64,000 bases of DNA from Haliotis asinina (Eukaryota; Mollusca; Gastropoda; Lepetellida; Haliotidae), in contig NC_090291.1 in assembly GCF_037392515.1 (NCBI RefSeq), positions 29,374,001 to 29,438,000 of the forward strand. Direction: 5' to 3'. A program made the position numbers and the translations under genes. Positions 1 to 64,000 of this stretch are shown piece after piece. A model generated the notes under the pieces. It was not told where the DNA came from and made no database searches. It saw only the letters and a program-made list of their open reading frames with translations. Numbering within the stretch: the stretch's first letter is position 1; every line of letters begins with the position of its first letter.

Positions 1-3000
1 GAAGTTGATTTCTGAAGGCCTTCACGACTACCGTCTCTCCTGACCTTGGCCCAAGGCCGTTCAAGCATCCTTGGTAACACTTCTTCCGCTTGCCCTTTGC
101 AAACGATTTCCAATCAATGCCGACCCAGTAACTATGTCCGTTCGAGTCAGTAGAACAAAGAGTGTCGGTGCTCAGCTGATTGCCCATTGTCTAACGAGTA
201 GCCTGAAACAGATGATTATTAATGATTATACATCTAAAGATGACGTAATGTGTTCTAAGGTCAGTTTTAAAATTAATTAACAGTCTTGCTTTTATTGATC
301 ACAGGGATAAAGCGTAATTGGACTTGTGAAAGTGTTTGCTCGCCAAACCGACGAAACGGTTCTATACCCAACAAGTTATTAGGTGTAAATGCCCACTAAG
401 TTGCCACTGGAACGAACACAAGTGTCGAACCAATGTCATAGTACCACACTTTTCATGCATAGTACTAAACAGGCCACGTACTAAACAGGCATGTATATCA
501 TATACATGTACATGCAAATGAACAGATGGGGTCAGATTTATACTAGTGATATCATCGTTTGCATGGTCCTGTGACTGCTTGTTGTCTTGATATCCAGACG
601 TGGTTTTCCCAGCATGCATTCCGGTGTTATCTAATCTTATACGGATATGATGTTTTCCCCATTACACGCTTTGTCAAGTCAGATACTAATATACCTGTGT
701 GGTTAGCACCTCTGCATTAGCATCAGAGGCGTAACGCTGGCGACGTATACGTTCATCACGTGCCTCGTCTGTTGGCCCAGTGACCAGAGACGCGTGGAAA
801 GAATGTTAATGACTAGCCTAGTCAACTACATAAACTTAACATTGTGATCGACTACAGCAGATCTACCTGTTCCATTGTCAGGCATGTTACCTATACAACA
901 CATAGCACAGGTAGGCACACCTGTCGTCAGGTATTGAATGTGAGTTTGTTGTATCTCTCACTGAATATTCCACACTGTTTATGTTTGACAGTGAAACCGG
1001 TACAGACACTATAGTAAAACCTTGTTAATCCAGACTTACATGTCCTCCCTCATAACGTCCGGATAAAAGGGGACTTGGGTCAGAGAACAGTTTCCTAACA
1101 ATCCTTGTGACAGTAATCTCGGGGTTTTCCGATTAATTACTCCGAATTAACGACGTTTCAACTGAACTGGAAAATATGCTTCTTATGAAATATTCCAACA
1201 TAGAGTAACCTTGGTATATCACAAATTAACAATTTTGAATCGATCTAAATGCTCACATTACTAACTGAGATAGATAAAAGACGCATATTACGTCTTTGGA
1301 TGAATAAATCACCAATATGGCTGTTTGTCCTTGTCACGCCCACATTACCAAGTGACATATGACCACTGTGTATGTATGTTTACAAATACAGGCCAACACA
1401 TATGTATGTATGTCTTATCCACAAACTGCATATTGTCGTCTGATCAGACATCCGTCGAGTAACACTGGCAGTACCTTCTTGGAAGATTAATATATTGTAC
1501 CAGAAACGAGATATATGACATATTTTGTAGAACTGATTCACAGTATATATAACTCATACCGAGAAAAGAAACATTCAAAAATGAATAAAACGGAAATATA
1601 ATATAAAATATTAATAAACAGCAGTTAAAATGACTAAGTGCACGGCTGAACAGGCACAAACCAAACACGATACACACTGTCGAACACATCGGGCCTTAAT
1701 CAATAATTAATTAAAAACAGTGATATCCTACTTGGTCTGTACTAAACCTGAACTTATATAAATGTCATATAGCACTTGTATATACCCCTGTTTCGCTCGA
1801 AAACAAATACATGTTAACACAAAAAATCTCCTACCTCGGAATCAGATGGCTCATTGGCGAATTGACGACATAAGGGAAACAGCTGAGTATTTTCGACTGA
1901 CCAGATGTGCATTACGTCCACTTAGTTACTCCCGATATTAATGTGCAAGGGTATTTCCCCTTCTGACCACGGCTGACCGGTCAGTATCAATAGATCACTG
2001 CAAGCTCATTGGTCAGTGAAAGGGCACCTGGCACGCCAGCACGTGCTTATGACCGTTTGCTATTGATTTCAACGGTATCTTTGTTATTACAGTCCAGAGA
2101 TTATTCTAACGGTTCCGCGGATCAACCCATGGGGATTAGATTTCCTTATTTGGGCTTGGCCTTGGTTACTATTGTGAACTCGTTGTGAAAACATGTAACT
2201 GATCTTCTGTTCCATTCATCCTCCTCAGCATTGTACTATTCTCATTGGTGGATTTAACGTGTCGGTACAAGTCGAGGTGGATAAATATCTTTACAATAAA
2301 GCAGTTTCATTAAATGTTTAATTTTTGTTTGATTTCTTTATCTTCTTCACATTTTCGCGTTGATGTAATACATTCCAAAATGATATGTTGGTTTTGAAAT
2401 AATTTACTAATTTCTAAATGCCCTCCAAAGACGTCACTAATTTGTATGATTTCACCTACCCAGAACCAGCTCGCGAGTTAAAGACGTTTCAACAGACATT
2501 GTTAAAACGCTGATGTAAACACAAATTTGAAATTATTCAAAAACAATAATTATCGAAAACCACTGATTTACAGATTTCATATAGCCAATTAAGGTTAGAC
2601 TGTAGACATGGTACAATAAGAAAGTTGCTTTTATTCTACAACTGCTTTCTAAGGAGAAGTATGCTGTAGGATGAATCTGGGATTGAGATTGGTATCAAAC
2701 AAACATCGAATCACAATGGCTGTGGCTCGTTCCCCTCCCAGTCACTAGAACACAAGTACGTGTTGTGTTAAATGGACACAGCCTCATAAAACAACAGTTA
2801 TGCTTGGTCTAGAGGTCAGGAACAGTACCACAGAGTTAGATACACGTTAAAAGTGTATAGCGAGATCGTTATCTGGGCCACATTCTGACCTGTCACATCA
2901 CAGCGTAGGTCTTACCTTGCTTAATCCTTCCAAGAATATTAATCCAGTTACGTTACTTGTCCGTATTACACGAGTTCGTGTTGCGGGTTGCCGATTACGT

Positions 3001-3850
3001 ATTGATATGTGGAGTTTCTGTGCATGGAATGCACTTCGGACCATTTATACTGTCTGTCATGTCTTGCTTCAGTGACGCCATGTGTGTATCTATTTTAAGA
3101 TGTGATGGTCACGTGGTACCTTTACCCTACTCCCATTGGATTGTTTGCTTTCCGGCCGATCTAAACATAGCAACTGACAGGTACTTGTTGAATGACGGTG
3201 ATGACAGATTATAACTCCACAGCTCTGGAAAATCCCAACAAGTTTCCAACTTCCACGGCTAGCCAGGTGGATGTCTGTCTAAATGAGATAAGGTGTATTA
3301 ATAGGAGACGTTCAAAACACCCTCTTGCGAAATGAATACCGCTGCTTTGACAGGTCTGGGTGTACTTTACCCATGCATGTTCTATTCTCGTCCAGTCCTT
3401 TTTAAATTATCAACAGGTTAATAGATTTTTAGTCCAACATGCCATTTGATATGAATAAAGACATACACAAGTACAATGCACGCACATAGGAGATATCGCA
3501 TACAATAAGGCGTCAATCATATTGGGAAACGATTGACGTACGAACTGATTTGAGTTACGACATAATCTATTGACTAATATAAAGGAGTATTTTTTAACAC
3601 CGAGAAACTCTCACCGTTCTGTTATTGGAGTGTAGCTTTAAAGTACTTCTTGAGTTCACTTTAAGAAAGTCATATCTAAGAAAGTGATTTGATATGTATT
3701 TGGAATCATATCAGAGGTGAATGTCAAAATTGAAACAGAGATGGGATTGCGCGTGGATGGTAGTTATTGCATGTAGCTTAAATGTGAAAATTGAGGGATG
3801 CTGGGTTCAAACTGGTAAACAGAGGTGGAATTGAAAGATTGGTTGTTTGT
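1..3850. other. Intergenic stretch without a recognised gene
   Basis: I see no exon with convincing splice sites or a recognisable protein family here. Open frames are all under 90 codons and show no domain. Base composition is AT-rich with scattered simple runs. A stretch near 1010-1180 resembles a decayed dispersed repeat, but I cannot name it. Confidence 0.5.
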
Positions 3851-3859
3851 TTGGCTTGT

Positions 3860-4065
3860 TGTTTAGCGGCGCACTCAGCTATATTTCAGCTATAAGGCTG
3901 CGGTTTGTAAATACTGGAGTCTGGATCAGACAATCCAGTGATCAACGACATGGGCATCGATTTGGGAAATTAGGATACGATAACATGTGTCAACCAAGTC
4001 AGCCAGAATGACCACCCAGTCAAGTTAATCGCCACCTACGACAAGCATGGGTTACTGAAGAGCAA
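3860..4065 (+). repeat. SINE-like dispersed repeat, CAGACAATCCAGTGATCA family
   Basis: This copy shows the family landmarks in order: CGCACTCAGC, a CAGCTATA block, GGTTTGTAAATA, CAGACAATCCAGTGATCAAC, CATGTGTCAACCAAGTCAG and AAGCATGGGTTACTGAAG. The same order recurs on both strands about fifteen times in the window, which defines it as a dispersed element of about 200 bp. Confidence 0.85.
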
Positions 4066-4799
4066 TTTTAAATCACATCTTTTTCCATGACAAGGGATAA
4101 ATGCTTCATTGTTAAAACGGTCAAAGATCCTTTTAGTAATGTAACTTGTCATTTAATTATTGAATTTTTAAAGGAACACACGTTTTTGTAACTAGAATAG
4201 TGTTTTATTATTCGGATTTGAGATTATCAACTGAGATTGTTAGTGGCTGTATTCTCAAAGGGGATTAAAGTACTGTAAAATATTGCCCTCCTGCGAGAAT
4301 ACGTTTCAAAACCTTCAAAGTATGCATTTCAACATACAGTTTTTTTTTAATGTAGCATTTGTGTGATTTTAAGCTATTTCTCAACTTTCCTGCAATCGCT
4401 AGCGGGTGAAGAAATGGTAAAACTCTAGCTGGGGGTCTATGCAGGTAGCAAAGGTACTGTTAGTCACCGTGAGCCCTAGTATGGTGACCTACCTGCGGTT
4501 GCTCCCAATCTACACCCCGTTTTGTATTTGTATTGTCCTAATTTGATTTACAGATAGATACAGATGTTATTTTTTTTGCGTCAGTGATAATTTAGTTGTC
4601 TTACTATCCTTCGTTGACATTTTTATATTATTATTTATCTGTAACACGATCTACTCACGAAATGATTGAAATATTGCCAAAGTAACTTTAAATTTGAATT
4701 CACTCATTCGCTTAAATCGGATCTTTACGGATGTGGAATTAACAGAGAAGGCTTTACCGAGACGGGTTTTGCAGGTCGCTTTTACGAACATTCCAGTCA

Positions 4800-4889
4800 T
4801 TCCAGTGTTGCCCATAACTGGTGTACCCCGTCGTGATATTGCTGGAATATTGCTAAAAGCGGCGTAAAACCATACTCACTCACTCAGTT
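4800..4889 (+). repeat. 3' part of tRNA-derived SINE
   Basis: It carries the family 3' half: CGTGATATTGCTGGAATATT, an AAAGCGGCGTAAAAC block and a CTCACTCACTCA tail. The tRNA-like head is missing or unrecognisable, so this looks 5'-truncated. Confidence 0.75.
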
Positions 4890-4944
4890 CATGCATAGTT
4901 TGACACTAAGGGTATGAAGTCGCATGCAGATATAATGGTTTCCC

Positions 4945-5165
4945 TGACTGTGATCTTTAGTTTAAGTTTGCATACGGATATACTCCAGCAGAATGACAGA
5001 GGACTGTAAATATTCCAGACTAGACCAGATAATCCCGTGACTTACATCATGAGCATCGTTCCACGAAACAGTATGGAATGACACGAATCAACCTAAGCCA
5101 TCGAGAATGGTCACTCGTTTCAAGTAAGTCGCCTCTTCCGGCAAGCATGTTTGGCAAAATCCCAG
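4945..5165 (+). repeat. Diverged SINE-like repeat, CAGACAATCC family
   Basis: Weak but ordered matches to the family remain: GGACTGTAAATATTCCAGAC, CATGAGCATCG and GGCAAGCATG. This is one of the oldest-looking copies in the window. Confidence 0.55.
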
Positions 5166-6239
5166 TTCCAACTGAGATCTATTCCGGGTCCCTAAGATCG
5201 TAATCTGCTTCTGTAAGTAGATCGACAGACTTGCAACCCGATTATAGTTTATGAAAATCTCGGTAAAACATATTTCTTTTTATGTTGAGTGGTAAGATAT
5301 ATTTATGCAAGAAAAAAATCGTTTAAATAATAATTAAATCATTTAAGGAATATCAGTCTCTTAACTGCCGAAATATTGATTGTTTTCGCGACATCGGACA
5401 AAACCATGAAAGGCAACCTTGATGTGTAAGTAAACAAGACCGGCAGCATGACGAGTGACGTTCCTTTCCGTCACTTACATACACGGTTTTTATTTACTGA
5501 CCAACAACCAGTTCCTGTGGTGCCCGGCCGTAGATTATGGCGGATCCTATGAATATATTTCACCAGTGTTTCGTCATGTTGTGGGTGTCTTCATTCATCC
5601 ATTTGTTTCCTCTACACTCAAGTACTATAAGGAGGAACTGGAGGAACGAAGTGGGGAAACCCGCACAAGTCCTCAACTGTAGCCTACTTTTACAATTAAT
5701 GTACTTAATCCACGCAAATAACTGTTACTGGTCTTTCATCAGATACTACACCATCAAGCGTTATAATTTATAGCGTTTCATACGTGGGTCCCGTCAAGGG
5801 GGCGCACCTTCTACTTGAAGCATTGTTATCAGTCGTAAACAAATGCTTGAAGCATCATTTGCTTATTTTCAACAATAAATGAAAACAAAGTCATTTGTGT
5901 AATGTTTGATCTGAAAACACACGATTTCCTGATTTGCATTCATCTAACGTGTTCTTTCGGTCTAAATCTTTAAGATCACCGCATGTGCACCCAATTACCC
6001 CCAGTAACGCCTTCCCTATTGATCACTGGATTGTCTGTTCTAGATTTCATCATTAACAGACCGCCACCATTTACCGGAATACTGCTAAGTGCGGCAATAA
6101 ACAAGAAAGAAACCAAATCTTCCCTTACCAAACCCGTGACCATACCTTTACCCCACTCCTACCCCAACCCATTTTTGTGTTCTTGCCACTTTTGAGAAGA
6201 TAGGAAAATGTAATACATCATGTTGACCCCGAAGGTCCC

Positions 6240-6440
6240 GCGGTAGAATAGGCCTTCAGCAACCCATGCTTGCCATAAAAGGCGACTAACGGGATCGGGT
6301 GGTCATCGGTCCCAATTGAGCAGATCGATGCTCATGTTGTTGATCACTGGATTATATGGTCCAGACTCGATTATTTACAGATCCACCACATAGGTGAAAT
6401 ATTGCTGAGTGCAGCGTAAAACTAAACTCCCTCACTCACC
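6240..6440 (-). repeat. SINE-like dispersed repeat, CAGACAATCC family
   Basis: On the plus strand it reads as the reverse complement of the family: CTTCAGCAACCCATGCTTG, GATCACTGGATTATATGGTC, GATTATTTACAGA and GTGCAGCGTAAAACTAAAC. It is close to full length. Confidence 0.8.
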
Positions 6441-6447
6441 AAAACAT

Positions 6448-7167
6448 TGACTTGCTTCGCGCCTGAACAGGTAATATCACTCAGTGAGTGAATCTGATGT
6501 AACATTATTTCAGGTATACCAGGGCATGTGAGCTTATTTGGAAGGGAAGCCCGACATGAGACGTTTCCAACTTTAGTGATGACAAACCCAGAAACACTGC
6601 ATCTTGGAGCACTGCCGATAAACCAACTGTCAAGAGTTGTGTCCCTTTTAGTTGAGAACGGATCTGCTAATCGTGGATGGCCCTAGTGAAAACGCTCTTC
6701 CCTATGAGGACCAGCAGTCACTGATCACCAAAGCAGTAATATACTGAGAGAAATAAATTCAGGATCACAGGACAATTCAGATGCTTGTTGCTAAAAAGGT
6801 TGGGTAAGGCCTCAATACTGTCTACGTATAAAGCTTTGCAACCTCTCGGGCTGACAGAAAATAAAACTGACTTGCGTCGCGTCTGAACAGGTAATATCAC
6901 TCATTATTTCAGGTATACCAGGGTATGTGAGCTTATTTGACAGGGAAGCTCGACATGAGGCGTTTCCAACTTTGGTGATGACAAACCCAGAAACACTGCA
7001 TGATGGAGCACCAGCTGTCAAGAGTTGTGTCCCCTTTAGTCGAGAACGGATCTGCTAATCGTGGATGGCCCCAGTGAATACTCTCTCCCCTGTGAGGACC
7101 CGCAGACATCAAAGCAGTAATATACTGAGAAAAACAAATACAGGATCACTGGACAGTTCAAGTGTTC
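6448..7167. repeat. Direct duplication of an unidentified ~300-bp unit
   Basis: Copies at about 6448-6786 and 6868-7167 share long nearly identical blocks, for example TATACCAGGG, GATGACAAACCCAGAAACAC, AACGGATCTGCTAATCGTGG and AGCAGTAATATACTGAGA. Copy 1 has small insertions relative to copy 2. I do not recognise the unit as a known element and it has no convincing long open frame. Confidence 0.8.
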
Positions 7168-7524
7168 CTTAATATTTTCCTCTTTTCATTCATCACCAGC
7201 TTAAGAATAGCGATGTAAAGGAGGAAATCAGGTATGGGGGAGCCCCCTTATTTGTTTCCCTCAGTATATGTCACAACCTAGCCACTTTACTTTGTTCTGA
7301 GAGATTTCTATAAAACGTTTTATAGAGATATCACATTGTGATGTTTCTGACATACACAACGGTATTAGTACCTATGCACGCACTGTTTCTATGTGAAACA
7401 CTGTAAAACTGCTCCTCGTAGGACCTTTTTAATTCACAATCCGCAATCCAAATACTTGCGCATATAACATATAGCTTCATTTTAGCCTACCACATCCTGT
7501 ATGTTAAGAATGAGGCAGTTTATT

Positions 7525-7702
7525 TAGTTTTACGCCGCACTCAGCAATATTCCAGCTATATGGCGGCGGTCTGTAAATAATTGAGACTGGATCAGACAAT
7601 CCAGTGATCAGCAACATGAACATCGATCTGCGCAATTGGGAAAAGATGATATGTGTCAACCAAGTGAGCGAGCCTGACCACCCTATCCCGTTAGTCGCCT
7701 GT
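7525..7702 (+). repeat. SINE-like dispersed repeat, CAGACAATCC family
   Basis: Well-preserved copy: TTTTACGCCGCACTCAGCAA, ATATGGCGGCGGTCTGTAAA, CAGACAATCCAGTGATCAGC and CGATCTGCGCAATTGGGAAA. It is cut off in the CCCGTTAGTCGCC region before the usual 3' end. Confidence 0.85.
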
Positions 7703-8339
7703 TACCAGTATGTTAAGACACACACTTCTGTTAAAAACGACTTGGAATCCTCATTCAAACTTCAAGCTTGAGAAAGGTAAACGAATCTATAAGAAACGCC
7801 AAGTTTGATGACTGCGTTAGAACATACGTCCGGGTTGACAAGGGTGTAAGAGTCTACGTTAAATGTAAGTTTGATAACACAAAAAGTACTTTTCTTAATC
7901 AAATAAACCAGAAGCTGCCATCAATAAAGTTGCATGTTTCCAAATTTACTCCTTTCTGGAATGGCAGTCCCCGAGTTCAATGATGGTGCTAGCCTAATAT
8001 GCTCCCACTTTGATTTCTTACAGAACTTATAATGAGTGAATAAGCAACTGACTTTATTGAAACAAATTAACTTCATTAAATTCATTAACTTGAGGATTGA
8101 GTTTGGACAGAAAACATTTTAGTGTATCCGTAGATAGACTTAAGCATATCCGACCACTAGACCATGTAGTTACAGATGTTCGCCTTATAAGCCCCAGTGA
8201 GTTGAGCTAATTTGTAAGAGTGTGTTAATACGTTATCGATGAGGGGTACTCATTACAAACTGCACCACAAACGTAATAAAGTATAACCCCTGGGTATGGT
8301 CAGCATGGTTTTGTCCCGTGGGTACAGGCAGGCCTGAGC

Positions 8340-8480
8340 TGAATTAGATGTTCTAATTAGCAAGGGGCGGACTGATATAACGATGTGCAGTATTGATTAG
8401 ATTATATCTAATTAGAACGACTTCGTGACTAGTAGTTACGCATGACGCTGATAGGATGCGCATGCAACTACTGATTTCAT
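8340..8480. repeat. Imperfect inverted repeat
   Basis: GTTCTAATTAG near 8350 is answered by CTAATTAGAAC near 8411, and GTAGTTACGCATG near 8431 by CATGCAACTAC near 8461. It may be a small foldback element or chance in AT-rich DNA. Confidence 0.35.
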
Positions 8481-8515
8481 TTGTGTCGCTATCTTTTCTA
8501 ATATTTTCATTTTCG

Positions 8516-8660
8516 TCGGGTTTTTGGGTGGTTGTATTTGTTTTGTTTTTTGTTGTTGTTTTTGTGTGTTTGTTTGTTTTGATTTGTTTGTTTGCTTGTT
8601 TTTGTTTTTTTATCTTTTGGGGTTTCTTTGTTTAGGGGTTTGGTTTTTTGCTAATTTAAT
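8516..8660. repeat. T/G-rich low-complexity tract
   Basis: The top strand is almost only T and G (TTTGTTTG-type runs). No gene is visible in the surrounding 8.0-9.5 kb. Confidence 0.8.
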
Positions 8661-9499
8661 TTGAATAGACGTTTTGATAAAGTATTAATTCTCAAAATGT
8701 CAAAGGCACCATACTTCACAAAATAACCTTTTCATAAACACACATACAGACATGTATTTTTTAAAAGCATACATGCATTGCAATCTAACAAGGCAGTGTG
8801 AATAACTTTCATACTTTGGTCCATAAAATCTGGGATCTCTATCAAATCACGTATCGGCATAGTATTGTTTTAATTCATTGAATATGTTAATATTGTTGAT
8901 ATCCTGTTCTGACATAGTATTCATAGTATTCAAGTATTCATACATCGCCATAAAACAAGGAAATGTATGTGCATGTTTAAGTGAAGTACACAAGCAAATA
9001 GAAAGGAAAACTTCCGACATTCAGTACTGTAAATGAAGCCAGAGCACATGAATAGCTGTAGGACATAGGAGTGTCATTTTGAAATGACAATGTGTGTAAG
9101 ATTACAGGATGTTGTGAAATAAACCACGATACTCAAATGACATCAATGAATACACGCTGGAAGTATTTATGTAAATATTTGACCCAAACACCTCTCCACA
9201 TTCAGTTCAGATAAAACCGGATATACGGGTGGCCCACAAAACTTCCAGCGACATATCAATATCTATATCTCTATATATATGTCCACATATAATATCTATC
9301 TGTATCAGTGGAAATAAACACTCACTCCACGTGCCCTGCTTGTATTAAGTATTTGATATGATGAATATGTGGATATATCATATCTTATCGATAGATAATG
9401 GAAAATAGATAAACAGTAGATGGGTATCGACAGTTCGCCAACTACCCCTTACATATTGATTTTGATTACATATATATCTGAGTTAGTCTTCTTAGAGTG

Positions 9500-9750
9500 T
9501 GAGGCCCATTTCTGGCGTCCTCCGTCGTGATATTGCTGAAATGCTGCTGAAAGCTGCGTATAACTTCACTCACCCACTCACCCACTCACCCACTCACCTA
9601 TTCACTTGCCTCTTACTCACGAGCCTGGCAGTGTGCAAAGAAAATGTCTAGTGTACCTCGTCTGAATTTTGCTGAAAACGGCATTAAACTCCACTCCCTC
9701 CCTCACTCACCCACTCATTCATTCAATCCATTCAATCATTCAGCCACGTG
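9500..9750 (+). repeat. Two 3' fragments of tRNA-derived SINE with CACTCACC tails
   Basis: GAGGCCCATTTCTGGCGTCC and CGTGATATTGCTGAAATG at 9500-9540 lead into a (CTCACCCA)n tail. A second decayed 3' end with CATTAAACTCCACTCCCTC follows at about 9660-9725. Both lack the tRNA-like head. Confidence 0.65.
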
Positions 9751-10074
9751 TATGAATAGGTGGTATTTCCTGAATTCGTTAAGATAGCCCCCGCTTGCTG
9801 TTACATATTAAAAAATATGTAGGGATGAATTTGCATGGCTACTGTCTGCTGTTGTCATTGTCACTCGACTTATACATACGGACTGTACCACAGTCTTGCA
9901 TGACGGATGCAGGGAGAGGGTGAAGGGGTGGTCACAGCCCCTTTTGTCCTGCAAGTACATTAAATGTCCAATAAAACCGGGTGAAACTTAAGCGTGCAAC
10001 CCGACACCCTCAAATCAAAAGTACACGTTCGCCAATTAGCTCATCAAATTATCAAGAACAGAAGTGGTTGTAAG

Positions 10075-10118
10075 ACTGATACCAGACTGATACCAGACTG
10101 ATACCAGACTGATATAAG
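10075..10118. repeat. Short tandem repeat, 12-bp unit
   Basis: The unit AGACTGATACC repeats about four times with little variation. Confidence 0.7.
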
Positions 10119-10167
10119 CCGATAATATCCAAAACAGGTACAGAAAGACATTCTCATCAGCTTGTCG

Positions 10168-10322
10168 AAGTGAGTGAGTGCCTATAGTCTTACGCCGCTT
10201 TTAGTTATATCACTGCGGGGAACAAAATGAATGGGATTCACACCTTGTGCCCGTGTGGGAATCGAACACCGATCTTCGACATGATGAGCGAACGAACGCT
10301 TTAACCGCTACCCCACTGACGT
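10168..10322 (-). repeat. tRNA-derived SINE
   Basis: Read on the minus strand it has the tRNA-like head ending at 10322 (GTTAAAGCGTTCG), the B-box region around GGTTCGATTCC in decayed form, and the GCGGCGTAAGACTATAGGCA end near 10170-10200. Confidence 0.75.
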
Positions 10323-11045
10323 TGATCAACCTCATAATTATAAATGCAATTTCATACGCTTTAATTTCTGTATTATTTCAGTTAAAAACATCAAAACTAT
10401 TTAATATTCATCCTTCCGTGTATCAGCTATACAGAAATGTTAGTTGGCTAAAAAAAATAGTAAAACTTCTCCATTCAGTTACGTGTAAATTCTAATCTGT
10501 GGCGGGTTGCATTACAGACAGTGCTTGACGGAATGGAAAATAATCTGGCCTAGGGATTGTGAGATAAACTAATGAGATATCTAAATATTGTGGATACCTT
10601 TGTGGCTAATGTGTTGTGTACACTAAGAGTCTCCAGTCAGTCCAAAGTGCGTGAGCCCTGTCCATTCTCAACCGGAAGTTTGTCGTAATCAACTACCATT
10701 TCCTCTATAGACAGTCGATCCCGGTAGAGAATGAGTAGGATTTTGATATTTCCAAGTAGTAAATATTTATTAAATCGACCTGAGCTGAATAAGCGGAATG
10801 GCCGTGGATTATAAGCCCTGTTTGGTCAAACGATATTTTCCTTACATTTGTATTTCTTGACATGTCTTTAGGCTCGAATCGGCAAACCCGAGAAATCGAC
10901 CATACAATCAACTGAATTCAATTGACATATTTTGCATTTTTAGGCTAAATTAGGTGATGTAGCCGCTGTATCAAGATTTTAGCTTCTGTCAAAGCATACA
11001 TACTGAGATACCCTTTTCACCAAATGTTTGGTTAGGTATGATAAA

Positions 11046-11172
11046 GGGGCGGTGTGGTAGCCTAGTGGTTAAAGCGTTCGCTCGTCACGCCTAAGAACCG
11101 GCTTCAGTTCCCCACGTGGGTACAATGAGTGAAATCCATTTATATGGTTTCCACCTGGAATATTGCAAACAA
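11046..11172 (+). repeat. tRNA-derived SINE with intact head
   Basis: It starts with GGGCGGTGTGGTAGCCTAGT, which matches a Pol III A box, followed by a GGTTAAAGCGTTCGCTCGTC block. The 3' half decays after CACCTGGAATATTGC. Confidence 0.8.
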
Positions 11173-11269
11173 TGGCCAATACCCATACCATACCCAATCG
11201 CTCACGTGAGTTAACAAACACCAATGGCTTCTCTAATTGTATCATGGTGTGTTTTCGACTCTTGAAGAT

Positions 11270-11490
11270 CCGGGTCAGAATTGATCTTCAGTAACCCATG
11301 TTTATCTAAGAGGCGACTAACGGGATCGAGTGCTCAGGCTCGCTGACTTGGAAGGCAAATGTCATCGTATCCTAGATGTGTAGATCGATGATCATGCTGT
11401 TGATCACCGGAATGTCTGGTCCAGAATCGAATATTTACAGACTGTCGCCATTTAGCTGTAATATTGTTGAGTGTGGCATTAACCAACTAA
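11270..11490 (-). repeat. SINE-like dispersed repeat, CAGACAATCC family
   Basis: The reverse-complement family landmarks are present: CTTCAGTAACCCATG, GCGACTAACGGGATCGAG, GATCACCGGAATGTCTGGTC and ATTTACAGACTGTCGCC. Confidence 0.8.
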
Positions 11491-11499
11491 CAATGATGA

Positions 11500-14240
11500 A
11501 TGCAAATCAACTTTTTAAAAATGTTTGGTTATGTGTGGTCTTGTGAAATTCGTTCAAACACTACTCACATGTGACCCATGGTCACAATGAATTGCATGGA
11601 ATTGTTTCAATGTGCAAAATTGTGTACAAGGTTAAATTGCGTAATAAATAGCCTGTGTGTGTCATCGCGATATCAGGGTCGCGTGATGACATGAACAATG
11701 TGCCGTGGAGGTGTAGTAGCGGGTAGAGGGGTAATGTTGGTGGAGGGGTGCACGCAACACAACGCTACTTGTGGTTATAGTTGACAGCCGTTTATTTCAA
11801 TTAAAATGAATAGTTGAGGTGACCCTGAAAACATACATACACGTAACTACATATTTGAGCGTAGCATTCATAACATGGCATTCATATGGAAGTATTGCAT
11901 TTTCCATTTATTAACGGGATATAACTAGCCCTGATACTGCTCTAGCACAAATACATTGCAAAATATGAATAACAACATGAAAACTATTCATACATACATA
12001 AATCATTTTGGATATTCAATAAGTATGTTGCACATATACCTGAGGAAAATGCATTTAGTTTAATACTTATAAGGTCCTATAATGTACACTTACCACTGTG
12101 TGGCAATGAGTGACTACGACCTCTCATGCAGTCGAGTTGTCGAAGATCATTCTAAAAAATTAAAATACCACCTTGATAATACTAATAATGGTATATAAGA
12201 TACGTTATGATAAAATCCACAAATCTCACATCTACCCTCACCACTTCATATCACATTCACACGATTATACATTCACACCATCTGTTAATTTTGTCTAGTT
12301 AGTTTTAGCCTGGTAGAGACCAACTGTATATGCCATATTTAATGTAAATATGTAATTTATATTCGATGACGTAATTTAGATAAATTTCACTTAACATACT
12401 CGTCCAACCGACGGTACTGATAGTTGGGAACATGGTGATACATTTAGTTATACAATAGATACATTTAGTTGTACAATAGATACATTTACTTATACACGGA
12501 AGCATTAATATAACACTTCCGTAAGGGGTACACTATATACAATATCATAAATACACATACAATATATGTACTGACCTGATAAACTCCTCATTAACTCCAT
12601 AAAACATCCAATATAGTGAACTGATCCTCCTCTTTTTATGATCTTTATTGACTGCCACTAAGCTGTGTGTAACACAAACCTTTAAAACTTAGCAGACAAT
12701 AGGTGGCAAGCTGACCAGAGAAACTGAGACAGAAAGACAAAAGAAGCATGTGCAGAGTGGAAGCGCATGGGTCAGAAGCTGGCCTGACCCAGTAGAGAGA
12801 CTATTGTTAATTGGAGTGATTGTGGGTGCAGGGATACATTTAACTGAGAGGGTTTGTTATATTTTATTTGTACACATAAAAGCTGACACCTATACACTAT
12901 ATATTAACTATATACAAGTCCTTAATATTGAAACGTATAGACTATGAAACTAATAACGATTAAAAACATGACCTGGCCACAGAGGCTCCATATTGATAGC
13001 ATATTTGATAGGTTTTGTAATATATCCCTCACATGACACATTTCACAGAGAGTCTTTTAACCTGATCATTTGTCCTCAAGACATTAAAGATCATCTTCGG
13101 GTAGAGAAGATGTCACTGTCCCTGTACCATATTTTTGACATTCCCGCTCAAATTGTCCGCAGTCTAGAAGTCCTAGATGAACAAAGTCGAGATTTTCTAA
13201 AGGTTTTGCATCTTCCGGTTCACTAGTTTTCAGTTAAATAGAGTTATCTGATTCAATTAAAATGACTTCTTTTCAGATACTAAGCGTCTGCCTACTTCAA
13301 GCTATATATATGCTTTTGAGAATACGTCGTTGGTAGTTAAAACATTATTTGTGTTCAACTAGTTATCTCGTAAGTTGATATAGTGCAGAAATTTTCATAA
13401 TATGGCAAATGTCCAGTTACCAAAACGCCAAGTGAAAATAACTGTGTACAGGTTAAAGGTCACCATGTGTGCAGATACTGAGTGATAGCTAGTTTATGAT
13501 AATTAACTAAATGGGCTTGATCGTTATGACAATATAGGTATGATTTATAATATTATATATAGTTTTCCATTATTTTAACCACTGAACGGAATGCATTTTC
13601 CGTAGCAACGCGTTTTCCGTAGGAACGCAGATATAGTACACCTATTCTGAAGATTACCCCCGTAGGCATGTGGAAGTTTTGAAATCTGCAAGTTTATTAA
13701 ATAAACGCTTTTGCGAAAGAAAGTAAATGGCCTATACACTGTGTTGTTGACGTTGTTAAAGGAACTATGTAATTCTTTACTACCTTATGTCCATTGCAAT
13801 TGCTTCTTCTGACCATATTCGCAAAAATTTAGAAATTGTACGAATTTCACATTAAAGTGAAACGTAAGTCAGAAGTAACCATGGCAGTGGATGTAATGTG
13901 GCATGTTGTCCTGTTACGTTGAATATATTTAGATATATATTTCTGATACAATATACTAACGTACACCTCTTCGTCACCATGCCAACGAAAATGTTCTACT
14001 GCGTATGTTCTGAGACTGCAGTCCCAATGATGACAACGGAAGAGTTCACTAGAATGGTCCAAATGTGTATACGATTTCTTCCAACTTGAAACATACAAAG
14101 TATATGGGTCTAGTACGTTGGACACGAAAAGAGAACTTTTATTACAAAAGCAACAGAGAACCAGAATCCTCTGATTGGTAAAAATGGGCTTCTCCTCTGT
14201 TCTCTATTAATATCCTGCTTGATGATATTTGGTCAAAGAC
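11500..14240. other. Intergenic stretch without a recognised gene
   Basis: The open frame at 12993-13226 (77 codons) has ordinary composition but no motif, paralogue or clear splice context, so I do not call it. A short direct repeat, CGTTTTCCGTAG-like, occurs near 13598 and 13611. Confidence 0.45.
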
Positions 14241-14249
14241 CTGTTCAGT

Positions 14250-14660
14250 TTGTATACCTCAGGATATCCACATGTTCTTGAAATTAGTTCTAGGTATTTG
14301 TAGGACTCTACTCTGCATGTAAACGATCAATGCATGTATATCTTTAACATCATTTATTGACTGTCAATTTATGCCAGGTTGTTTCGTTATATATGGAGAC
14401 AACAATGGAGACATGATACAACCTTGCTGCACGCCGGCATTAACATTCAACAAGAACTCCGCAACATTGTATATACATGTATGTAATCAGTACTTGTCGT
14501 GTTTTCATACGAGTGGTTAGAACCCGCAAATTCTTGCTTTCCGTAATTTCAACACTGACAGTATTGAATGCATTCTTCAAGTCTTTCTTGAAAGTTACAC
14601 TTTGAGCTTCTGACTCCAGTCCTGTTTTTTTTAAAGTCGCGTAAAACAGTCGAAACAAGC
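14250..14660 (-). mobile_element. Degraded LINE reverse-transcriptase fragment
   Basis: Translating the minus strand around 14411-14445 gives GVQQGCIMSPLL. This is the G-Q-G-C-x-x-S-P-L-L signature at the start of the non-LTR reverse-transcriptase palm. Upstream on the same strand, the frame ending near 14440 reads KKDLKNAFNTVSVE, which resembles the preceding domain but in a different frame. Neither the catalytic YxDD block nor an endonuclease is recognisable, so only a short, frame-broken relic remains. The clade cannot be assigned. Confidence 0.5.
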
Positions 14661-15494
14661 TGCATATCCAAACTCATTGAAGGCATGACTCTGGTGAAAA
14701 CAGGAAGATATCCGTTGATTTAGAATGTCATAAAGTATTTTGAATATGACGGGAACATCCGACTATGGTGGTTTATGAATATTCAGCCTCGCTTGATTTT
14801 TATCATAGATAGTGGTTTATTATATTCTTTTTTGCCGGATTGATAATGTATTATCTCCTTCGATACATCTTTGCTGTCCTAGGAAGTGGGAAGTGGAACA
14901 AGGAAAGACGTTGCCTCATGTGGGCGTAGATATAACTGACTTTGGGACAACTGTAATGCGCCTTGGGTATAAATAGATTATGTTTTCGGCGAAGTGGTGT
15001 GAATCAGTTTACTAGTCTTTGTAAGGTCAAGAAGGATTTTGGATTTTACTCAAGTGAAAACGTCCTGTCTGTTTATGTAGAAACGTATATTTTGCGTATA
15101 TTTATATAATTCACCTGTTCATTTCACTTTGATAAGACGTAGCACTATATTCCAGGTATATGACGGCAGTCTGTACATAAGCGAATCTGGACCTGACAAC
15201 ACAATAGCTGACACCGTGGGTAAATATACTGAGTTGAGATATAATCAGTTGAGTGTTCGCTTTAGACTTGTTGCTGGAGATATAAATATTCCCGTAACTC
15301 CACACCTAAGTAGTTTGGAGGTGCGCATACATAAACACTCGTAGCCTTCTTGTGATCATGTGGCTTTTGATTAGTTGCTGCCTCGTGTATAATCTGTATG
15401 AAACTTATGTTAAATCATGAAAATAAAATACGCAATATGTGAAAATGAAAAGAGAATGAATCAACCCTTTTTAAACAATCCTTCGACATAACTA

Positions 15495-15560
15495 GGGCGT
15501 GTCCAGAGTGAGGCAGGTTCCGCTTCGCAAAGCGATCTTAACGTTACTCCCATATCCTAA
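15495..15560. repeat. Half copy of a foldback MITE-like repeat
   Basis: CGCAAAGCGATCTTAACGTT followed by ACTCCCAT matches one arm of the palindromic element seen whole at 56,510-56,624. Confidence 0.5.
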
Positions 15561-15901
15561 GACCACACACACAACTATTCTTGTTTCTCTAAACATATGA
15601 AATATTTTTACGTTGAATTTTTGTTATGTCCAAAACCCTTGATTTATTTGGAAATCCACACCTATTTTCTCCGATAGAAATCAAATCTGAGAAGTTGAGT
15701 TGCGTTGAGCAAACTCGGGCTTTAAGTCACATCGGTATCATTCCAGCCATAAAGTAACGAAATCAAGACTGAATATTCTTAGACATTTGTATATGTTTTG
15801 ATAACATACGCATTTATTACATTGTTATTTAAAAACAGGAAATGTCGTAGCACCAAAAAAAAAAACCAAAAAAAAACTTAATTCACATTTTGCGAGTCAT
15901 C

Positions 15902-15903
15902 GT

Positions 15904-15982
<79 letters not shown>

Positions 15983-15984
15983 TT
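15902..15984. repeat. (TTTA)n microsatellite
   Basis: About 20 uninterrupted copies of a TTTA tetranucleotide. It is preceded by short A-runs at 15857-15880. Confidence 0.95.
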
Positions 15985-16702
15985 GTTATGATAATTATAA
16001 GGGTTGTTTGCTACTTCTGTCCTATCTTTGCCTTTGTTTTAATTTTGTTTTTGTTGCTGTTCTGCTTGGTTTTGGTTTGTTTTCGCAAGGGTTACATTTG
16101 TAAAGTTATTTCAATTTAAGAAATAAATATATTTGTTATTCGATATGTATATTAATATATATGTCATTTTTTGGTACAACACACCTTTCAACTATTAGTC
16201 AGGTGAAACATTTCTAGAGGAGGCGCAAGTTAAGAACAAAGCTACAGCTGTTTCATGCATGACGAGTGACGGGGAATGTGAGACAGTCGTGTAATTACAT
16301 CGAACCTGGGTTTTCTCATACGGAGTATCGCCTGGCTGGGATTCCCCCTCTGGTGACGACATCACTGCCCTGTTTGTTGACACACATTCTGTCTTGTTAA
16401 TACCTCCGCGTATTCATTTCTACGAAGCACCTGTTGTTGAAGAGGTTTGCTCCCGTGTCATCGGCTTGTCCCGTTTCATCCGCTGATGTAATGTATGGCA
16501 ACTCCGAAGGTCAAGAGCGAGGGGCGTGGCTTGCCGCCTCCACGTCGACGTTTCCACGCGTTTAATTTTAACACGAAAACGGTGTAAGAATCTATCCCAT
16601 GAAATAGCACAAGAAGTCGTTGTCCATAAAGTTCCAGTCTTCATTATTGACTCACTAACTTCTAGACTACAATCAAACAATATACTCAACCGTTTAGAAT
16701 TC

Positions 16703-16874
16703 TTGGCGCGGGTCCAAAGGGTGGGCTCGGGGGTTTGAGCCCCCGCCCCTTTGGGAAATCACTTATGACCACATTGAAGATTTTTTTTTTCTTTTTGCGT
16801 TTGGGGGGAGGAGGGGATGGGGTTAAGAGGTTCAAACACTTCCATCCGCCTTTCAAAATCCCAAGATCCGCCCA
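16703..16874. repeat. GGATCC-ended MITE-like repeat
   Basis: The ends are GCGGGTCCAAAGGG and CCCAAGATCCGCCC, with an internal GGTTCAAACACTTCCATCCG block. A shorter relative with GGCGGATCCAG / CTGGATCCGCC ends lies at 50,587-50,698, so this is a dispersed element with short terminal inverted repeats. Confidence 0.6.
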
Positions 16875-17794
16875 TGGACTTAGTCTCGGAATTTAGGTAA
16901 ATTTGATGGAGACAAGTTATTCCTTTCAGATGCAAAGGAGTCCCTGTGATTTATGAGATTAAGAGTCTGAGGAAATCTCTACTTGCTTCTCTTATGCTTT
17001 TTGGTGTTGTGAAAATGACTGACTGGGCGTAACAGGAAATAATGCGGCTCCGGGGCAGTGAGACAAGATATTAATCTGAGGTTGACATTTAGTTACATTC
17101 AGACCTAGAAGGAAATACATAAAGTTATATCTACAAACAATAAAATGCCAAAGAAGACCAGAACATTTCTTTAATTTCAGAAGCCGAGGAAATTTGCAGT
17201 CTAGACTTGCCCAATGTTTCTTTACTTGATTTGGGTTTCAGACTCCGAAGTTTTGAAATCATGTACAAAATCGAAACAAGCTGTATGTGTTCCGAAGCCA
17301 TTTAAGGTATCAAATCAAATCTCTTGAATCCAGTCACAGATATCCGTTGATTTATTTTGCCTTCACATCCCCCATTTAACTGTACAGGGGTTTATCTCCG
17401 TCCGCCTGTAATATTTCCTGTCCGGACCATATCTCTATAAGGAACAGGATGTCATCCACGAAACTTTGCATACACAGTGAACAGATTATCAACTGGTGCC
17501 TTTTGCTGTTTAGGGATTTCAAGAATTTTATTTTCACTTTACAATGGCAACAATTATTTTAACCTTGGCTCTGTTCGTAGTAGTGACCTTGTCCGGGTCA
17601 TATCTTTGAAACTATTCAGAATTCAGCCACGAAACTTGGCACACACATTGATAAGGTTTCAACAAGTGTATTTCGAATTTCCTTTGATCAGGAGCTTCGC
17701 AAAGTATTACATCATAAGTCATCTACAATTTCTGACATCCACTTGATCATCTTAACACAATGAAACCTTGCTAATACCAAGTTTCTTATTCCTA

Positions 17795-17880
17795 TTCCTT
17801 TAGGCCATAGCTTAATAACCAGCGCCTAGATTGTCGAAGCTCTCTTGGCGCCAAGACAGCGCTAAGAGAGCTGCGGAAAT
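17795..17880. repeat. Short palindromic element
   Basis: CGAAGCTCTCTTGGCGCC is answered by GCGCTAAGAGAGCTGCG about 15 bases later. It looks like a relic of a foldback repeat. Confidence 0.45.
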
Positions 17881-17966
17881 GTAGGTCCTGTATACTACCA
17901 GGTGGATACATGCATTCTCACGATGTTGGATATATGACTCTTGTAGGACTTGATGATCACCTCTTT

Positions 17967-18065
17967 CAGTGAGTGAGTGAGTTTAGTTTTACTCCACACA
18001 CAGCTATAATGGCGGCGGCCTGTAAATATTCGAATTTGGATCAGACAATCCAGTGATAACAGGAA
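17967..18065 (+). repeat. 5' part of SINE-like repeat, CAGACAATCC family
   Basis: GTGAGTGAGTGAGTTTAGTT leads into ATGGCGGCGGCCTGTAAATA and CAGACAATCCAGTGATAAC. It stops where the inverted-repeat element at 18,090 begins. Confidence 0.8.
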
Positions 18066-18089
18066 CTTTCAAGGGGGATCACCCACAGG

Positions 18090-18226
18090 CCCTCGTGTCA
18101 TTGCGAGGATTAAAGATTTTAAAAAAGTACACCGTAGTGTAGGGGCCCTGTCTAGATATATGGAGCGGTTAAGTCGGGGGACATCTCAAAATTGTTATAT
18201 TTTTAAGAAAAAAAATCTTTAATCAC
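18090..18226. repeat. Foldback (MITE-like) element
   Basis: The left arm begins GGCCCTCGTG and continues GGATTAAAGATTTT. The right arm ends AAATCTTTAATCACGAGGGCC. The arms are imperfectly complementary over about 30 bases around an 80-base centre with no coding potential. Confidence 0.6.
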
Positions 18227-18509
18227 GAGGGCCGGATCTCCTCACATCGAATTTGTGCGAGACGAAGGATTTGTTATCTCTTGACCACTCTTATTTAATT
18301 TATTCCCTTGGGCCATGGTGCCACACATGGTTAGTCGCTGTTGTGTAATCTGTCCTCCAGACAACATTTTTTAAACAAAATCTCATTCATACAAAGATGT
18401 CATCCATGCTGCACGATAGGCGGCCCAGTTTGTGTGGCGATTAGAACCCATCGCGGATGGGACTCATTAGCTGGTTGTTCATTTGCGTTCAGGAATCTGT
18501 GCAATTCAG

Positions 18510-20548
18510 TGCAGGGAATCCGTGTGCTTCACTTTGATCTGTCACACAGTTATTGATACTTTCCTGAAGGCCCGTGCACTTCACTTTGATCTGTCACACA
18601 GCTATTGACACTATCTGGAAGGCCCGTGCACTTCACTTTGATCCGTCACACAGCTATTCACACTGTCTGGAAGACCTGTGCACTTCACTTTGATCTGTCA
18701 TACAGCTATTGACAGTGTCTGGAAGGCCCGTGCACTTCACTCTGATCTGTCTCACAGCTATTGACAGTGTTTGGAAGGCCCGTGCACTTCACTTTGATCT
18801 GTCACACAGCTATTGACACTGTCTGGAAGGCCCGTGCACTTCACTTTGATCTGGCACACAGCTTTTGACACTGTCTGGAAGGCCCGTGCACTTCACTTTG
18901 ATCTGTCACACAGCTATTGACAGTGTCTGGAAGGCCTGTGCACTTCACTTTGATCTGTCACACAGCTATTGACACTGTCTGGAAGGCCCGTGCACTTCAC
19001 TTTGATCTGTCACACAGCTTTTGACACTGTCTGGAAGGTCCGTGCACTTCACTTTGATCTGTCATACAGCTATTGACAGTGTCTGGAAGGCCCGTGCACT
19101 TCACTTTGATCTGTCATACAGCTATTGACAGTGTCTGGAGGGCCCGTGCACTTCACTCTGATCTGTCTCACAGTTATTGACACTGTCTGGAAGGCCCGTG
19201 CACTTCACTTTGATCTGGCACACAGCTATTGACACTGTCTGGAAGGCCCGAAGGCCCGTGCACTTCACTTTGATCTGTCACACAGCTATTGACAGTGTCT
19301 GGAAGGCCTGTGCACTTCACTTTGATCCGTCACACAGCTATTGACAGTGTCTGGAAGGCCCGTGCACTTCACTTTGATCTGTCACACAGCTATTGACAGT
19401 GTCTGGAAGGCCCGTGCACTTCATTTTGATCTGTCACACAGCTATTGACAGTGTCTGAAAGGCCCGTGCACTTCACTTTGATCTGTCACACAGCTATTGA
19501 CAGTGTCTGGAAGGCCCGTGCACTTCACTTTGATCTGTCATACAGCTATTGACAATGTCTGGAAGGCCCGTGCACTTCACTTTGATCTGTCACACAGCTA
19601 TTGACACTGTCTGGAAGACCCGTGCACTTCACTTTGATCTGTCACACAGCTATTGACAGTGTCTGAAAGGCCCGTGCACTTCACTTTGATCTGGCACACA
19701 GCTATTGACACTGTCTGGAAGGTCCGTGCACTTCACTTTGATCTGTCATACAGCTATTGACAATGTCTGGAAGGCCCGTGCACTTCACTTTGATCTGTCA
19801 CACAGCTATTGACACTGTCTGGAAGACCCGTGCACTTCACTTTGATCTGTCAAACAGCTATTGACAGTGTCTGGAAGACCCGTGCACTTCACTTTGATCT
19901 GTCACACAGCTATTGACAGTGTCTGGAAGGCCCGTGCACTTCACTTTGATCTGTCACACAGCTATTGACAGTGTCTTGAAGGCCCGTGCACTTCACTTTG
20001 ATCTGTCACACAGCTATTGACACTGTCTGGAAGGCCTGTGCACTTCACTTTGATCCGTCACACAGCTATTGACACTGTCTGGAAGGCCCGTGCACTTCAC
20101 TTTGATCTGTCATACAGCTATTGACAGTGTCTGGAAGGCCCGTGCACTTCACTTTGATCTGTCACACAGTTATTGACACTGTCTGGAAGGCCCGTGCACT
20201 TCACTTTGATCTGGCACACAGCTATTGACACTGTCTGGAAGGCCCGTGCACTTCACTTTGATCTGTCATACAGCTATTGACAATGTCTGGAAGGCCCGTG
20301 CACTTCACTTTGATCTGTCACACAGCTATTGACACTGTCTGGAAGACCCGTGCACTTCACTTTGATCTGTCACACAGCTATTGACAGTGTCTGAAAGGCC
20401 CGTGCACTTCACTTTGATCTGTCACACAGCTATTGACAGTGTCTGGAAGGCCCGTGCACTTCACTTCGATCTGTCACACAGCTATTGACACTGTCTGGAA
20501 GGCCCGTGCACTTCACTTTGATCTGTCACACAGCTATTGACACTGCCC
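18510..20548. repeat. 52-bp tandem array, about 39 copies
   Basis: The unit contains GTGCACTTCACTTTGATCTG and CAGCTATTGACA and recurs every 52 bases. Copies differ mainly at a few positions: CACTGTCT versus CAGTGTCT, GGAAGGCCC versus GGAAGACCC, and GTCACACAG versus GTCATACAG. Runs of the same ordered variants recur near 19,551, 19,757 and 20,280, so parts of the array arose by duplication of multi-unit blocks. One copy near 19,240 carries an extra 10-base GGCCCGAA-type duplication. Because 52 is not a multiple of three, a repeat protein is unlikely. Confidence 0.95.
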
Positions 20549-20692
20549 GTTTGGTCAGCTCCTAATCAGGAACACAACTATATTGTAGTCTGTTTCCAAA
20601 ACAGCTCACGCACGTTCACATAACAGAGTCTAAACGTGTTGTGATATTTTCATGACGAACTCTGTCACATGCATACTTGAAAGCTGAACTAT

Positions 20693-20836
20693 GGGGTAGC
20701 CTACTGGTTACAGTGTTCGCCCGTCACGCTGCAGACACGGGTTCGATTCCCCTCATTGGTCCATTGAGTCCATTTCTGGTGTCGTAATATCGGTGATATT
20801 GCTGGAATGTTGATACAAGCGGACTAAAACTAAACT
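20693..20836 (+). repeat. tRNA-derived SINE
   Basis: The head GGGGTAGCCTACTGGTTACA (A box), the B box GGGTTCGATTCCCC and the GTGATATTGCTGGAATGTTG tail region are in the expected order. It is nearly full length, just downstream of the 52-bp array. Confidence 0.85.
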
Positions 20837-20849
20837 ATCTCATGGCTGA

Positions 20850-23800
20850 AAAGCGGTCGGTACCAAATTCTGTCAAACGTGCTTTTTTTAACCCATTTTA
20901 TTACACGTTTTATATGACATTGTAAAAAATATTGTTCATACTAATATTTCATTAGTCCATTTGACGCGCATTCTCTTCCCACAGAGGTTACTTGTAATAT
21001 CTTCCTACGAACCTCTATTCTAATACGGCCATATTTCGCGGTTCTCATAAAATACCCTAGCGGCAAAAATGTCAGCATATTCAAATCCCTTTATCTGTCC
21101 AATCTAAAGACGTGTTACATCATCGACTTTGATTCAACTTGACAAGCAATGTGGAGAAACAAAAATGACATGACTGAGTTCTGCCTAGAAGAAACGTTTG
21201 AGTATCGCGCTCGGGAAGAGGTTCTAGTTTTCACGATGCATCCGGAAATTACCGAGATCTTTCGAACGATCACTTTTGAAACAAGGTCGCTGACTGCACT
21301 ACATGATCTGATTGCCCCCAGTCACGAGTCTTGAACACTCGCACCATGAAAGGGTCGTATTAGAACAGAGTTTACCTGGGAAGATGTGACAAGTAACCAC
21401 TGTGGGAAGAGAATGTTTGACTCGTTGTGGTGTAAATGTCGGAACTGTTTTGTGAGGTACCCATTTTCTTTTATTTTCTTATTACAATAGGAGTATGACA
21501 ATATTCATACGACTGGTTAATACAGAGAATGCGTGTGTTTAAAATGGGAGATAACATACGTTAAATAACTGTATGAATAAAGTGTAATTGAAAAAGATTG
21601 GAAATTTAGGAAAGTAAGAGAGGAGAGAGGAAGATGTGATCAAACATTGGTTTGCGTCCATCTACATTAGTAAGGGGGCCTATTTTCTGAAAATTTGGTC
21701 TTGTCTCCAGACATGAATTTTTCTATGTTTTGATTTTATTTTTTTATCACTGTATTTCTTTTTGATCTAGGTTCAACACTGACAAGTCAACATATCTTTG
21801 TATAGAGCAAGTCAAGCTATGAAGCTATTATCTGTGTAAATAGATTATGACAAGACGACCAGAAAGTCACAAAAGTGTCATATTTTCAGTAGGAGTATGC
21901 AATGAATTTATGGAGTTGGTAATTGTATTTCAATACTGATTTCAGACTAGCGAGAGAGGGTACAATGTTTGCTTACTTTATAAGCCGCTTTTTTGTTTAT
22001 AGTATCTGTGTGAAGAGGCCTGTGGTGAAATAAGCTACATACTTTCTTAGCTTTGAGTAGTATTTCGAAATTAGGTGGAATAAGAGGCAAGTCTTTTTGA
22101 ATATCAATTTGGAACGAACTCTGTTTCGAATATAATTTCAATGATAATAATAACCCTATATATTCAAGGAGATTTTTTTACCCCATACAGTTCTACGAAT
22201 ATATTTTATTAGCGGTGATAATTGGGTTGGTATGGGAGTCGTCTTATTGTAATGACAATTTTGAATATAACGCTTTGTTGTTATAAAAAAAGGTGTTTTC
22301 AAGAATATTCAACTGTGGATCGTCAAGATGGAAATATATTAAGTCTACTCTTAAGAAGGTTCTATTTTCATACCAGTATTTTATATTTGCACTCCTTTGT
22401 CATAGTTTGAACATTTCGACAGGGAACAAAATGAATGTTCTAGTGTTTCACTCAACAGTTTCTCACTGAAGTTGCCTTAATTTCTATGAACCAACTTCTG
22501 TGTCTGGTGTGAGTGTTGGCATTCTGTGGAATCTGAAATTCTTTCGGGAAATTCAGTGTGTTATGTATTTTTATAACACCCCCATTTGCCCGACAACATG
22601 TAAACACTCTCGTGTTCTATATTTACTAGTGGGCAATCTGTCATACCAAAGTTTCCCACTGTGGGCTACGAGTTAAGATGGAAAACCCAGATTGCGAATG
22701 ACAAGGGAGATAACTCTTAACATGTTCCTTTATGGACTGGTTATACATTCTGAATGCGTTTGAAAAACCGCGAGCTCCTTACAGCGTTCATCATGGCCAC
22801 AAAGACAGCATCCAAGTTTGTTTCCGCCAGTGCGCAGGGTTTAGTTTCGTTTTAAAAGTTCCGTGTTGCCAGGTGGGCATCTATCATTTTATGGTGTCAT
22901 CGTGGTAAAGCGTAAGCGTTTGGTTTCTTTCGCTGAAATTATAATGTGTTTAACATGTACCAGTTATCATGATGACGGTTTGGTCCGGTGTTTAGTTAAC
23001 TGTGTACCATTTATAGTACCTCGAGTTGTATGATACTACCTTACTGCACAGTAAAGAGTGACATAAATCCAGATATGAGCTTCACATGCTGGTGACACTT
23101 TCCAGTCTACAACAAGATAGCCTGATTAATACTAATACTTTAACTTGTTTAGTGTGTCATTAAGTAAGAAGTAAGTGTTTCTTATACTGTCATGAACAGA
23201 ATCAACTAGAATAATTGTGTAACTATGTTCAAGCGATGATTTTGTGTACCATGAGTCATGACGTTTAATACGTGACATTTAATGTTAATGGTGTTTTGCA
23301 TTCAACAGATGTCTTGGAGACAGTGTATCATATGATCAATGAGACCAGTGGACACATTGTGTTTGTTTTGCTGGATGTTTTGTAGTTAGGTAGATATGTC
23401 CAGGAATGCTGAAGGATGTTTTATTTATTGATAACATGACAATGATATTAATGATAAAAATGGTAGTTTTAATCTGCACCCAGTGTGAACAACCAGTTTC
23501 AGTAATCGACCACAACGATGGAGGATGAACTGCATTGTGAATAAGTGTTTCTAAGATACTTCAGTGCTATCAGACGATAATATACTCTTTTTGCATTACA
23601 TCACAGTGGTTGGACGACACTGTGCCATTCTAGTCTGCCCACTCATAACTGAACACTTTTCCATTATGTCACAATGAAACCGACGTCACGATGCATATCA
23701 GTTGTCATCACCTCGTACAGCCTGCTACAGTAAACTACTCTGTTGCATCCCGTTTCTTGGTTTGCAGTTACGTCCCTCAGCTGACCTTACTGGTGGAAAC

Positions 23801-24270
23801 ATTACGTTAATGTTTTCTGATGGATAAAACATCTCATAGTTCAAATCACAATTTTCCAGCGATACGGTAACATTTGCAATGTTTACTCTTCCACAATGCA
23901 ATCGTGGAATGTCGCTTGACTAGTCAGCTTCATGTGTGTGTGCTGATATAAACTTATGTCGGTGGTTGAAATGTAACATTCATATTGCCCCATATGGTTT
24001 ACATTAACCACATATGTAATTACAATAATTTGGAGAAGATACTTTTCCCAAAAGTAAACCGCCATCATACTGTTTATTATCTGTTTTATTTGGTAATGTT
24101 ACTCTCACCGTAGGGCAGCAGACACATCAAAGGAACAGCACATCAGTTAGCCCTGTGCGAGGATTCTTACTATAGGTCTTCACTGTCGTTTGTTTTCTAC
24201 CTTACATTAATCGTAATTATCATTAGAAAGTATTAAATTTGGCATCTTAGAAAAGAAATAAAGTTCACGC
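20850..24270. other. Gene-poor stretch upstream of the first RHIM-death-domain gene
   Basis: No exon is recognisable. The only candidate for a 5' exon is around 22,770-22,865, where an ATG in good context (TCATCATGG, near 22,792) opens about 20 codons in a locally GC-richer patch. I could not find a consistent donor, so it is not called. Confidence 0.35.
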
Positions 24271-24275
24271 TACCG

Positions 24276-24401
24276 CAGTGTGTGTTGTAATAAACTATAG
24301 TTTTGCCCTGAACTGTTATAACATCAGAGCACTCTTACTACCGCCCTCGTGCTTTAACTATAATAGTTCCGGGCAAAACTATACTATTACAAAACACACT
24401 G
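24276..24401. repeat. Inverted-repeat (foldback) element
   Basis: CAGTGTGTGTTGTAATAAAC followed by TATAGTTTTGCCC is mirrored by GGGCAAAACTATACTATTAC followed by AAAACACACTG. Arms of about 40 bases flank a 45-base centre, and the ends CAGTGTG/CACACTG look like short terminal inverted repeats. Confidence 0.75.
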
Positions 24402-24499
24402 AATTTCCTAAATAAAACTAGTCCTTCAGACCCTGTTCCAGTTCATGACTACATAATATTTAGGTTCACACAAATCTATGCATGTGGATACAACTTTTA

Positions 24500-24775
24500 T
24501 GAGAATATGGGATATAAGCAACTAATGGGATCGGGTTGTCAGGTTCAGTGACCAGGGCCAGTTTCACAAAGCAATCCAAGCATTATGACTGTCGTAACTC
24601 TACTTTAAAGTATGGGAGTTACAATCACCTTAGCGATATGGTCGTTTTGTGAAGTAGGACCCTGAATGGCTCATGGTATCCTAATTACATGGATCTGATC
24701 ACTGGATTGTCTGGTCCAGACTGAATTATACTGCCACCACATAGCTGGAGTATTGCAGTGTTAAACAGTAACAGG
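24500..24775 (-). repeat. SINE-like repeat (CAGACAATCC family) split by a foldback MITE
   Basis: Reverse-complement family sequence (ACTAATGGGATCGGGTTGTC, then GATCACTGGATTGTCTGGTC and AGCTGGAGTATTGC) is interrupted at 24,553-24,664. The insert has CAGGGCCAGTTTCACAAAGC and GGTCGTTTTGTGAAG..CCCTG ends. The MITE is therefore the younger insertion. Confidence 0.75.
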
Positions 24776-25102
24776 CAAACAAAGAAAACAATGCTGTTAT
24801 TTCACCATAGCCTAGATGGTTAGCATATTTTGCCTAGAAAGTTGTTCCCTTTCTTTTCATCAAAATCTTCAAAGCTGTGTAAATTTCTCAATCAAAATTT
24901 CATGTAATACCATTGCAACGGTATATTTTGTCATTGCATATAATTTTTCTCATCTCTTGACAAAATGGAGGAATCATTATATAGTTTATCAATTTTGTGT
25001 GTCTTTTGTTTTCCTATCATCACTGTTACCTCTGACAGTCAATTGAATTCAAAACATTGAAAATATTTATGTTCCATTTAATGCCTCATCTTCAAAACAC
25101 AG

Positions 25103-25154
25103 GACTGCAATCTAACCAACATACAGCACTCTGCTGCACAGGCTGATCAAGAAT
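25103..25154 (+). CDS. Tentative upstream exon of RHIM-death-domain gene 1
   Basis: The acceptor CAAAACACAG precedes GACTGC and the donor reads GAAT|GTGGGT. The frame DCNLTNIQHSAAQADQE joins in phase to the exon starting at 25398. A competing model uses an acceptor near 25134, a donor near 25222 (GAGGA|GTATAT) and the acceptor at 25392. Both keep the frame open and I cannot choose firmly. Confidence 0.35.
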
Positions 25155-28100
25155 GTGGGTGCAGGGATGCACATCTACCCGACACATACCACATACCCAC
25201 TCACCACTGAAACAATTTTCCCTGAGGAGTATATCCCTGGGGAGCATGATTTATGTGCACAGCCCTTCATCAAAATCCTGTATCCTTTCATGGCTTTGAT
25301 GTTGGTTGGTACACACTCCTACCTTCTGAAGACAACTGTCGATGATGACCTCTGCATTTTCACTTATCTGTGTCCTTTTTTCACATGTGCAGATTAGCAG
25401 ACCCAGGGATACCAATCATGTCAGGGCCAAGTATGCCAGAGGTAAGAGTTGAGTGAGTGAGTGAGCTTAGTTTTACATCGCTTTTAGCTATATCCGAGCA
25501 ATATGACCAGAGATGGACCACAATGTACATGTGGAGAATTAAACCCTGGTCATCAGTATGACAGGCGAAAGGCTTTATTAAAACCACCAGATAAGAATTA
25601 AAAGTCAGAAGGAAAGTGTCCCCCAATTCTGACATTAAACGACAAAAGCGTTCCTGGTTTTCCTGCAAATGTGGAAATTTATGCCTTGATGTGATAGGAA
25701 AGTATTTTTTGTCAATTTGATCTTTCTTATTCTTGCTGCAAAGTCAGGGGATCAGATCAAAACCGTGACTTTGATGATTATTGTGTTCAGACCTGACTTG
25801 CTGGCATTGATAACTTGTCTTTATGCAGAATATAGAAGAAGATGCCTCTGCTGAGAAGTCAGGAGCTTGTGGTGGGAGCACCGACAAGGACAGCAACAAC
25901 ACCACCACACACATCACATACACAGGTAACTAGGGCTGGGACAGGTCTACATTTTCTACCCAGGTACTCCACCCCCTTTTACCCAACCCTACCCAGATGC
26001 CCATTATGTTAATTCCTGACATCAAATTTTTAAAACAGGACAATAGAGTTTTCAGCTCGGAGACTTAAAAATTAGGATTTCAATATTTTTACCTTGTATT
26101 GTATTTAAAAGAAGTGACTGGAAATTATGTCCAAATCTTCCAAGACAATACGACCAGGAAATAATAACATATTACCATGTTTAATCTATTACTCACATGA
26201 TCATAACAGTTCGGGTATTGAGACCAGTGTCAGGGTCCACCTATCACCCACCTGACCCGTCCCAGCCCAACACGTAAACACTTAATATGTCCACTGGCTT
26301 GTACCTTGATGATCTTACAGTGGATAACAAGTACCTGGCTTTATGTGGAAGTAGATCTTACTGTAGGTAACAAGTACCTGGCCTGATACTGATGTAGATC
26401 TTACTGTAGATAACAAGTACCTGGCCTTATACTGATGTAGATCTTACTGTAGGTAACAAGTACCTGGCCTTATACTGATGTAGATCTTACTGTAGATAAC
26501 AAGTACCTGGCCTTATACTGATGTAGATCTTACTGTAGATAACAGGTACCTGGCCTTATATCTAAGTAGCTTGATGATGTTTCTGTAGATTAGAAGTGCC
26601 TAGCCTTATATTGAAGTACCTTGATGATCTTGCTGTAGATTACAAGTACCTGTTGTAGCTTGATGATCTTTCTGTAGATTACAAGTACCTGGCTTTATAT
26701 TGAAGCAGCTTGATGGTCTTACTATGGATAACCAGTACTGTGGTATGCACCTAAGTGGTTTGTTTATAATTACACACAAATCATCCAGCTCCTCACATTC
26801 ACTTTTTCTTCAATTTCTGCTCAGCCCCAGATGGTGCCAAGTTCAATGTCCACACTTCTGGCAAGGCACCTAACATGCAGGTGGGCTACAACAATGTCAT
26901 GCATGTGACTGACAGCTCATTCTCCAACACAAAAAGACCCAGGTTGCGACCAAAGATAGAGCCAACTCTGCCTTTAGTCAGTAAGTTGGCCCCAGAACAT
27001 TTCAGCATTAGTATGACTGGTGTTTCAATGTGTGGTGTTTGGCCCCAGAACATTTCAGCATAAGTGTGACTGGTGTTTCCATGTGTGGTGTTGATATTTC
27101 TGTGACTTTCAAGGATTGTCCAGGACAGGAAATTACATGCAGTGCTTGTTTGATTGGTCATCTTAATCGGACATTTCCTGAAATTTAGCAGCCATGTCTC
27201 AGCAGAGGACTATATCTTGATCTTTGCTGTACTACAGTCAGTTTGACTCCAGATAAGAACAATGTATAGTAAGCATAGAATATTAATTGTCAGTATGATA
27301 CATGGCAATATCTCCTCTATGCTTTTATGAACCTAACTGGGAAAAGTTGTTTAAGAAACATATTGTTACATCAACCAGTTGACATCTTAAATGGTAACAG
27401 AAACTGATCAAACTTGCACTTGGTACTCAACAATTCAAATGACCTGTAAGATCTAGTGTTTACATTATGATGATGATACCAAAATTCTTAGGTTCTCAGC
27501 AATTTTTGCAAGGGTGTTTCTTAATTTTACATGCAGCAAGCTGGCTAGTACATCATATATGTTTGGTTTTCTTGTCATATTTTGTCCCTGCTGGTGAGTA
27601 AATGCGTTAAAATCTATCACATCAGCATTATTTTTGCCATGGCGGAATATGGAATGTTAAATGTGAATATTGGTTCTGTTTTCGTCTATCAAAATATTTA
27701 CATGTTCTTGTTTACACTGTGATTATGACATTTATAATATTATAATTTATCCCATTTTCAAGAAATGGGTCACGTGAGCTACAGTGCCTTATGACTCCAT
27801 TTTTTTAACATTTAATTATATGTTTTGATTTATGTTTACAAAGTGCCAAACAGTATCTGTTTCTCTCTATTAAGAATCAACAGAGGTCCCTGGGGCCACT
27901 GCTATGGAAATAATTGCCGCCAATATCGGCAAGGACTGGAGATATCTAGGACGAACACTTGGACTGAGTGAAGGAGAGCTGGACAATATTAGAGCTGACT
28001 ACCACATAGAGGGCCAGTATGAGATCAGCTACCAAACTGTTCGCAAATGGAAGGAACAAGGATACCCAACAGAACTCCGACGACTTGCAAAATGCTTAGT

Positions 28101-28164
28101 AAAAATGGGCCGTGGTGATATCGCCGACAAGCTGGCAAAAATGAAGGCGGCAGGAGAATCCTGA
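25103..28164 (+). CDS. RHIM-death-domain adaptor gene 1 (IMD/RIPK1-like, no kinase seen); 3' exons
   Basis: Multi-exon gene, 5' end not found. Exons: 25103-25154 (tentative), 25398-25441 (or from 25393), 25829-25925, 26825-26980 and 27875-28164. Joining them keeps one open frame. The third listed exon is acidic and Ser/Thr/Asn-rich and contains IEED-ASAE, which resembles a caspase-8-type cleavage site. The 26825-26980 exon encodes NMQVGYNNVMHV, a good match to the RHIM core (V/I-Q-V/I-G with N at +3 and a hydrophobic end). It is followed by a basic stretch, KRPRLRPK. The last exon is a death domain of about 85 residues, with IGKDWRYLGRTLGLSEGELD and a conserved W in VRKWKEQ. RHIMs form heteromeric amyloids, and the death domain should recruit FADD-like partners (family knowledge). 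RHIM plus death domain without kinase matches insect IMD. A kinase or other N-terminus upstream cannot be excluded. An AATAAA lies at 29083-29088. Confidence 0.8.
25398..25441 (+). CDS. Exon of RHIM-death-domain gene 1, proline-rich linker
   Basis: It encodes DPGIPIMSGPSMPE and ends CCAGAG|GTAAGA, a strong donor, in phase 0. Acceptors are possible at both 25392 and 25397. The minus-strand frame over the same bases is a shadow. Confidence 0.55.
25452..25585 (-). repeat. Decayed tRNA-derived SINE in intron
   Basis: GAGTGAGTGAGTGAGC and TTTTACATCGCTTTTAGCTA, followed by GAATTAAACCCTGGTCATC, match the reverse complement of the family. It begins about 11 bases after the donor at 25442. Confidence 0.65.
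25829..25925 (+). CDS. Exon of RHIM-death-domain gene 1 with caspase-like site
   Basis: Acceptor TTATGCAG and donor ACACAG|GTAACT; phase 0 in, phase 1 out. It encodes 32 residues, low-complexity, starting NIEEDASAEK and ending in a Thr/Asn-rich run. The second adaptor gene has a shorter exon with the same phases at 31725-31767. Confidence 0.7.
26310..26725. repeat. 43-bp minisatellite in an intron of adaptor gene 1
   Basis: About nine units containing ACAAGTACCTGGCCTTATAC and AGATCTTACTGTAG recur every 43 bases in the middle, with shorter and more diverged units at the 3' end. It lies in the intron just upstream of the RHIM exon. Confidence 0.9.
26825..26980 (+). CDS. RHIM exon of adaptor gene 1
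   Basis: Acceptor TTCTGCTCAG and donor TTAGTCA|GTAAGT; phase 1 on both sides, 156 bp. The RHIM core NMQVGYNNVMHV is followed by a basic patch and an acidic-proline linker (KIEPTLPLV). The open frame continuing past 26980 is intron. Confidence 0.85.
27875..28164 (+). CDS. Death-domain exon of adaptor gene 1
   Basis: Acceptor TCTCTCTATTAAG. The exon encodes about 96 residues to a TGA at 28162-28164. The death domain covers nearly all of it: helix 1 EIIAANIGKDW, helix 2 YLGRTLGLSEGELDNI, a Tyr-rich middle (QYEISYQTVRKWKEQG), and a C-terminal helix in GRGDIADKLAKM. Confidence 0.9.
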
Positions 28165-28569
28165 GAAGATTTGTTCCTGTAAAACTGACTGACTTTTATT
28201 AACTTTTTTGTCAAAGGCAGATGTTCATCTGTGATAACTATTGTCATACCACTCAAACTCATTAAAATCAGTCTTTGAAGTTTGTACGCTACATCTTCAC
28301 ACAAGGTGCAGTAATTGTGAACAGATACCATTTTTCTTCAAATATAGGACTTATGGTTTCAAATACACATATTTTGATAATAGTCTGCCTGTGTTCTTTC
28401 TTGCAAAGAATAATTTATGACTGAAGTGCCATAATTGAATATTTGTAAATCATCCAAAGCTGATGGTTCAGACATGAAAAAAATTAGTTGTATATGTAGT
28501 CAGTTAATTTTTTTTTATCATGATGATTGAAGCTGCAAGTAACATAAATGTCATGAGAGGTGATCAGTT

Positions 28570-28790
28570 GGAGAGTTGGCTGGTGTTTTACGCAGCACTA
28601 AACAATATGACTGTATGACAGCGGGCAGTAAATAATTGAATCTGGATCAGACAATTCAGTGATCAACAGCATGGACAGGTGGAAGGATTCATTTTTACCC
28701 TTCTGGCCAGGACCGGTGCTCAAGGTGTCAGTCACTTGTTTATCTGGTCCAGACTGTTAGAAACTGTTATGACATAGCTACAATGGTGGG
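28570..28790 (+). repeat. SINE-like repeat, CAGACAATCC family, in the 3' region of gene 1
   Basis: TTTTACGCAGCACTAAACAA, GCGGGCAGTAAATAATTGAA and CAGACAATTCAGTGATCAAC are recognisable. It is diverged and lies between the stop codon and the AATAAA at 29083, so it may be part of the 3' UTR. Confidence 0.7.
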
Positions 28791-29082
28791 GGTTGTATGA
28801 ACAAGTGAACAGTTTTTTGTATTAAAAAAAGTTGTTTATTAAGGTTGAAAAAAAAAAGAAGTTTACATTTGTAGACAGGGTATTCTTTAAAGATATCACA
28901 TCATTATTTATTTCTGTTAGCGAGTTCTGAAAACATGAAGGCCAGCATGTACATGTATGTCTAAATTCCCAGCCGGTCTCCAAGAGACATTGATCTGCCT
29001 CTTATCCAGATTTTTAAGAAATGTTTAAAGAACCTAATAGTGTACATAATGTCTTGTACTATTCACTTGTATGACTTTTTAC

Positions 29083-29088
29083 AATAAA
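29083..29088 (+). promoter_or_regulatory. Candidate polyadenylation signal of adaptor gene 1
   Basis: AATAAA about 920 bases after the stop at 28164. It is the first canonical hexamer downstream on this strand that I noticed. Confidence 0.5.
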
Positions 29089-29539
29089 ATGTAGAAAAGA
29101 GAAAATGCCTCGTGAAGTCTTTTACCAGTTTTGAATGTTCGTTGTTGATATTGATATTTACTAGAGTGAGTAAAAATGAGAGAAAATTGGATCCAGATTT
29201 CAACTATCTGCAAGCGTATCAGTTTACATGGCAGTAAAATGTATTGTCAGTCAATACTCTCGACCTAACTGGAGCCAGCAGTTTCCCACATTGGGGAGAG
29301 GCAGGGTTTGGTGTGATGTTTTCTTACCTTGATGAGGCAGCAGTATTATTTGTATTATTATCAGTATTAGATGTTGTGTTACCTCAACCAGGTGTGAATG
29401 GTTCTGCTTATACTGATAAAAACACTCACTCTACCATTGAAATATTCAGAGGTGCTTATTTAATTTTATATTTCACTTAGTATGTATTATACTCAGAGTC
29501 TGATAGATTAATAATGACCCTATTTCTTATTGTTGTCCT

Positions 29540-29645
29540 GTTGGTTTTGTTTTGTTTTGGGTTTGTTTGGGTTTTTTTTTTTTGGGGGGGGGGGTTGTTG
29601 TTTGGGTTTTTTTTGTTTGGTTGTTGTTTTTTTGTTTATTTATTC
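29540..29645. repeat. T/G low-complexity tract
   Basis: Runs of T with interspersed G, including an 11-base G run near 29583-29594, separate the two adaptor genes. Confidence 0.85.
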
Positions 29646-29877
29646 TTCCATGGCATAAGTCAAGAAGTCTGAAAACATGTCGAAATTAATTAAATCACAT
29701 GTTTAGAAATATAAATGAAAATCAAGCTACATTCTTCATGCAATTTACTTTCATTGCAAAGACAAACTCAGTCGCATGTCATTGCGATGACATTAACATG
29801 AGAGGTGTCGCTTACAATGCATTCGCGTGGTACAAGCATTGCACAGAGCTTTTAGAAGCCGGAAGCACGCTGTTATC

Positions 29878-30008
29878 TATAAATAGCAGTTGCGGGAAAA
29901 CCCAAAACATTTTCCAACTTTCGTTACTGATTTCGTCTTTAAGAAAACCCAACATTTAGAAACTAGCTTTTCCCATATCATTTGACGTATACTGATTTTG
30001 AAGAAATG
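29878..30008 (+). promoter_or_regulatory. Candidate core promoter and first exon of adaptor gene 2
   Basis: TATAAATA at 29878-29885 is followed at 29894-29903 by GGGAAAACCC, which fits the insect Dorsal/Rel consensus GGGWWWWCCM. About 100 bases later an ATG at 30006-30008 sits directly on a donor, GAAATG|GTAAGT. A TATA box, a start region and a short first exon ending on the initiator codon is a coherent reading. I did not find the next exon with certainty, so the link to the gene is inferred from position. Confidence 0.4.
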
Positions 30009-30160
30009 GTAAGTGTTTCATCGCATAGTCTTTGACTCGAAGCAGGACTTCGGTCTGCGGACAGATATTTAGAAGAGGTTATATCCTGTTACTAGTCTCA
30101 GTAAGTTACATCTCAAATATGTACGATTGTGTTCGCTCAGTGTCAACTGTATTGTAAACC

Positions 30161-30327
30161 GAGTGAGTGAGTTTATTTTACGCCGCTTGTTTAGCAATAT
30201 TCCAGCAATATCACGGCGGGGGGCACCAGAAAATGGGCTTTACACATTGTACCCATGTGGGGAGTCGAACCCTGGTCTTCGGCGTGAAGGGCGAACGCTT
30301 TAACCACTAGGCTACCCCCACCGCCCC
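30161..30327 (-). repeat. Full-length tRNA-derived SINE
   Basis: On the minus strand: GGGGGCGGTGGGGGTAGCCT, GGTTAAAGCGTTCGCCCTTC, the B box GGTTCGACTCC, GTGATATTGCTGGAATATTG, GCGGCGTAAAATAAAC and a CACTCACTC tail. This is one of the best-preserved copies in the window and lies in the first intron of adaptor gene 2 under the proposed model. Confidence 0.9.
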
Positions 30328-31402
30328 CGTAGCGTAAACTGTTATATTCACCTTGCGTATATTCATATAAAAGACATATATCATTTTAAATAAATCATTT
30401 TATCGGTATGTTTACACTGAATTAATTGAAATCTTTATGTTGGTATATATATAATAAATTGATTGAAATCTTTATGTCTGTACATACATAATAATATTTA
30501 ATTGAAATCTTTATGTCCGTATATATTTTTAAAATTAATTAAAATCTGTCTGAATTGGAAATCTAACACCAATATTTAACAACCTTAGTAGAGACTGTAC
30601 CATTATTATCAATCAAAGTCTAACTTCACTTGGTAGCTATCATCATCAGTCTGGATGTGTTCCGTTTTCCTTAATTAACGTGTGACAACTGAGTGTGTAT
30701 GTTGAATATTATATGGGGAGAGGCATTAATATAGGCAATTTGCCTGTTTGAAAATCTCCCGAAACCTTGTCCTTTGTAAAATTATACACATGTTTAACCC
30801 CCACCCCCTTAATGCCTATGTTTTATATATAACAAATGAAATGAAATCTTAATATGTTTGTGTTGTCAGTTGAGTCTTTTTATACAAAAAGAAATAAATT
30901 GTAATCTTTATCCATTAAAGATAATTATCATAACCATTGATACCGTTACTTAGGGGCTGGTTCAGCTTAAGGCCGGTTCGGGTGTATTCGGATTACATTG
31001 GCCTTTTGGAAGTAAGGCTTTAACTTGTGTAACATTGTTGGTGTTTGTTGGCAGTGAAAAAGCAATGTTTACCAGTGAGAATGATTGATAAAATTGTTTT
31101 CAAACATTGAAAAAAAAATATTATGTTAATATAGTGTTTAAAGTAAGGACCATCATGATCTTGTTCTGAAAGTCATGATTTGTTTGACAGGAGTGAGGCT
31201 GAAACTAGTTCTGTCAGAAGGCATTATTGTAATCAAGTGAAATACTGATTTCAGATCTCCTTATAAGAAAGTGGAGACATATATCTACTTTATTATGTAC
31301 TGAGCATTGAAGCACTCTTATAATGTCAGTTGATGTTCCAGTTTTGACTCACTAAAGTCACAACTCCTAAACTTTATTCCTTCAATGTTATTTACCCTTA
31401 TT

Positions 31403-31454
31403 TACCCTCTACCCTCTACCCTCTACCCTCTACCCTCTACCCTCTACCCTCTAC
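31403..31454. repeat. (TACCCTC)n microsatellite
   Basis: Seven perfect 7-base units. This is not the metazoan telomere hexamer. Confidence 0.95.
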
Positions 31455-31724
31455 AAAACCCTAATGATGTCATGTATATTGCCTTTTATGGCATATGTAA
31501 TGTATCAGAGAAATTAAAAAATGGAAATGTATTTAACATTTCATTTTTCAAGAATAATAAAGTATTTGTTCACCTAAATTTGAGGTGTTTTATATGAACT
31601 AAGGTGTAAATGTTCCTGTTTTAAAGTACTATAGCTAGTAATCATGACAATGGTATATGATGAGTGTGTCCAGTGAGGATGTGATGGCAGTAATCAGTCA
31701 TAATTCCTGTGTTTAATGTTGTAG

Positions 31725-31767
31725 AACAATGGTGGTGGTGCTTCAAGAGGTCCTCCAAGATCTACCG
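31725..31767 (+). CDS. Linker exon of adaptor gene 2
   Basis: Acceptor AATGTTGTAG and donor TCTACCG|GTACGT; 43 bp, phase 0 in and phase 1 out, equivalent to the 97-bp exon at 25829 in gene 1. It lacks that exon's IEED-A motif. Confidence 0.65.
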
Positions 31768-34700
31768 GTACGTGATGTGCAGCCCTTTCAGTTCGACTTT
31801 TGAAGATCTGGGTTAGAATTGATCTTCAGCTACCCATGCTTGTGACTAACAGGATCAGGCTCGCTGACTTGGTTAACACATTGTCATCATATCCTAACTG
31901 CATGGATCGATGCTGATGCTGTTGATCATTGGAATGTCTGGTCCAAACTCAATTATTCACAGATTGCTGCCATATAGATCCAGTATTACAAAGTCTAACA
32001 ACAAACCAACCAAACTTTCCTATTCACCAGGATGATCCAGGATAGAATTAAGTTTCACCAACCAGTGCTTGTCATAACAACTGACTAACAGTATCAGGTG
32101 GTCATTTTGCTGACGTATTGCTGAGTGCAGCTTTAACAAACATACAAAACAAACAAACAAAAAGATATCATATTTTAATGTAAAAAGTCCAGTTCCTTGA
32201 AAATTCCCAAAGTGTGTGAATTATCTTTCAGCAACAGATATTTACTGGTGTACATAACCCTTCCCTAATTCCCTCAGTGGTTCTATTCTGTGATGGTTCT
32301 GCACTTCTGTTTTCGGTAAAACTTTCTGTCTCCTATGCAAAATATTTACTGGTGTGTAGATTTTCAATCTTTAGGGGCAGTCATTTTGAAGATTACTTCT
32401 AGACTGATCTTGAAATCGGTCTGGATTGAAATCGGTGCTGTCTGGAGCCTGGCACCTGCCGCTATGAATATAGTTAATCTATACCATTAAAAAAAGTAGG
32501 GGATACTGGATTTACAGGATTGATAAAATGCAAATGATGAAGCCAAGGAGAAGATAGATGATGAAGAGAAATTAAAGAAAAATGTGACAGTTTGTTCCTT
32601 TTCCTTGGCAATGTTTCATGGGTGTGGATATATATTACTTTTTCTCATATGCATAGGCATTGACTAGTGGTATGTTCACAAAATAGAATATCTCCTCCAT
32701 AATATGGATAGATAAAAAAAGTCAACATGTAGCTCAGTAAGATATTTGAGGTGATCTGGATAATATATGAGACTTTTGATGATCATGTATTTAGTAAAAA
32801 CTGTTATTGAATGAACAAGTTACATTAGTTATGTGTTGATCATCCAGTCTAAACTAAAAAGTAAACCAGGAATCATCCTGTAAAAGAACTTGTTGCAAAC
32901 CCAACAAACATCAAGGCAATATGATGTAATTAACAAGTGTATTCTAAAATAACTAAGTTCACAAATCAGTGAGTGCATGAGTTTTATGCCGCACTCAGCA
33001 ATATTCCAGCTATATGGCAGCGGTCTGTAAATAATCAAGTCTGAACCAGACAATCTAGTGATCAACATTATGGGTATCGATCTGCGCAATTGGGAACCGA
33101 TGACATGTGCTAACCAAGTCAGCGAGCCTGTCACCTCTTACGACAGAGTCACCTTTTATGGCAAGCATGGGTTGCTGAAGGCCTCTTCTACTCCAGACCT
33201 TCACAGGTCCACAAATCATTGCTGAAGGCCTGTTCTACCCCAGACCCTCACAGGTCCACAAATCATTACAAGTCACAGTGGCGGTACAAACTGAAAGGCA
33301 GTATAACACATATCTGTGATTGTAGCAATTAAGACAGTCAGGGTAATATCCACATCACTAGACTGAACATTGAGGGTGAAAATGATCTCCACACAATGGC
33401 TGGTCTACTTCGAACATTAGATGCGATATGAGGCAAGAGTTAGCTCCCCTTATATACTTAAGCTCAAGACTCCAGGCTGTTCTCCAACTCTCTGGATCAG
33501 GATAGCTCATACGGTTTTCGTACTTTGTAGTAAGTGAATATGTTTTTTGACTGCTTTTAGCTATATTCCAGCAACATCACAGCAGGGACATCAGAAATGG
33601 CTTCACAGATTGTACCCATGTGGGCCTACACCATGACAAGCAAACTCTTAACCACTAGATTACCCCACGTACCGCTCCTCCAGAATATAACACACCAGTG
33701 CACATCATTGACTGTCCACATGTAAAGTGTTTGCTCTGATGCAGAATACCTGCATATTTGACACACAAATTATCTCAAATACGCAGTGAACATTAAAGCT
33801 TAAGCTTAAGATTAAACAATCACAGCTGATGTCTTGATGAAATTTCCATACTGGAGTTGACTCCCAAAAACATGTCCATGACTTCTCATAACACCATGGA
33901 GTCATGATGACTCCTGAATTTTCATGTCTAGGACAAACACTGCATGTACAATGCATTACACTTGGAACATTGTCACACAGTCAGCTTAAAACAATATTCA
34001 TAACCGTAGTTATGTATTTATGCATCTAATGTCTGCTATCTCCAGCAATTTAAAAGGCTACCACCTTTTCCATTTTCGATAATTTAGCTTTGTAGAAAGT
34101 CAGGTGTTGTTTTGAAGTGTTAAATTTCTGGCTTCGCAGTGTTTTCGGATACAAAGAGCTCTGGGATACAGATAGGCTGCAGTAACATTTTGAACGTGCA
34201 AGGTGGTGCAGGAGTGCAAACTAGGAGTCGGCAGAGGACAGCAGCATCTGTACCAAAAGTGAAAGAAAAGAAACCCAAGCGACTGCCGTCCAGTAAGTAT
34301 ACAGCAAAGGAGTGAGGTTTGTTTTATGCCACACTCAGCAATATTCCAGCTATATGGGGGATACAGCAAGGGAACATTGGAGCATGTTTAATAGAGATAA
34401 GGACTAGTACATGTGCTGTAGGGGATTGGAGAGGTAGGTTTTTGTTCATACACTTTTCTTAAAGACACAATTTTGTTCCCATGGAAAGGAAGAGCTGAAA
34501 TATTAAGCAAAATATTTTTAAAATTCATTGGTGAATCAAACACCCAGTCACGATCTGTAGTGCGTCAACCACCCATGTCACCATCAGCAATGAATCAAAC
34601 ACCCAGTCACCATTAGTAGTGAATCAAACACCCAGTCACCATCAGCAGTGAATTAAACACCCAGTCACCATCAGCAGTGAATCAAACACCCAGTCACCAT

Positions 34701-37700
34701 CTGTGGTGAATCATACACCCAGTCACCATCAGCTGTGAATCAAACACGCAGTCACCATCAGCATGAGTCAAACAACCAGTAACTATCAGCAATCAACCTC
34801 CATCAGTGGTGACTCATACATCCAGTCACCATCAGCGGTGAATCAAACACGCAGTCACCATCAGTAGTGAATCAAACACCCAGTCACTATCAGTTGTGAA
34901 TCAAACACCCAGTCACTATCAGCAATGAATCAAACACCCAGTCACTATCAGCTGTGAATCAAACACACAGTCACTATCAGCAGTGAATCACACCCAGTCA
35001 CCATCATCTGTAAATCATACACCCAGTCACCATCAGCTGTGAACCAAACATGCAGTCACCATCGGCATGAGTCAAACAACCAGTAACTATCAGCAGTAGA
35101 CCAAATTCCATCATTGGTGACTCATACATCCAGTCACCATCAGCAGTGAATCAAACACCCAGTCACCATCAGTTGTAACACTGGATCAAACACACAGTCA
35201 CCATCAGCAGTGAATCAAATACCCAGTGACCATAGCAGTGAATTAAACATGCAGTCACCATCAGTAGTGAATCAAATACCCAGTCACCATCAGCTATGAA
35301 TCAAACACGCAGTTACCATCAGTAGTGAATCAAACACCCAGTCACTATTAGTTGTGAATCAAACACCCGGTCACCATTAGCAGTGAATCAAACACACAGT
35401 CACTATCAGCAGTGAATCAAACATCCAGTCACCATCAGCAGTGAATCAAATACCCAGTCACCATCAGCTGTGAATCAAACACCCAGTCACTATCAGCAGT
35501 GAATCAAACACACAGTCACTATCAGCGATGAATCAAACACCCAGTCACTATCAGCAATGAATCAAACACACAGTCACTATCAGCGATGAATCAAAACCTC
35601 AGTCACCATCAGCAATGAATCAAACAACAAGTCACCATCAGCTGTGAATCAAACACCCAGTCACCATCAGCTGTGAATCAAACACACAGTCACCATCAGC
35701 AGTGAATCAAACACCCAGTCACTATCAGCAGTGAATCAAACACACAGTCACCATCAGCTGTGAATCAAACACACAGTCACCATCAGCTGTGAATCAAACA
35801 CCCAGTCACCATCAGCTGTGAATCAAACACACAGTCACTATCAGCAGTGAATCAAACACACAGTCACCATCAGCAGTGAATCAAACACACAGTCACTATC
35901 AGCAGTGAATCAAACACCCAGTCACTATCAGCAATGAATCAAACACACAGTCACTATCAGCGATGAATCAAACACCTAGTCACTATCAGCAGTGAATCAA
36001 ACACACAGTCACTATCAGCAGTGAATCAAACACACAGTCACTATCAGCAATGAATCAAACACACAGTCACTATCAGCGATGAATCAAACACACAGTCACT
36101 ATCAGCAGTGAATCAAACACACAGTCACCATCAGCTGTGAATCAAACACACAGTCACTATCAGCAGTGAATCAAACACACAGTCACCATTAGCAGTGAAT
36201 CAAACACACAGTCACCATCAGCTGTGAATCAAACACACAGTCACTATCAGCAGTGAATCAAACACCCAGTCACTATCAGCAATGAATCAAACACACAGTC
36301 ACTATCAGCGATGAATCAAACACACAGTCACTATCAGCAGTGAATCAAACACACAGTCACCATCAGCTGTGAATCAAACACACAGTCACCATCAGCAGTG
36401 AATCAAACACCCAGTCACCATCAGCTGTGAATCAAACACACAGTCACTATCAGCAGTGAATCAAACACCCAGTCACCATCAGCTGTGAATCAAACACACA
36501 GTCACCATCAGCTGTGAATCAAACACACAGTCACTATCAGCAGTGAATCAAACACCCAGTCACCATCAGCTGTGAATCAAACACACAGTCACTATCAGCA
36601 GTGAATCAAACACCCAGTCACTATCAGCAATGAATCAAACACACAGTCACTATCAGCGATGAATCAAACACCTAGTCACTATCAGCAGTGAATCAAACAC
36701 ACAGTCACTATCAGCAGTGAATCAAACACACAGTCACTATCAGCAATGAATCAAACACACAGTCACTATCAGCGATGAATCAAACACACAGTCACTATCA
36801 GCAGTGAATCAAACACACAGTCACCATCAGCTGTGAATCAAACACACAGTCACTATCAGCAGTGAATCAAACACACAGTCACCATTAGCAGTGAATCAAA
36901 CACACAGTCACCATCAGCTGTGAATCAAACACACAGTCACTATCAGCAGTGAATCAAACACCCAGTCACTATCAGCAATGAATCAAACACACAGTCACTA
37001 TCAGCGATGAATCAAACACACAGTCACTATCAGCAGTGAATCAAACACACAGTCACCATCAGCTGTGAATCAAACACACAGTCACCATCAGCAGTGAATC
37101 AAACACCCAGTCACCATCAGCTGTGAATCAAACACACAGTCACTATCAGCAGTGAATCAAACACCCAGTCACCATCAGCTGTGAATCAAACACACAGTCA
37201 CTATCAGCAGTGAATCAAACACCCAGTCACCATCAGCTGTGAATCAAACACACAGTCACTATCAGCAGTGAATCAAACACCCAGTCACTATCAGCAATGA
37301 ATCAAACACACAGTCACTATCAGCGATGAATCAAACACCCAGTCACTATCAGCTGTGAATCAAACACCCAGTCACTATCAGCAGTGAATCAAACACACAG
37401 TCACCATTAGCAGTGAATCAAACACACAGTCACCATCAGCAGTGAATCAAACACCCAGTCACTATCAGCAATGAATCAAACACACAGTCACTATCAGCAG
37501 TGAATCAAACACCCAGTCACTATCAGCTGTGAATCAAACACCCAGTCACTATCAGCAGTGAATCAAACACACAGTCACCATCAGCAGTGAATCAAACACA
37601 CAGTCACCATCAGCAGTGAATCAAACACCCAGTCACTATCAGCAATGAATCAAACACACAGTCACTATCAGCAGTGAATCAAACACCCAGTCACTATCAG

Positions 37701-40700
37701 CTGTGAATCAAACACCCAGTCACTATCAGCAGTGAATCAAACACACAGTCACCATCAGCAGTGAATCAAACACCCAGTCACTATCAGCAGTGAATCAAAC
37801 ACCCAGTCACTATCAGCAGTGAATCAAACACCCAGTCACTATCAGCAGTGAATCAAACACCCAGTCACTATCAGCAGTGAATCAAACACCCAGTCACTAT
37901 CAGCTGTGAATCAAACACACAGTCACTATCAGCAGTGAATCAAACACACAGTCACCATCAGCTGTGAATCAAACACACAGTCACCATCAGCAGTGAATCA
38001 AACACCCAGTCACTATCAGCAGTGAATCAAACACCCAGTCACTATCAGCAGTGAATCAAACACCCAGTCACTATCAGCAGTGAATCAAACACCCAGTCAC
38101 TATCAGCAGTGAATCAAACACACAGTCACTATCAGCAGTGAATCAAACACACAGTCACTATCAGTGATGAATCAAACACCCAGTCACTATCAGCAGTGAA
38201 TCAAACACCCAGTCACTATCAGCAGTGAATCAAACACCCAGTCACCATCAGCTGTGAATCAAACACACAGTCACCATCAGCAGTGAATCAAACACCCAGT
38301 CACTATCAGCAGTGAATCAAACACCCAGTCACCATCAGCTGTGAATCAAACACCCAGTCACCATCAGCTGTGAATCAAACACCCAGTCACCATCAGCTGT
38401 GAATCAAACACCCAGTCACTATCAGCAGTGAATCAAACACCCAGTCACTATCAGCAGTGAATCAAACACCCAGTCACTATCAGCTGTGAATCAAACACAC
38501 AGTCACTATCAGCAGTGAATCAAACACACAGTCACTATCAGCAGTGAATCAAACACCCAGTCACTATCAGCAGTGAATCAAACACCCAGTCACTATCAGC
38601 AGTGAATCAAACACACAGTCACTATCAGTGATGAATCAAACACCCAGTCACTATCAGCAGTGAATCAAACACCCAGTCACTATCAGCAGTGAATCAAACA
38701 CCCAGTCACCATCAGCTGTGAATCAAACACACAGTCACCATCAGCAGTGAATCAAACACACAGTCACTATCAGCAGTGAATCAAACACCCAGTCACTATC
38801 AGCAGTGAATCAAACACCCAGTCACTATCAGCAGTGAATCAAACACACAGTCACTATCAGTGATGAATCAAACACCCAGTCACTATCAGCAGTGAATCAA
38901 ACACCCAGTCACTATCAGCGATGAATCAAACACCCAGTCACTATCAGCAGTGAATCAAACACCCAGTCACTATCAGCAGTGAATCAAACACACAGTCACT
39001 ATCAGTGATGAATCAAACACCCAGTCACCATCAGCTGTGAATCAAACACCCAGTCACTATCAGCTGTGAATCAAACACCCAGTCACTATCAGCAGTGAAT
39101 CAAACACACAGTCACTATCAGTGATGAATCAAACACCCAGTCACCATCAGCTGTGAATCAAACACCCAGTCACTATCAGCAGTGAATCAAACACCCAGTC
39201 ACCATCAGCTGTGAATCAAACACACAGTCACCATCAGCAGTGAATGAAACACCCAGTCACCATTAGCAGTGAATCAAACACCCAGTCACTATCAGCAGTG
39301 AATCAAACACCCAGTCACTATCAGCAGTGAATCAAACACCCAGTCACTATCAGCAGTGAATCAAACACCCAGTCACTATCAGCAATGAATCAAACACACA
39401 GTCACCATTAGCAGTGAATCAAACACCCAGTCACTATCAGCAGTGAATCAAACACCCAGTCACTATCAGCAGTGAATCAAACACCCAGTCACTATCAGCA
39501 GTGAATCAAACACCCAGTCACTATCAGCGATGAATCAAACACACAGTCACTATCAGCAGTGAATCAAACACCCAGTCACTATCAGCAGTGAATCAAACAC
39601 CCAGTCACCATCAGCTGTGAATCAAACACACAGTCACCATCAGCAGTGAATCAAACACACAGTCACCATCAGCAGTGAATCAAACACACAGTCACCATCA
39701 GCTGTGAATCAAACACACAGTCACCATCAGCAGTGAATGAAACACCCAGTCACCATTAGCAGTGAATCAAACACCCAGTCACTATCAGCAGTGAATCAAA
39801 CACCCAGTCACTATCAGCAGTGAATCAAACACCCAGTCACCATCAGCTGTGAATCAAACACCCAGTCACTATCAGCAGTGAATCAAACACCCAGTCACCA
39901 TCAGCTGTGAATCAAACACCCAGTCACTATCAGCAGTGAATCAAACACCCAGTCACCATCAGCTGTGAATCAAACACACAGTCACCATCAGCTGTGAATC
40001 AAACACCCAGTCACCATCAGCTGTGAATCAAACACCCAGTCACTATCAGCAGTGAATCAAACACCCAGTCACCATCAGCTGTGAATCAAACACACAGTCA
40101 CCATCAGCAGTGAATCAAACACCCAGTCACTATCAGCAGTGAATCAAACACCCAGTCACTATCAGCGATGAATCAAACACACAGTCACCATCAGCAGTGA
40201 ATCAAACACCCAGTCACCATCAGCTGTGAATCAAACACACAGTCACCATCAGCAGTGAATCAAACACACAGTCACCATCAGCAGTGAATCAAACACACAG
40301 TCACCATCAGCAGTGAATCAAACACCCAGTCACTATCAGTGATGAATCAAACACCCAGTCACCATCAGCTGTGAATCAAACACCCAGTCACTATCAGCGA
40401 TGAATCAAACACCCAGTCACTATCAGCTGTGAATCAAACACCCAGTCACTATCAGCAGTGAATCAAACACCCAGTCACTATCAGCGATGAATCAAACACA
40501 CAGTCACTATCAGCAGTGAATCAAACACCCAGTCACTATCAGCAGTGAATCAAACACCCAGTCACCATCAGCTGTGAATCAAACACACAGTCACCATCAG
40601 CAGTGAATCAAACACACAGTCACCATCAGCAGTGAATCAAACACACAGTCACCATCAGCTGTGAATCAAACACACAGTCACCATCAGCAGTGAATGAAAC

Positions 40701-43379
40701 ACCCAGTCACCATTAGCAGTGAATCAAACACCCAGTCACTATCAGCAGTGAATCAAACACCCAGTCACTATCAGCAGTGAATCAAACACCCAGTCACCAT
40801 CAGCTGTGAATCAAACACCCAGTCACTATCAGCAGTGAATCAAACACCCAGTCACCATCAGCTGTGAATCAAACACCCAGTCACTATCAGCAGTGAATCA
40901 AACACCCAGTCACCATCAGCTGTGAATCAAACACACAGTCACCATCAGCTGTGAATCAAACACCCAGTCACCATCAGCTGTGAATCAAACACCCAGTCAC
41001 TATCAGCAGTGAATCAAACACCCAGTCACCATCAGCTGTGAATCAAACACACAGTCACCATCAGCAGTGAATCAAACACCCAGTCACTATCAGCAGTGAA
41101 TCAAACACCCAGTCACTATCAGCGATGAATCAAACACCCAGTCACTATCAGCAGTGAATCAAACACCCAGTCACTATCAGCAGTGAATCAAACACACAGT
41201 CACTATCAGTGATGAATCAAACACCCAGTCACCATCAGCTGTGAATCAAACACCCAGTCACTATCAGCGATGAATCAAACACCCAGTCACTATCAGCTGT
41301 GAATCAAACACCCAGTCACTATCAGCAGTGAATCAAACACCCAGTCACTATCAGCAGTGAATCAAACACCCAGTCACCATCAGCTGTGAATCAAACACAC
41401 AGTCACCATCAGCAGTGAATGAAACACCCAGTCACCATTAGCAGTGAATCAAACACCCAGTCACTATCAGCAGTGAATCAAACACCCAGTCACCATCAGC
41501 TGTGAATCAAACACACAGTCACCATCAGCAGTGAATGAAACACCCAGTCACCATTAGCAGTGAATCAAACACCCAGTCACTATCAGCAGTGAATCAAACA
41601 CCCAGTCACTATCAGCAGTGAATCAAACACCCAGTCACCATCAGCTGTGAATCAAACACCCAGTCACTATCAGCTGTGAATCAAACACACAGTCACCATC
41701 AGCAGTGAATCAAACACCCAGTCACTATCAGCTGTGAATCAAACACCCAGTCACTATCAGCTGTGAATCAAACACACAGTCACCATCAGCAGTGAATCAA
41801 ACACCCAGTCACTATCAGCGATGAATCAAACACACAGTCACTATCAGCAGTGAATCAAACACCCAGTCACTATCAGCAGTGAATCAAACACCCAGTCACT
41901 ATCAGCAGTGAATCAAACACCCAGTCACTATCAGCAGTGAATCAAACACCCAGTCACCATCAGCTGTGAATCAAACACACAGTCACCATCAGCAGTGAAT
42001 CAAACACACAGTCACCATCAGCAGTGAATCAAACACACAGTCACCATCAGCTGTGAATCAAACACACAGTCACCATCAGCAGTGAATGAAACACCCAGTC
42101 ACCATTAGCAGTGAATCAAACACCCAGTCACTATCAGCAGTGAATCAAACACCCAGTCACTATCAGCAGTGAATCAAACACCCAGTCACCATCAGCTGTG
42201 AATCAAACACCCAGTCACTATCAGCAGTGAATCAAACACCCAGTCACCATCAGCTGTGAATCAAACACCCAGTCACTATCAGCAGTGAATCAAACACCCA
42301 GTCACCATCAGCTGTGAATCAAACACACAGTCACCATCAGCTGTGAATCAAACACCCAGTCACCATCAGCTGTGAATCAAACACCCAGTCACTATCAGCA
42401 GTGAATCAAACACCCAGTCACCATCAGCTGTGAATCAAACACACAGTCACCATCAGCAGTGAATCAAACACCCAGTCACTATCAGCAGTGAATCAAACAC
42501 CCAGTCACTATCAGCGATGAATCAAACACACAGTCACCATCAGCAGTGAATCAAACACGCAGTCACCATCAGCAGTGAATCAAACACACAGTCACTATCA
42601 GTGATGAATCAAACCTTCAATCACCATCAGCAGTGAATCAAACATCCAGTCACCATCAGTGGTAACTCATACATCCAGTCACCATAGCGGTGACTCAAAC
42701 ACCCAGTCACCATCAGCAGTGTATCAATCACCCAGTCACCATCAGCTGTGAATTAAACACCCAGTTACCATCAGCAATGAATCAAACACCCAGTCACCAT
42801 CAGCAGTGAATCAAACACGCAGTAACCATCTGCAGTGAATCAAACACCCAGTTACCATCAGCGGTAAAACAAACAAATATAGTTCAGAAATCCAACATGG
42901 AAGTCAGTTTTCATAATAACAGATTTCAGCTGTCCCAGGATGTCCCAGGACGGGTATATGGATATATGGACTGGGATACAGGGGATATAGTATGTCCATC
43001 CATGTTTTTGCCTGCTCCTTTATCTGGATGTTCACATTTTGATCAAAGACAGGTCACTGGCAGTTTGTTATGGCCATGTTTAACTGTAATCCTTTCAGAG
43101 TCTGAAAATGAGCCCTCACTGGACCAGATGGACAAAGTGTGTAAAACACTCAACAAGTACAAGGACACAGCGTGGAGGGACCTGGGGACCAAGCTGGGTC
43201 TGAGCAATGGGGAACTGGACACAATCTACCATGACCGCCATGCAGAAGGAGACTATGAACTGTCCTATCAAACCCTGTTGCGATGGAAACAACGACAGCC
43301 CACACCCCCACAGGTTAAGGTGTTGGCTCAAGCACTCTGTGATATTGGAAGGGGAGACCTCTCGGACATACTGGCATAA
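31725..43379 (+). CDS. RHIM-death-domain adaptor gene 2 (paralogue of gene 1), 3' exons
   Basis: Exons 31725-31767, 34140-34292 and 43099-43379 join in one frame with the same phases (0-1, 1-1, 1-stop) as the last three exons of the gene about 4 kb upstream. Protein order: a Gly/Pro-rich linker (NNGGGASRGPPRST); a RHIM, SSGIQIGCSNILNV, closer to the RIPK1 core IQIG than gene 1 is; a basic patch (KVKEKKPKRLP); then a death domain with the pattern WRDLGTKLGLSNGELDTI, LSYQTLLRWKQ and GRGDLSDILA. The expected role is an adaptor that polymerises through RHIM and recruits death-domain partners. The RHIM-to-death-domain intron is about 8.8 kb and almost entirely minisatellite. Upstream exons are not identified. 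The open frame beginning at 42897 runs through the intron and is not the protein start. Confidence 0.8.
31800..32150 (-). repeat. Two neighbouring SINE-like copies, CAGACAATCC family
   Basis: The first, about 31,800-32,010, has GATCTTCAGCTACCCATGC, GGAATGTCTGGTCCAAACTC and TTATTCACAGATTGC. The second, about 32,030-32,150, is shorter and internally deleted (CCAGTGCTTGTCATAAC, then TATTGCTGAGTGCAGC). Confidence 0.7.
32967..33185 (+). repeat. Full-length SINE-like repeat, CAGACAATCC family
   Basis: It runs from TTTTATGCCGCACTCAGC through CGATCTGCGCAATTGGGAAC to AAGCATGGGTTGCTGAAGGC. It is the longest intact copy on the plus strand. Confidence 0.9.
33171..33267. repeat. 48-bp duplication at the SINE 3' end
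   Basis: The block TGCTGAAGGCC..TTCTAC..CCAGACC..CACAGGTCCACAAATCATT occurs twice in direct succession. Confidence 0.85.
33532..33669 (-). repeat. tRNA-derived SINE, decayed
   Basis: GACTGCTTTTAGCTATATTC, CAGCAACATCACAGCAGGG, TGTACCCATGTGGGCC and TTAACCACTAGATTACCCC follow the reverse-complement order of the family. Confidence 0.75.
34140..34292 (+). CDS. RHIM exon of adaptor gene 2
   Basis: Acceptor TTCTGGCTTCGCAG and donor CCGTCCA|GTAAGT; 153 bp, phase 1 on both sides. It encodes FSDTKSSGIQIGCSNILNV, then a Gly/Gln stretch and a basic patch. Length and phases match the 156-bp RHIM exon of gene 1. Confidence 0.85.
34310..34360 (+). repeat. Short SINE fragment
   Basis: GTTTTATGCCACACTCAGCA and ATATTCCAGCTATATGG match only the family's 5' end. 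It lies 18 bases into the intron. Confidence 0.75.
34545..42870. repeat. 29-bp minisatellite, about 285 copies, filling an intron
   Basis: The unit contains AGTCACYATCAGC, GTGAATCAAACAC and a variable CCC/ACA end. The core of the array is regular at 29 bases; the outer few hundred bases on each side have diverged units of uneven length, as expected for older edges. Unit variants recur as ordered blocks: a CCTAGTC variant repeats 696 bases apart (24 units, near 35,975 and 36,671). A GAATGAAAC variant repeats 957 bases (33 units; 39,735 and 40,692) and 1,392 bases (48 units; 40,692 and 42,084) apart. This shows higher-order duplication. The unit length is not a multiple of three, and the array lies wholly inside the intron 34,293-43,098. 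Confidence 0.97.
43099..43379 (+). CDS. Death-domain exon of adaptor gene 2
   Basis: Acceptor AATCCTTTCAG; the exon runs to a TAA at 43377-43379. An acidic start (SENEPSLDQMD) leads into a death domain of about 80 residues, WRDLGTKLGLSNGELDTI to GRGDLSDILA. It aligns residue by residue with the gene 1 domain (GLS-GELD-I, SYQT-RWK, L-A-GRGD--D-LA). The acceptor lies about 230 bases after the end of the minisatellite. Confidence 0.9.
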
Positions 43380-43904
43380 CATCAACAGTTTCATTCCATA
43401 ACACCAAAGAAAGAATAATACAAAGAAAAGAAGATTTATGGAGGTCAAATTTTTTATTGTGAATAATGCGTTGTGTATGAGGGCTCCTTCATCAGGTGAA
43501 TGGTGGGAATATCTGTAGACATATATTGAGGTGCTGCAAAGAACACATGTTTAACAATTTTGAACAGTGTTGAAGAAATCTAATGTCATACAAACATGAG
43601 GTTAGTGATACACTAAAACAACAAGGTAATAATTAGGACTGGGACGGCTACTTAGGTGCTCGAATCTAGGTCTGGTACAGCTTGAATCGAGTACCCGGAA
43701 AGGGAGAGAACTCTGTAATGACAAGGGCAGATAATGACTTGTCTCTTTCAGTATTGACATAATATATATATACATCATTGGTATTATCCGATTAATGGAT
43801 CTCAGTGTATAGTCAAGTTACAGTAACAGCTGGAAGAAAATGTTCCGTGTTTTAACAAGGCATATAAGTATTGGTGTTATTTTGATATTGGTTATACAGA
43901 CGTA

Positions 43905-43910
43905 AATAAA
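43905..43910 (+). promoter_or_regulatory. Candidate polyadenylation signal of adaptor gene 2
   Basis: AATAAA about 525 bases after the stop. Weaker AATAAT forms occur nearer, at about 43412 and 43462. Confidence 0.4.
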
Positions 43911-44070
43911 CAGCTAGAGATTAGGTTTAATGTCTTATTGCCAAAGTTTAAAATTTTTAATAATAATTTCGGTCAAATAGTGATTGAAAATTCAGAACAA
44001 TGATAGAGCGGGCTTTATTCTTTACATTTCCGGGTACTCGATTCTGATTCGAGTAAGTACATGCAGATTC

Positions 44071-44900
44071 TCAATTCCACGTTTTCCTACCCGTCCCAGC
44101 CCTAATAATAATCGATATCATGGCGCATAGCATTATGTTGATAGGTCGCAGTTTTTCCCTGATGTACAGTTTTTCAAACTGACATAGAACCTGGTAGATG
44201 CATCCTATTGCATTAGGGCTTGCAGAGCAGGATCCTCTGCTGTTGACTTTGAGCAAATTCTTGATTGTCTTGCCACTGGTAAATGTGACTACACTGCCAC
44301 CTTTATTCTTGAAGAGGCAGGAGATCCTGTGGCTGATGGGTTCCATGTAGGGATTAACTCACTCTGATGGTGGATGGTGCAGGCTTTGTGGATGGTCTCA
44401 GTGGTGTTGAGGGTTTTGTATATGGTCTTGGTGACAAGGTCCACAGGGTACCCACAGTACCCACTGAGATATGTGAATGTGTCCTTTAGATGTTGCAGTT
44501 CATGGGTGTTGGCGTCTGGATGGCAGGTGGACTTTGCACATGTTGAAAGACTAGCTACAATGGCTGTCATGATCTGGGAGTGATGACAGGAGTTGTAGTG
44601 GATGTATTGGTCTATGTTTGTCAGTTTGTGGTACACAGAAGTTTTGAGTCCATAGCTTCTGGCTTGCAAGTCAACACCTAGGAAGGGGAAGTTGGTAGTT
44701 GGTCTCCATGGTACACCTGATGGGCCCTGAGATGTAACAGGTGGTCGTGGTCATTGTGGTGGGCGATGGTGGTGAAGGTGTTGTCAACTTTGCTGTACCA
44801 GCAGAGAGGCTGGAATGGATCAGTTGGGAGGGCTGCTTCTTCAATGGATGTCATGAAAATACTCCCTACCATTCACCTGATAAAGGAGCAAGCATGTTAA
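44071..44900 (-). mobile_element. Penelope-like retroelement fragment, broken
   Basis: Minus-strand frames in order resemble Penelope-like element proteins. Around 44,740-44,870, CWYSKVDNTFTTI matches the reverse-transcriptase palm region. Around 44,540-44,660, SVYHKLTNIDQYIHYNSCHH matches the family's S-V-Y-R-K-x-T-x-T-x-x-Y-x-H-x-x-S-x-H block. Around 44,150-44,210, GCIYQVLC..KLYI resembles the start of a GIY-YIG endonuclease. The frames are interrupted several times and the element is 5'-incomplete, so it is a relic. It lies about 200 bases past the candidate polyadenylation site of adaptor gene 2, on the opposite strand. Confidence 0.7.
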
Positions 44901-45984
44901 GTCAAGACATTCAAGTACTAAACAGAAAATGACTAAAGACTGCAATTTCCCTGAAGGACTAATGTTCAGACTATATAGCCCATAGACAGCCACAGATGGC
45001 CCAGTTGTCTAGATGCAAAGTGGAACAGGGGATGTAGATATGAGCTCTGTTCTCCACCTCCAGTCTGTGCATTTCCATCCATTCAATTTCAAATTGGACA
45101 GGTTTTCTTGAAACTACCATTTATGCACTTGTGATTCAAGGAAGAGGGACATGTTCATTATAAAACGAGCATGTTAATCAGTTCCGAAACCCAGTGTTGA
45201 GGTTAATTTTTGGAGAGTTATGGCTCTTGTATATCTTTTAGGCCATGGAGCACTGTACCTAAACACTATGGATTCAAGGATGACGTTTTGTATACATCAG
45301 TTAGGGATGGGATGCACTTGAACAACACAGTAATCCCATACATATGTATGGGGTGTCAATCTTGATTTTTATGTATTTCAAAAAGGTCGATAAATTAGTG
45401 TAGACCATTAATTTGACAGCCTTTTTCGATCACATTGTTTTTAGTGTTTCTTTCTAGCTGAATGTATTTGTTTGAAAGTGAAATATATACATGCAAATTT
45501 CAAGTCATACACCAATCATCTTTCAAGTGCAATTTCTTTACTAACAACTGTGGTCATAAAGAAGTGCATATTGACTTTGATTTTTTCAATCATAATTTAA
45601 ACATTTACTATTTTTTAATAGTATAGTATTGCTTAGTACCCAATTTCAACTATACTGTGTTTTCCCTTTAAGTCGCTAATGCTTATAGATAATCTGTTTT
45701 GGGAATTATTTTGCTTAATCGAATTACTTAGTATTTAGGGCGAAACAAGTTTAAACAATGGTTATCCCACACAAGTGAAAAACACTCAAGGCAATCAGCT
45801 TATATGCCACCTGTCTGTCCGCAGACTGTTTTACATTTCTGGAGCAGAGCCCAAGAATTGTTGAATGTTTCTAAGTACAATATACTGTCTTTGGAAGGTA
45901 TATGTCACAGGTTCTGTTGAGTTCTATGAGCCAGCTCCATATCCCTGCCAGTAAGCTTCTCAAAAGTGTTACCAAGCCATAAAG

Positions 45985-46195
45985 ATCCAGGACAGAATTC
46001 AGCCCATCATGCTTGTCATAGGAGGTGACAAAAAGGATCAAGTACTCCGCCTCACTGAAATGGTTTGACGTGTCATCGTATCCCAGTTGTGTAGATTAAT
46101 GCTCACTGGATTGTCTGGTCCAGACTCCATTATTTACAGACTGCTGCCATATAGCTGGAACTTTGCTGAGTGTGACATTAAACAACAATCAACGC
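45985..46195 (-). repeat. SINE-like repeat, CAGACAATCC family
   Basis: CATGCTTGTCATAGGAGG, CACTGGATTGTCTGGTCCAG, TTATTTACAGACTGCTGCC and ATATAGCTGGAACTTTGCTG are in reverse-complement order. Confidence 0.8.
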
Positions 46196-46659
46196 AATCC
46201 AAAGTGGCAAGGAGCTTTGTCTCGGTTTTAATTGTTTTCTCAAACTAAACTGACATCCGGTGGTATTACTAATGATTTGCTCAGACATTAAAGCATATGA
46301 TGGTGTTTCTGTTCTGTTGATATTTGTGTTGATTACTTGCTTGCTGATCAACAAAGTATTACCTCTGTGTTATTTTTTATATTTTCCTCAAGGAGCATAA
46401 ATATGCTTGAGAAGAATAAAATACTTAAAAAGGGTATTCATTGTTTTCTTTCACTGATTGAGTGAGTAAAAGTAATGTTTCATTAACATTGTTTTAGCTT
46501 TATAGCGACTCACTGAAACAGCCAAGTGGACATATTGGAAGGCCACTAATTCACTCTTGGGCAAGGGATGGAAGTGTCATTAAATTATGGTGTTGTCAGT
46601 ATTGGCTGTCGGCAAGAGATAGCATCATCGCATGGGCATCATAGCTAGGGTATCATCGT

Positions 46660-47240
46660 ATGATGGTGTTGTCACAACAAGATGTAATCAGTGAAGAGGT
46701 TCATCGGTGGAAGACATGAGATCAAGTTGTCATCACTTCAAGATGTCATCAGCAATCTTCATAAGTGGAAGGCATCATCAAAGCAAGTTGTCATCAGTTC
46801 AAGATGTCATTAGCACTCTTGATTAGTGGAAGGAATCATCAAATCAAATTATCATCAGTTCAAGGTGTCATCAGTGGAAGGCATCATCAAATCAAGTTGT
46901 CCTCAGTTCAAGATATTATCTTCATCAGTGGACGGCAACATCAGTTCAAAGTGTCATTATTTGAAGGCATCATCAAATCAAGTTATCATCAGTTCAAGAT
47001 GTCATTAGCACTCTTGATTAGTGGAAGGAATTATCACATCAAATTGTCATCAGTTCAAGAAGTCATCAGTGGAAGGCATCATCAAATCAAGTTGTCCTCA
47101 GTTCAAAATATTATCTTCATCAGTTGACGGCATCGTCAGTTCAAACTGCCATTATTTGAAGATGTCATCAGCAGTCTTCATCAGTGAGATCAAGTTATCA
47201 TCAGTACAAAATGTCATCAAATCAAGGTGAGTGCAGGATG
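46660..47240. repeat. Complex tandem repeat with a 195-bp higher-order unit
   Basis: Short related motifs (GGAAGGCATCATCAAATCAA, GTCATCAGTTCAAGATGTCA) alternate. A larger block starting AAGATGTCATTAGCACTC recurs 195 bases apart at 46,801 and 46,996. Since 195 is a multiple of three, all forward frames stay open for about 100 codons and give repetitive peptides. With no start context or splice signals I treat these as non-coding. Confidence 0.85.
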
Positions 47241-47397
47241 TCAATCATAGAGTATGTCATCAGTGAGGAGTGTTGTCAGTGGAGGGTGTTATCAATGGAG
47301 GATGCCAGGGATACGTGTAAGTGGGGGAGGGCATCAACAATACAGGGTATTTGAACAATGCAAGCAGTTAAAAGAACATCATGTCAACATTACATGG

Positions 47398-47885
47398 TGC
47401 TATTGGTAAAGCCTGTGAACAGCACAGAGTGTCACTGGTAAAGGCTATGAGGGTTACGGGGTGTCACTGATAAAGGCTGTGGACAGCACAAGGTGTCATC
47501 GGTAAGGGCTGTGAGGGTTACAGCACGTCATTGGTCAATGCTGTGAACAGCACTGGGTGTCATTAAATTACATTGCAGAGGGCGGTGTAATAGCCTGGTG
47601 GTTAAAGCGTTCGCTCATCACGCCTGAATTGCAAGGCCAGGGTTCGATTCATCACATGGGTACAATGTGTGAGGCCCATATCTGGTGTCCACCACCGTGA
47701 TATTGCTGGAATATTGCTGGAAGCGGTGTAAAACTAAACTCACTCAGTCACTGGTAAAAGCTGTGATCAGCACAGGGCGTCACTGGTAAAGGTAGTGATC
47801 AGCACAGGGTGTCACTGGTAAAGGTAGTGATCAGCACAGGGTGTCACTGGTAAAGGTAGTGATCAGCACAGGGTGTCACTGGTAG
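47398..47885. repeat. 32-bp minisatellite split by a SINE
   Basis: Units containing CACTGGTAAAGG and GATCAGCACAGGGTGT repeat at about 32 bases from 47,398 to 47,570 and again from 47,750 to 47,885. The 3' half is far more homogeneous than the 5' half. Confidence 0.9.
47579..47749 (+). repeat. Full-length tRNA-derived SINE inside a minisatellite
   Basis: GGCGGTGTAATAGCCTGGTG, GGTTAAAGCGTTCGCTCATC, the B box GGGTTCGATTC, GTGATATTGCTGGAATATTG, GCGGTGTAAAACTAAAC and the CTCACTCAGTCAC end. A second, head-only copy (GTAGCCTAGTGGTTAAAG) follows at 47,886-47,940 at the array's other edge. Confidence 0.9.
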
Positions 47886-47949
47886 AGGGCGATGGAGTAG
47901 CCTAGTGGTTAAAGAGACAGCTCATCACGCCCACTCACTGGTAAAAACT

Positions 47950-49110
47950 TTGAGCATTACTGGGCATATCAATATGGGGGTCATCCGTGGAGGTTGTCTT
48001 CATGCAAACTTCACAGAAAACACTAAAAGTCCTTTTAACAAATTTATTCATGATTATGCGTTTTCATCTATGTTTTTTTCGTTGTATATAACAATGTATA
48101 AACGGACATGGCATAATCGGAAATGTGGACAAGAGACACACAGCACTCGACAAAACAGTTTCTTCTTTACTTTGTAAAACATATGATTTAACAAAAGTGA
48201 TGTTACGTTCGATGTGCTGTGGGTAGAACACTAGAAGAAGAAACCATCAGCCATGCATTCAAATAGAGTTTGACATCTGTAGGTCAATGGTGTTACTAAA
48301 ATTTCGCAAGGATCGTGTCTCTGAAACTTCATATTACACTCGTATACGCTCGTACATCGCATACATGTCTCTTGCATACTGGCATAGCTCATAACTGACA
48401 GACAGAACTCAACAGAAACAAAAACACATACATATACTTAAGGGAACAGATTCTAAGCAACCCAACCCTTTCTAGTCAATGACATTATGCATACATAGGG
48501 TATATTAACAGTCATTGCATAGCTTTTATTTGAGAAGGAAACGATATGCCACTAGTACCGTTTCTCATTTCACCACTGTAAACACCGTTCAGACCAATAA
48601 GATAAAGCAAATAACATGATATAGATAGGATGAATCTGCTTGTTGGTGCTATTCCTTGCATATTCTGAGGTATTACTTACTTATAATTATTGTACTTATA
48701 ATGATACACGAGAGAAAAAGAGAAGCGAGTACAAAACCACACTGACTAGTTTCCTTAATTGTGACAATCTTAAGTGCGCCTGAAGTAATAAAACAGAATA
48801 AAATAAAATTCAACGCTCATGGGCAAACGATAGAAAATAAACATGAATGCGACACGAGGCAAGCAATGAAATATATTTGCGGTAGACACTAAAAATTTAC
48901 TCTATGAAATTGCCTACTTCCGCTTAAGGAAATATAATGGAAACTACTCTGTGGGCGTGCTAGCGAGTTACACGGCTTCACCTGGCGCATTCCAGACATC
49001 AGGGGAGCTGCCGAAGAACGTGTTACTGTAATTGCTGCCAGATAACAGATGACCTGACACATCTCGACTAACAGAAGACCTAACACATCTCGTCTAACAG
49101 AAGACCTGAC
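47950..49110. other. Stretch without a recognised gene
   Basis: I see only AT-rich sequence here and, at about 49,050-49,112, a 29-base tandem duplication built on ACACATCTCG..CTAACAGAAGACCT. Confidence 0.5.
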
Positions 49111-49112
49111 AT

Positions 49113-49256
49113 ATATCATATTTGGGGTTACACTTTATTTGTAAAGTACAGATTTTTGTACTTTTGAGGTTGAGTCCCATTCTGGATTCGAATCCATACT
49201 CTGAGAGTGAGGCATCGCAAGTCAGCGATCTAACATACTCAGCCACCGAGGCATCT
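49113..49256 (-). repeat. Second tRNA-derived SINE family (class-II tRNA-like head)
   Basis: Reading on the minus strand: a GGTGGCTGAG-type A box near the 49,256 end, B box GGATTCGAATCCAGAATGG, then GACTCAACC and a TACAAATAAAGTGTAACCCC tail. It is the same family as the inverted pair at 62,411-62,680. Confidence 0.75.
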
Positions 49257-49818
49257 ACATTAAAAGAGCCTGAGAACTGGTAGTCTTTGACAGTTAAACC
49301 GAATATAAAGAAATGCTTACGTTTAAGACAAATTATGGAAACACCTTTAAAGCAATGAAATAAAAAAAGACATTATATTATATATACTGATATGATTGCA
49401 TATCAGTGACATGATGCACTGAGTTAATCTGACGCCAATCTGTTTTGTTAAGTGAAAGTCACGCTGATTCCACCAGCGCTGGCAAAAACGTTGACCAGTG
49501 GAGGCAGGCCAATGGTGCATAGATCACGGTTGTCTCCCTTGTATTCAAAACAGCCCATGCTATAAATCCCAATAGAGAGAAGCAGTTGGAGGTAAGCACA
49601 AATTCTTTAAGACCAAGAGAGTTTGTTTACGCCGTCTATCACTTAAACCAGATCCTCTAAAAACATCGCCCATGTAGATACCACATCCCAGGATGTGAAG
49701 TTATTTGTTTGCCTATTCTTGGACTATAGTCCCGGGTTGTGTATGATGAACAATATAGGCCTACGACACTTCAAAAAGTTCAATTCAAAGTTCAGTAACC
49801 AAGGGACTTTTATTCCAT

Positions 49819-49975
49819 TTATTGAGAGTCAGCCTCGATCTCTATCTCCCCTACGCCAGTGACGTCACATATTTGTTTACTGTAGAAGTTGGCGATGATC
49901 TCTTTCCGACCCAGACGTCTGGCAGACGACATTTTAATAGTTTCCCTGTGTTCTTCACCCGGGGCGATATTCTTC
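49819..49975 (-). CDS. Transglutaminase last exon: C-terminal barrel 2
   Basis: Acceptor CTTTGCAG. It encodes [15 protein letters not shown], then [20 protein letters not shown] and an acidic end, EIEIEADSQ, before TAA at 49821-49819. This matches the barrel-2 pattern of the family (a GEE turn, then L-x-x-x-F-x-S-K/D-x-L). AATAAA overlaps the stop (49823-49818) and a second lies at 49814-49809, so the 3' UTR is very short or a later signal is used. Confidence 0.85.
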
Positions 49976-52900
49976 CTGCAAAGTGCAAGAAAAAAGAATC
50001 CGTTACTGAGTATGCACAACATTTGCATTTGAAAGGCAATATTGATAATATCATCTAAATGAATAGATTTTAAGACCACTCAAATCGACGATATACAGGA
50101 TGCATGTTTAAATCACCCACCCATCATAACCATAATGGATTGTCCTGTATATGGAGATCAACACAACGAATGTGGGTCTTGTATTTAACGTATATTGTCG
50201 TAAGAGGCGACCGCTCCACCTTTGATTGTCGTAAGAGGCAACTTAATGCTAAGTGAGTGACGTACCCTCAACGATGTGGGACATGCTTCTTCCTGCAGCA
50301 AACACTGGACCATCTCATTCCGACAGTTACAAAGTGATTGCATCTGGTTTAATATCGTTGTTAGTAATATTCCTTCAATATCATGGCGGGGTACACATAT
50401 TGTGCCCTTGTTTGAAATCGAACCCGGGTATTTGACGTGACGAGCGTACCCAAACCTTTACCCACTAGGCTACACTACCCCATCGTCTCCATCAACAGCC
50501 GCTATATTGACAACAAATATTATACTATGTGTACTACAAACACATGCGTCATATTTCCCCCTACAGTCACTTACAGGGTGCCCATTGGCGGATCCAGAAA
50601 GGGCGTTCAGGGAGTTAAGGGGTGCTTTTGCGTTGGTGGAGCCAGTGTGTGGTTCAAGAGGTTCGAACCCCTCCTTTCAAAATTCCTGGATCCGCCTGTG
50701 TTTTTTTTTTTGTTTTTTTTTTTGTCGTAGAAGCAACCTAAAGCAAGGTCCTGTTGAGTCTATGTTAAAGAAGGAGAGTTCTGGTCACCTTAGTGCTGAG
50801 ATCGCGTTGTGCAACAGCACCCTGGTAAATATATCACGTTAATGTCTTGGTGACTCTTTCTGTACATACTTTATTTTGATGCCTGATATTCGTGGCATGC
50901 CGGGTCCTTCAATGTTGATGACGCCGCCAGTCAGGGGAAGTGACAGCGTGTTGGCGATCTTGACGACGACGTCAAATGGTTTCCCTAGCTGCGCATGTCC
51001 CTCCGTCTGTGAACACAGGTAGTTGAGTATACCCACTGAACCATGAAAGCAAATGAATGGACGCTGCAATTCTGAGACCATCCCTTTGTTTTTGCATGGC
51101 GAAAGAGACGTCATCGCATTCACAAAGTAGAGTGAGTCCTAGACTGTTTAGTTCTTTTGGATAATATCACACCTGAGATCAATCAACGAAGAATCTTGTT
51201 TTTTAAGTAACTTAACTTGAAAACATCAACGGTAACAATACGTACAGGTGTAACTGAAACTGCCAACTCGGCTAATCATTCGCGCAAACTCACCTATTTT
51301 GTATAAGACTCATTTGTGTGCTCAGACAGTAAATACCGAATGTTCAGTCACACAATCAGGCAGTCACACAGAGGCATACAATTGCGAACTAAGTGCACCT
51401 GTCACTCTAATCCATCCTCGATCAGTTATTAATATCCTCAGGCTTCTTTGATTGTTGCTACTCGGGGTGGATATTGCAGAGAAATTCCATATTGCGATAT
51501 ATTGCGATGCGAATGCATATACTGGGATTCGTATTGCAGTATATTGTAAGAAGATCTTTTTAGCAAAACACTGCTTATAGTCGAGGTAATGCTTGATTTA
51601 TAAAGCAATATCACAACACAATCACTATGCTTGATTAAGCTTAAACAGAAACCTTTAATCATGACAAATCTCCACTCTCCTAAAAAAAGCCTTGAAATTT
51701 TACACAGCAACTTGATCAAGTCAGAACATATCAGAGATATATTTAAACCATTCAGATCCAAAACATTGCGAAACACTTGAACAAATGTGAAGAACACAGC
51801 TTCGAACTTAAGTTGACTTCCGGTCTGAAAAACGGAAATATCCGAAGATTTCCGAGTGTTACGAAGTTTCCAGAATACATGTCAAAATAGCAGTTTTCGA
51901 TCAACGTATCCCAATACGTATCGTTTTCTTGTCAACCGGTATATACCGGTACATCGGTTATATTGCACAGCCCTAGTTGCTACTCACTGACCTTGACCTC
52001 TAGAAGAGGCTTGTCTACCCAGAAGACTTCTCGGGTAGCAAACTTCTGCCCCGTTTCCTTGACTATGCCGCAGGCGTACACGTTGACGTGGGAGTCGGCA
52101 TCGCAGCTGTTGATGTACTCGGTTGGATTCAGCTTGAGGCACACTGCGCTCTCTACACAACAAAAACAACACTGTACCTGTTGCTGTATTCTGTAGGTGG
52201 TCTTCAAACACTGTCACCATTTCTTTGAGAGGTATTATGAGTGAGTGAGGTTAGTTTTATGCCGCTTTTACCAAAATTCCAGCAATATCACGGCGGGGAA
52301 CACCAGAAATGGGCTTCACACATCGTCCCATGTGGGGAATCAAACACTGGTCTTCGACGTCACGAGCGAACGTTTAACCACTAGGCTACCATACCTAAAA
52401 GGTATTGTAGTTTGATGTCAAGCCACAATAGTTTCGGATAATTAAGTGCAGAAAAGTACATGTAGATAGAAGCAAACGAGTAACATAGACTGGTGAAGAC
52501 GATGGGCTTTTGATACGAAGGTGTTCAGTTGGTATGCCTTACCCCCTGATGGTTCAATAACTATGGTGGGTGACGTCTCCTTGAGATCAACGGCTGACAC
52601 GCCGGTGTAGTAGGCGGCAACGGCCGAGATGTAGACGTCAATGACCCTGCTTTCCCTGGAATCGTTCTTCACTTTGAGAGTAGCAGTTATCTCCCCTGAC
52701 TTCAGAGATTCCCCCATGAAGCTAAATTCCATGTCCTCTTTAGTGGTGGGAAGTGTGATTGGCTTCCGGAAACACATCCCCTGAGCCCGAACTATAGCCT
52801 CTTTCTGATCACGACTTCCTGCGAAAATTAAAGAGAGCAAAAGGTGACCGGACCTTGAGTCACAATCCCATTACCGACATCTTTATGTTCCACTGTGACG

Positions 52901-55900
52901 ATTCAAAATATATATCTTTTTGAGGAAGTTTATATATGCCTATATAACCCAGCCTTGTTCAAGCATGACATCCTGCTAAAAGTGTCCATATTGCGAACAA
53001 CTGCAGCATGCTAGCACCCAAGACACATTTGCAACATCTTCAAAAAACATCATTACAGCGGTGGTGGACAATTCTTTAGGTATGTTTAGATATAGCTACC
53101 AACCGCCTATAAAATGTTACCCACCATCTGGTTTAATGTTTACATGTTTCCTGTCAGCTGCAGGTTGGCAGAGCAAGTTAGCTACCAAATGTATGTTTGT
53201 ATATGATGATACCCACTAACTTTATGTTGGAATGCTTGTCACCCACCGTCTATGGAGTTGTTATAAGACGTTATCGGCCGACCGCACGCTTACATGAAAT
53301 GTTACCTTCCGTTTGTACGCTTATATCAGATGTTACCCATCATCTGCATGTTTGTCTGTATCACGTGTTACCCACTGTCTGTTAGTTTTCCAATGACTGG
53401 ATGGTCATTGTATGGTCCGTTGGCTGAAATTCTTGAATAAAAACTGTTACCCACCATCAGCATGTTTGTAGGAATTGGTGATGTCTTCTCTAGAGATTGT
53501 CCCGGCAGCCTTGGTACTGATGCACCTCCCAACGATGTTGGTGTCGGCTTTGAAGGCGCCCATGTTGCCGTCACTGTCAACAGTCCAATGAAGCCGGTCG
53601 CCGTTCACTTCGGCGAAGATGAACTTGGCGTCATAACCTAAATAAACGTCTCCGTCTTTGATCGCCTTCACCGACGCCGGTCCACAAGTAAAAACACCTG
53701 GAGAATGGTCAAGACACAATGAAAATATGTCTCCGAATTTATCTGTCATAACAAACATTTTTACTAAAACCTTTTAAACGATTCTTCTTCCTGTGTACGT
53801 ATTCATTGTTTAACAACTACACTGCCAATTCACAAATCACATACATAATGTTATCTCCGTCGTTTTTGTTGTTTAACTCTGCAACCTCGTAGCTACGGCA
53901 GCCTATAAATATTCGAGTCTGGACCTAACAGTATAGTAACATGCTAATAAGTTATTTGATTTAACATTTTCACTGTTATATATCCTTTAAGATCTTGCAC
54001 CGCATAGGCTGATTTTTGAGAGATGGATAGGATACACGCGATAATCAGGTCAGAGTCTGATGAAACACTTACCTTCGTTGCACTCTTGAGGGGTGGGGTC
54101 AAAGGCTTGCCAGCCATCGTGGCCAGATGGGAGATCAGGACGCTTGAACCAGGCCTCGTTCCATACATGAAAGTCCCTGGTAATCGATACAGTTCATTAG
54201 GGATTGGTTACGAAATTGTATTGATTGAATCAGCAAAAACGACTACCACATGATCTAACAAAGTAACAAGTGAGTGCGTTTGGTTTTACGCCGCTTTTAG
54301 CAATGTTCCAGCAATATCAGGGTTAGGGGACACCAGATGTGGGCCCTTATAACAGGTAAAGTCTAATGAGAAACATGGTTGCTGAATTCTAACCCGGAAC
54401 TTCGATTTTTCTACGAATATTCAAGGTTCTGTGCTTGTTTTTGAGCCACTCTCAGGAGTGTACAATTCTGTTAGACTGCGTTTTATTAGAGGCAATATTC
54501 AAGGAATATCTCGGCATGGAAGCCAGACATAGGCTTCACACGTTGTATCCGTGTGGGGAATCGAACCGGGTTCTTGTACGATCTACCATGTAATCACTAG
54601 GCTCCCCCCACAACTCTTGTGGTGAATGAGGTTGAAATGATGGTGAGTAGGATACGGTCTTCTTAAAATTATCACACACCTACCAGATGGCATCGTTCAT
54701 GGTTTTCCGGGGTCTGCCTTCTGGCGTCCAGTGGAAGTTCACGGTGCTGCTGAAATCACTGTCATGCGCAGACCGGAAACACGACACGCATCGAACAGGA
54801 ATGCCAAGAGCTCTTAATACTGAAGACAGACGAAATATTCCCAACACATGTTAACTGAAATTATGTAAAACAGCTATGTTAACATGCATAATATTTACTG
54901 AAATAGGACACGGGTGACGGGAACAACTTCACCCGACTGCCTGACCAAAATCTTTAGGGAATGAGTTCAGTTTTAGCCAACTCAGCACTATTCCATTTAT
55001 ATCGTGGCGGTCTGTTAATAATCGAATCTGGACCAGACAATCCAGTGATCAGCAGTATGAGTATCGATCTACGCAATGGGAATGCGATATCATCGGCCAA
55101 CATCATAGATCTCGTTACTCGCCTCAGATGACAAACACGGGTTACTGACGTCCAATTCTAATCCTTAAGGATGTAGCAGTCACAACGCTTCAATTCCCAG
55201 CAATGTTTTAATAGCATAGATAGAAAATGGACGACGAGTCAGTTGTTGCAATGCCGAAAACTCCGACTTACGCGTTGTCTCCACGGCAGCGAATGTCCAG
55301 CACTGTCCATACTTAACACCCTTCCTTTTCTTTAGGAACTCTTCCAAGATGGCGGCACTTCCGTTCCATGCATATGGAGCCACGCCGTCATCGTACTTTC
55401 CAGACCAGTTGCCATTAAGAACGCCGCCGTCACGCTCGTTGTTGTTGATCTGTACATGAACATCATAATATGTCCCAAAAGCATTCCAACACATCGTGAC
55501 TGATACATACCAGTACAATGACTACATCAACACCCACGTGTCAGCTGCCCTTTTAGACAAGGCCCTGATTGTACATAATGACCCACACTCTATTGCACGT
55601 GGGCCTTGACAATAAATAATGACACCTATAGACAAGGCCATGTCTGTAAATAATGATGACTGCCCCTTTAAACATGAAACTGACGACTACCAATTTACAC
55701 ATAGCCCTGGCAAATCAATTACGACGCCTACCACTTAAAACATGGCCCTGACAATGAGTAACGACACCTACCAATTTACACATGGCCTTGACAATGAGTA
55801 ATGACACCTACCACATTACACATGACCGTGACCTTCAGTAATGACACCGACCACATTACACATGGCCCTGCTAATGAGTAACGACACCTACCACTTTACA

Positions 55901-58900
55901 CATGGCCCTGACAATGAGCAATGACACCTACCACTTTACACATGGTCCTGATAATGAGTAACGACAGCTACCACTTTGCACATGGCCCTAACAATGAACA
56001 ATGACACCTGCCACTTTACAGATAGCTCTGACAATGAGTAACGACACCTACCACTTTACACATAGCCCTGACAATGAGCAGCGACACCTACCTTTTTACA
56101 CATAGCCCTGGCAATGAGTATCGACACCTACCACTTTACACACGACCCTGACAATGAGTAACGACACCTTCCACTTTACACTGATAAAAAACAATGACAC
56201 CTACCTCTTTACACATAGCTCTGACAATCAATAATGACATCTACCACTTTATACACGGCCCTGACAATGAGTAATGATATCTACCACTTTACACAAGGCC
56301 CTGACAATGAGTAATGATATCTACCACTTTACACATGGTCCTGACAATGAGTAATGACACCTACCACTTTGCACATGGCCCTGACAATGAGTAACGGGTT
56401 GTTTCTGGCCTGGTCGCCCAGTTCCGACTTCTCCATCAAGGCCAGGGCGGCAATGAGACATACGTCGTCAAACTGCAAAGAATGCATTAGTGTACAATTG
56501 CCGAGGTGTCCAGGGCCCACTTGCACAAAGCAATCTTAGCGCTACGACTGTCTTAAGCCCATGTTGAAGAATGTGAGTTACAATCATTGTAGCGGTAAGA
56601 TCGCTTTGTGCAATTCAACCCTGGTAGGTACAACACACGTAATGTCTCCAAGTAACACTCACTGCGAATGTGGCGTATGATGTCCACGCCAGTCGGCATT
56701 ATTTGCCCATGCTATTGTGATCATGTATGAAATATTTATTCAATGTTTTATATAGATGCGTGTCCCTCATAAATAACCTTTTTTAAGGACGTATTCAAAT
56801 ACATTGACTTGTTTATTCAACAGGGCCCGTTTCACACACTGTCGTAGCATCACGGCTTTTTTGAGTAAGCATGGCAGGTACGACAGTCGTAGCTCTACGA
56901 TCGCCGTAGGTCTATGTGAAAGAATGGGAGTTACGATCACCTTAGAGCTACGATTGCTTTGTGGAACGTTGCCTTGGACCGCGACCACCTAGCGATTTCA
57001 AAGGTAGGACTTCTAGCGGGACCCAGAAAACGGTCCGGGCCAGACATTTGTCATCTGAAGCTGCATAACGTATATTCGACTGAACTCTTTTTGACTCATT
57101 CTCAAGCACAGTTTTGCAGACATTTATCCAACGGTAGATGATATGTGGACTCACCTGGCCGAAGTTCCACGGTCGGACGCAGTACTTGCCAACCGTTCCC
57201 AACCAGATCCGACCAGTTTCCCGGAGCACGTGCTCCTGACGTTGAGTCTCGTCTGGCAGAAACACGCTGTCCGCTAAACGTACAAACATTTAAGTAGATC
57301 GATTCACCTTCAAATTCAGCTAATCACCAAGTATTGCAAAATATATGCACAAAAAAGTTTTCAGAGCTACCATTAAAAGACCATTGAGTCCATCCATTCA
57401 AAAGAATCCATCAATTTAAGACTTAATTCTCCTCCTGAAAGCGTTAGGCTACCACATCACCCCTCCACGAGAAGACCTCTGGTGAAATATGTAAACTTTC
57501 AAACCAAGACCATATATAGTTCTCCGTGGAAAACGCTATGTCGGTAATGACGAGCTCAAATCTCCTGTATTCGTACGTATACCCCAGCATGCTTCAAGGA
57601 CCTGTTGCCTTCGAACTAGTTGATCTATTTGAGTAAAATATCTGGAAATGCTGATGAAAACCACCGTCCAACAACACTCCTAAGATTAGTTGGTGTCTCC
57701 AGTCTAGAAGTTATGTAGGCTTAAAACTTTGTGACCATCCCTCGTAAACACAAAGGCACGCACGCACACATTGCGTTGTTTAAAACAGAGACCATTTCCA
57801 CTATATGGTCTCTATTTACAATCACTCACCATCACACCAAGGGTTGAACAGAATGTATATGTCGTCTGGATGCTTGTAACGGAACTTCTCCACGTTCCCC
57901 TGGCTGGAAGTGTGCACGGTGTCCACAAACAGTTGATACCGACCCACGATGGAGTCAGCATCAGACGACACCTCCAACACCAACGCTTTTTCCTCCACCG
58001 ACAAAATCTGGAAACCCCATGCATTTTCCTTGACCTTGTCCACTTTCTGAACGGCCACCACGCTACCTTTACTCTGCTGTGGGCGACTACCTAAGACGGG
58101 ATGGAACATAAACTAACATGCAGAATAAACACATTTTACCGAAGAAACAGTTCTTAAATTATTTTACTTCAATATAATATTGAAGAGCCAAGAGTCTACC
58201 TTCAGTGTCAGAAGATCCAGAAATCTAGATTTGCCTCATACTACAGACGTGCAAGGACTAACTTTGCATATATTAGTTTTATGAATCTGTATTACTGAAC
58301 AAGAAGAATTTGAGAAAAAATGTCTAAATTTAGTTTTCGAAATGTTTTGCATGGCTAAATACAGTTGCAAAACATTTCATCGTTATGCGATAATCAAATA
58401 AAGTGACGTCTCTTTTACTTAAGCCTCTCTGTTTGTGGTTTTGATATATTTAGGGTTGTGAACAAAATATAAATTAATATAAAATGGAAAAAGACTTTTG
58501 TGAGGAATATAATACTACATAGTTAGAATCACGAATCAAATCATGTGACCAATTTTATACCTATAAAAACAAAACAGAGCATAATTAGTGCTAAATCATA
58601 TTCTCATTTGCACCATTAACGATAGGGACCTTCATAACGGAACGTGCTGGAAATAAAACACTGACCCACCTGTGACAAACTTGAGCACAATCTGATCCTC
58701 GGGGGCGATGTAGTTCCTCTCGAAATATATTTTGACTTGGAATTCTTGCCCGCGTCTGATGACGAGATTCGGGATCTCATAGTCACTTGTTCTGTGCGCT
58801 TCTCGGTTGACACTCTTTTCCAAGTCGATGTTCTTCGGCTTCAGCTGTCCCTCTGGATGAAGGTATGAGTGAATGAGGGAACAGGTCGTGTCGGTTCTGC

Positions 58901-60006
58901 ACTTCTCAATAAGGTGGGGATAGAAATAAAACTAAGTGGATGTTTGGGGATGTTTGAACGAATAGGCTTGACCAAAGCTGTGAAGTTCCATTGAGAATGA
59001 ACATGTTGTCTTCCTATTTCCGTAAAACTGTGAACTAACATAGTTTCCCATCATGGCGTGATCAGTATTGGTTAGACTCACGCGTTTGAATTAACATGAG
59101 ACTTATTTCACACAAACCTCTACCAGTCATATCTCCACAAAGATGAGTCACAATGACCAAGTCAGACAATTACCTACTTTTCAGCCGATCCGAATGCTCT
59201 CGTGTGAAAGTGAAAAGAAGCACTACAAACAACTATGTTTACAGAGAACTCGAAAGCCTTGCTTCATAAGAAAATGGTATTTACAAATTAATCTTAATTT
59301 TAAAGTTTAATTAAATCTTAATTCTATATTTTATGTCGCGGTTTAGGTTTAGGCAGCATGTCGTTAACTAAGGCCCCATATTGCCCCTGTTAGAAGAGGT
59401 CGAACAATGATTCACAATTCATCTGGCTTACTGGTTACACCTGTTATGTGATATTTCTTTGCGCTTATTAAGTGTATTTTTTTAAACGTGCAATACGATC
59501 ATATAGTATCACGGCCATAAAAGACAACTTTTCTAGCGGCCGAACATTGTTTTGAGATTTCCAGATTTCCTTTAGTCAGAGCACGCTGTACGACAAGCGT
59601 GTTGGCAATGAGAAAGAGGACCGTAGTAATTAACAAGTGATTAGATGTGTCTAATAATACTGATTGATATCCATATATCAGGTTGAATGAGTTGGTCTCA
59701 AAATTCTGGACCGGTTATCGTATTAAGTTATGCAACAAGACGGACCCAGTCTGCAGGATACGAGACGGGTGTATAATTAATATTTTGACTACACAATATT
59801 AATCCTTAGCAATGTCTTCTTGCCTACAAACATTACTCACCTTCTTTCTCCTTCTTGAAGCCTGTCAACTGTGCATCCTCTGCAAACGGGTTCTCCTGGT
59901 CTGTCGCTCTGCGTCCAGCCAAGTTATTCCCAAGTAACGACGTTCGGAGATTTCCGTAAAAGGATGCGAACTTCTCCGACAATGACGTTCTGGAAGAGAA
60001 CATCAT
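49819..60006 (-). CDS. Transglutaminase (protein-glutamine gamma-glutamyltransferase), 13 exons
   Basis: The enzyme cross-links glutamine and lysine side chains of proteins in a calcium-dependent way. In arthropods and molluscs, relatives act in haemolymph clotting, haemocytes and matrix. Exons (minus strand, 5' to 3'): 60006-59841, 58852-58670, 58090-57830, 57273-57155, 56472-56365, 55449-55272, 54819-54684, 54176-54073, 53697-53455, 52818-52543, 52152-51992, 51006-50870 and 49975-49819. Every junction is GT..AG and phase-consistent, giving about 742 residues from the Met at 60006, the usual length for the family. Order: N-terminal beta-sandwich, catalytic core, two C-terminal barrels. The triad is C329 (KYGQCWTFA), H387 (DFHVWNEAW) and D410 ([10 protein letters not shown]). 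Its spacings of 58 and 23 equal those of human TG2 (277, 335, 358). The true first exon may lie further upstream, because a good acceptor (TTCTCTTCCAG) sits at 59990. Confidence 0.95.
50343..50482 (-). repeat. tRNA-derived SINE downstream of the penultimate transglutaminase exon
   Basis: TAATATTCCTTCAATATCAT, GGCGGGGTACACATATTGTG, GAAATCGAACCCGGG and CTTTACCCACTAGGCTAC run in reverse-complement order. It lies in the last intron. Confidence 0.8.
50587..50698. repeat. GGATCC-ended MITE-like repeat
   Basis: GGCGGATCCAG at one end and CTGGATCCGCC at the other are inverted repeats. The interior GTTCAAGAGGTTCGAACCCC resembles the copy at 16,703-16,874. It is followed by a T-rich run. Confidence 0.7.
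50780..50826. repeat. Half copy of the CACAAAGC foldback element
   Basis: GGTCACCTTAGTGCTGAGAT, CGCGTTGTGCAAC and CACCCTGG match one arm of the element at 56,510-56,624. Confidence 0.55.
50870..51006 (-). CDS. Transglutaminase exon 12: start of barrel 2
   Basis: Acceptor CTGTTCACAG and donor ATAAA|GTATGT, phase 0 in and phase 2 out. It encodes [20 protein letters not shown], then [17 protein letters not shown]. Reading on past the donor meets a TAA at 50839, which would give a protein lacking most of barrel 2. Confidence 0.9.
51992..52152 (-). CDS. Transglutaminase exon 11
   Basis: Acceptor TTGTTGTGTAG and donor GTCAAG|GTCAGT. It encodes the end of barrel 1 ([33 protein letters not shown]) and ends LLEVK in phase 0. 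Confidence 0.9.
52238..52397 (-). repeat. Full-length tRNA-derived SINE in a transglutaminase intron
   Basis: GAGTGAGTGAGGTTAGTTTT, AATATCACGGCGGGGAACAC, CCCATGTGGGGAATC and AACCACTAGGCTACC mark a well-preserved minus-strand copy between exons 11 and 10. Confidence 0.9.
52543..52818 (-). CDS. Transglutaminase exon 10: barrel 1
   Basis: Acceptor ATTTTCGCAG and donor TCAGGGG|GTAAGG, phase 1 on both sides. It begins [13 protein letters not shown] and continues [20 protein letters not shown], typical of the linker and first beta-barrel. Confidence 0.92.
53455..53697 (-). CDS. Transglutaminase exon 9: end of catalytic core
   Basis: Acceptor ATTCTCCAG and donor GCTGATG|GTGGGT. It encodes [20 protein letters not shown] and [13 protein letters not shown], then [20 protein letters not shown]. 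The acidic residues of the SREDIT segment correspond to the calcium-binding region in the family. Confidence 0.93.
54073..54176 (-). CDS. Transglutaminase exon 8 with catalytic His and Asp
   Basis: Acceptor GATTACCAG and donor AACGAAG|GTAAGT. It encodes [20 protein letters not shown] followed by [16 protein letters not shown]387 and D410 of the triad are both here. Confidence 0.95.
54270..54614 (-). repeat. Two partial tRNA-derived SINEs in a transglutaminase intron
   Basis: At 54,270-54,350 a 3' end (TTTTACGCCGCTTTTAGCAA, CAGCAATATCAGGG) is cut off early. At 54,487-54,614 a more complete decayed copy keeps GTGTGGGGAATCGAACCGGG and AATCACTAGGCTCCCCC. Confidence 0.75.
54684..54819 (-). CDS. 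Transglutaminase exon 7
   Basis: Acceptor CTGTCTTCAG and donor GCCATCTG|GTAGGT, phase 1 in and phase 2 out. It encodes [20 protein letters not shown] and [11 protein letters not shown], the strand before the catalytic His. Confidence 0.93.
54962..55160 (+). repeat. SINE-like repeat, CAGACAATCC family, in a transglutaminase intron
   Basis: AATCGAATCTGGACCAGACA, ATCCAGTGATCAGCAGTATG, GAGTATCGATCTACGCAAT and ACAAACACGGGTTACTGACG. A short relic of the same family (TATAAATATTCGAGTCTGG) lies near 53,900. Confidence 0.85.
55272..55449 (-). CDS. Transglutaminase exon 6 with catalytic Cys
   Basis: Acceptor TTCATGTACAG and donor ACAACGC|GTAAGT, phase 0 in and phase 1 out. It encodes [20 protein letters not shown], then [15 protein letters not shown] and [15 protein letters not shown]329 is the active-site thiol. 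Confidence 0.96.
55556..56365. repeat. 40-bp minisatellite made of an exon end plus its splice donor
   Basis: From 55,680 to the exon boundary at 56,365, about 17 units repeat every 40 bases (CCACTTTACACATGGCCC, TGACAATGAGTAACGACACC). Older, looser copies extend to 55,556. On the transcribed strand each unit reads CTCATTGTCAGGGCCATGTG, AAAGTG, GTAGGTGTC. The first part is the last 27 coding bases of exon 5 (LIVRAMCKV) and the rest is its donor and the first intron bases. Confidence 0.92.
56365..56472 (-). CDS. Transglutaminase exon 5
   Basis: Acceptor TTCTTTGCAG and donor AAAGTG|GTAGGT, phase 0 on both sides. It encodes [20 protein letters not shown], then [15 protein letters not shown], the F-E/D-D-x-x-L-x-A-x-x-x-L helix of the family core. 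Its 3' end is the template of the adjoining minisatellite. Confidence 0.93.
56510..56624. repeat. Foldback MITE-like element in a transglutaminase intron
   Basis: CAGGGCCCACTTGCACAAAG at one end is answered by CTTTGTGCAATTCAACCCTG at the other. The interior contains AATCTTAGCGCTACGAC and its approximate complement. It begins about 38 bases upstream of the exon 5 acceptor. Confidence 0.8.
56821..56977. repeat. Second foldback MITE-like element of the same group
   Basis: CAGGGCCCGTTTCACACACT and GCTTTGTGGAACGTTGCCTT ends with internal GTCGTAGCTCTACGATCGCC and GGAGTTACGATCACCTTAG. It is longer than the 56,510 copy through an extra internal palindrome. Confidence 0.75.
57155..57273 (-). CDS. Transglutaminase exon 4
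   Basis: Acceptor ACGTTTAG and donor GGCCAG|GTGAGT, phase 1 in and phase 0 out. It encodes [20 protein letters not shown], then RIWLG and the family signature RPWNFGQ. Confidence 0.94.
57830..58090 (-). CDS. Transglutaminase exon 3
   Basis: Acceptor CCGTCTTAG and donor TGTGATG|GTGAGT, phase 1 on both sides. It encodes the second half of the N-terminal beta-sandwich and ends [13 protein letters not shown], the family Y-I-L-F-N-P-W-C motif that opens the core. Confidence 0.95.
58670..58852 (-). CDS. Transglutaminase exon 2: N-terminal beta-sandwich
   Basis: Acceptor TTCATCCAG and donor GTCACAG|GTGGGT, phase 1 on both sides. It encodes [20 protein letters not shown], then [19 protein letters not shown] and QIVLKFVTG, a typical family start (L-V-x-R-R-G-Q-x-F). 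Confidence 0.94.
59841..60006 (-). CDS. Transglutaminase first recognised exon, start uncertain
   Basis: Donor AAAGAAG|GTGAGT, phase 1 out. It encodes [20 protein letters not shown], then [20 protein letters not shown], a hydrophilic N-terminal extension without signal peptide. Translation may begin at the Met codons 60006 or 60003. Alternatively the exon starts at 59989 after TTCTCTTCCAG and the initiator lies in an unseen upstream exon. Confidence 0.7.
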
Positions 60007-60009
60007 GTC

Positions 60010-61900
60010 AGTTACAGACACCACCAGACGACCACGACGTGTGCGCCTTTCAGAGATGAGGTACACTGAGAGGACAAACTGATAGTTCAGAAAGACAACA
60101 GAATCAGACACAGGTATGTCCTCTGGAGGATAAGTTTAAATACTGGTCCCGTCAAACCGTGGTAAGAACATTCAAACAGCTGGTTGTAATGTTCTGTAAC
60201 CAAAGTTCACTTCCTCAAACTGAGAATCACCACAGTATTTTCCAATTTCCCTGTTACCAAAAACCCTGCTATGCAATCCTGTTGTTTTACAGCGTTTTTC
60301 TACGCTACGAACACCTGTTTCAAGAACAGGAGATTGAAGATAATACTTGTCCGAACATCAGTTAGAAGGTGGGGGCAGAATCCACGACCCTACATTGACA
60401 AAACTGCCAATTATCTTCGCAAAAACTGTTTCCGAAGTGGTGGTGTCAATTGAAAAATGTTACGGTATATTTTCGTCTGATGGAGACAATCTGGTCATAT
60501 CTTGGGGAGAACTCCGCTGGGACTTCAGGAAATACCCAACAAATACTCTCGTAGGAGTTTGCCATTTGTTTCTCTGGGCATCACAATTGCCATTATCAAT
60601 GAGACGAATGCCGTTTAGCGTTCGTCGATATGCCGTGCTCATTTTATGTGATATAAAGAAACGCTCTCTTGGTATTTACAGGGTGTACAACATAGCCTAA
60701 AGCTGCTGCGGTCGTGGTAGTTAGCCAAAGATTACAAACAGGCCTAGGCACTTATAGCAAATGAAGACAGAAGCGCTAGGTGAGTTGTAAAATACTATTC
60801 ACTGAAGTGGCGATGATAGACATGAAGTCTAGCACTAGATATAAGCGACTGCTTATAGAAGCAAGGGTGGGTACTGTGTATTTTGTTTGAAATGCATGTC
60901 TGCAATTTTCCCTCTGCATTTTGTCCTTGAAAGTTCCAAGGAGATTGTTGAAAACAGGGGCCGAAGTTCCTGAAACTCGCGTTACACAGAAATGTAAACA
61001 TCGGGCTAAAGAATTCACGTGTAAAGGAAATGGGCTATGCGCTGACCATGCACATCAAATTTGATTGAAATTGATATTAAAACATTGTTAGAATTATTTT
61101 CTTTTGGAAATGGCCAATTGCAATTGACCTTAATTCAATTAGCCTATTTATCTAAATGCACATCTAAAAGCAAAGCTTTATTCAAACGATTGACAGAATT
61201 CTTAAAAGGCATTTAGAAGTTGGAATGAATACATGACACCTTTCTATGCTTTCTGACCACCTGTTTCTATTCTTTTACGACGTTTGAGAGCTAATTCTTG
61301 CTCTTTCAACGACTGACAGTTTGCCAAAACATTTCCAGCCGTCCAATTTGAACTTAATGTCGTGAAGTCAAATCAAATGTCATAAATTCATTTTACGTTA
61401 AACTCGGTATTAACACACTAACTATTAATAGTGTAGCCAGTCGTCTTAGGACTGTCTTGCGTCCTTTGGACCAAGGTGAATGGGTAGTAGGTTTGAATCC
61501 CAGATACGCCCCGATTATGATCCTTGGATTTTCTGTGAAACGCGATTCACTTTGAAAGACTTTGAGTATGCGCTAATTTCAAATACTTACAATAATGCCA
61601 GCTGATATCTTGTGACATGCAGTTCATAGTCACACTAATAAATGGACATCGCTATACACTCGTGTTAATACGCTATTGATGCCTACTCTCCCATCTCTAT
61701 ATACCATGCGTCTCCACGCACTGGTACACTCCATGACTCACGGCTCCCATTACCTGAACATGGAAGGACAGCATGAGAGTGATGAACCAGCCACCTATAG
61801 CGCTATTGTGCATGCAGAGTAATGTCCCTTTGGTGTGCCAGAAACCTACGACAGTTCTTTCGAATCTCGTTCGGCTCTGAGGAATATTTATTGGTTCTAT
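60010..61900. other. Upstream region of transglutaminase, no further gene recognised
   Basis: Open frames here (for example 60347-60700) have no family resemblance. A tRNA-like stretch at about 61,435-61,530 (GGTTTGAATCCCAG as a B box) may be another decayed SINE. A first exon or promoter of the transglutaminase may be here but I cannot place it. Confidence 0.4.
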
Positions 61901-61924
61901 CAACCCCATAACCATTTGTTTCAC

Positions 61925-62095
61925 TGAGTGTATTTTGTTGCCGCTTTCAACAATAGTCCAGCAATATCGCGGCGGGGACTCCTGAAATGGGCTTGACGTG
62001 ATTTTATGAATGAGTGAGTGAGTGAGTTTTACGCCTCCTTGAGCAAATGTTCCAGCAATATCATGGCAGTGGATACCAGAAATGGTCCTCACATG
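61925..62095 (-). repeat. Two 3' fragments of tRNA-derived SINE in tandem
   Basis: GCCGCTTTCAACAATAGTCC with AATATCGCGGCGGGGACTCC, then GAGTGAGTGAGTGAGTTTTA with CAGCAATATCATGGCAGTGG. Both are truncated at about the same point (GAAATGG..), as if the second inserted into the first. Confidence 0.75.
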
Positions 62096-62410
62096 ATTTC
62101 AGTCACTTGGTAAGTATTGAAGACCAACCAGTCTCCAGACTTCCGAAATGAATCTGGCGCGGTATCATATTAATGAAGTGTTCAAAGCATAGTTCATAGT
62201 CAAAGTTCAAAGCGATATCATATGAATTCATTCATTCACCCATAACCTCATGGTCAATACGACTTAACTTCTAAATATCAGTATATTTAAGCCTGATAAA
62301 TTAATGCCGATTAATATCGCACCAACGTTTTGTCTGTTTTCCATAACTGCATATTCCTTGAGGGACAGATGTTCCTTGTCCTTCACATTTACATTCAGTT
62401 TGGTACCGCA

Positions 62411-62680
62411 AAATATGTCATATTTGGGATTTCACTTTCTTAGTAAAGTACAAATTCTAGTACTTTTTTGGTTGAGTCCCATCCGGGATTCGAACCCGCA
62501 CCCTCAGAGTCAGACACCTAATCGCCAGCACACAAAGTCAGCCGCCTAGCCCGCTCAGCCACCGCGACTTCCAATGTGCCCGACTCTGATGGTGCGGGTT
62601 CGAATCCCGGATGGGACTCAACCAAAAAAGTACTAGAATTTATACTTTACTAAGAAAGTGAAATCCCAAATATGACATAT
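62411..62680. repeat. Inverted pair of class-II tRNA-like SINEs
   Basis: A complete minus-strand copy spans about 62,411-62,572: head GTCGCGGTGGCTGAGCGGGC, B box GGGTTCGAATCCCGG, tail to AAATCCCAAATATGACATAT. A partial plus-strand copy at about 62,581-62,680 starts at CGACTCTGATGGTGCGGG and has the same tail. The arms, about 100 bases each, are nearly perfect complements around a 70-base centre. Confidence 0.88.
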
Positions 62681-63045
62681 GTTGCATTTGACCACTTTCT
62701 AAATGGCATCGTGTAATCATAGCTTGGTACCGTAATATTACGTCTGTCAGTATGTTAGTAAATTATTTCTAATAACAGGCTGAATAAAATATTGATCATA
62801 GATTAGACTTTCTGTTTGCCAAATGTATGGATCGACAATAAGTAATTTGTACAGGTGCTTTAGATTCGTGGTATATCATGGACGTCGTAAGGAAAAAACA
62901 GCAAAAAAACGGTCTCTCAGTTTATATCCCCCATGAGGATTCGATCTTTAATTCATTCCTCAAGGGTCGGTCAGTTAACCATGCAGGACCTGCTTGTCTT
63001 GGGTTTCATTTGCATTTCTATGTATAATATCCCTCACTCACAAAC

Positions 63046-63058
63046 ACGCACGCACTCA

Positions 63059-63102
<44 letters not shown>

Positions 63103-63105
63103 CAC
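63046..63105. repeat. (ACGC)n microsatellite
   Basis: About 14 units of the CACG tetranucleotide with one early interruption. The Thr/His/Ala/Arg repeat peptides predicted across it are artefacts. Confidence 0.95.
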
Positions 63106-63109
63106 GCAT

Positions 63110-64000
63110 GCCGTACAGGAAATAAAATATCAAGCTTGTGCCACGCGTATCAGTATGGGAACAAACTGCGAGCGAGCATTGCCAGTGTGTATTTCGTAAA
63201 GCACAGCAGCCAACACAATCATGTACAGCCATACTGTAGCACATTAAACGTTCAGTGCTTACTTGACATAATGAAATTGTTACTGTTGATTTATCTAAAT
63301 GAACAAATAATAGCAAATTTATAATGCGTAAACATAGCATGCATCTACAAGCTGTCAGTGACCACTACTACTAGCCATATCTAAGAGTATTTCCAATGAT
63401 GTATTTCCATAGCCTGAAAGTATATAATCGACATTTCATTGTGCACGAAGTTGTAAGTGATGAGAATCATTTGTATGTATATACAGTCTTCTACTAAAGC
63501 GGATACAGTTAGCTCCCTTGCCCCATCGTTGCTATGGAGAGCCTAGACCGTATACTTACTGTGGAACCGGAGCAACGCTTAAAAAGAAATACATAATTAA
63601 AACATGAACGTTTAAAACACACGAAGTAACCTTGATACTTTTGAAGTACAATTCTATATTCATTCAAGATTCACAATGTTCTTGGAAAGAAACTCCCATC
63701 AAGGAGGTGCCCTGAAAGAGAATTACAAACCTATCTCAGTCCAGGACCACTCGACTGTTTCTGTTACCTATATAATACTTCGGAAATCAACGGAGTATGG
63801 AATACTGTATGAGTTTATACCTCATACCAACTGATCCCTCGGCGCAATGTTCTTACGATAAGATTTCATAAAGAGTCAATATCGCGGTATGCTCAACAAT
63901 TTGAGAGCAATATTCGTATAAGGTTCGCAACTACAACCGTCGTGTTCTGTTACGTAATGTGCGAGTAACATGAAACAGAGAGACAAGATTCAAAATGGCA
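63110..64000. other. Stretch without a recognised gene
   Basis: I see nothing with a family resemblance or convincing splice sites up to the end of the window. Confidence 0.45.

Follow-up and report, generated by a model that had tools for sequence, protein, structure and literature searches.

The combination of a RHIM and a death domain occurs in insect IMD, which has no kinase, and in the tail of vertebrate RIPK1, where it lies behind a kinase; fly IMD itself carries a RHIM or a RHIM-like motif. FADD and TRADD are death-domain adaptors of the same pathways that are not known to contain a RHIM, and FADD has a DED. This background, on which a sequence-only reading of the locus had relied, needs updating, since RIPK1 homologues bearing a kinase are described from zebra mussel, other spiralians and lancelets, with a RHIM present in the zebra mussel RIPK1 (PMC12119088). 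The same source defines RIPK1 by an N-terminal kinase, a C-terminal RHIM tetrad and a death domain, and cites Kajava et al. 2014 on the occurrence of RHIMs in fungi and in animals other than vertebrates. The zebra mussel protein (PMC12119088) contradicts a survey of RIP kinases in which RHIM-regulated functions are placed as being of vertebrate origin (PMC9573974). A bivalve iridovirus protein with a CARD and a RHIM, described as resembling bivalve sequences, points to functioning RHIM proteins in molluscs (PMC12452177). For the Imd adaptor, molluscs and brachiopods are described as groups in which it had not turned up, and a nemertean imd is presented as the first spiralian orthologue (PMC9835746). 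This Imd, from Lineus ruber, is a death-domain adaptor, and no RHIM is reported from the transcriptome of that animal (PMC9835746).

The host of the locus is probably a snail-like mollusc, as a repeat of gastropod type suggests, with 9 matches when up to 3 mismatches are allowed; the repeat string itself had no match in papers, viral contigs or genome contigs. Against this setting, a pair of kinase-less genes with a RHIM and a death domain in a probable mollusc genome makes the relation between IMD and RIPK1 testable, the question being whether arthropods lost the kinase or both lineages inherited a kinase-less adaptor. Because kinase-bearing spiralian RIPK1 exists, gene trees must first separate the pair from ordinary molluscan RIPK1. 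No report of a kinase-less tandem pair of this kind was found in the open-licence full-text literature, which is weak evidence of absence; proteins combining a RHIM with a death domain are already a known type, and it is the tandem arrangement that was not found described there.

Two exon chains (copy 1 and copy 2) were read on the plus strand at 25.4-43.4 kb of a 64 kb window, i.e., the whole stretch of DNA that was analysed, and comprise the following features (a slash marks the putative cut within the caspase site):

25393..25441, plus strand: most 5' supported exon of copy 1, LADPGIPIMSGPSMPE, phase 2 to 0, with a candidate start Met within it
25829..25925, plus strand: second exon of copy 1, NIEEDASAEKSGACGGSTDKDSNNTTTHITYT, phase 0 to 1, its phases fitting both neighbours, with the candidate caspase site inside
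25832-25855, plus strand: IEED/ASAE, candidate caspase site from a motif scan, residues 10-17 of copy 1
26825..26980, plus strand: RHIM exon of copy 1, 156 bp, phase 1 to 1, read directly
26875-26907, plus strand: RHIM core of copy 1, MQVGYNNVMHV, followed by the basic patch KRPRLRPK
27875..28164, plus strand: last exon of copy 1, 290 bp, starting in phase 1, with the death domain and stop codon
31725..31767, plus strand: probable exon of copy 2, NNGGGASRGPPRST, phase 0 to 1 as in the second exon of copy 1, inferred with moderate confidence
34140..34292, plus strand: RHIM exon of copy 2, 153 bp, phase 1 to 1, read directly
34166-34198, plus strand: RHIM core of copy 2, IQIGCSNILNV, followed by the basic patch KEKKPKR
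34293..43098, plus strand: 8.8 kb intron of copy 2, largely taken up by a tandem array with a 29-bp unit (34802-42875, some 279 copies)
43099..43379, plus strand: last exon of copy 2, 281 bp, starting in phase 1, with the death domain and stop codon

The earlier claims of two plus-strand chains, each with a RHIM and basic patch ahead of a death domain, and of identical intron phases with similar exon lengths (156/153 bp for the RHIM exons, 290/281 bp for the last exons) are both borne out, the former by exons read directly together with a Pfam Death match in each chain. All four of these RHIM and last exons are preceded by AG and begin in phase 1, both RHIM exons are directly followed by GT, and the RHIM is joined in frame to the death domain over phase-1 introns in both copies. 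The joined exons of copy 1 give a predicted protein of 188 residues counted from the Met in its first exon, and those of copy 2 a predicted protein of 158 residues without a start.

The 5' exons of both copies were found by a weighted scan for splice sites and phase, and percentiles are ranks among the AG or GT sites scored within the window. Exon 25393-25441 (acceptor at the 99.5th percentile, donor at the 99.9th) is the highest-scoring exon candidate of 20700-26900, and the splice scores of exon 25829-25925 lie at the 97.4th and 99.5th percentiles. The sequence-only reading had begun copy 1 at 25103, a boundary that was not confirmed: the acceptor of a first exon there scores 1.6 (94.5th percentile), and the two donors available up to the end of its open frame score 2.0 (in the wrong phase for joining the next exon) and -2.5. 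Exons 25393-25441 and 25829-25925 form the better supported 5' end. On the copy 2 side, exon 31725-31767 has a donor at the 99.4th percentile and an acceptor at just the 91.2nd, and the search for exons upstream gave no convincing candidate for the start exon. The internal exon candidate 28711-28785 (DRCSRCQSLVYLVQTVRNCYDIATM, phase 0 to 0, score 8.7) could feed 31725 but has no other support.

This layout could also be produced by a single gene in which the shared 5' exons (25393-25441 and 25829-25925) are spliced to alternative cassettes of RHIM and death domain, yielding two C-termini with different RHIMs. Every cassette boundary is in phase 1, the 5' exons of copy 1 joined to the copy 2 cassette form one open frame, and the search gave no convincing first exon with a start codon for copy 2. 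However, the probable exon at 31725-31767 is phased to serve copy 2 alone and has a candidate feeder scoring 8.7 in 28711-28785, and copy 1 has its own stop codon with an ATTAAA 97 bp 3' of it. Alternative cassettes of one gene are regarded as an unlikely arrangement.

Across the stretches covered by the Pfam scans, Death matches nothing but the two last exons, and both lie well above the cut-off of 22.6 bits (copy 1, E 2.1e-14, 53.8 bits; copy 2, E 5.5e-11, 42.9 bits). When compared with PDB chains, the copy 1 death domain has RIPK1 as its best match (1.5e-7) and FADD as the next (5.1e-5), and the copy 2 death domain matches RIPK1 (4.1e-6), followed by a DNA-activator B chain (0.0019) and then, as the next death domain, PIDD (0.067). 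A profile built from the two death domains ranks RIPK1 first (1.7e-10, 44.2 bits), ahead of FADD (4.6e-5, 26.8 bits), TRADD (25.6 bits) and PIDD (21.6 bits), FADD and TRADD being about 17-19 bits weaker than RIPK1. By these comparisons both death domains are classed as RIP-type. The ranking leaves RIPK1 versus IMD undecided, because the death domain of Tenebrio IMD is also described as resembling that of mammalian RIP (PMC6626034) and no IMD chain is among the PDB matches to either copy.

Between the copies, the death domains are 48% identical, with identities of 0.53, 0.67 and 0.30 at the first, second and third codon positions over 88 codons (dN 0.58 by NG86, dS not computable). Second positions are kept and third positions are near random, which argues for protein-level selection on both copies since an old duplication and suggests that both stayed coding after it. 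The same pattern, together with open frames and present splice sites, stands against one or both copies being decayed pseudogenes. Such decay, to which the 8 kb tandem array in the copy 2 intron and the incomplete N-terminus of copy 2 might point, is considered highly improbable. An AlphaFold model from the two-row death-domain alignment has six helices at a poor mean pLDDT of 52.8; a Foldseek search with it returned nothing at E<=0.001, and its first three rows, which are death domains at E 0.7-1.3, were not counted.

The RHIMs were identified with the pattern [VIMLC]Q[VILCM]GxxNx[MLVIF], which has two matches in the six-frame translation of the 64 kb window, one in each RHIM exon, compared with a mean of 0.18 and a maximum of 1 in shuffled windows (n=100). 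Compared directly, the two RHIM exons align from the motif into the basic patch with 9 of 29 columns identical (E 3e-4 as a single comparison). Profile searches, as the sequence-only reading had proposed, gave a Pfam Death match in both copies; counting against the RHIMs, the Pfam RHIM model matched neither the RHIM exons nor the joined proteins at E<=10. A phmmer search of both RHIM exons against PDB likewise gave no match. In a many-against-many blastp of the reading frames upstream of both copies, the sole strong match among those listed is between the two death domains (77 bits, the others <=30 bits); among the matches listed, the RHIM exons are absent and the 5' exons predicted for copy 1 pair with nothing of copy 2. 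The copy 2 tetrad, IQIG, is one that RIPK1 also has, whereas that of copy 1, MQVG, differs from it, its first residue not fitting V/I-Q-V/I-G. MQVG was not found in the main text of PMC12119088, where some one-residue variants of the human RIPK3 tetrad (TQIG, VQSG) are described as having lost NF-kB activation. A scan of viral contigs for relatives produced 25 pattern matches, none of which was confirmed.

The lack of a kinase match within reach sets this locus apart from RIPK1, whose C-terminal half (in vertebrates, lancelet, zebra mussel and Lingula) has a RHIM followed by a death domain, as do both copies. At E<=0.5, Pfam scans of the plus strand in three frames across 1-34700 and 42601-57572 (12 members) gave no kinase, and Death, found in two members, was the sole family matched. 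Kinase matches were likewise missing from the minus-strand counterparts (12 members) and from both strands of 57001-64000 (6 members), where the matches were transglutaminase domains, placed on the minus strand, and three other families with low scores, Herpes_gp350_B (E 0.006), CRIM1_C (0.21) and Ntox21 (0.14). The detection of transglutaminase exons indicates that a frame scan of this type picks up the exons of an ordinary split gene; the six-frame scan covered the window on either side of the tandem array (34701-42600) and could overlook a lone kinase exon with a weak score. When the three plus frames of 15-30 kb were scanned against PDB, one frame yielded death domains and the other two had no match, and the plus strand shows neither an HRD catalytic-loop pattern nor a DFG pattern in 1-25392, 28165-34139 and 43380-64000.

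An upstream kinase in the same mRNA had been named beforehand as the observation that would turn the pair into ordinary RIPK1 orthologues, and the genomic DNA answers this differently for the two copies. Copy 2 is very unlikely to have a kinase of its own, because less than 6 kb separates the copy 1 stop codon from the copy 2 RHIM exon, and none was found there. For copy 1, no kinase was found within 25 kb upstream, the distance to the edge of the window. The possibility that copy 1, or both copies via shared 5' exons, is an ordinary RIPK1 with kinase exons more than 25 kb upstream, beyond the window, draws on the kinase-bearing RIPK1 homologues of zebra mussel and other spiralians (PMC12119088), on RIPK1 being the best match of both death domains, and on the phase-2 beginning of the most 5' exon, which leaves room for an additional exon upstream. 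However, candidates able to feed 25393 score <=2.8, whereas the two 5' exons of copy 1 reach 7.5-10.6, no kinase match was found in the 25 kb upstream or between the copies in a type of scan that finds transglutaminase exons, and the confined space of copy 2 applies here as well; ordinary RIPK1 orthology is given a low probability. The earlier proposal of a duplicated tandem pair of IMD/RIPK1 type is upheld, as RIPK1 is the best relative of both death domains, the RHIM exons match each other and no kinase was found in reach, and the assignment to this type is sound on the sequence features compared; the co-assembly or competition that the proposal adds for the two RHIMs is hypothetical.

The two copies are probably anciently duplicated genes for short adaptors that lack a kinase and run from a linker through RHIM and basic patch to a RIP-type death domain at the C-terminus. 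Their products would act in NF-kB signalling in the manner of IMD and of the RIPK1 C-terminus. Kinase-free RIPK1 C-termini, including that of zebra mussel, are reported to activate NF-kB in HEK293T cells, and RHIM mutation weakened or blocked this activation by the lizard, lamprey and mussel C-termini (PMC12119088). Since these C-termini have the same layout as both copies, RHIM-seeded NF-kB signalling would be expected of the pair. An upstream RHIM protein, or self-association, would nucleate an amyloid-like RHIM assembly, in which clustered death domains could recruit FADD and a caspase-8/DREDD-type caspase as presumed partners, and ubiquitin chains with TAK1/IKK (the IAP/TAK1 steps) would then turn on NF-kB. 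In copy 1, a caspase may cut at IEED/A near the N-terminus and thereby expose an alanine-first IAP-binding end. Copy 2 may instead serve as a scaffold or modulator in mixed assemblies, a putative division of labour that follows from its IQIG tetrad and from the absence of a caspase site in the exons found.

The candidate caspase site resembles the published insect IMD sites LEKDA, LETDA, LTTDA and LKSDA (PMC6626034). Among 20,000 shuffled linkers, a loose pattern ([LIV][EKTS]xD[AGS]) occurred in 2.7% and a strict one ([LIV]ExDA) in 0.1%, rates that are generous because IEED/A was noticed after reading the sequence; it was found in copy 1 alone. Within 20700-26900, two matches to the loose pattern occur in the three plus frames, one of them IEED/ASAE, and 28165-34140, on the copy 2 side, has none on its plus strand.

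As in arthropod IMD (Drosophila, Tenebrio), both copies encode short proteins that are kinase-less within the window and end in a RIP-like death domain, and both match that system in having a RHIM or RHIM-like motif, here by pattern match. The candidate D/A site of copy 1 lies at a similar N-terminal place to LTTD/A in TmIMD (residues 10-15; PMC6626034). These likenesses raise, as a sub-case of the adaptor reading, true IMD orthology, in which arthropod IMD and the pair would go back to a single gene of the protostome ancestor that joined a RHIM to a death domain and had no kinase. The predicted length of copy 1 (188 residues; the Tenebrio protein has 202 and those of other insects 240-280; PMC6626034) and the order of candidate N-terminal D/A site, RHIM and C-terminal RIP-like death domain are consistent with such descent; a RIPK1 that lost its kinase would, however, yield an identical layout, and orthology is put at somewhat less than an even chance. 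A more specific and doubtful proposal is that the pair represents molluscan IMD orthologues with a clear RHIM and a caspase/IAP switch in copy 1, in which the switchless copy 2, with its different tetrad, would be a built-in partner tuning the amyloid. If true, the complete IMD mechanism would predate arthropods.

Several features set the locus apart from arthropod IMD. The genes here form a tandem pair, their RHIM core is close to the vertebrate form, and the candidate D/A site was found in copy 1 only, with I rather than L at P4. The death domain of TmIMD (residues 120-191) is split by an intron after coding base 467, as derived from the exon lengths given in PMC6626034, whereas each death domain of the present pair is contained in a single exon.

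Every cassette boundary (that is, each end of a RHIM exon or death-domain exon that meets an intron, together with the last upstream boundary in copy 1) lies in phase 1, at positions 25925, 26825, 26980, 27875, 34140, 34292, and 43099. Two alternative joins were tried and the frame was kept in both, namely when the 5' exons of copy 1 were joined to the RHIM and death-domain exons of copy 2, and when the RHIM exon of copy 1 was skipped. The intron separating the RHIM exon from the death-domain exon in copy 2 is mostly occupied by a 29-bp tandem array, and alleles could vary in the length of this array. Tandem repeats in the window include the following.

18520-20545, 52-bp tandem array, 38.8 copies, 93% matches
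26311-26745, tandem repeats, first units 43 bp (5.8 copies), immediately 5' of the copy 1 RHIM exon
31403-31454, 7-bp array, TACCCTC x 7.4, perfect
34802-42875, 29-bp tandem array, about 279 copies, 91% matches

A dispersed repeat, CAGCAATATTCCAGCTATATGG, which is probably of a kind found in abalone-type gastropod DNA, has 9 matches at ≤3 mismatches, compared with 0 in 100 shuffles. One copy lies 44 bp 3' of the copy 2 RHIM exon.

7542, 32996, 34336, exact copies of the dispersed repeat, plus six more sites

The sole Pfam match of a minus-strand open frame was to Spaetzle (sub-threshold, E 0.026), and a comparison with the PDB gave no match; the frame presumably resembles the end portion of a reverse transcriptase from a retroelement.

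44292-44750, minus, 153-aa open frame

A transglutaminase gene has exons at about 50,890-58,835; they lie on the strand opposite to the pair and downstream of it.

about 58,665-58,835, minus, Transglut_N, two stretches, E 8.5e-25
about 54,719-54,826, minus, transglutaminase core, E 6.8e-5
about 52,487-52,714, minus, transglutaminase C, first stretch, E 2.1e-5
about 50,890-51,000, minus, transglutaminase C, second stretch, E 0.0019
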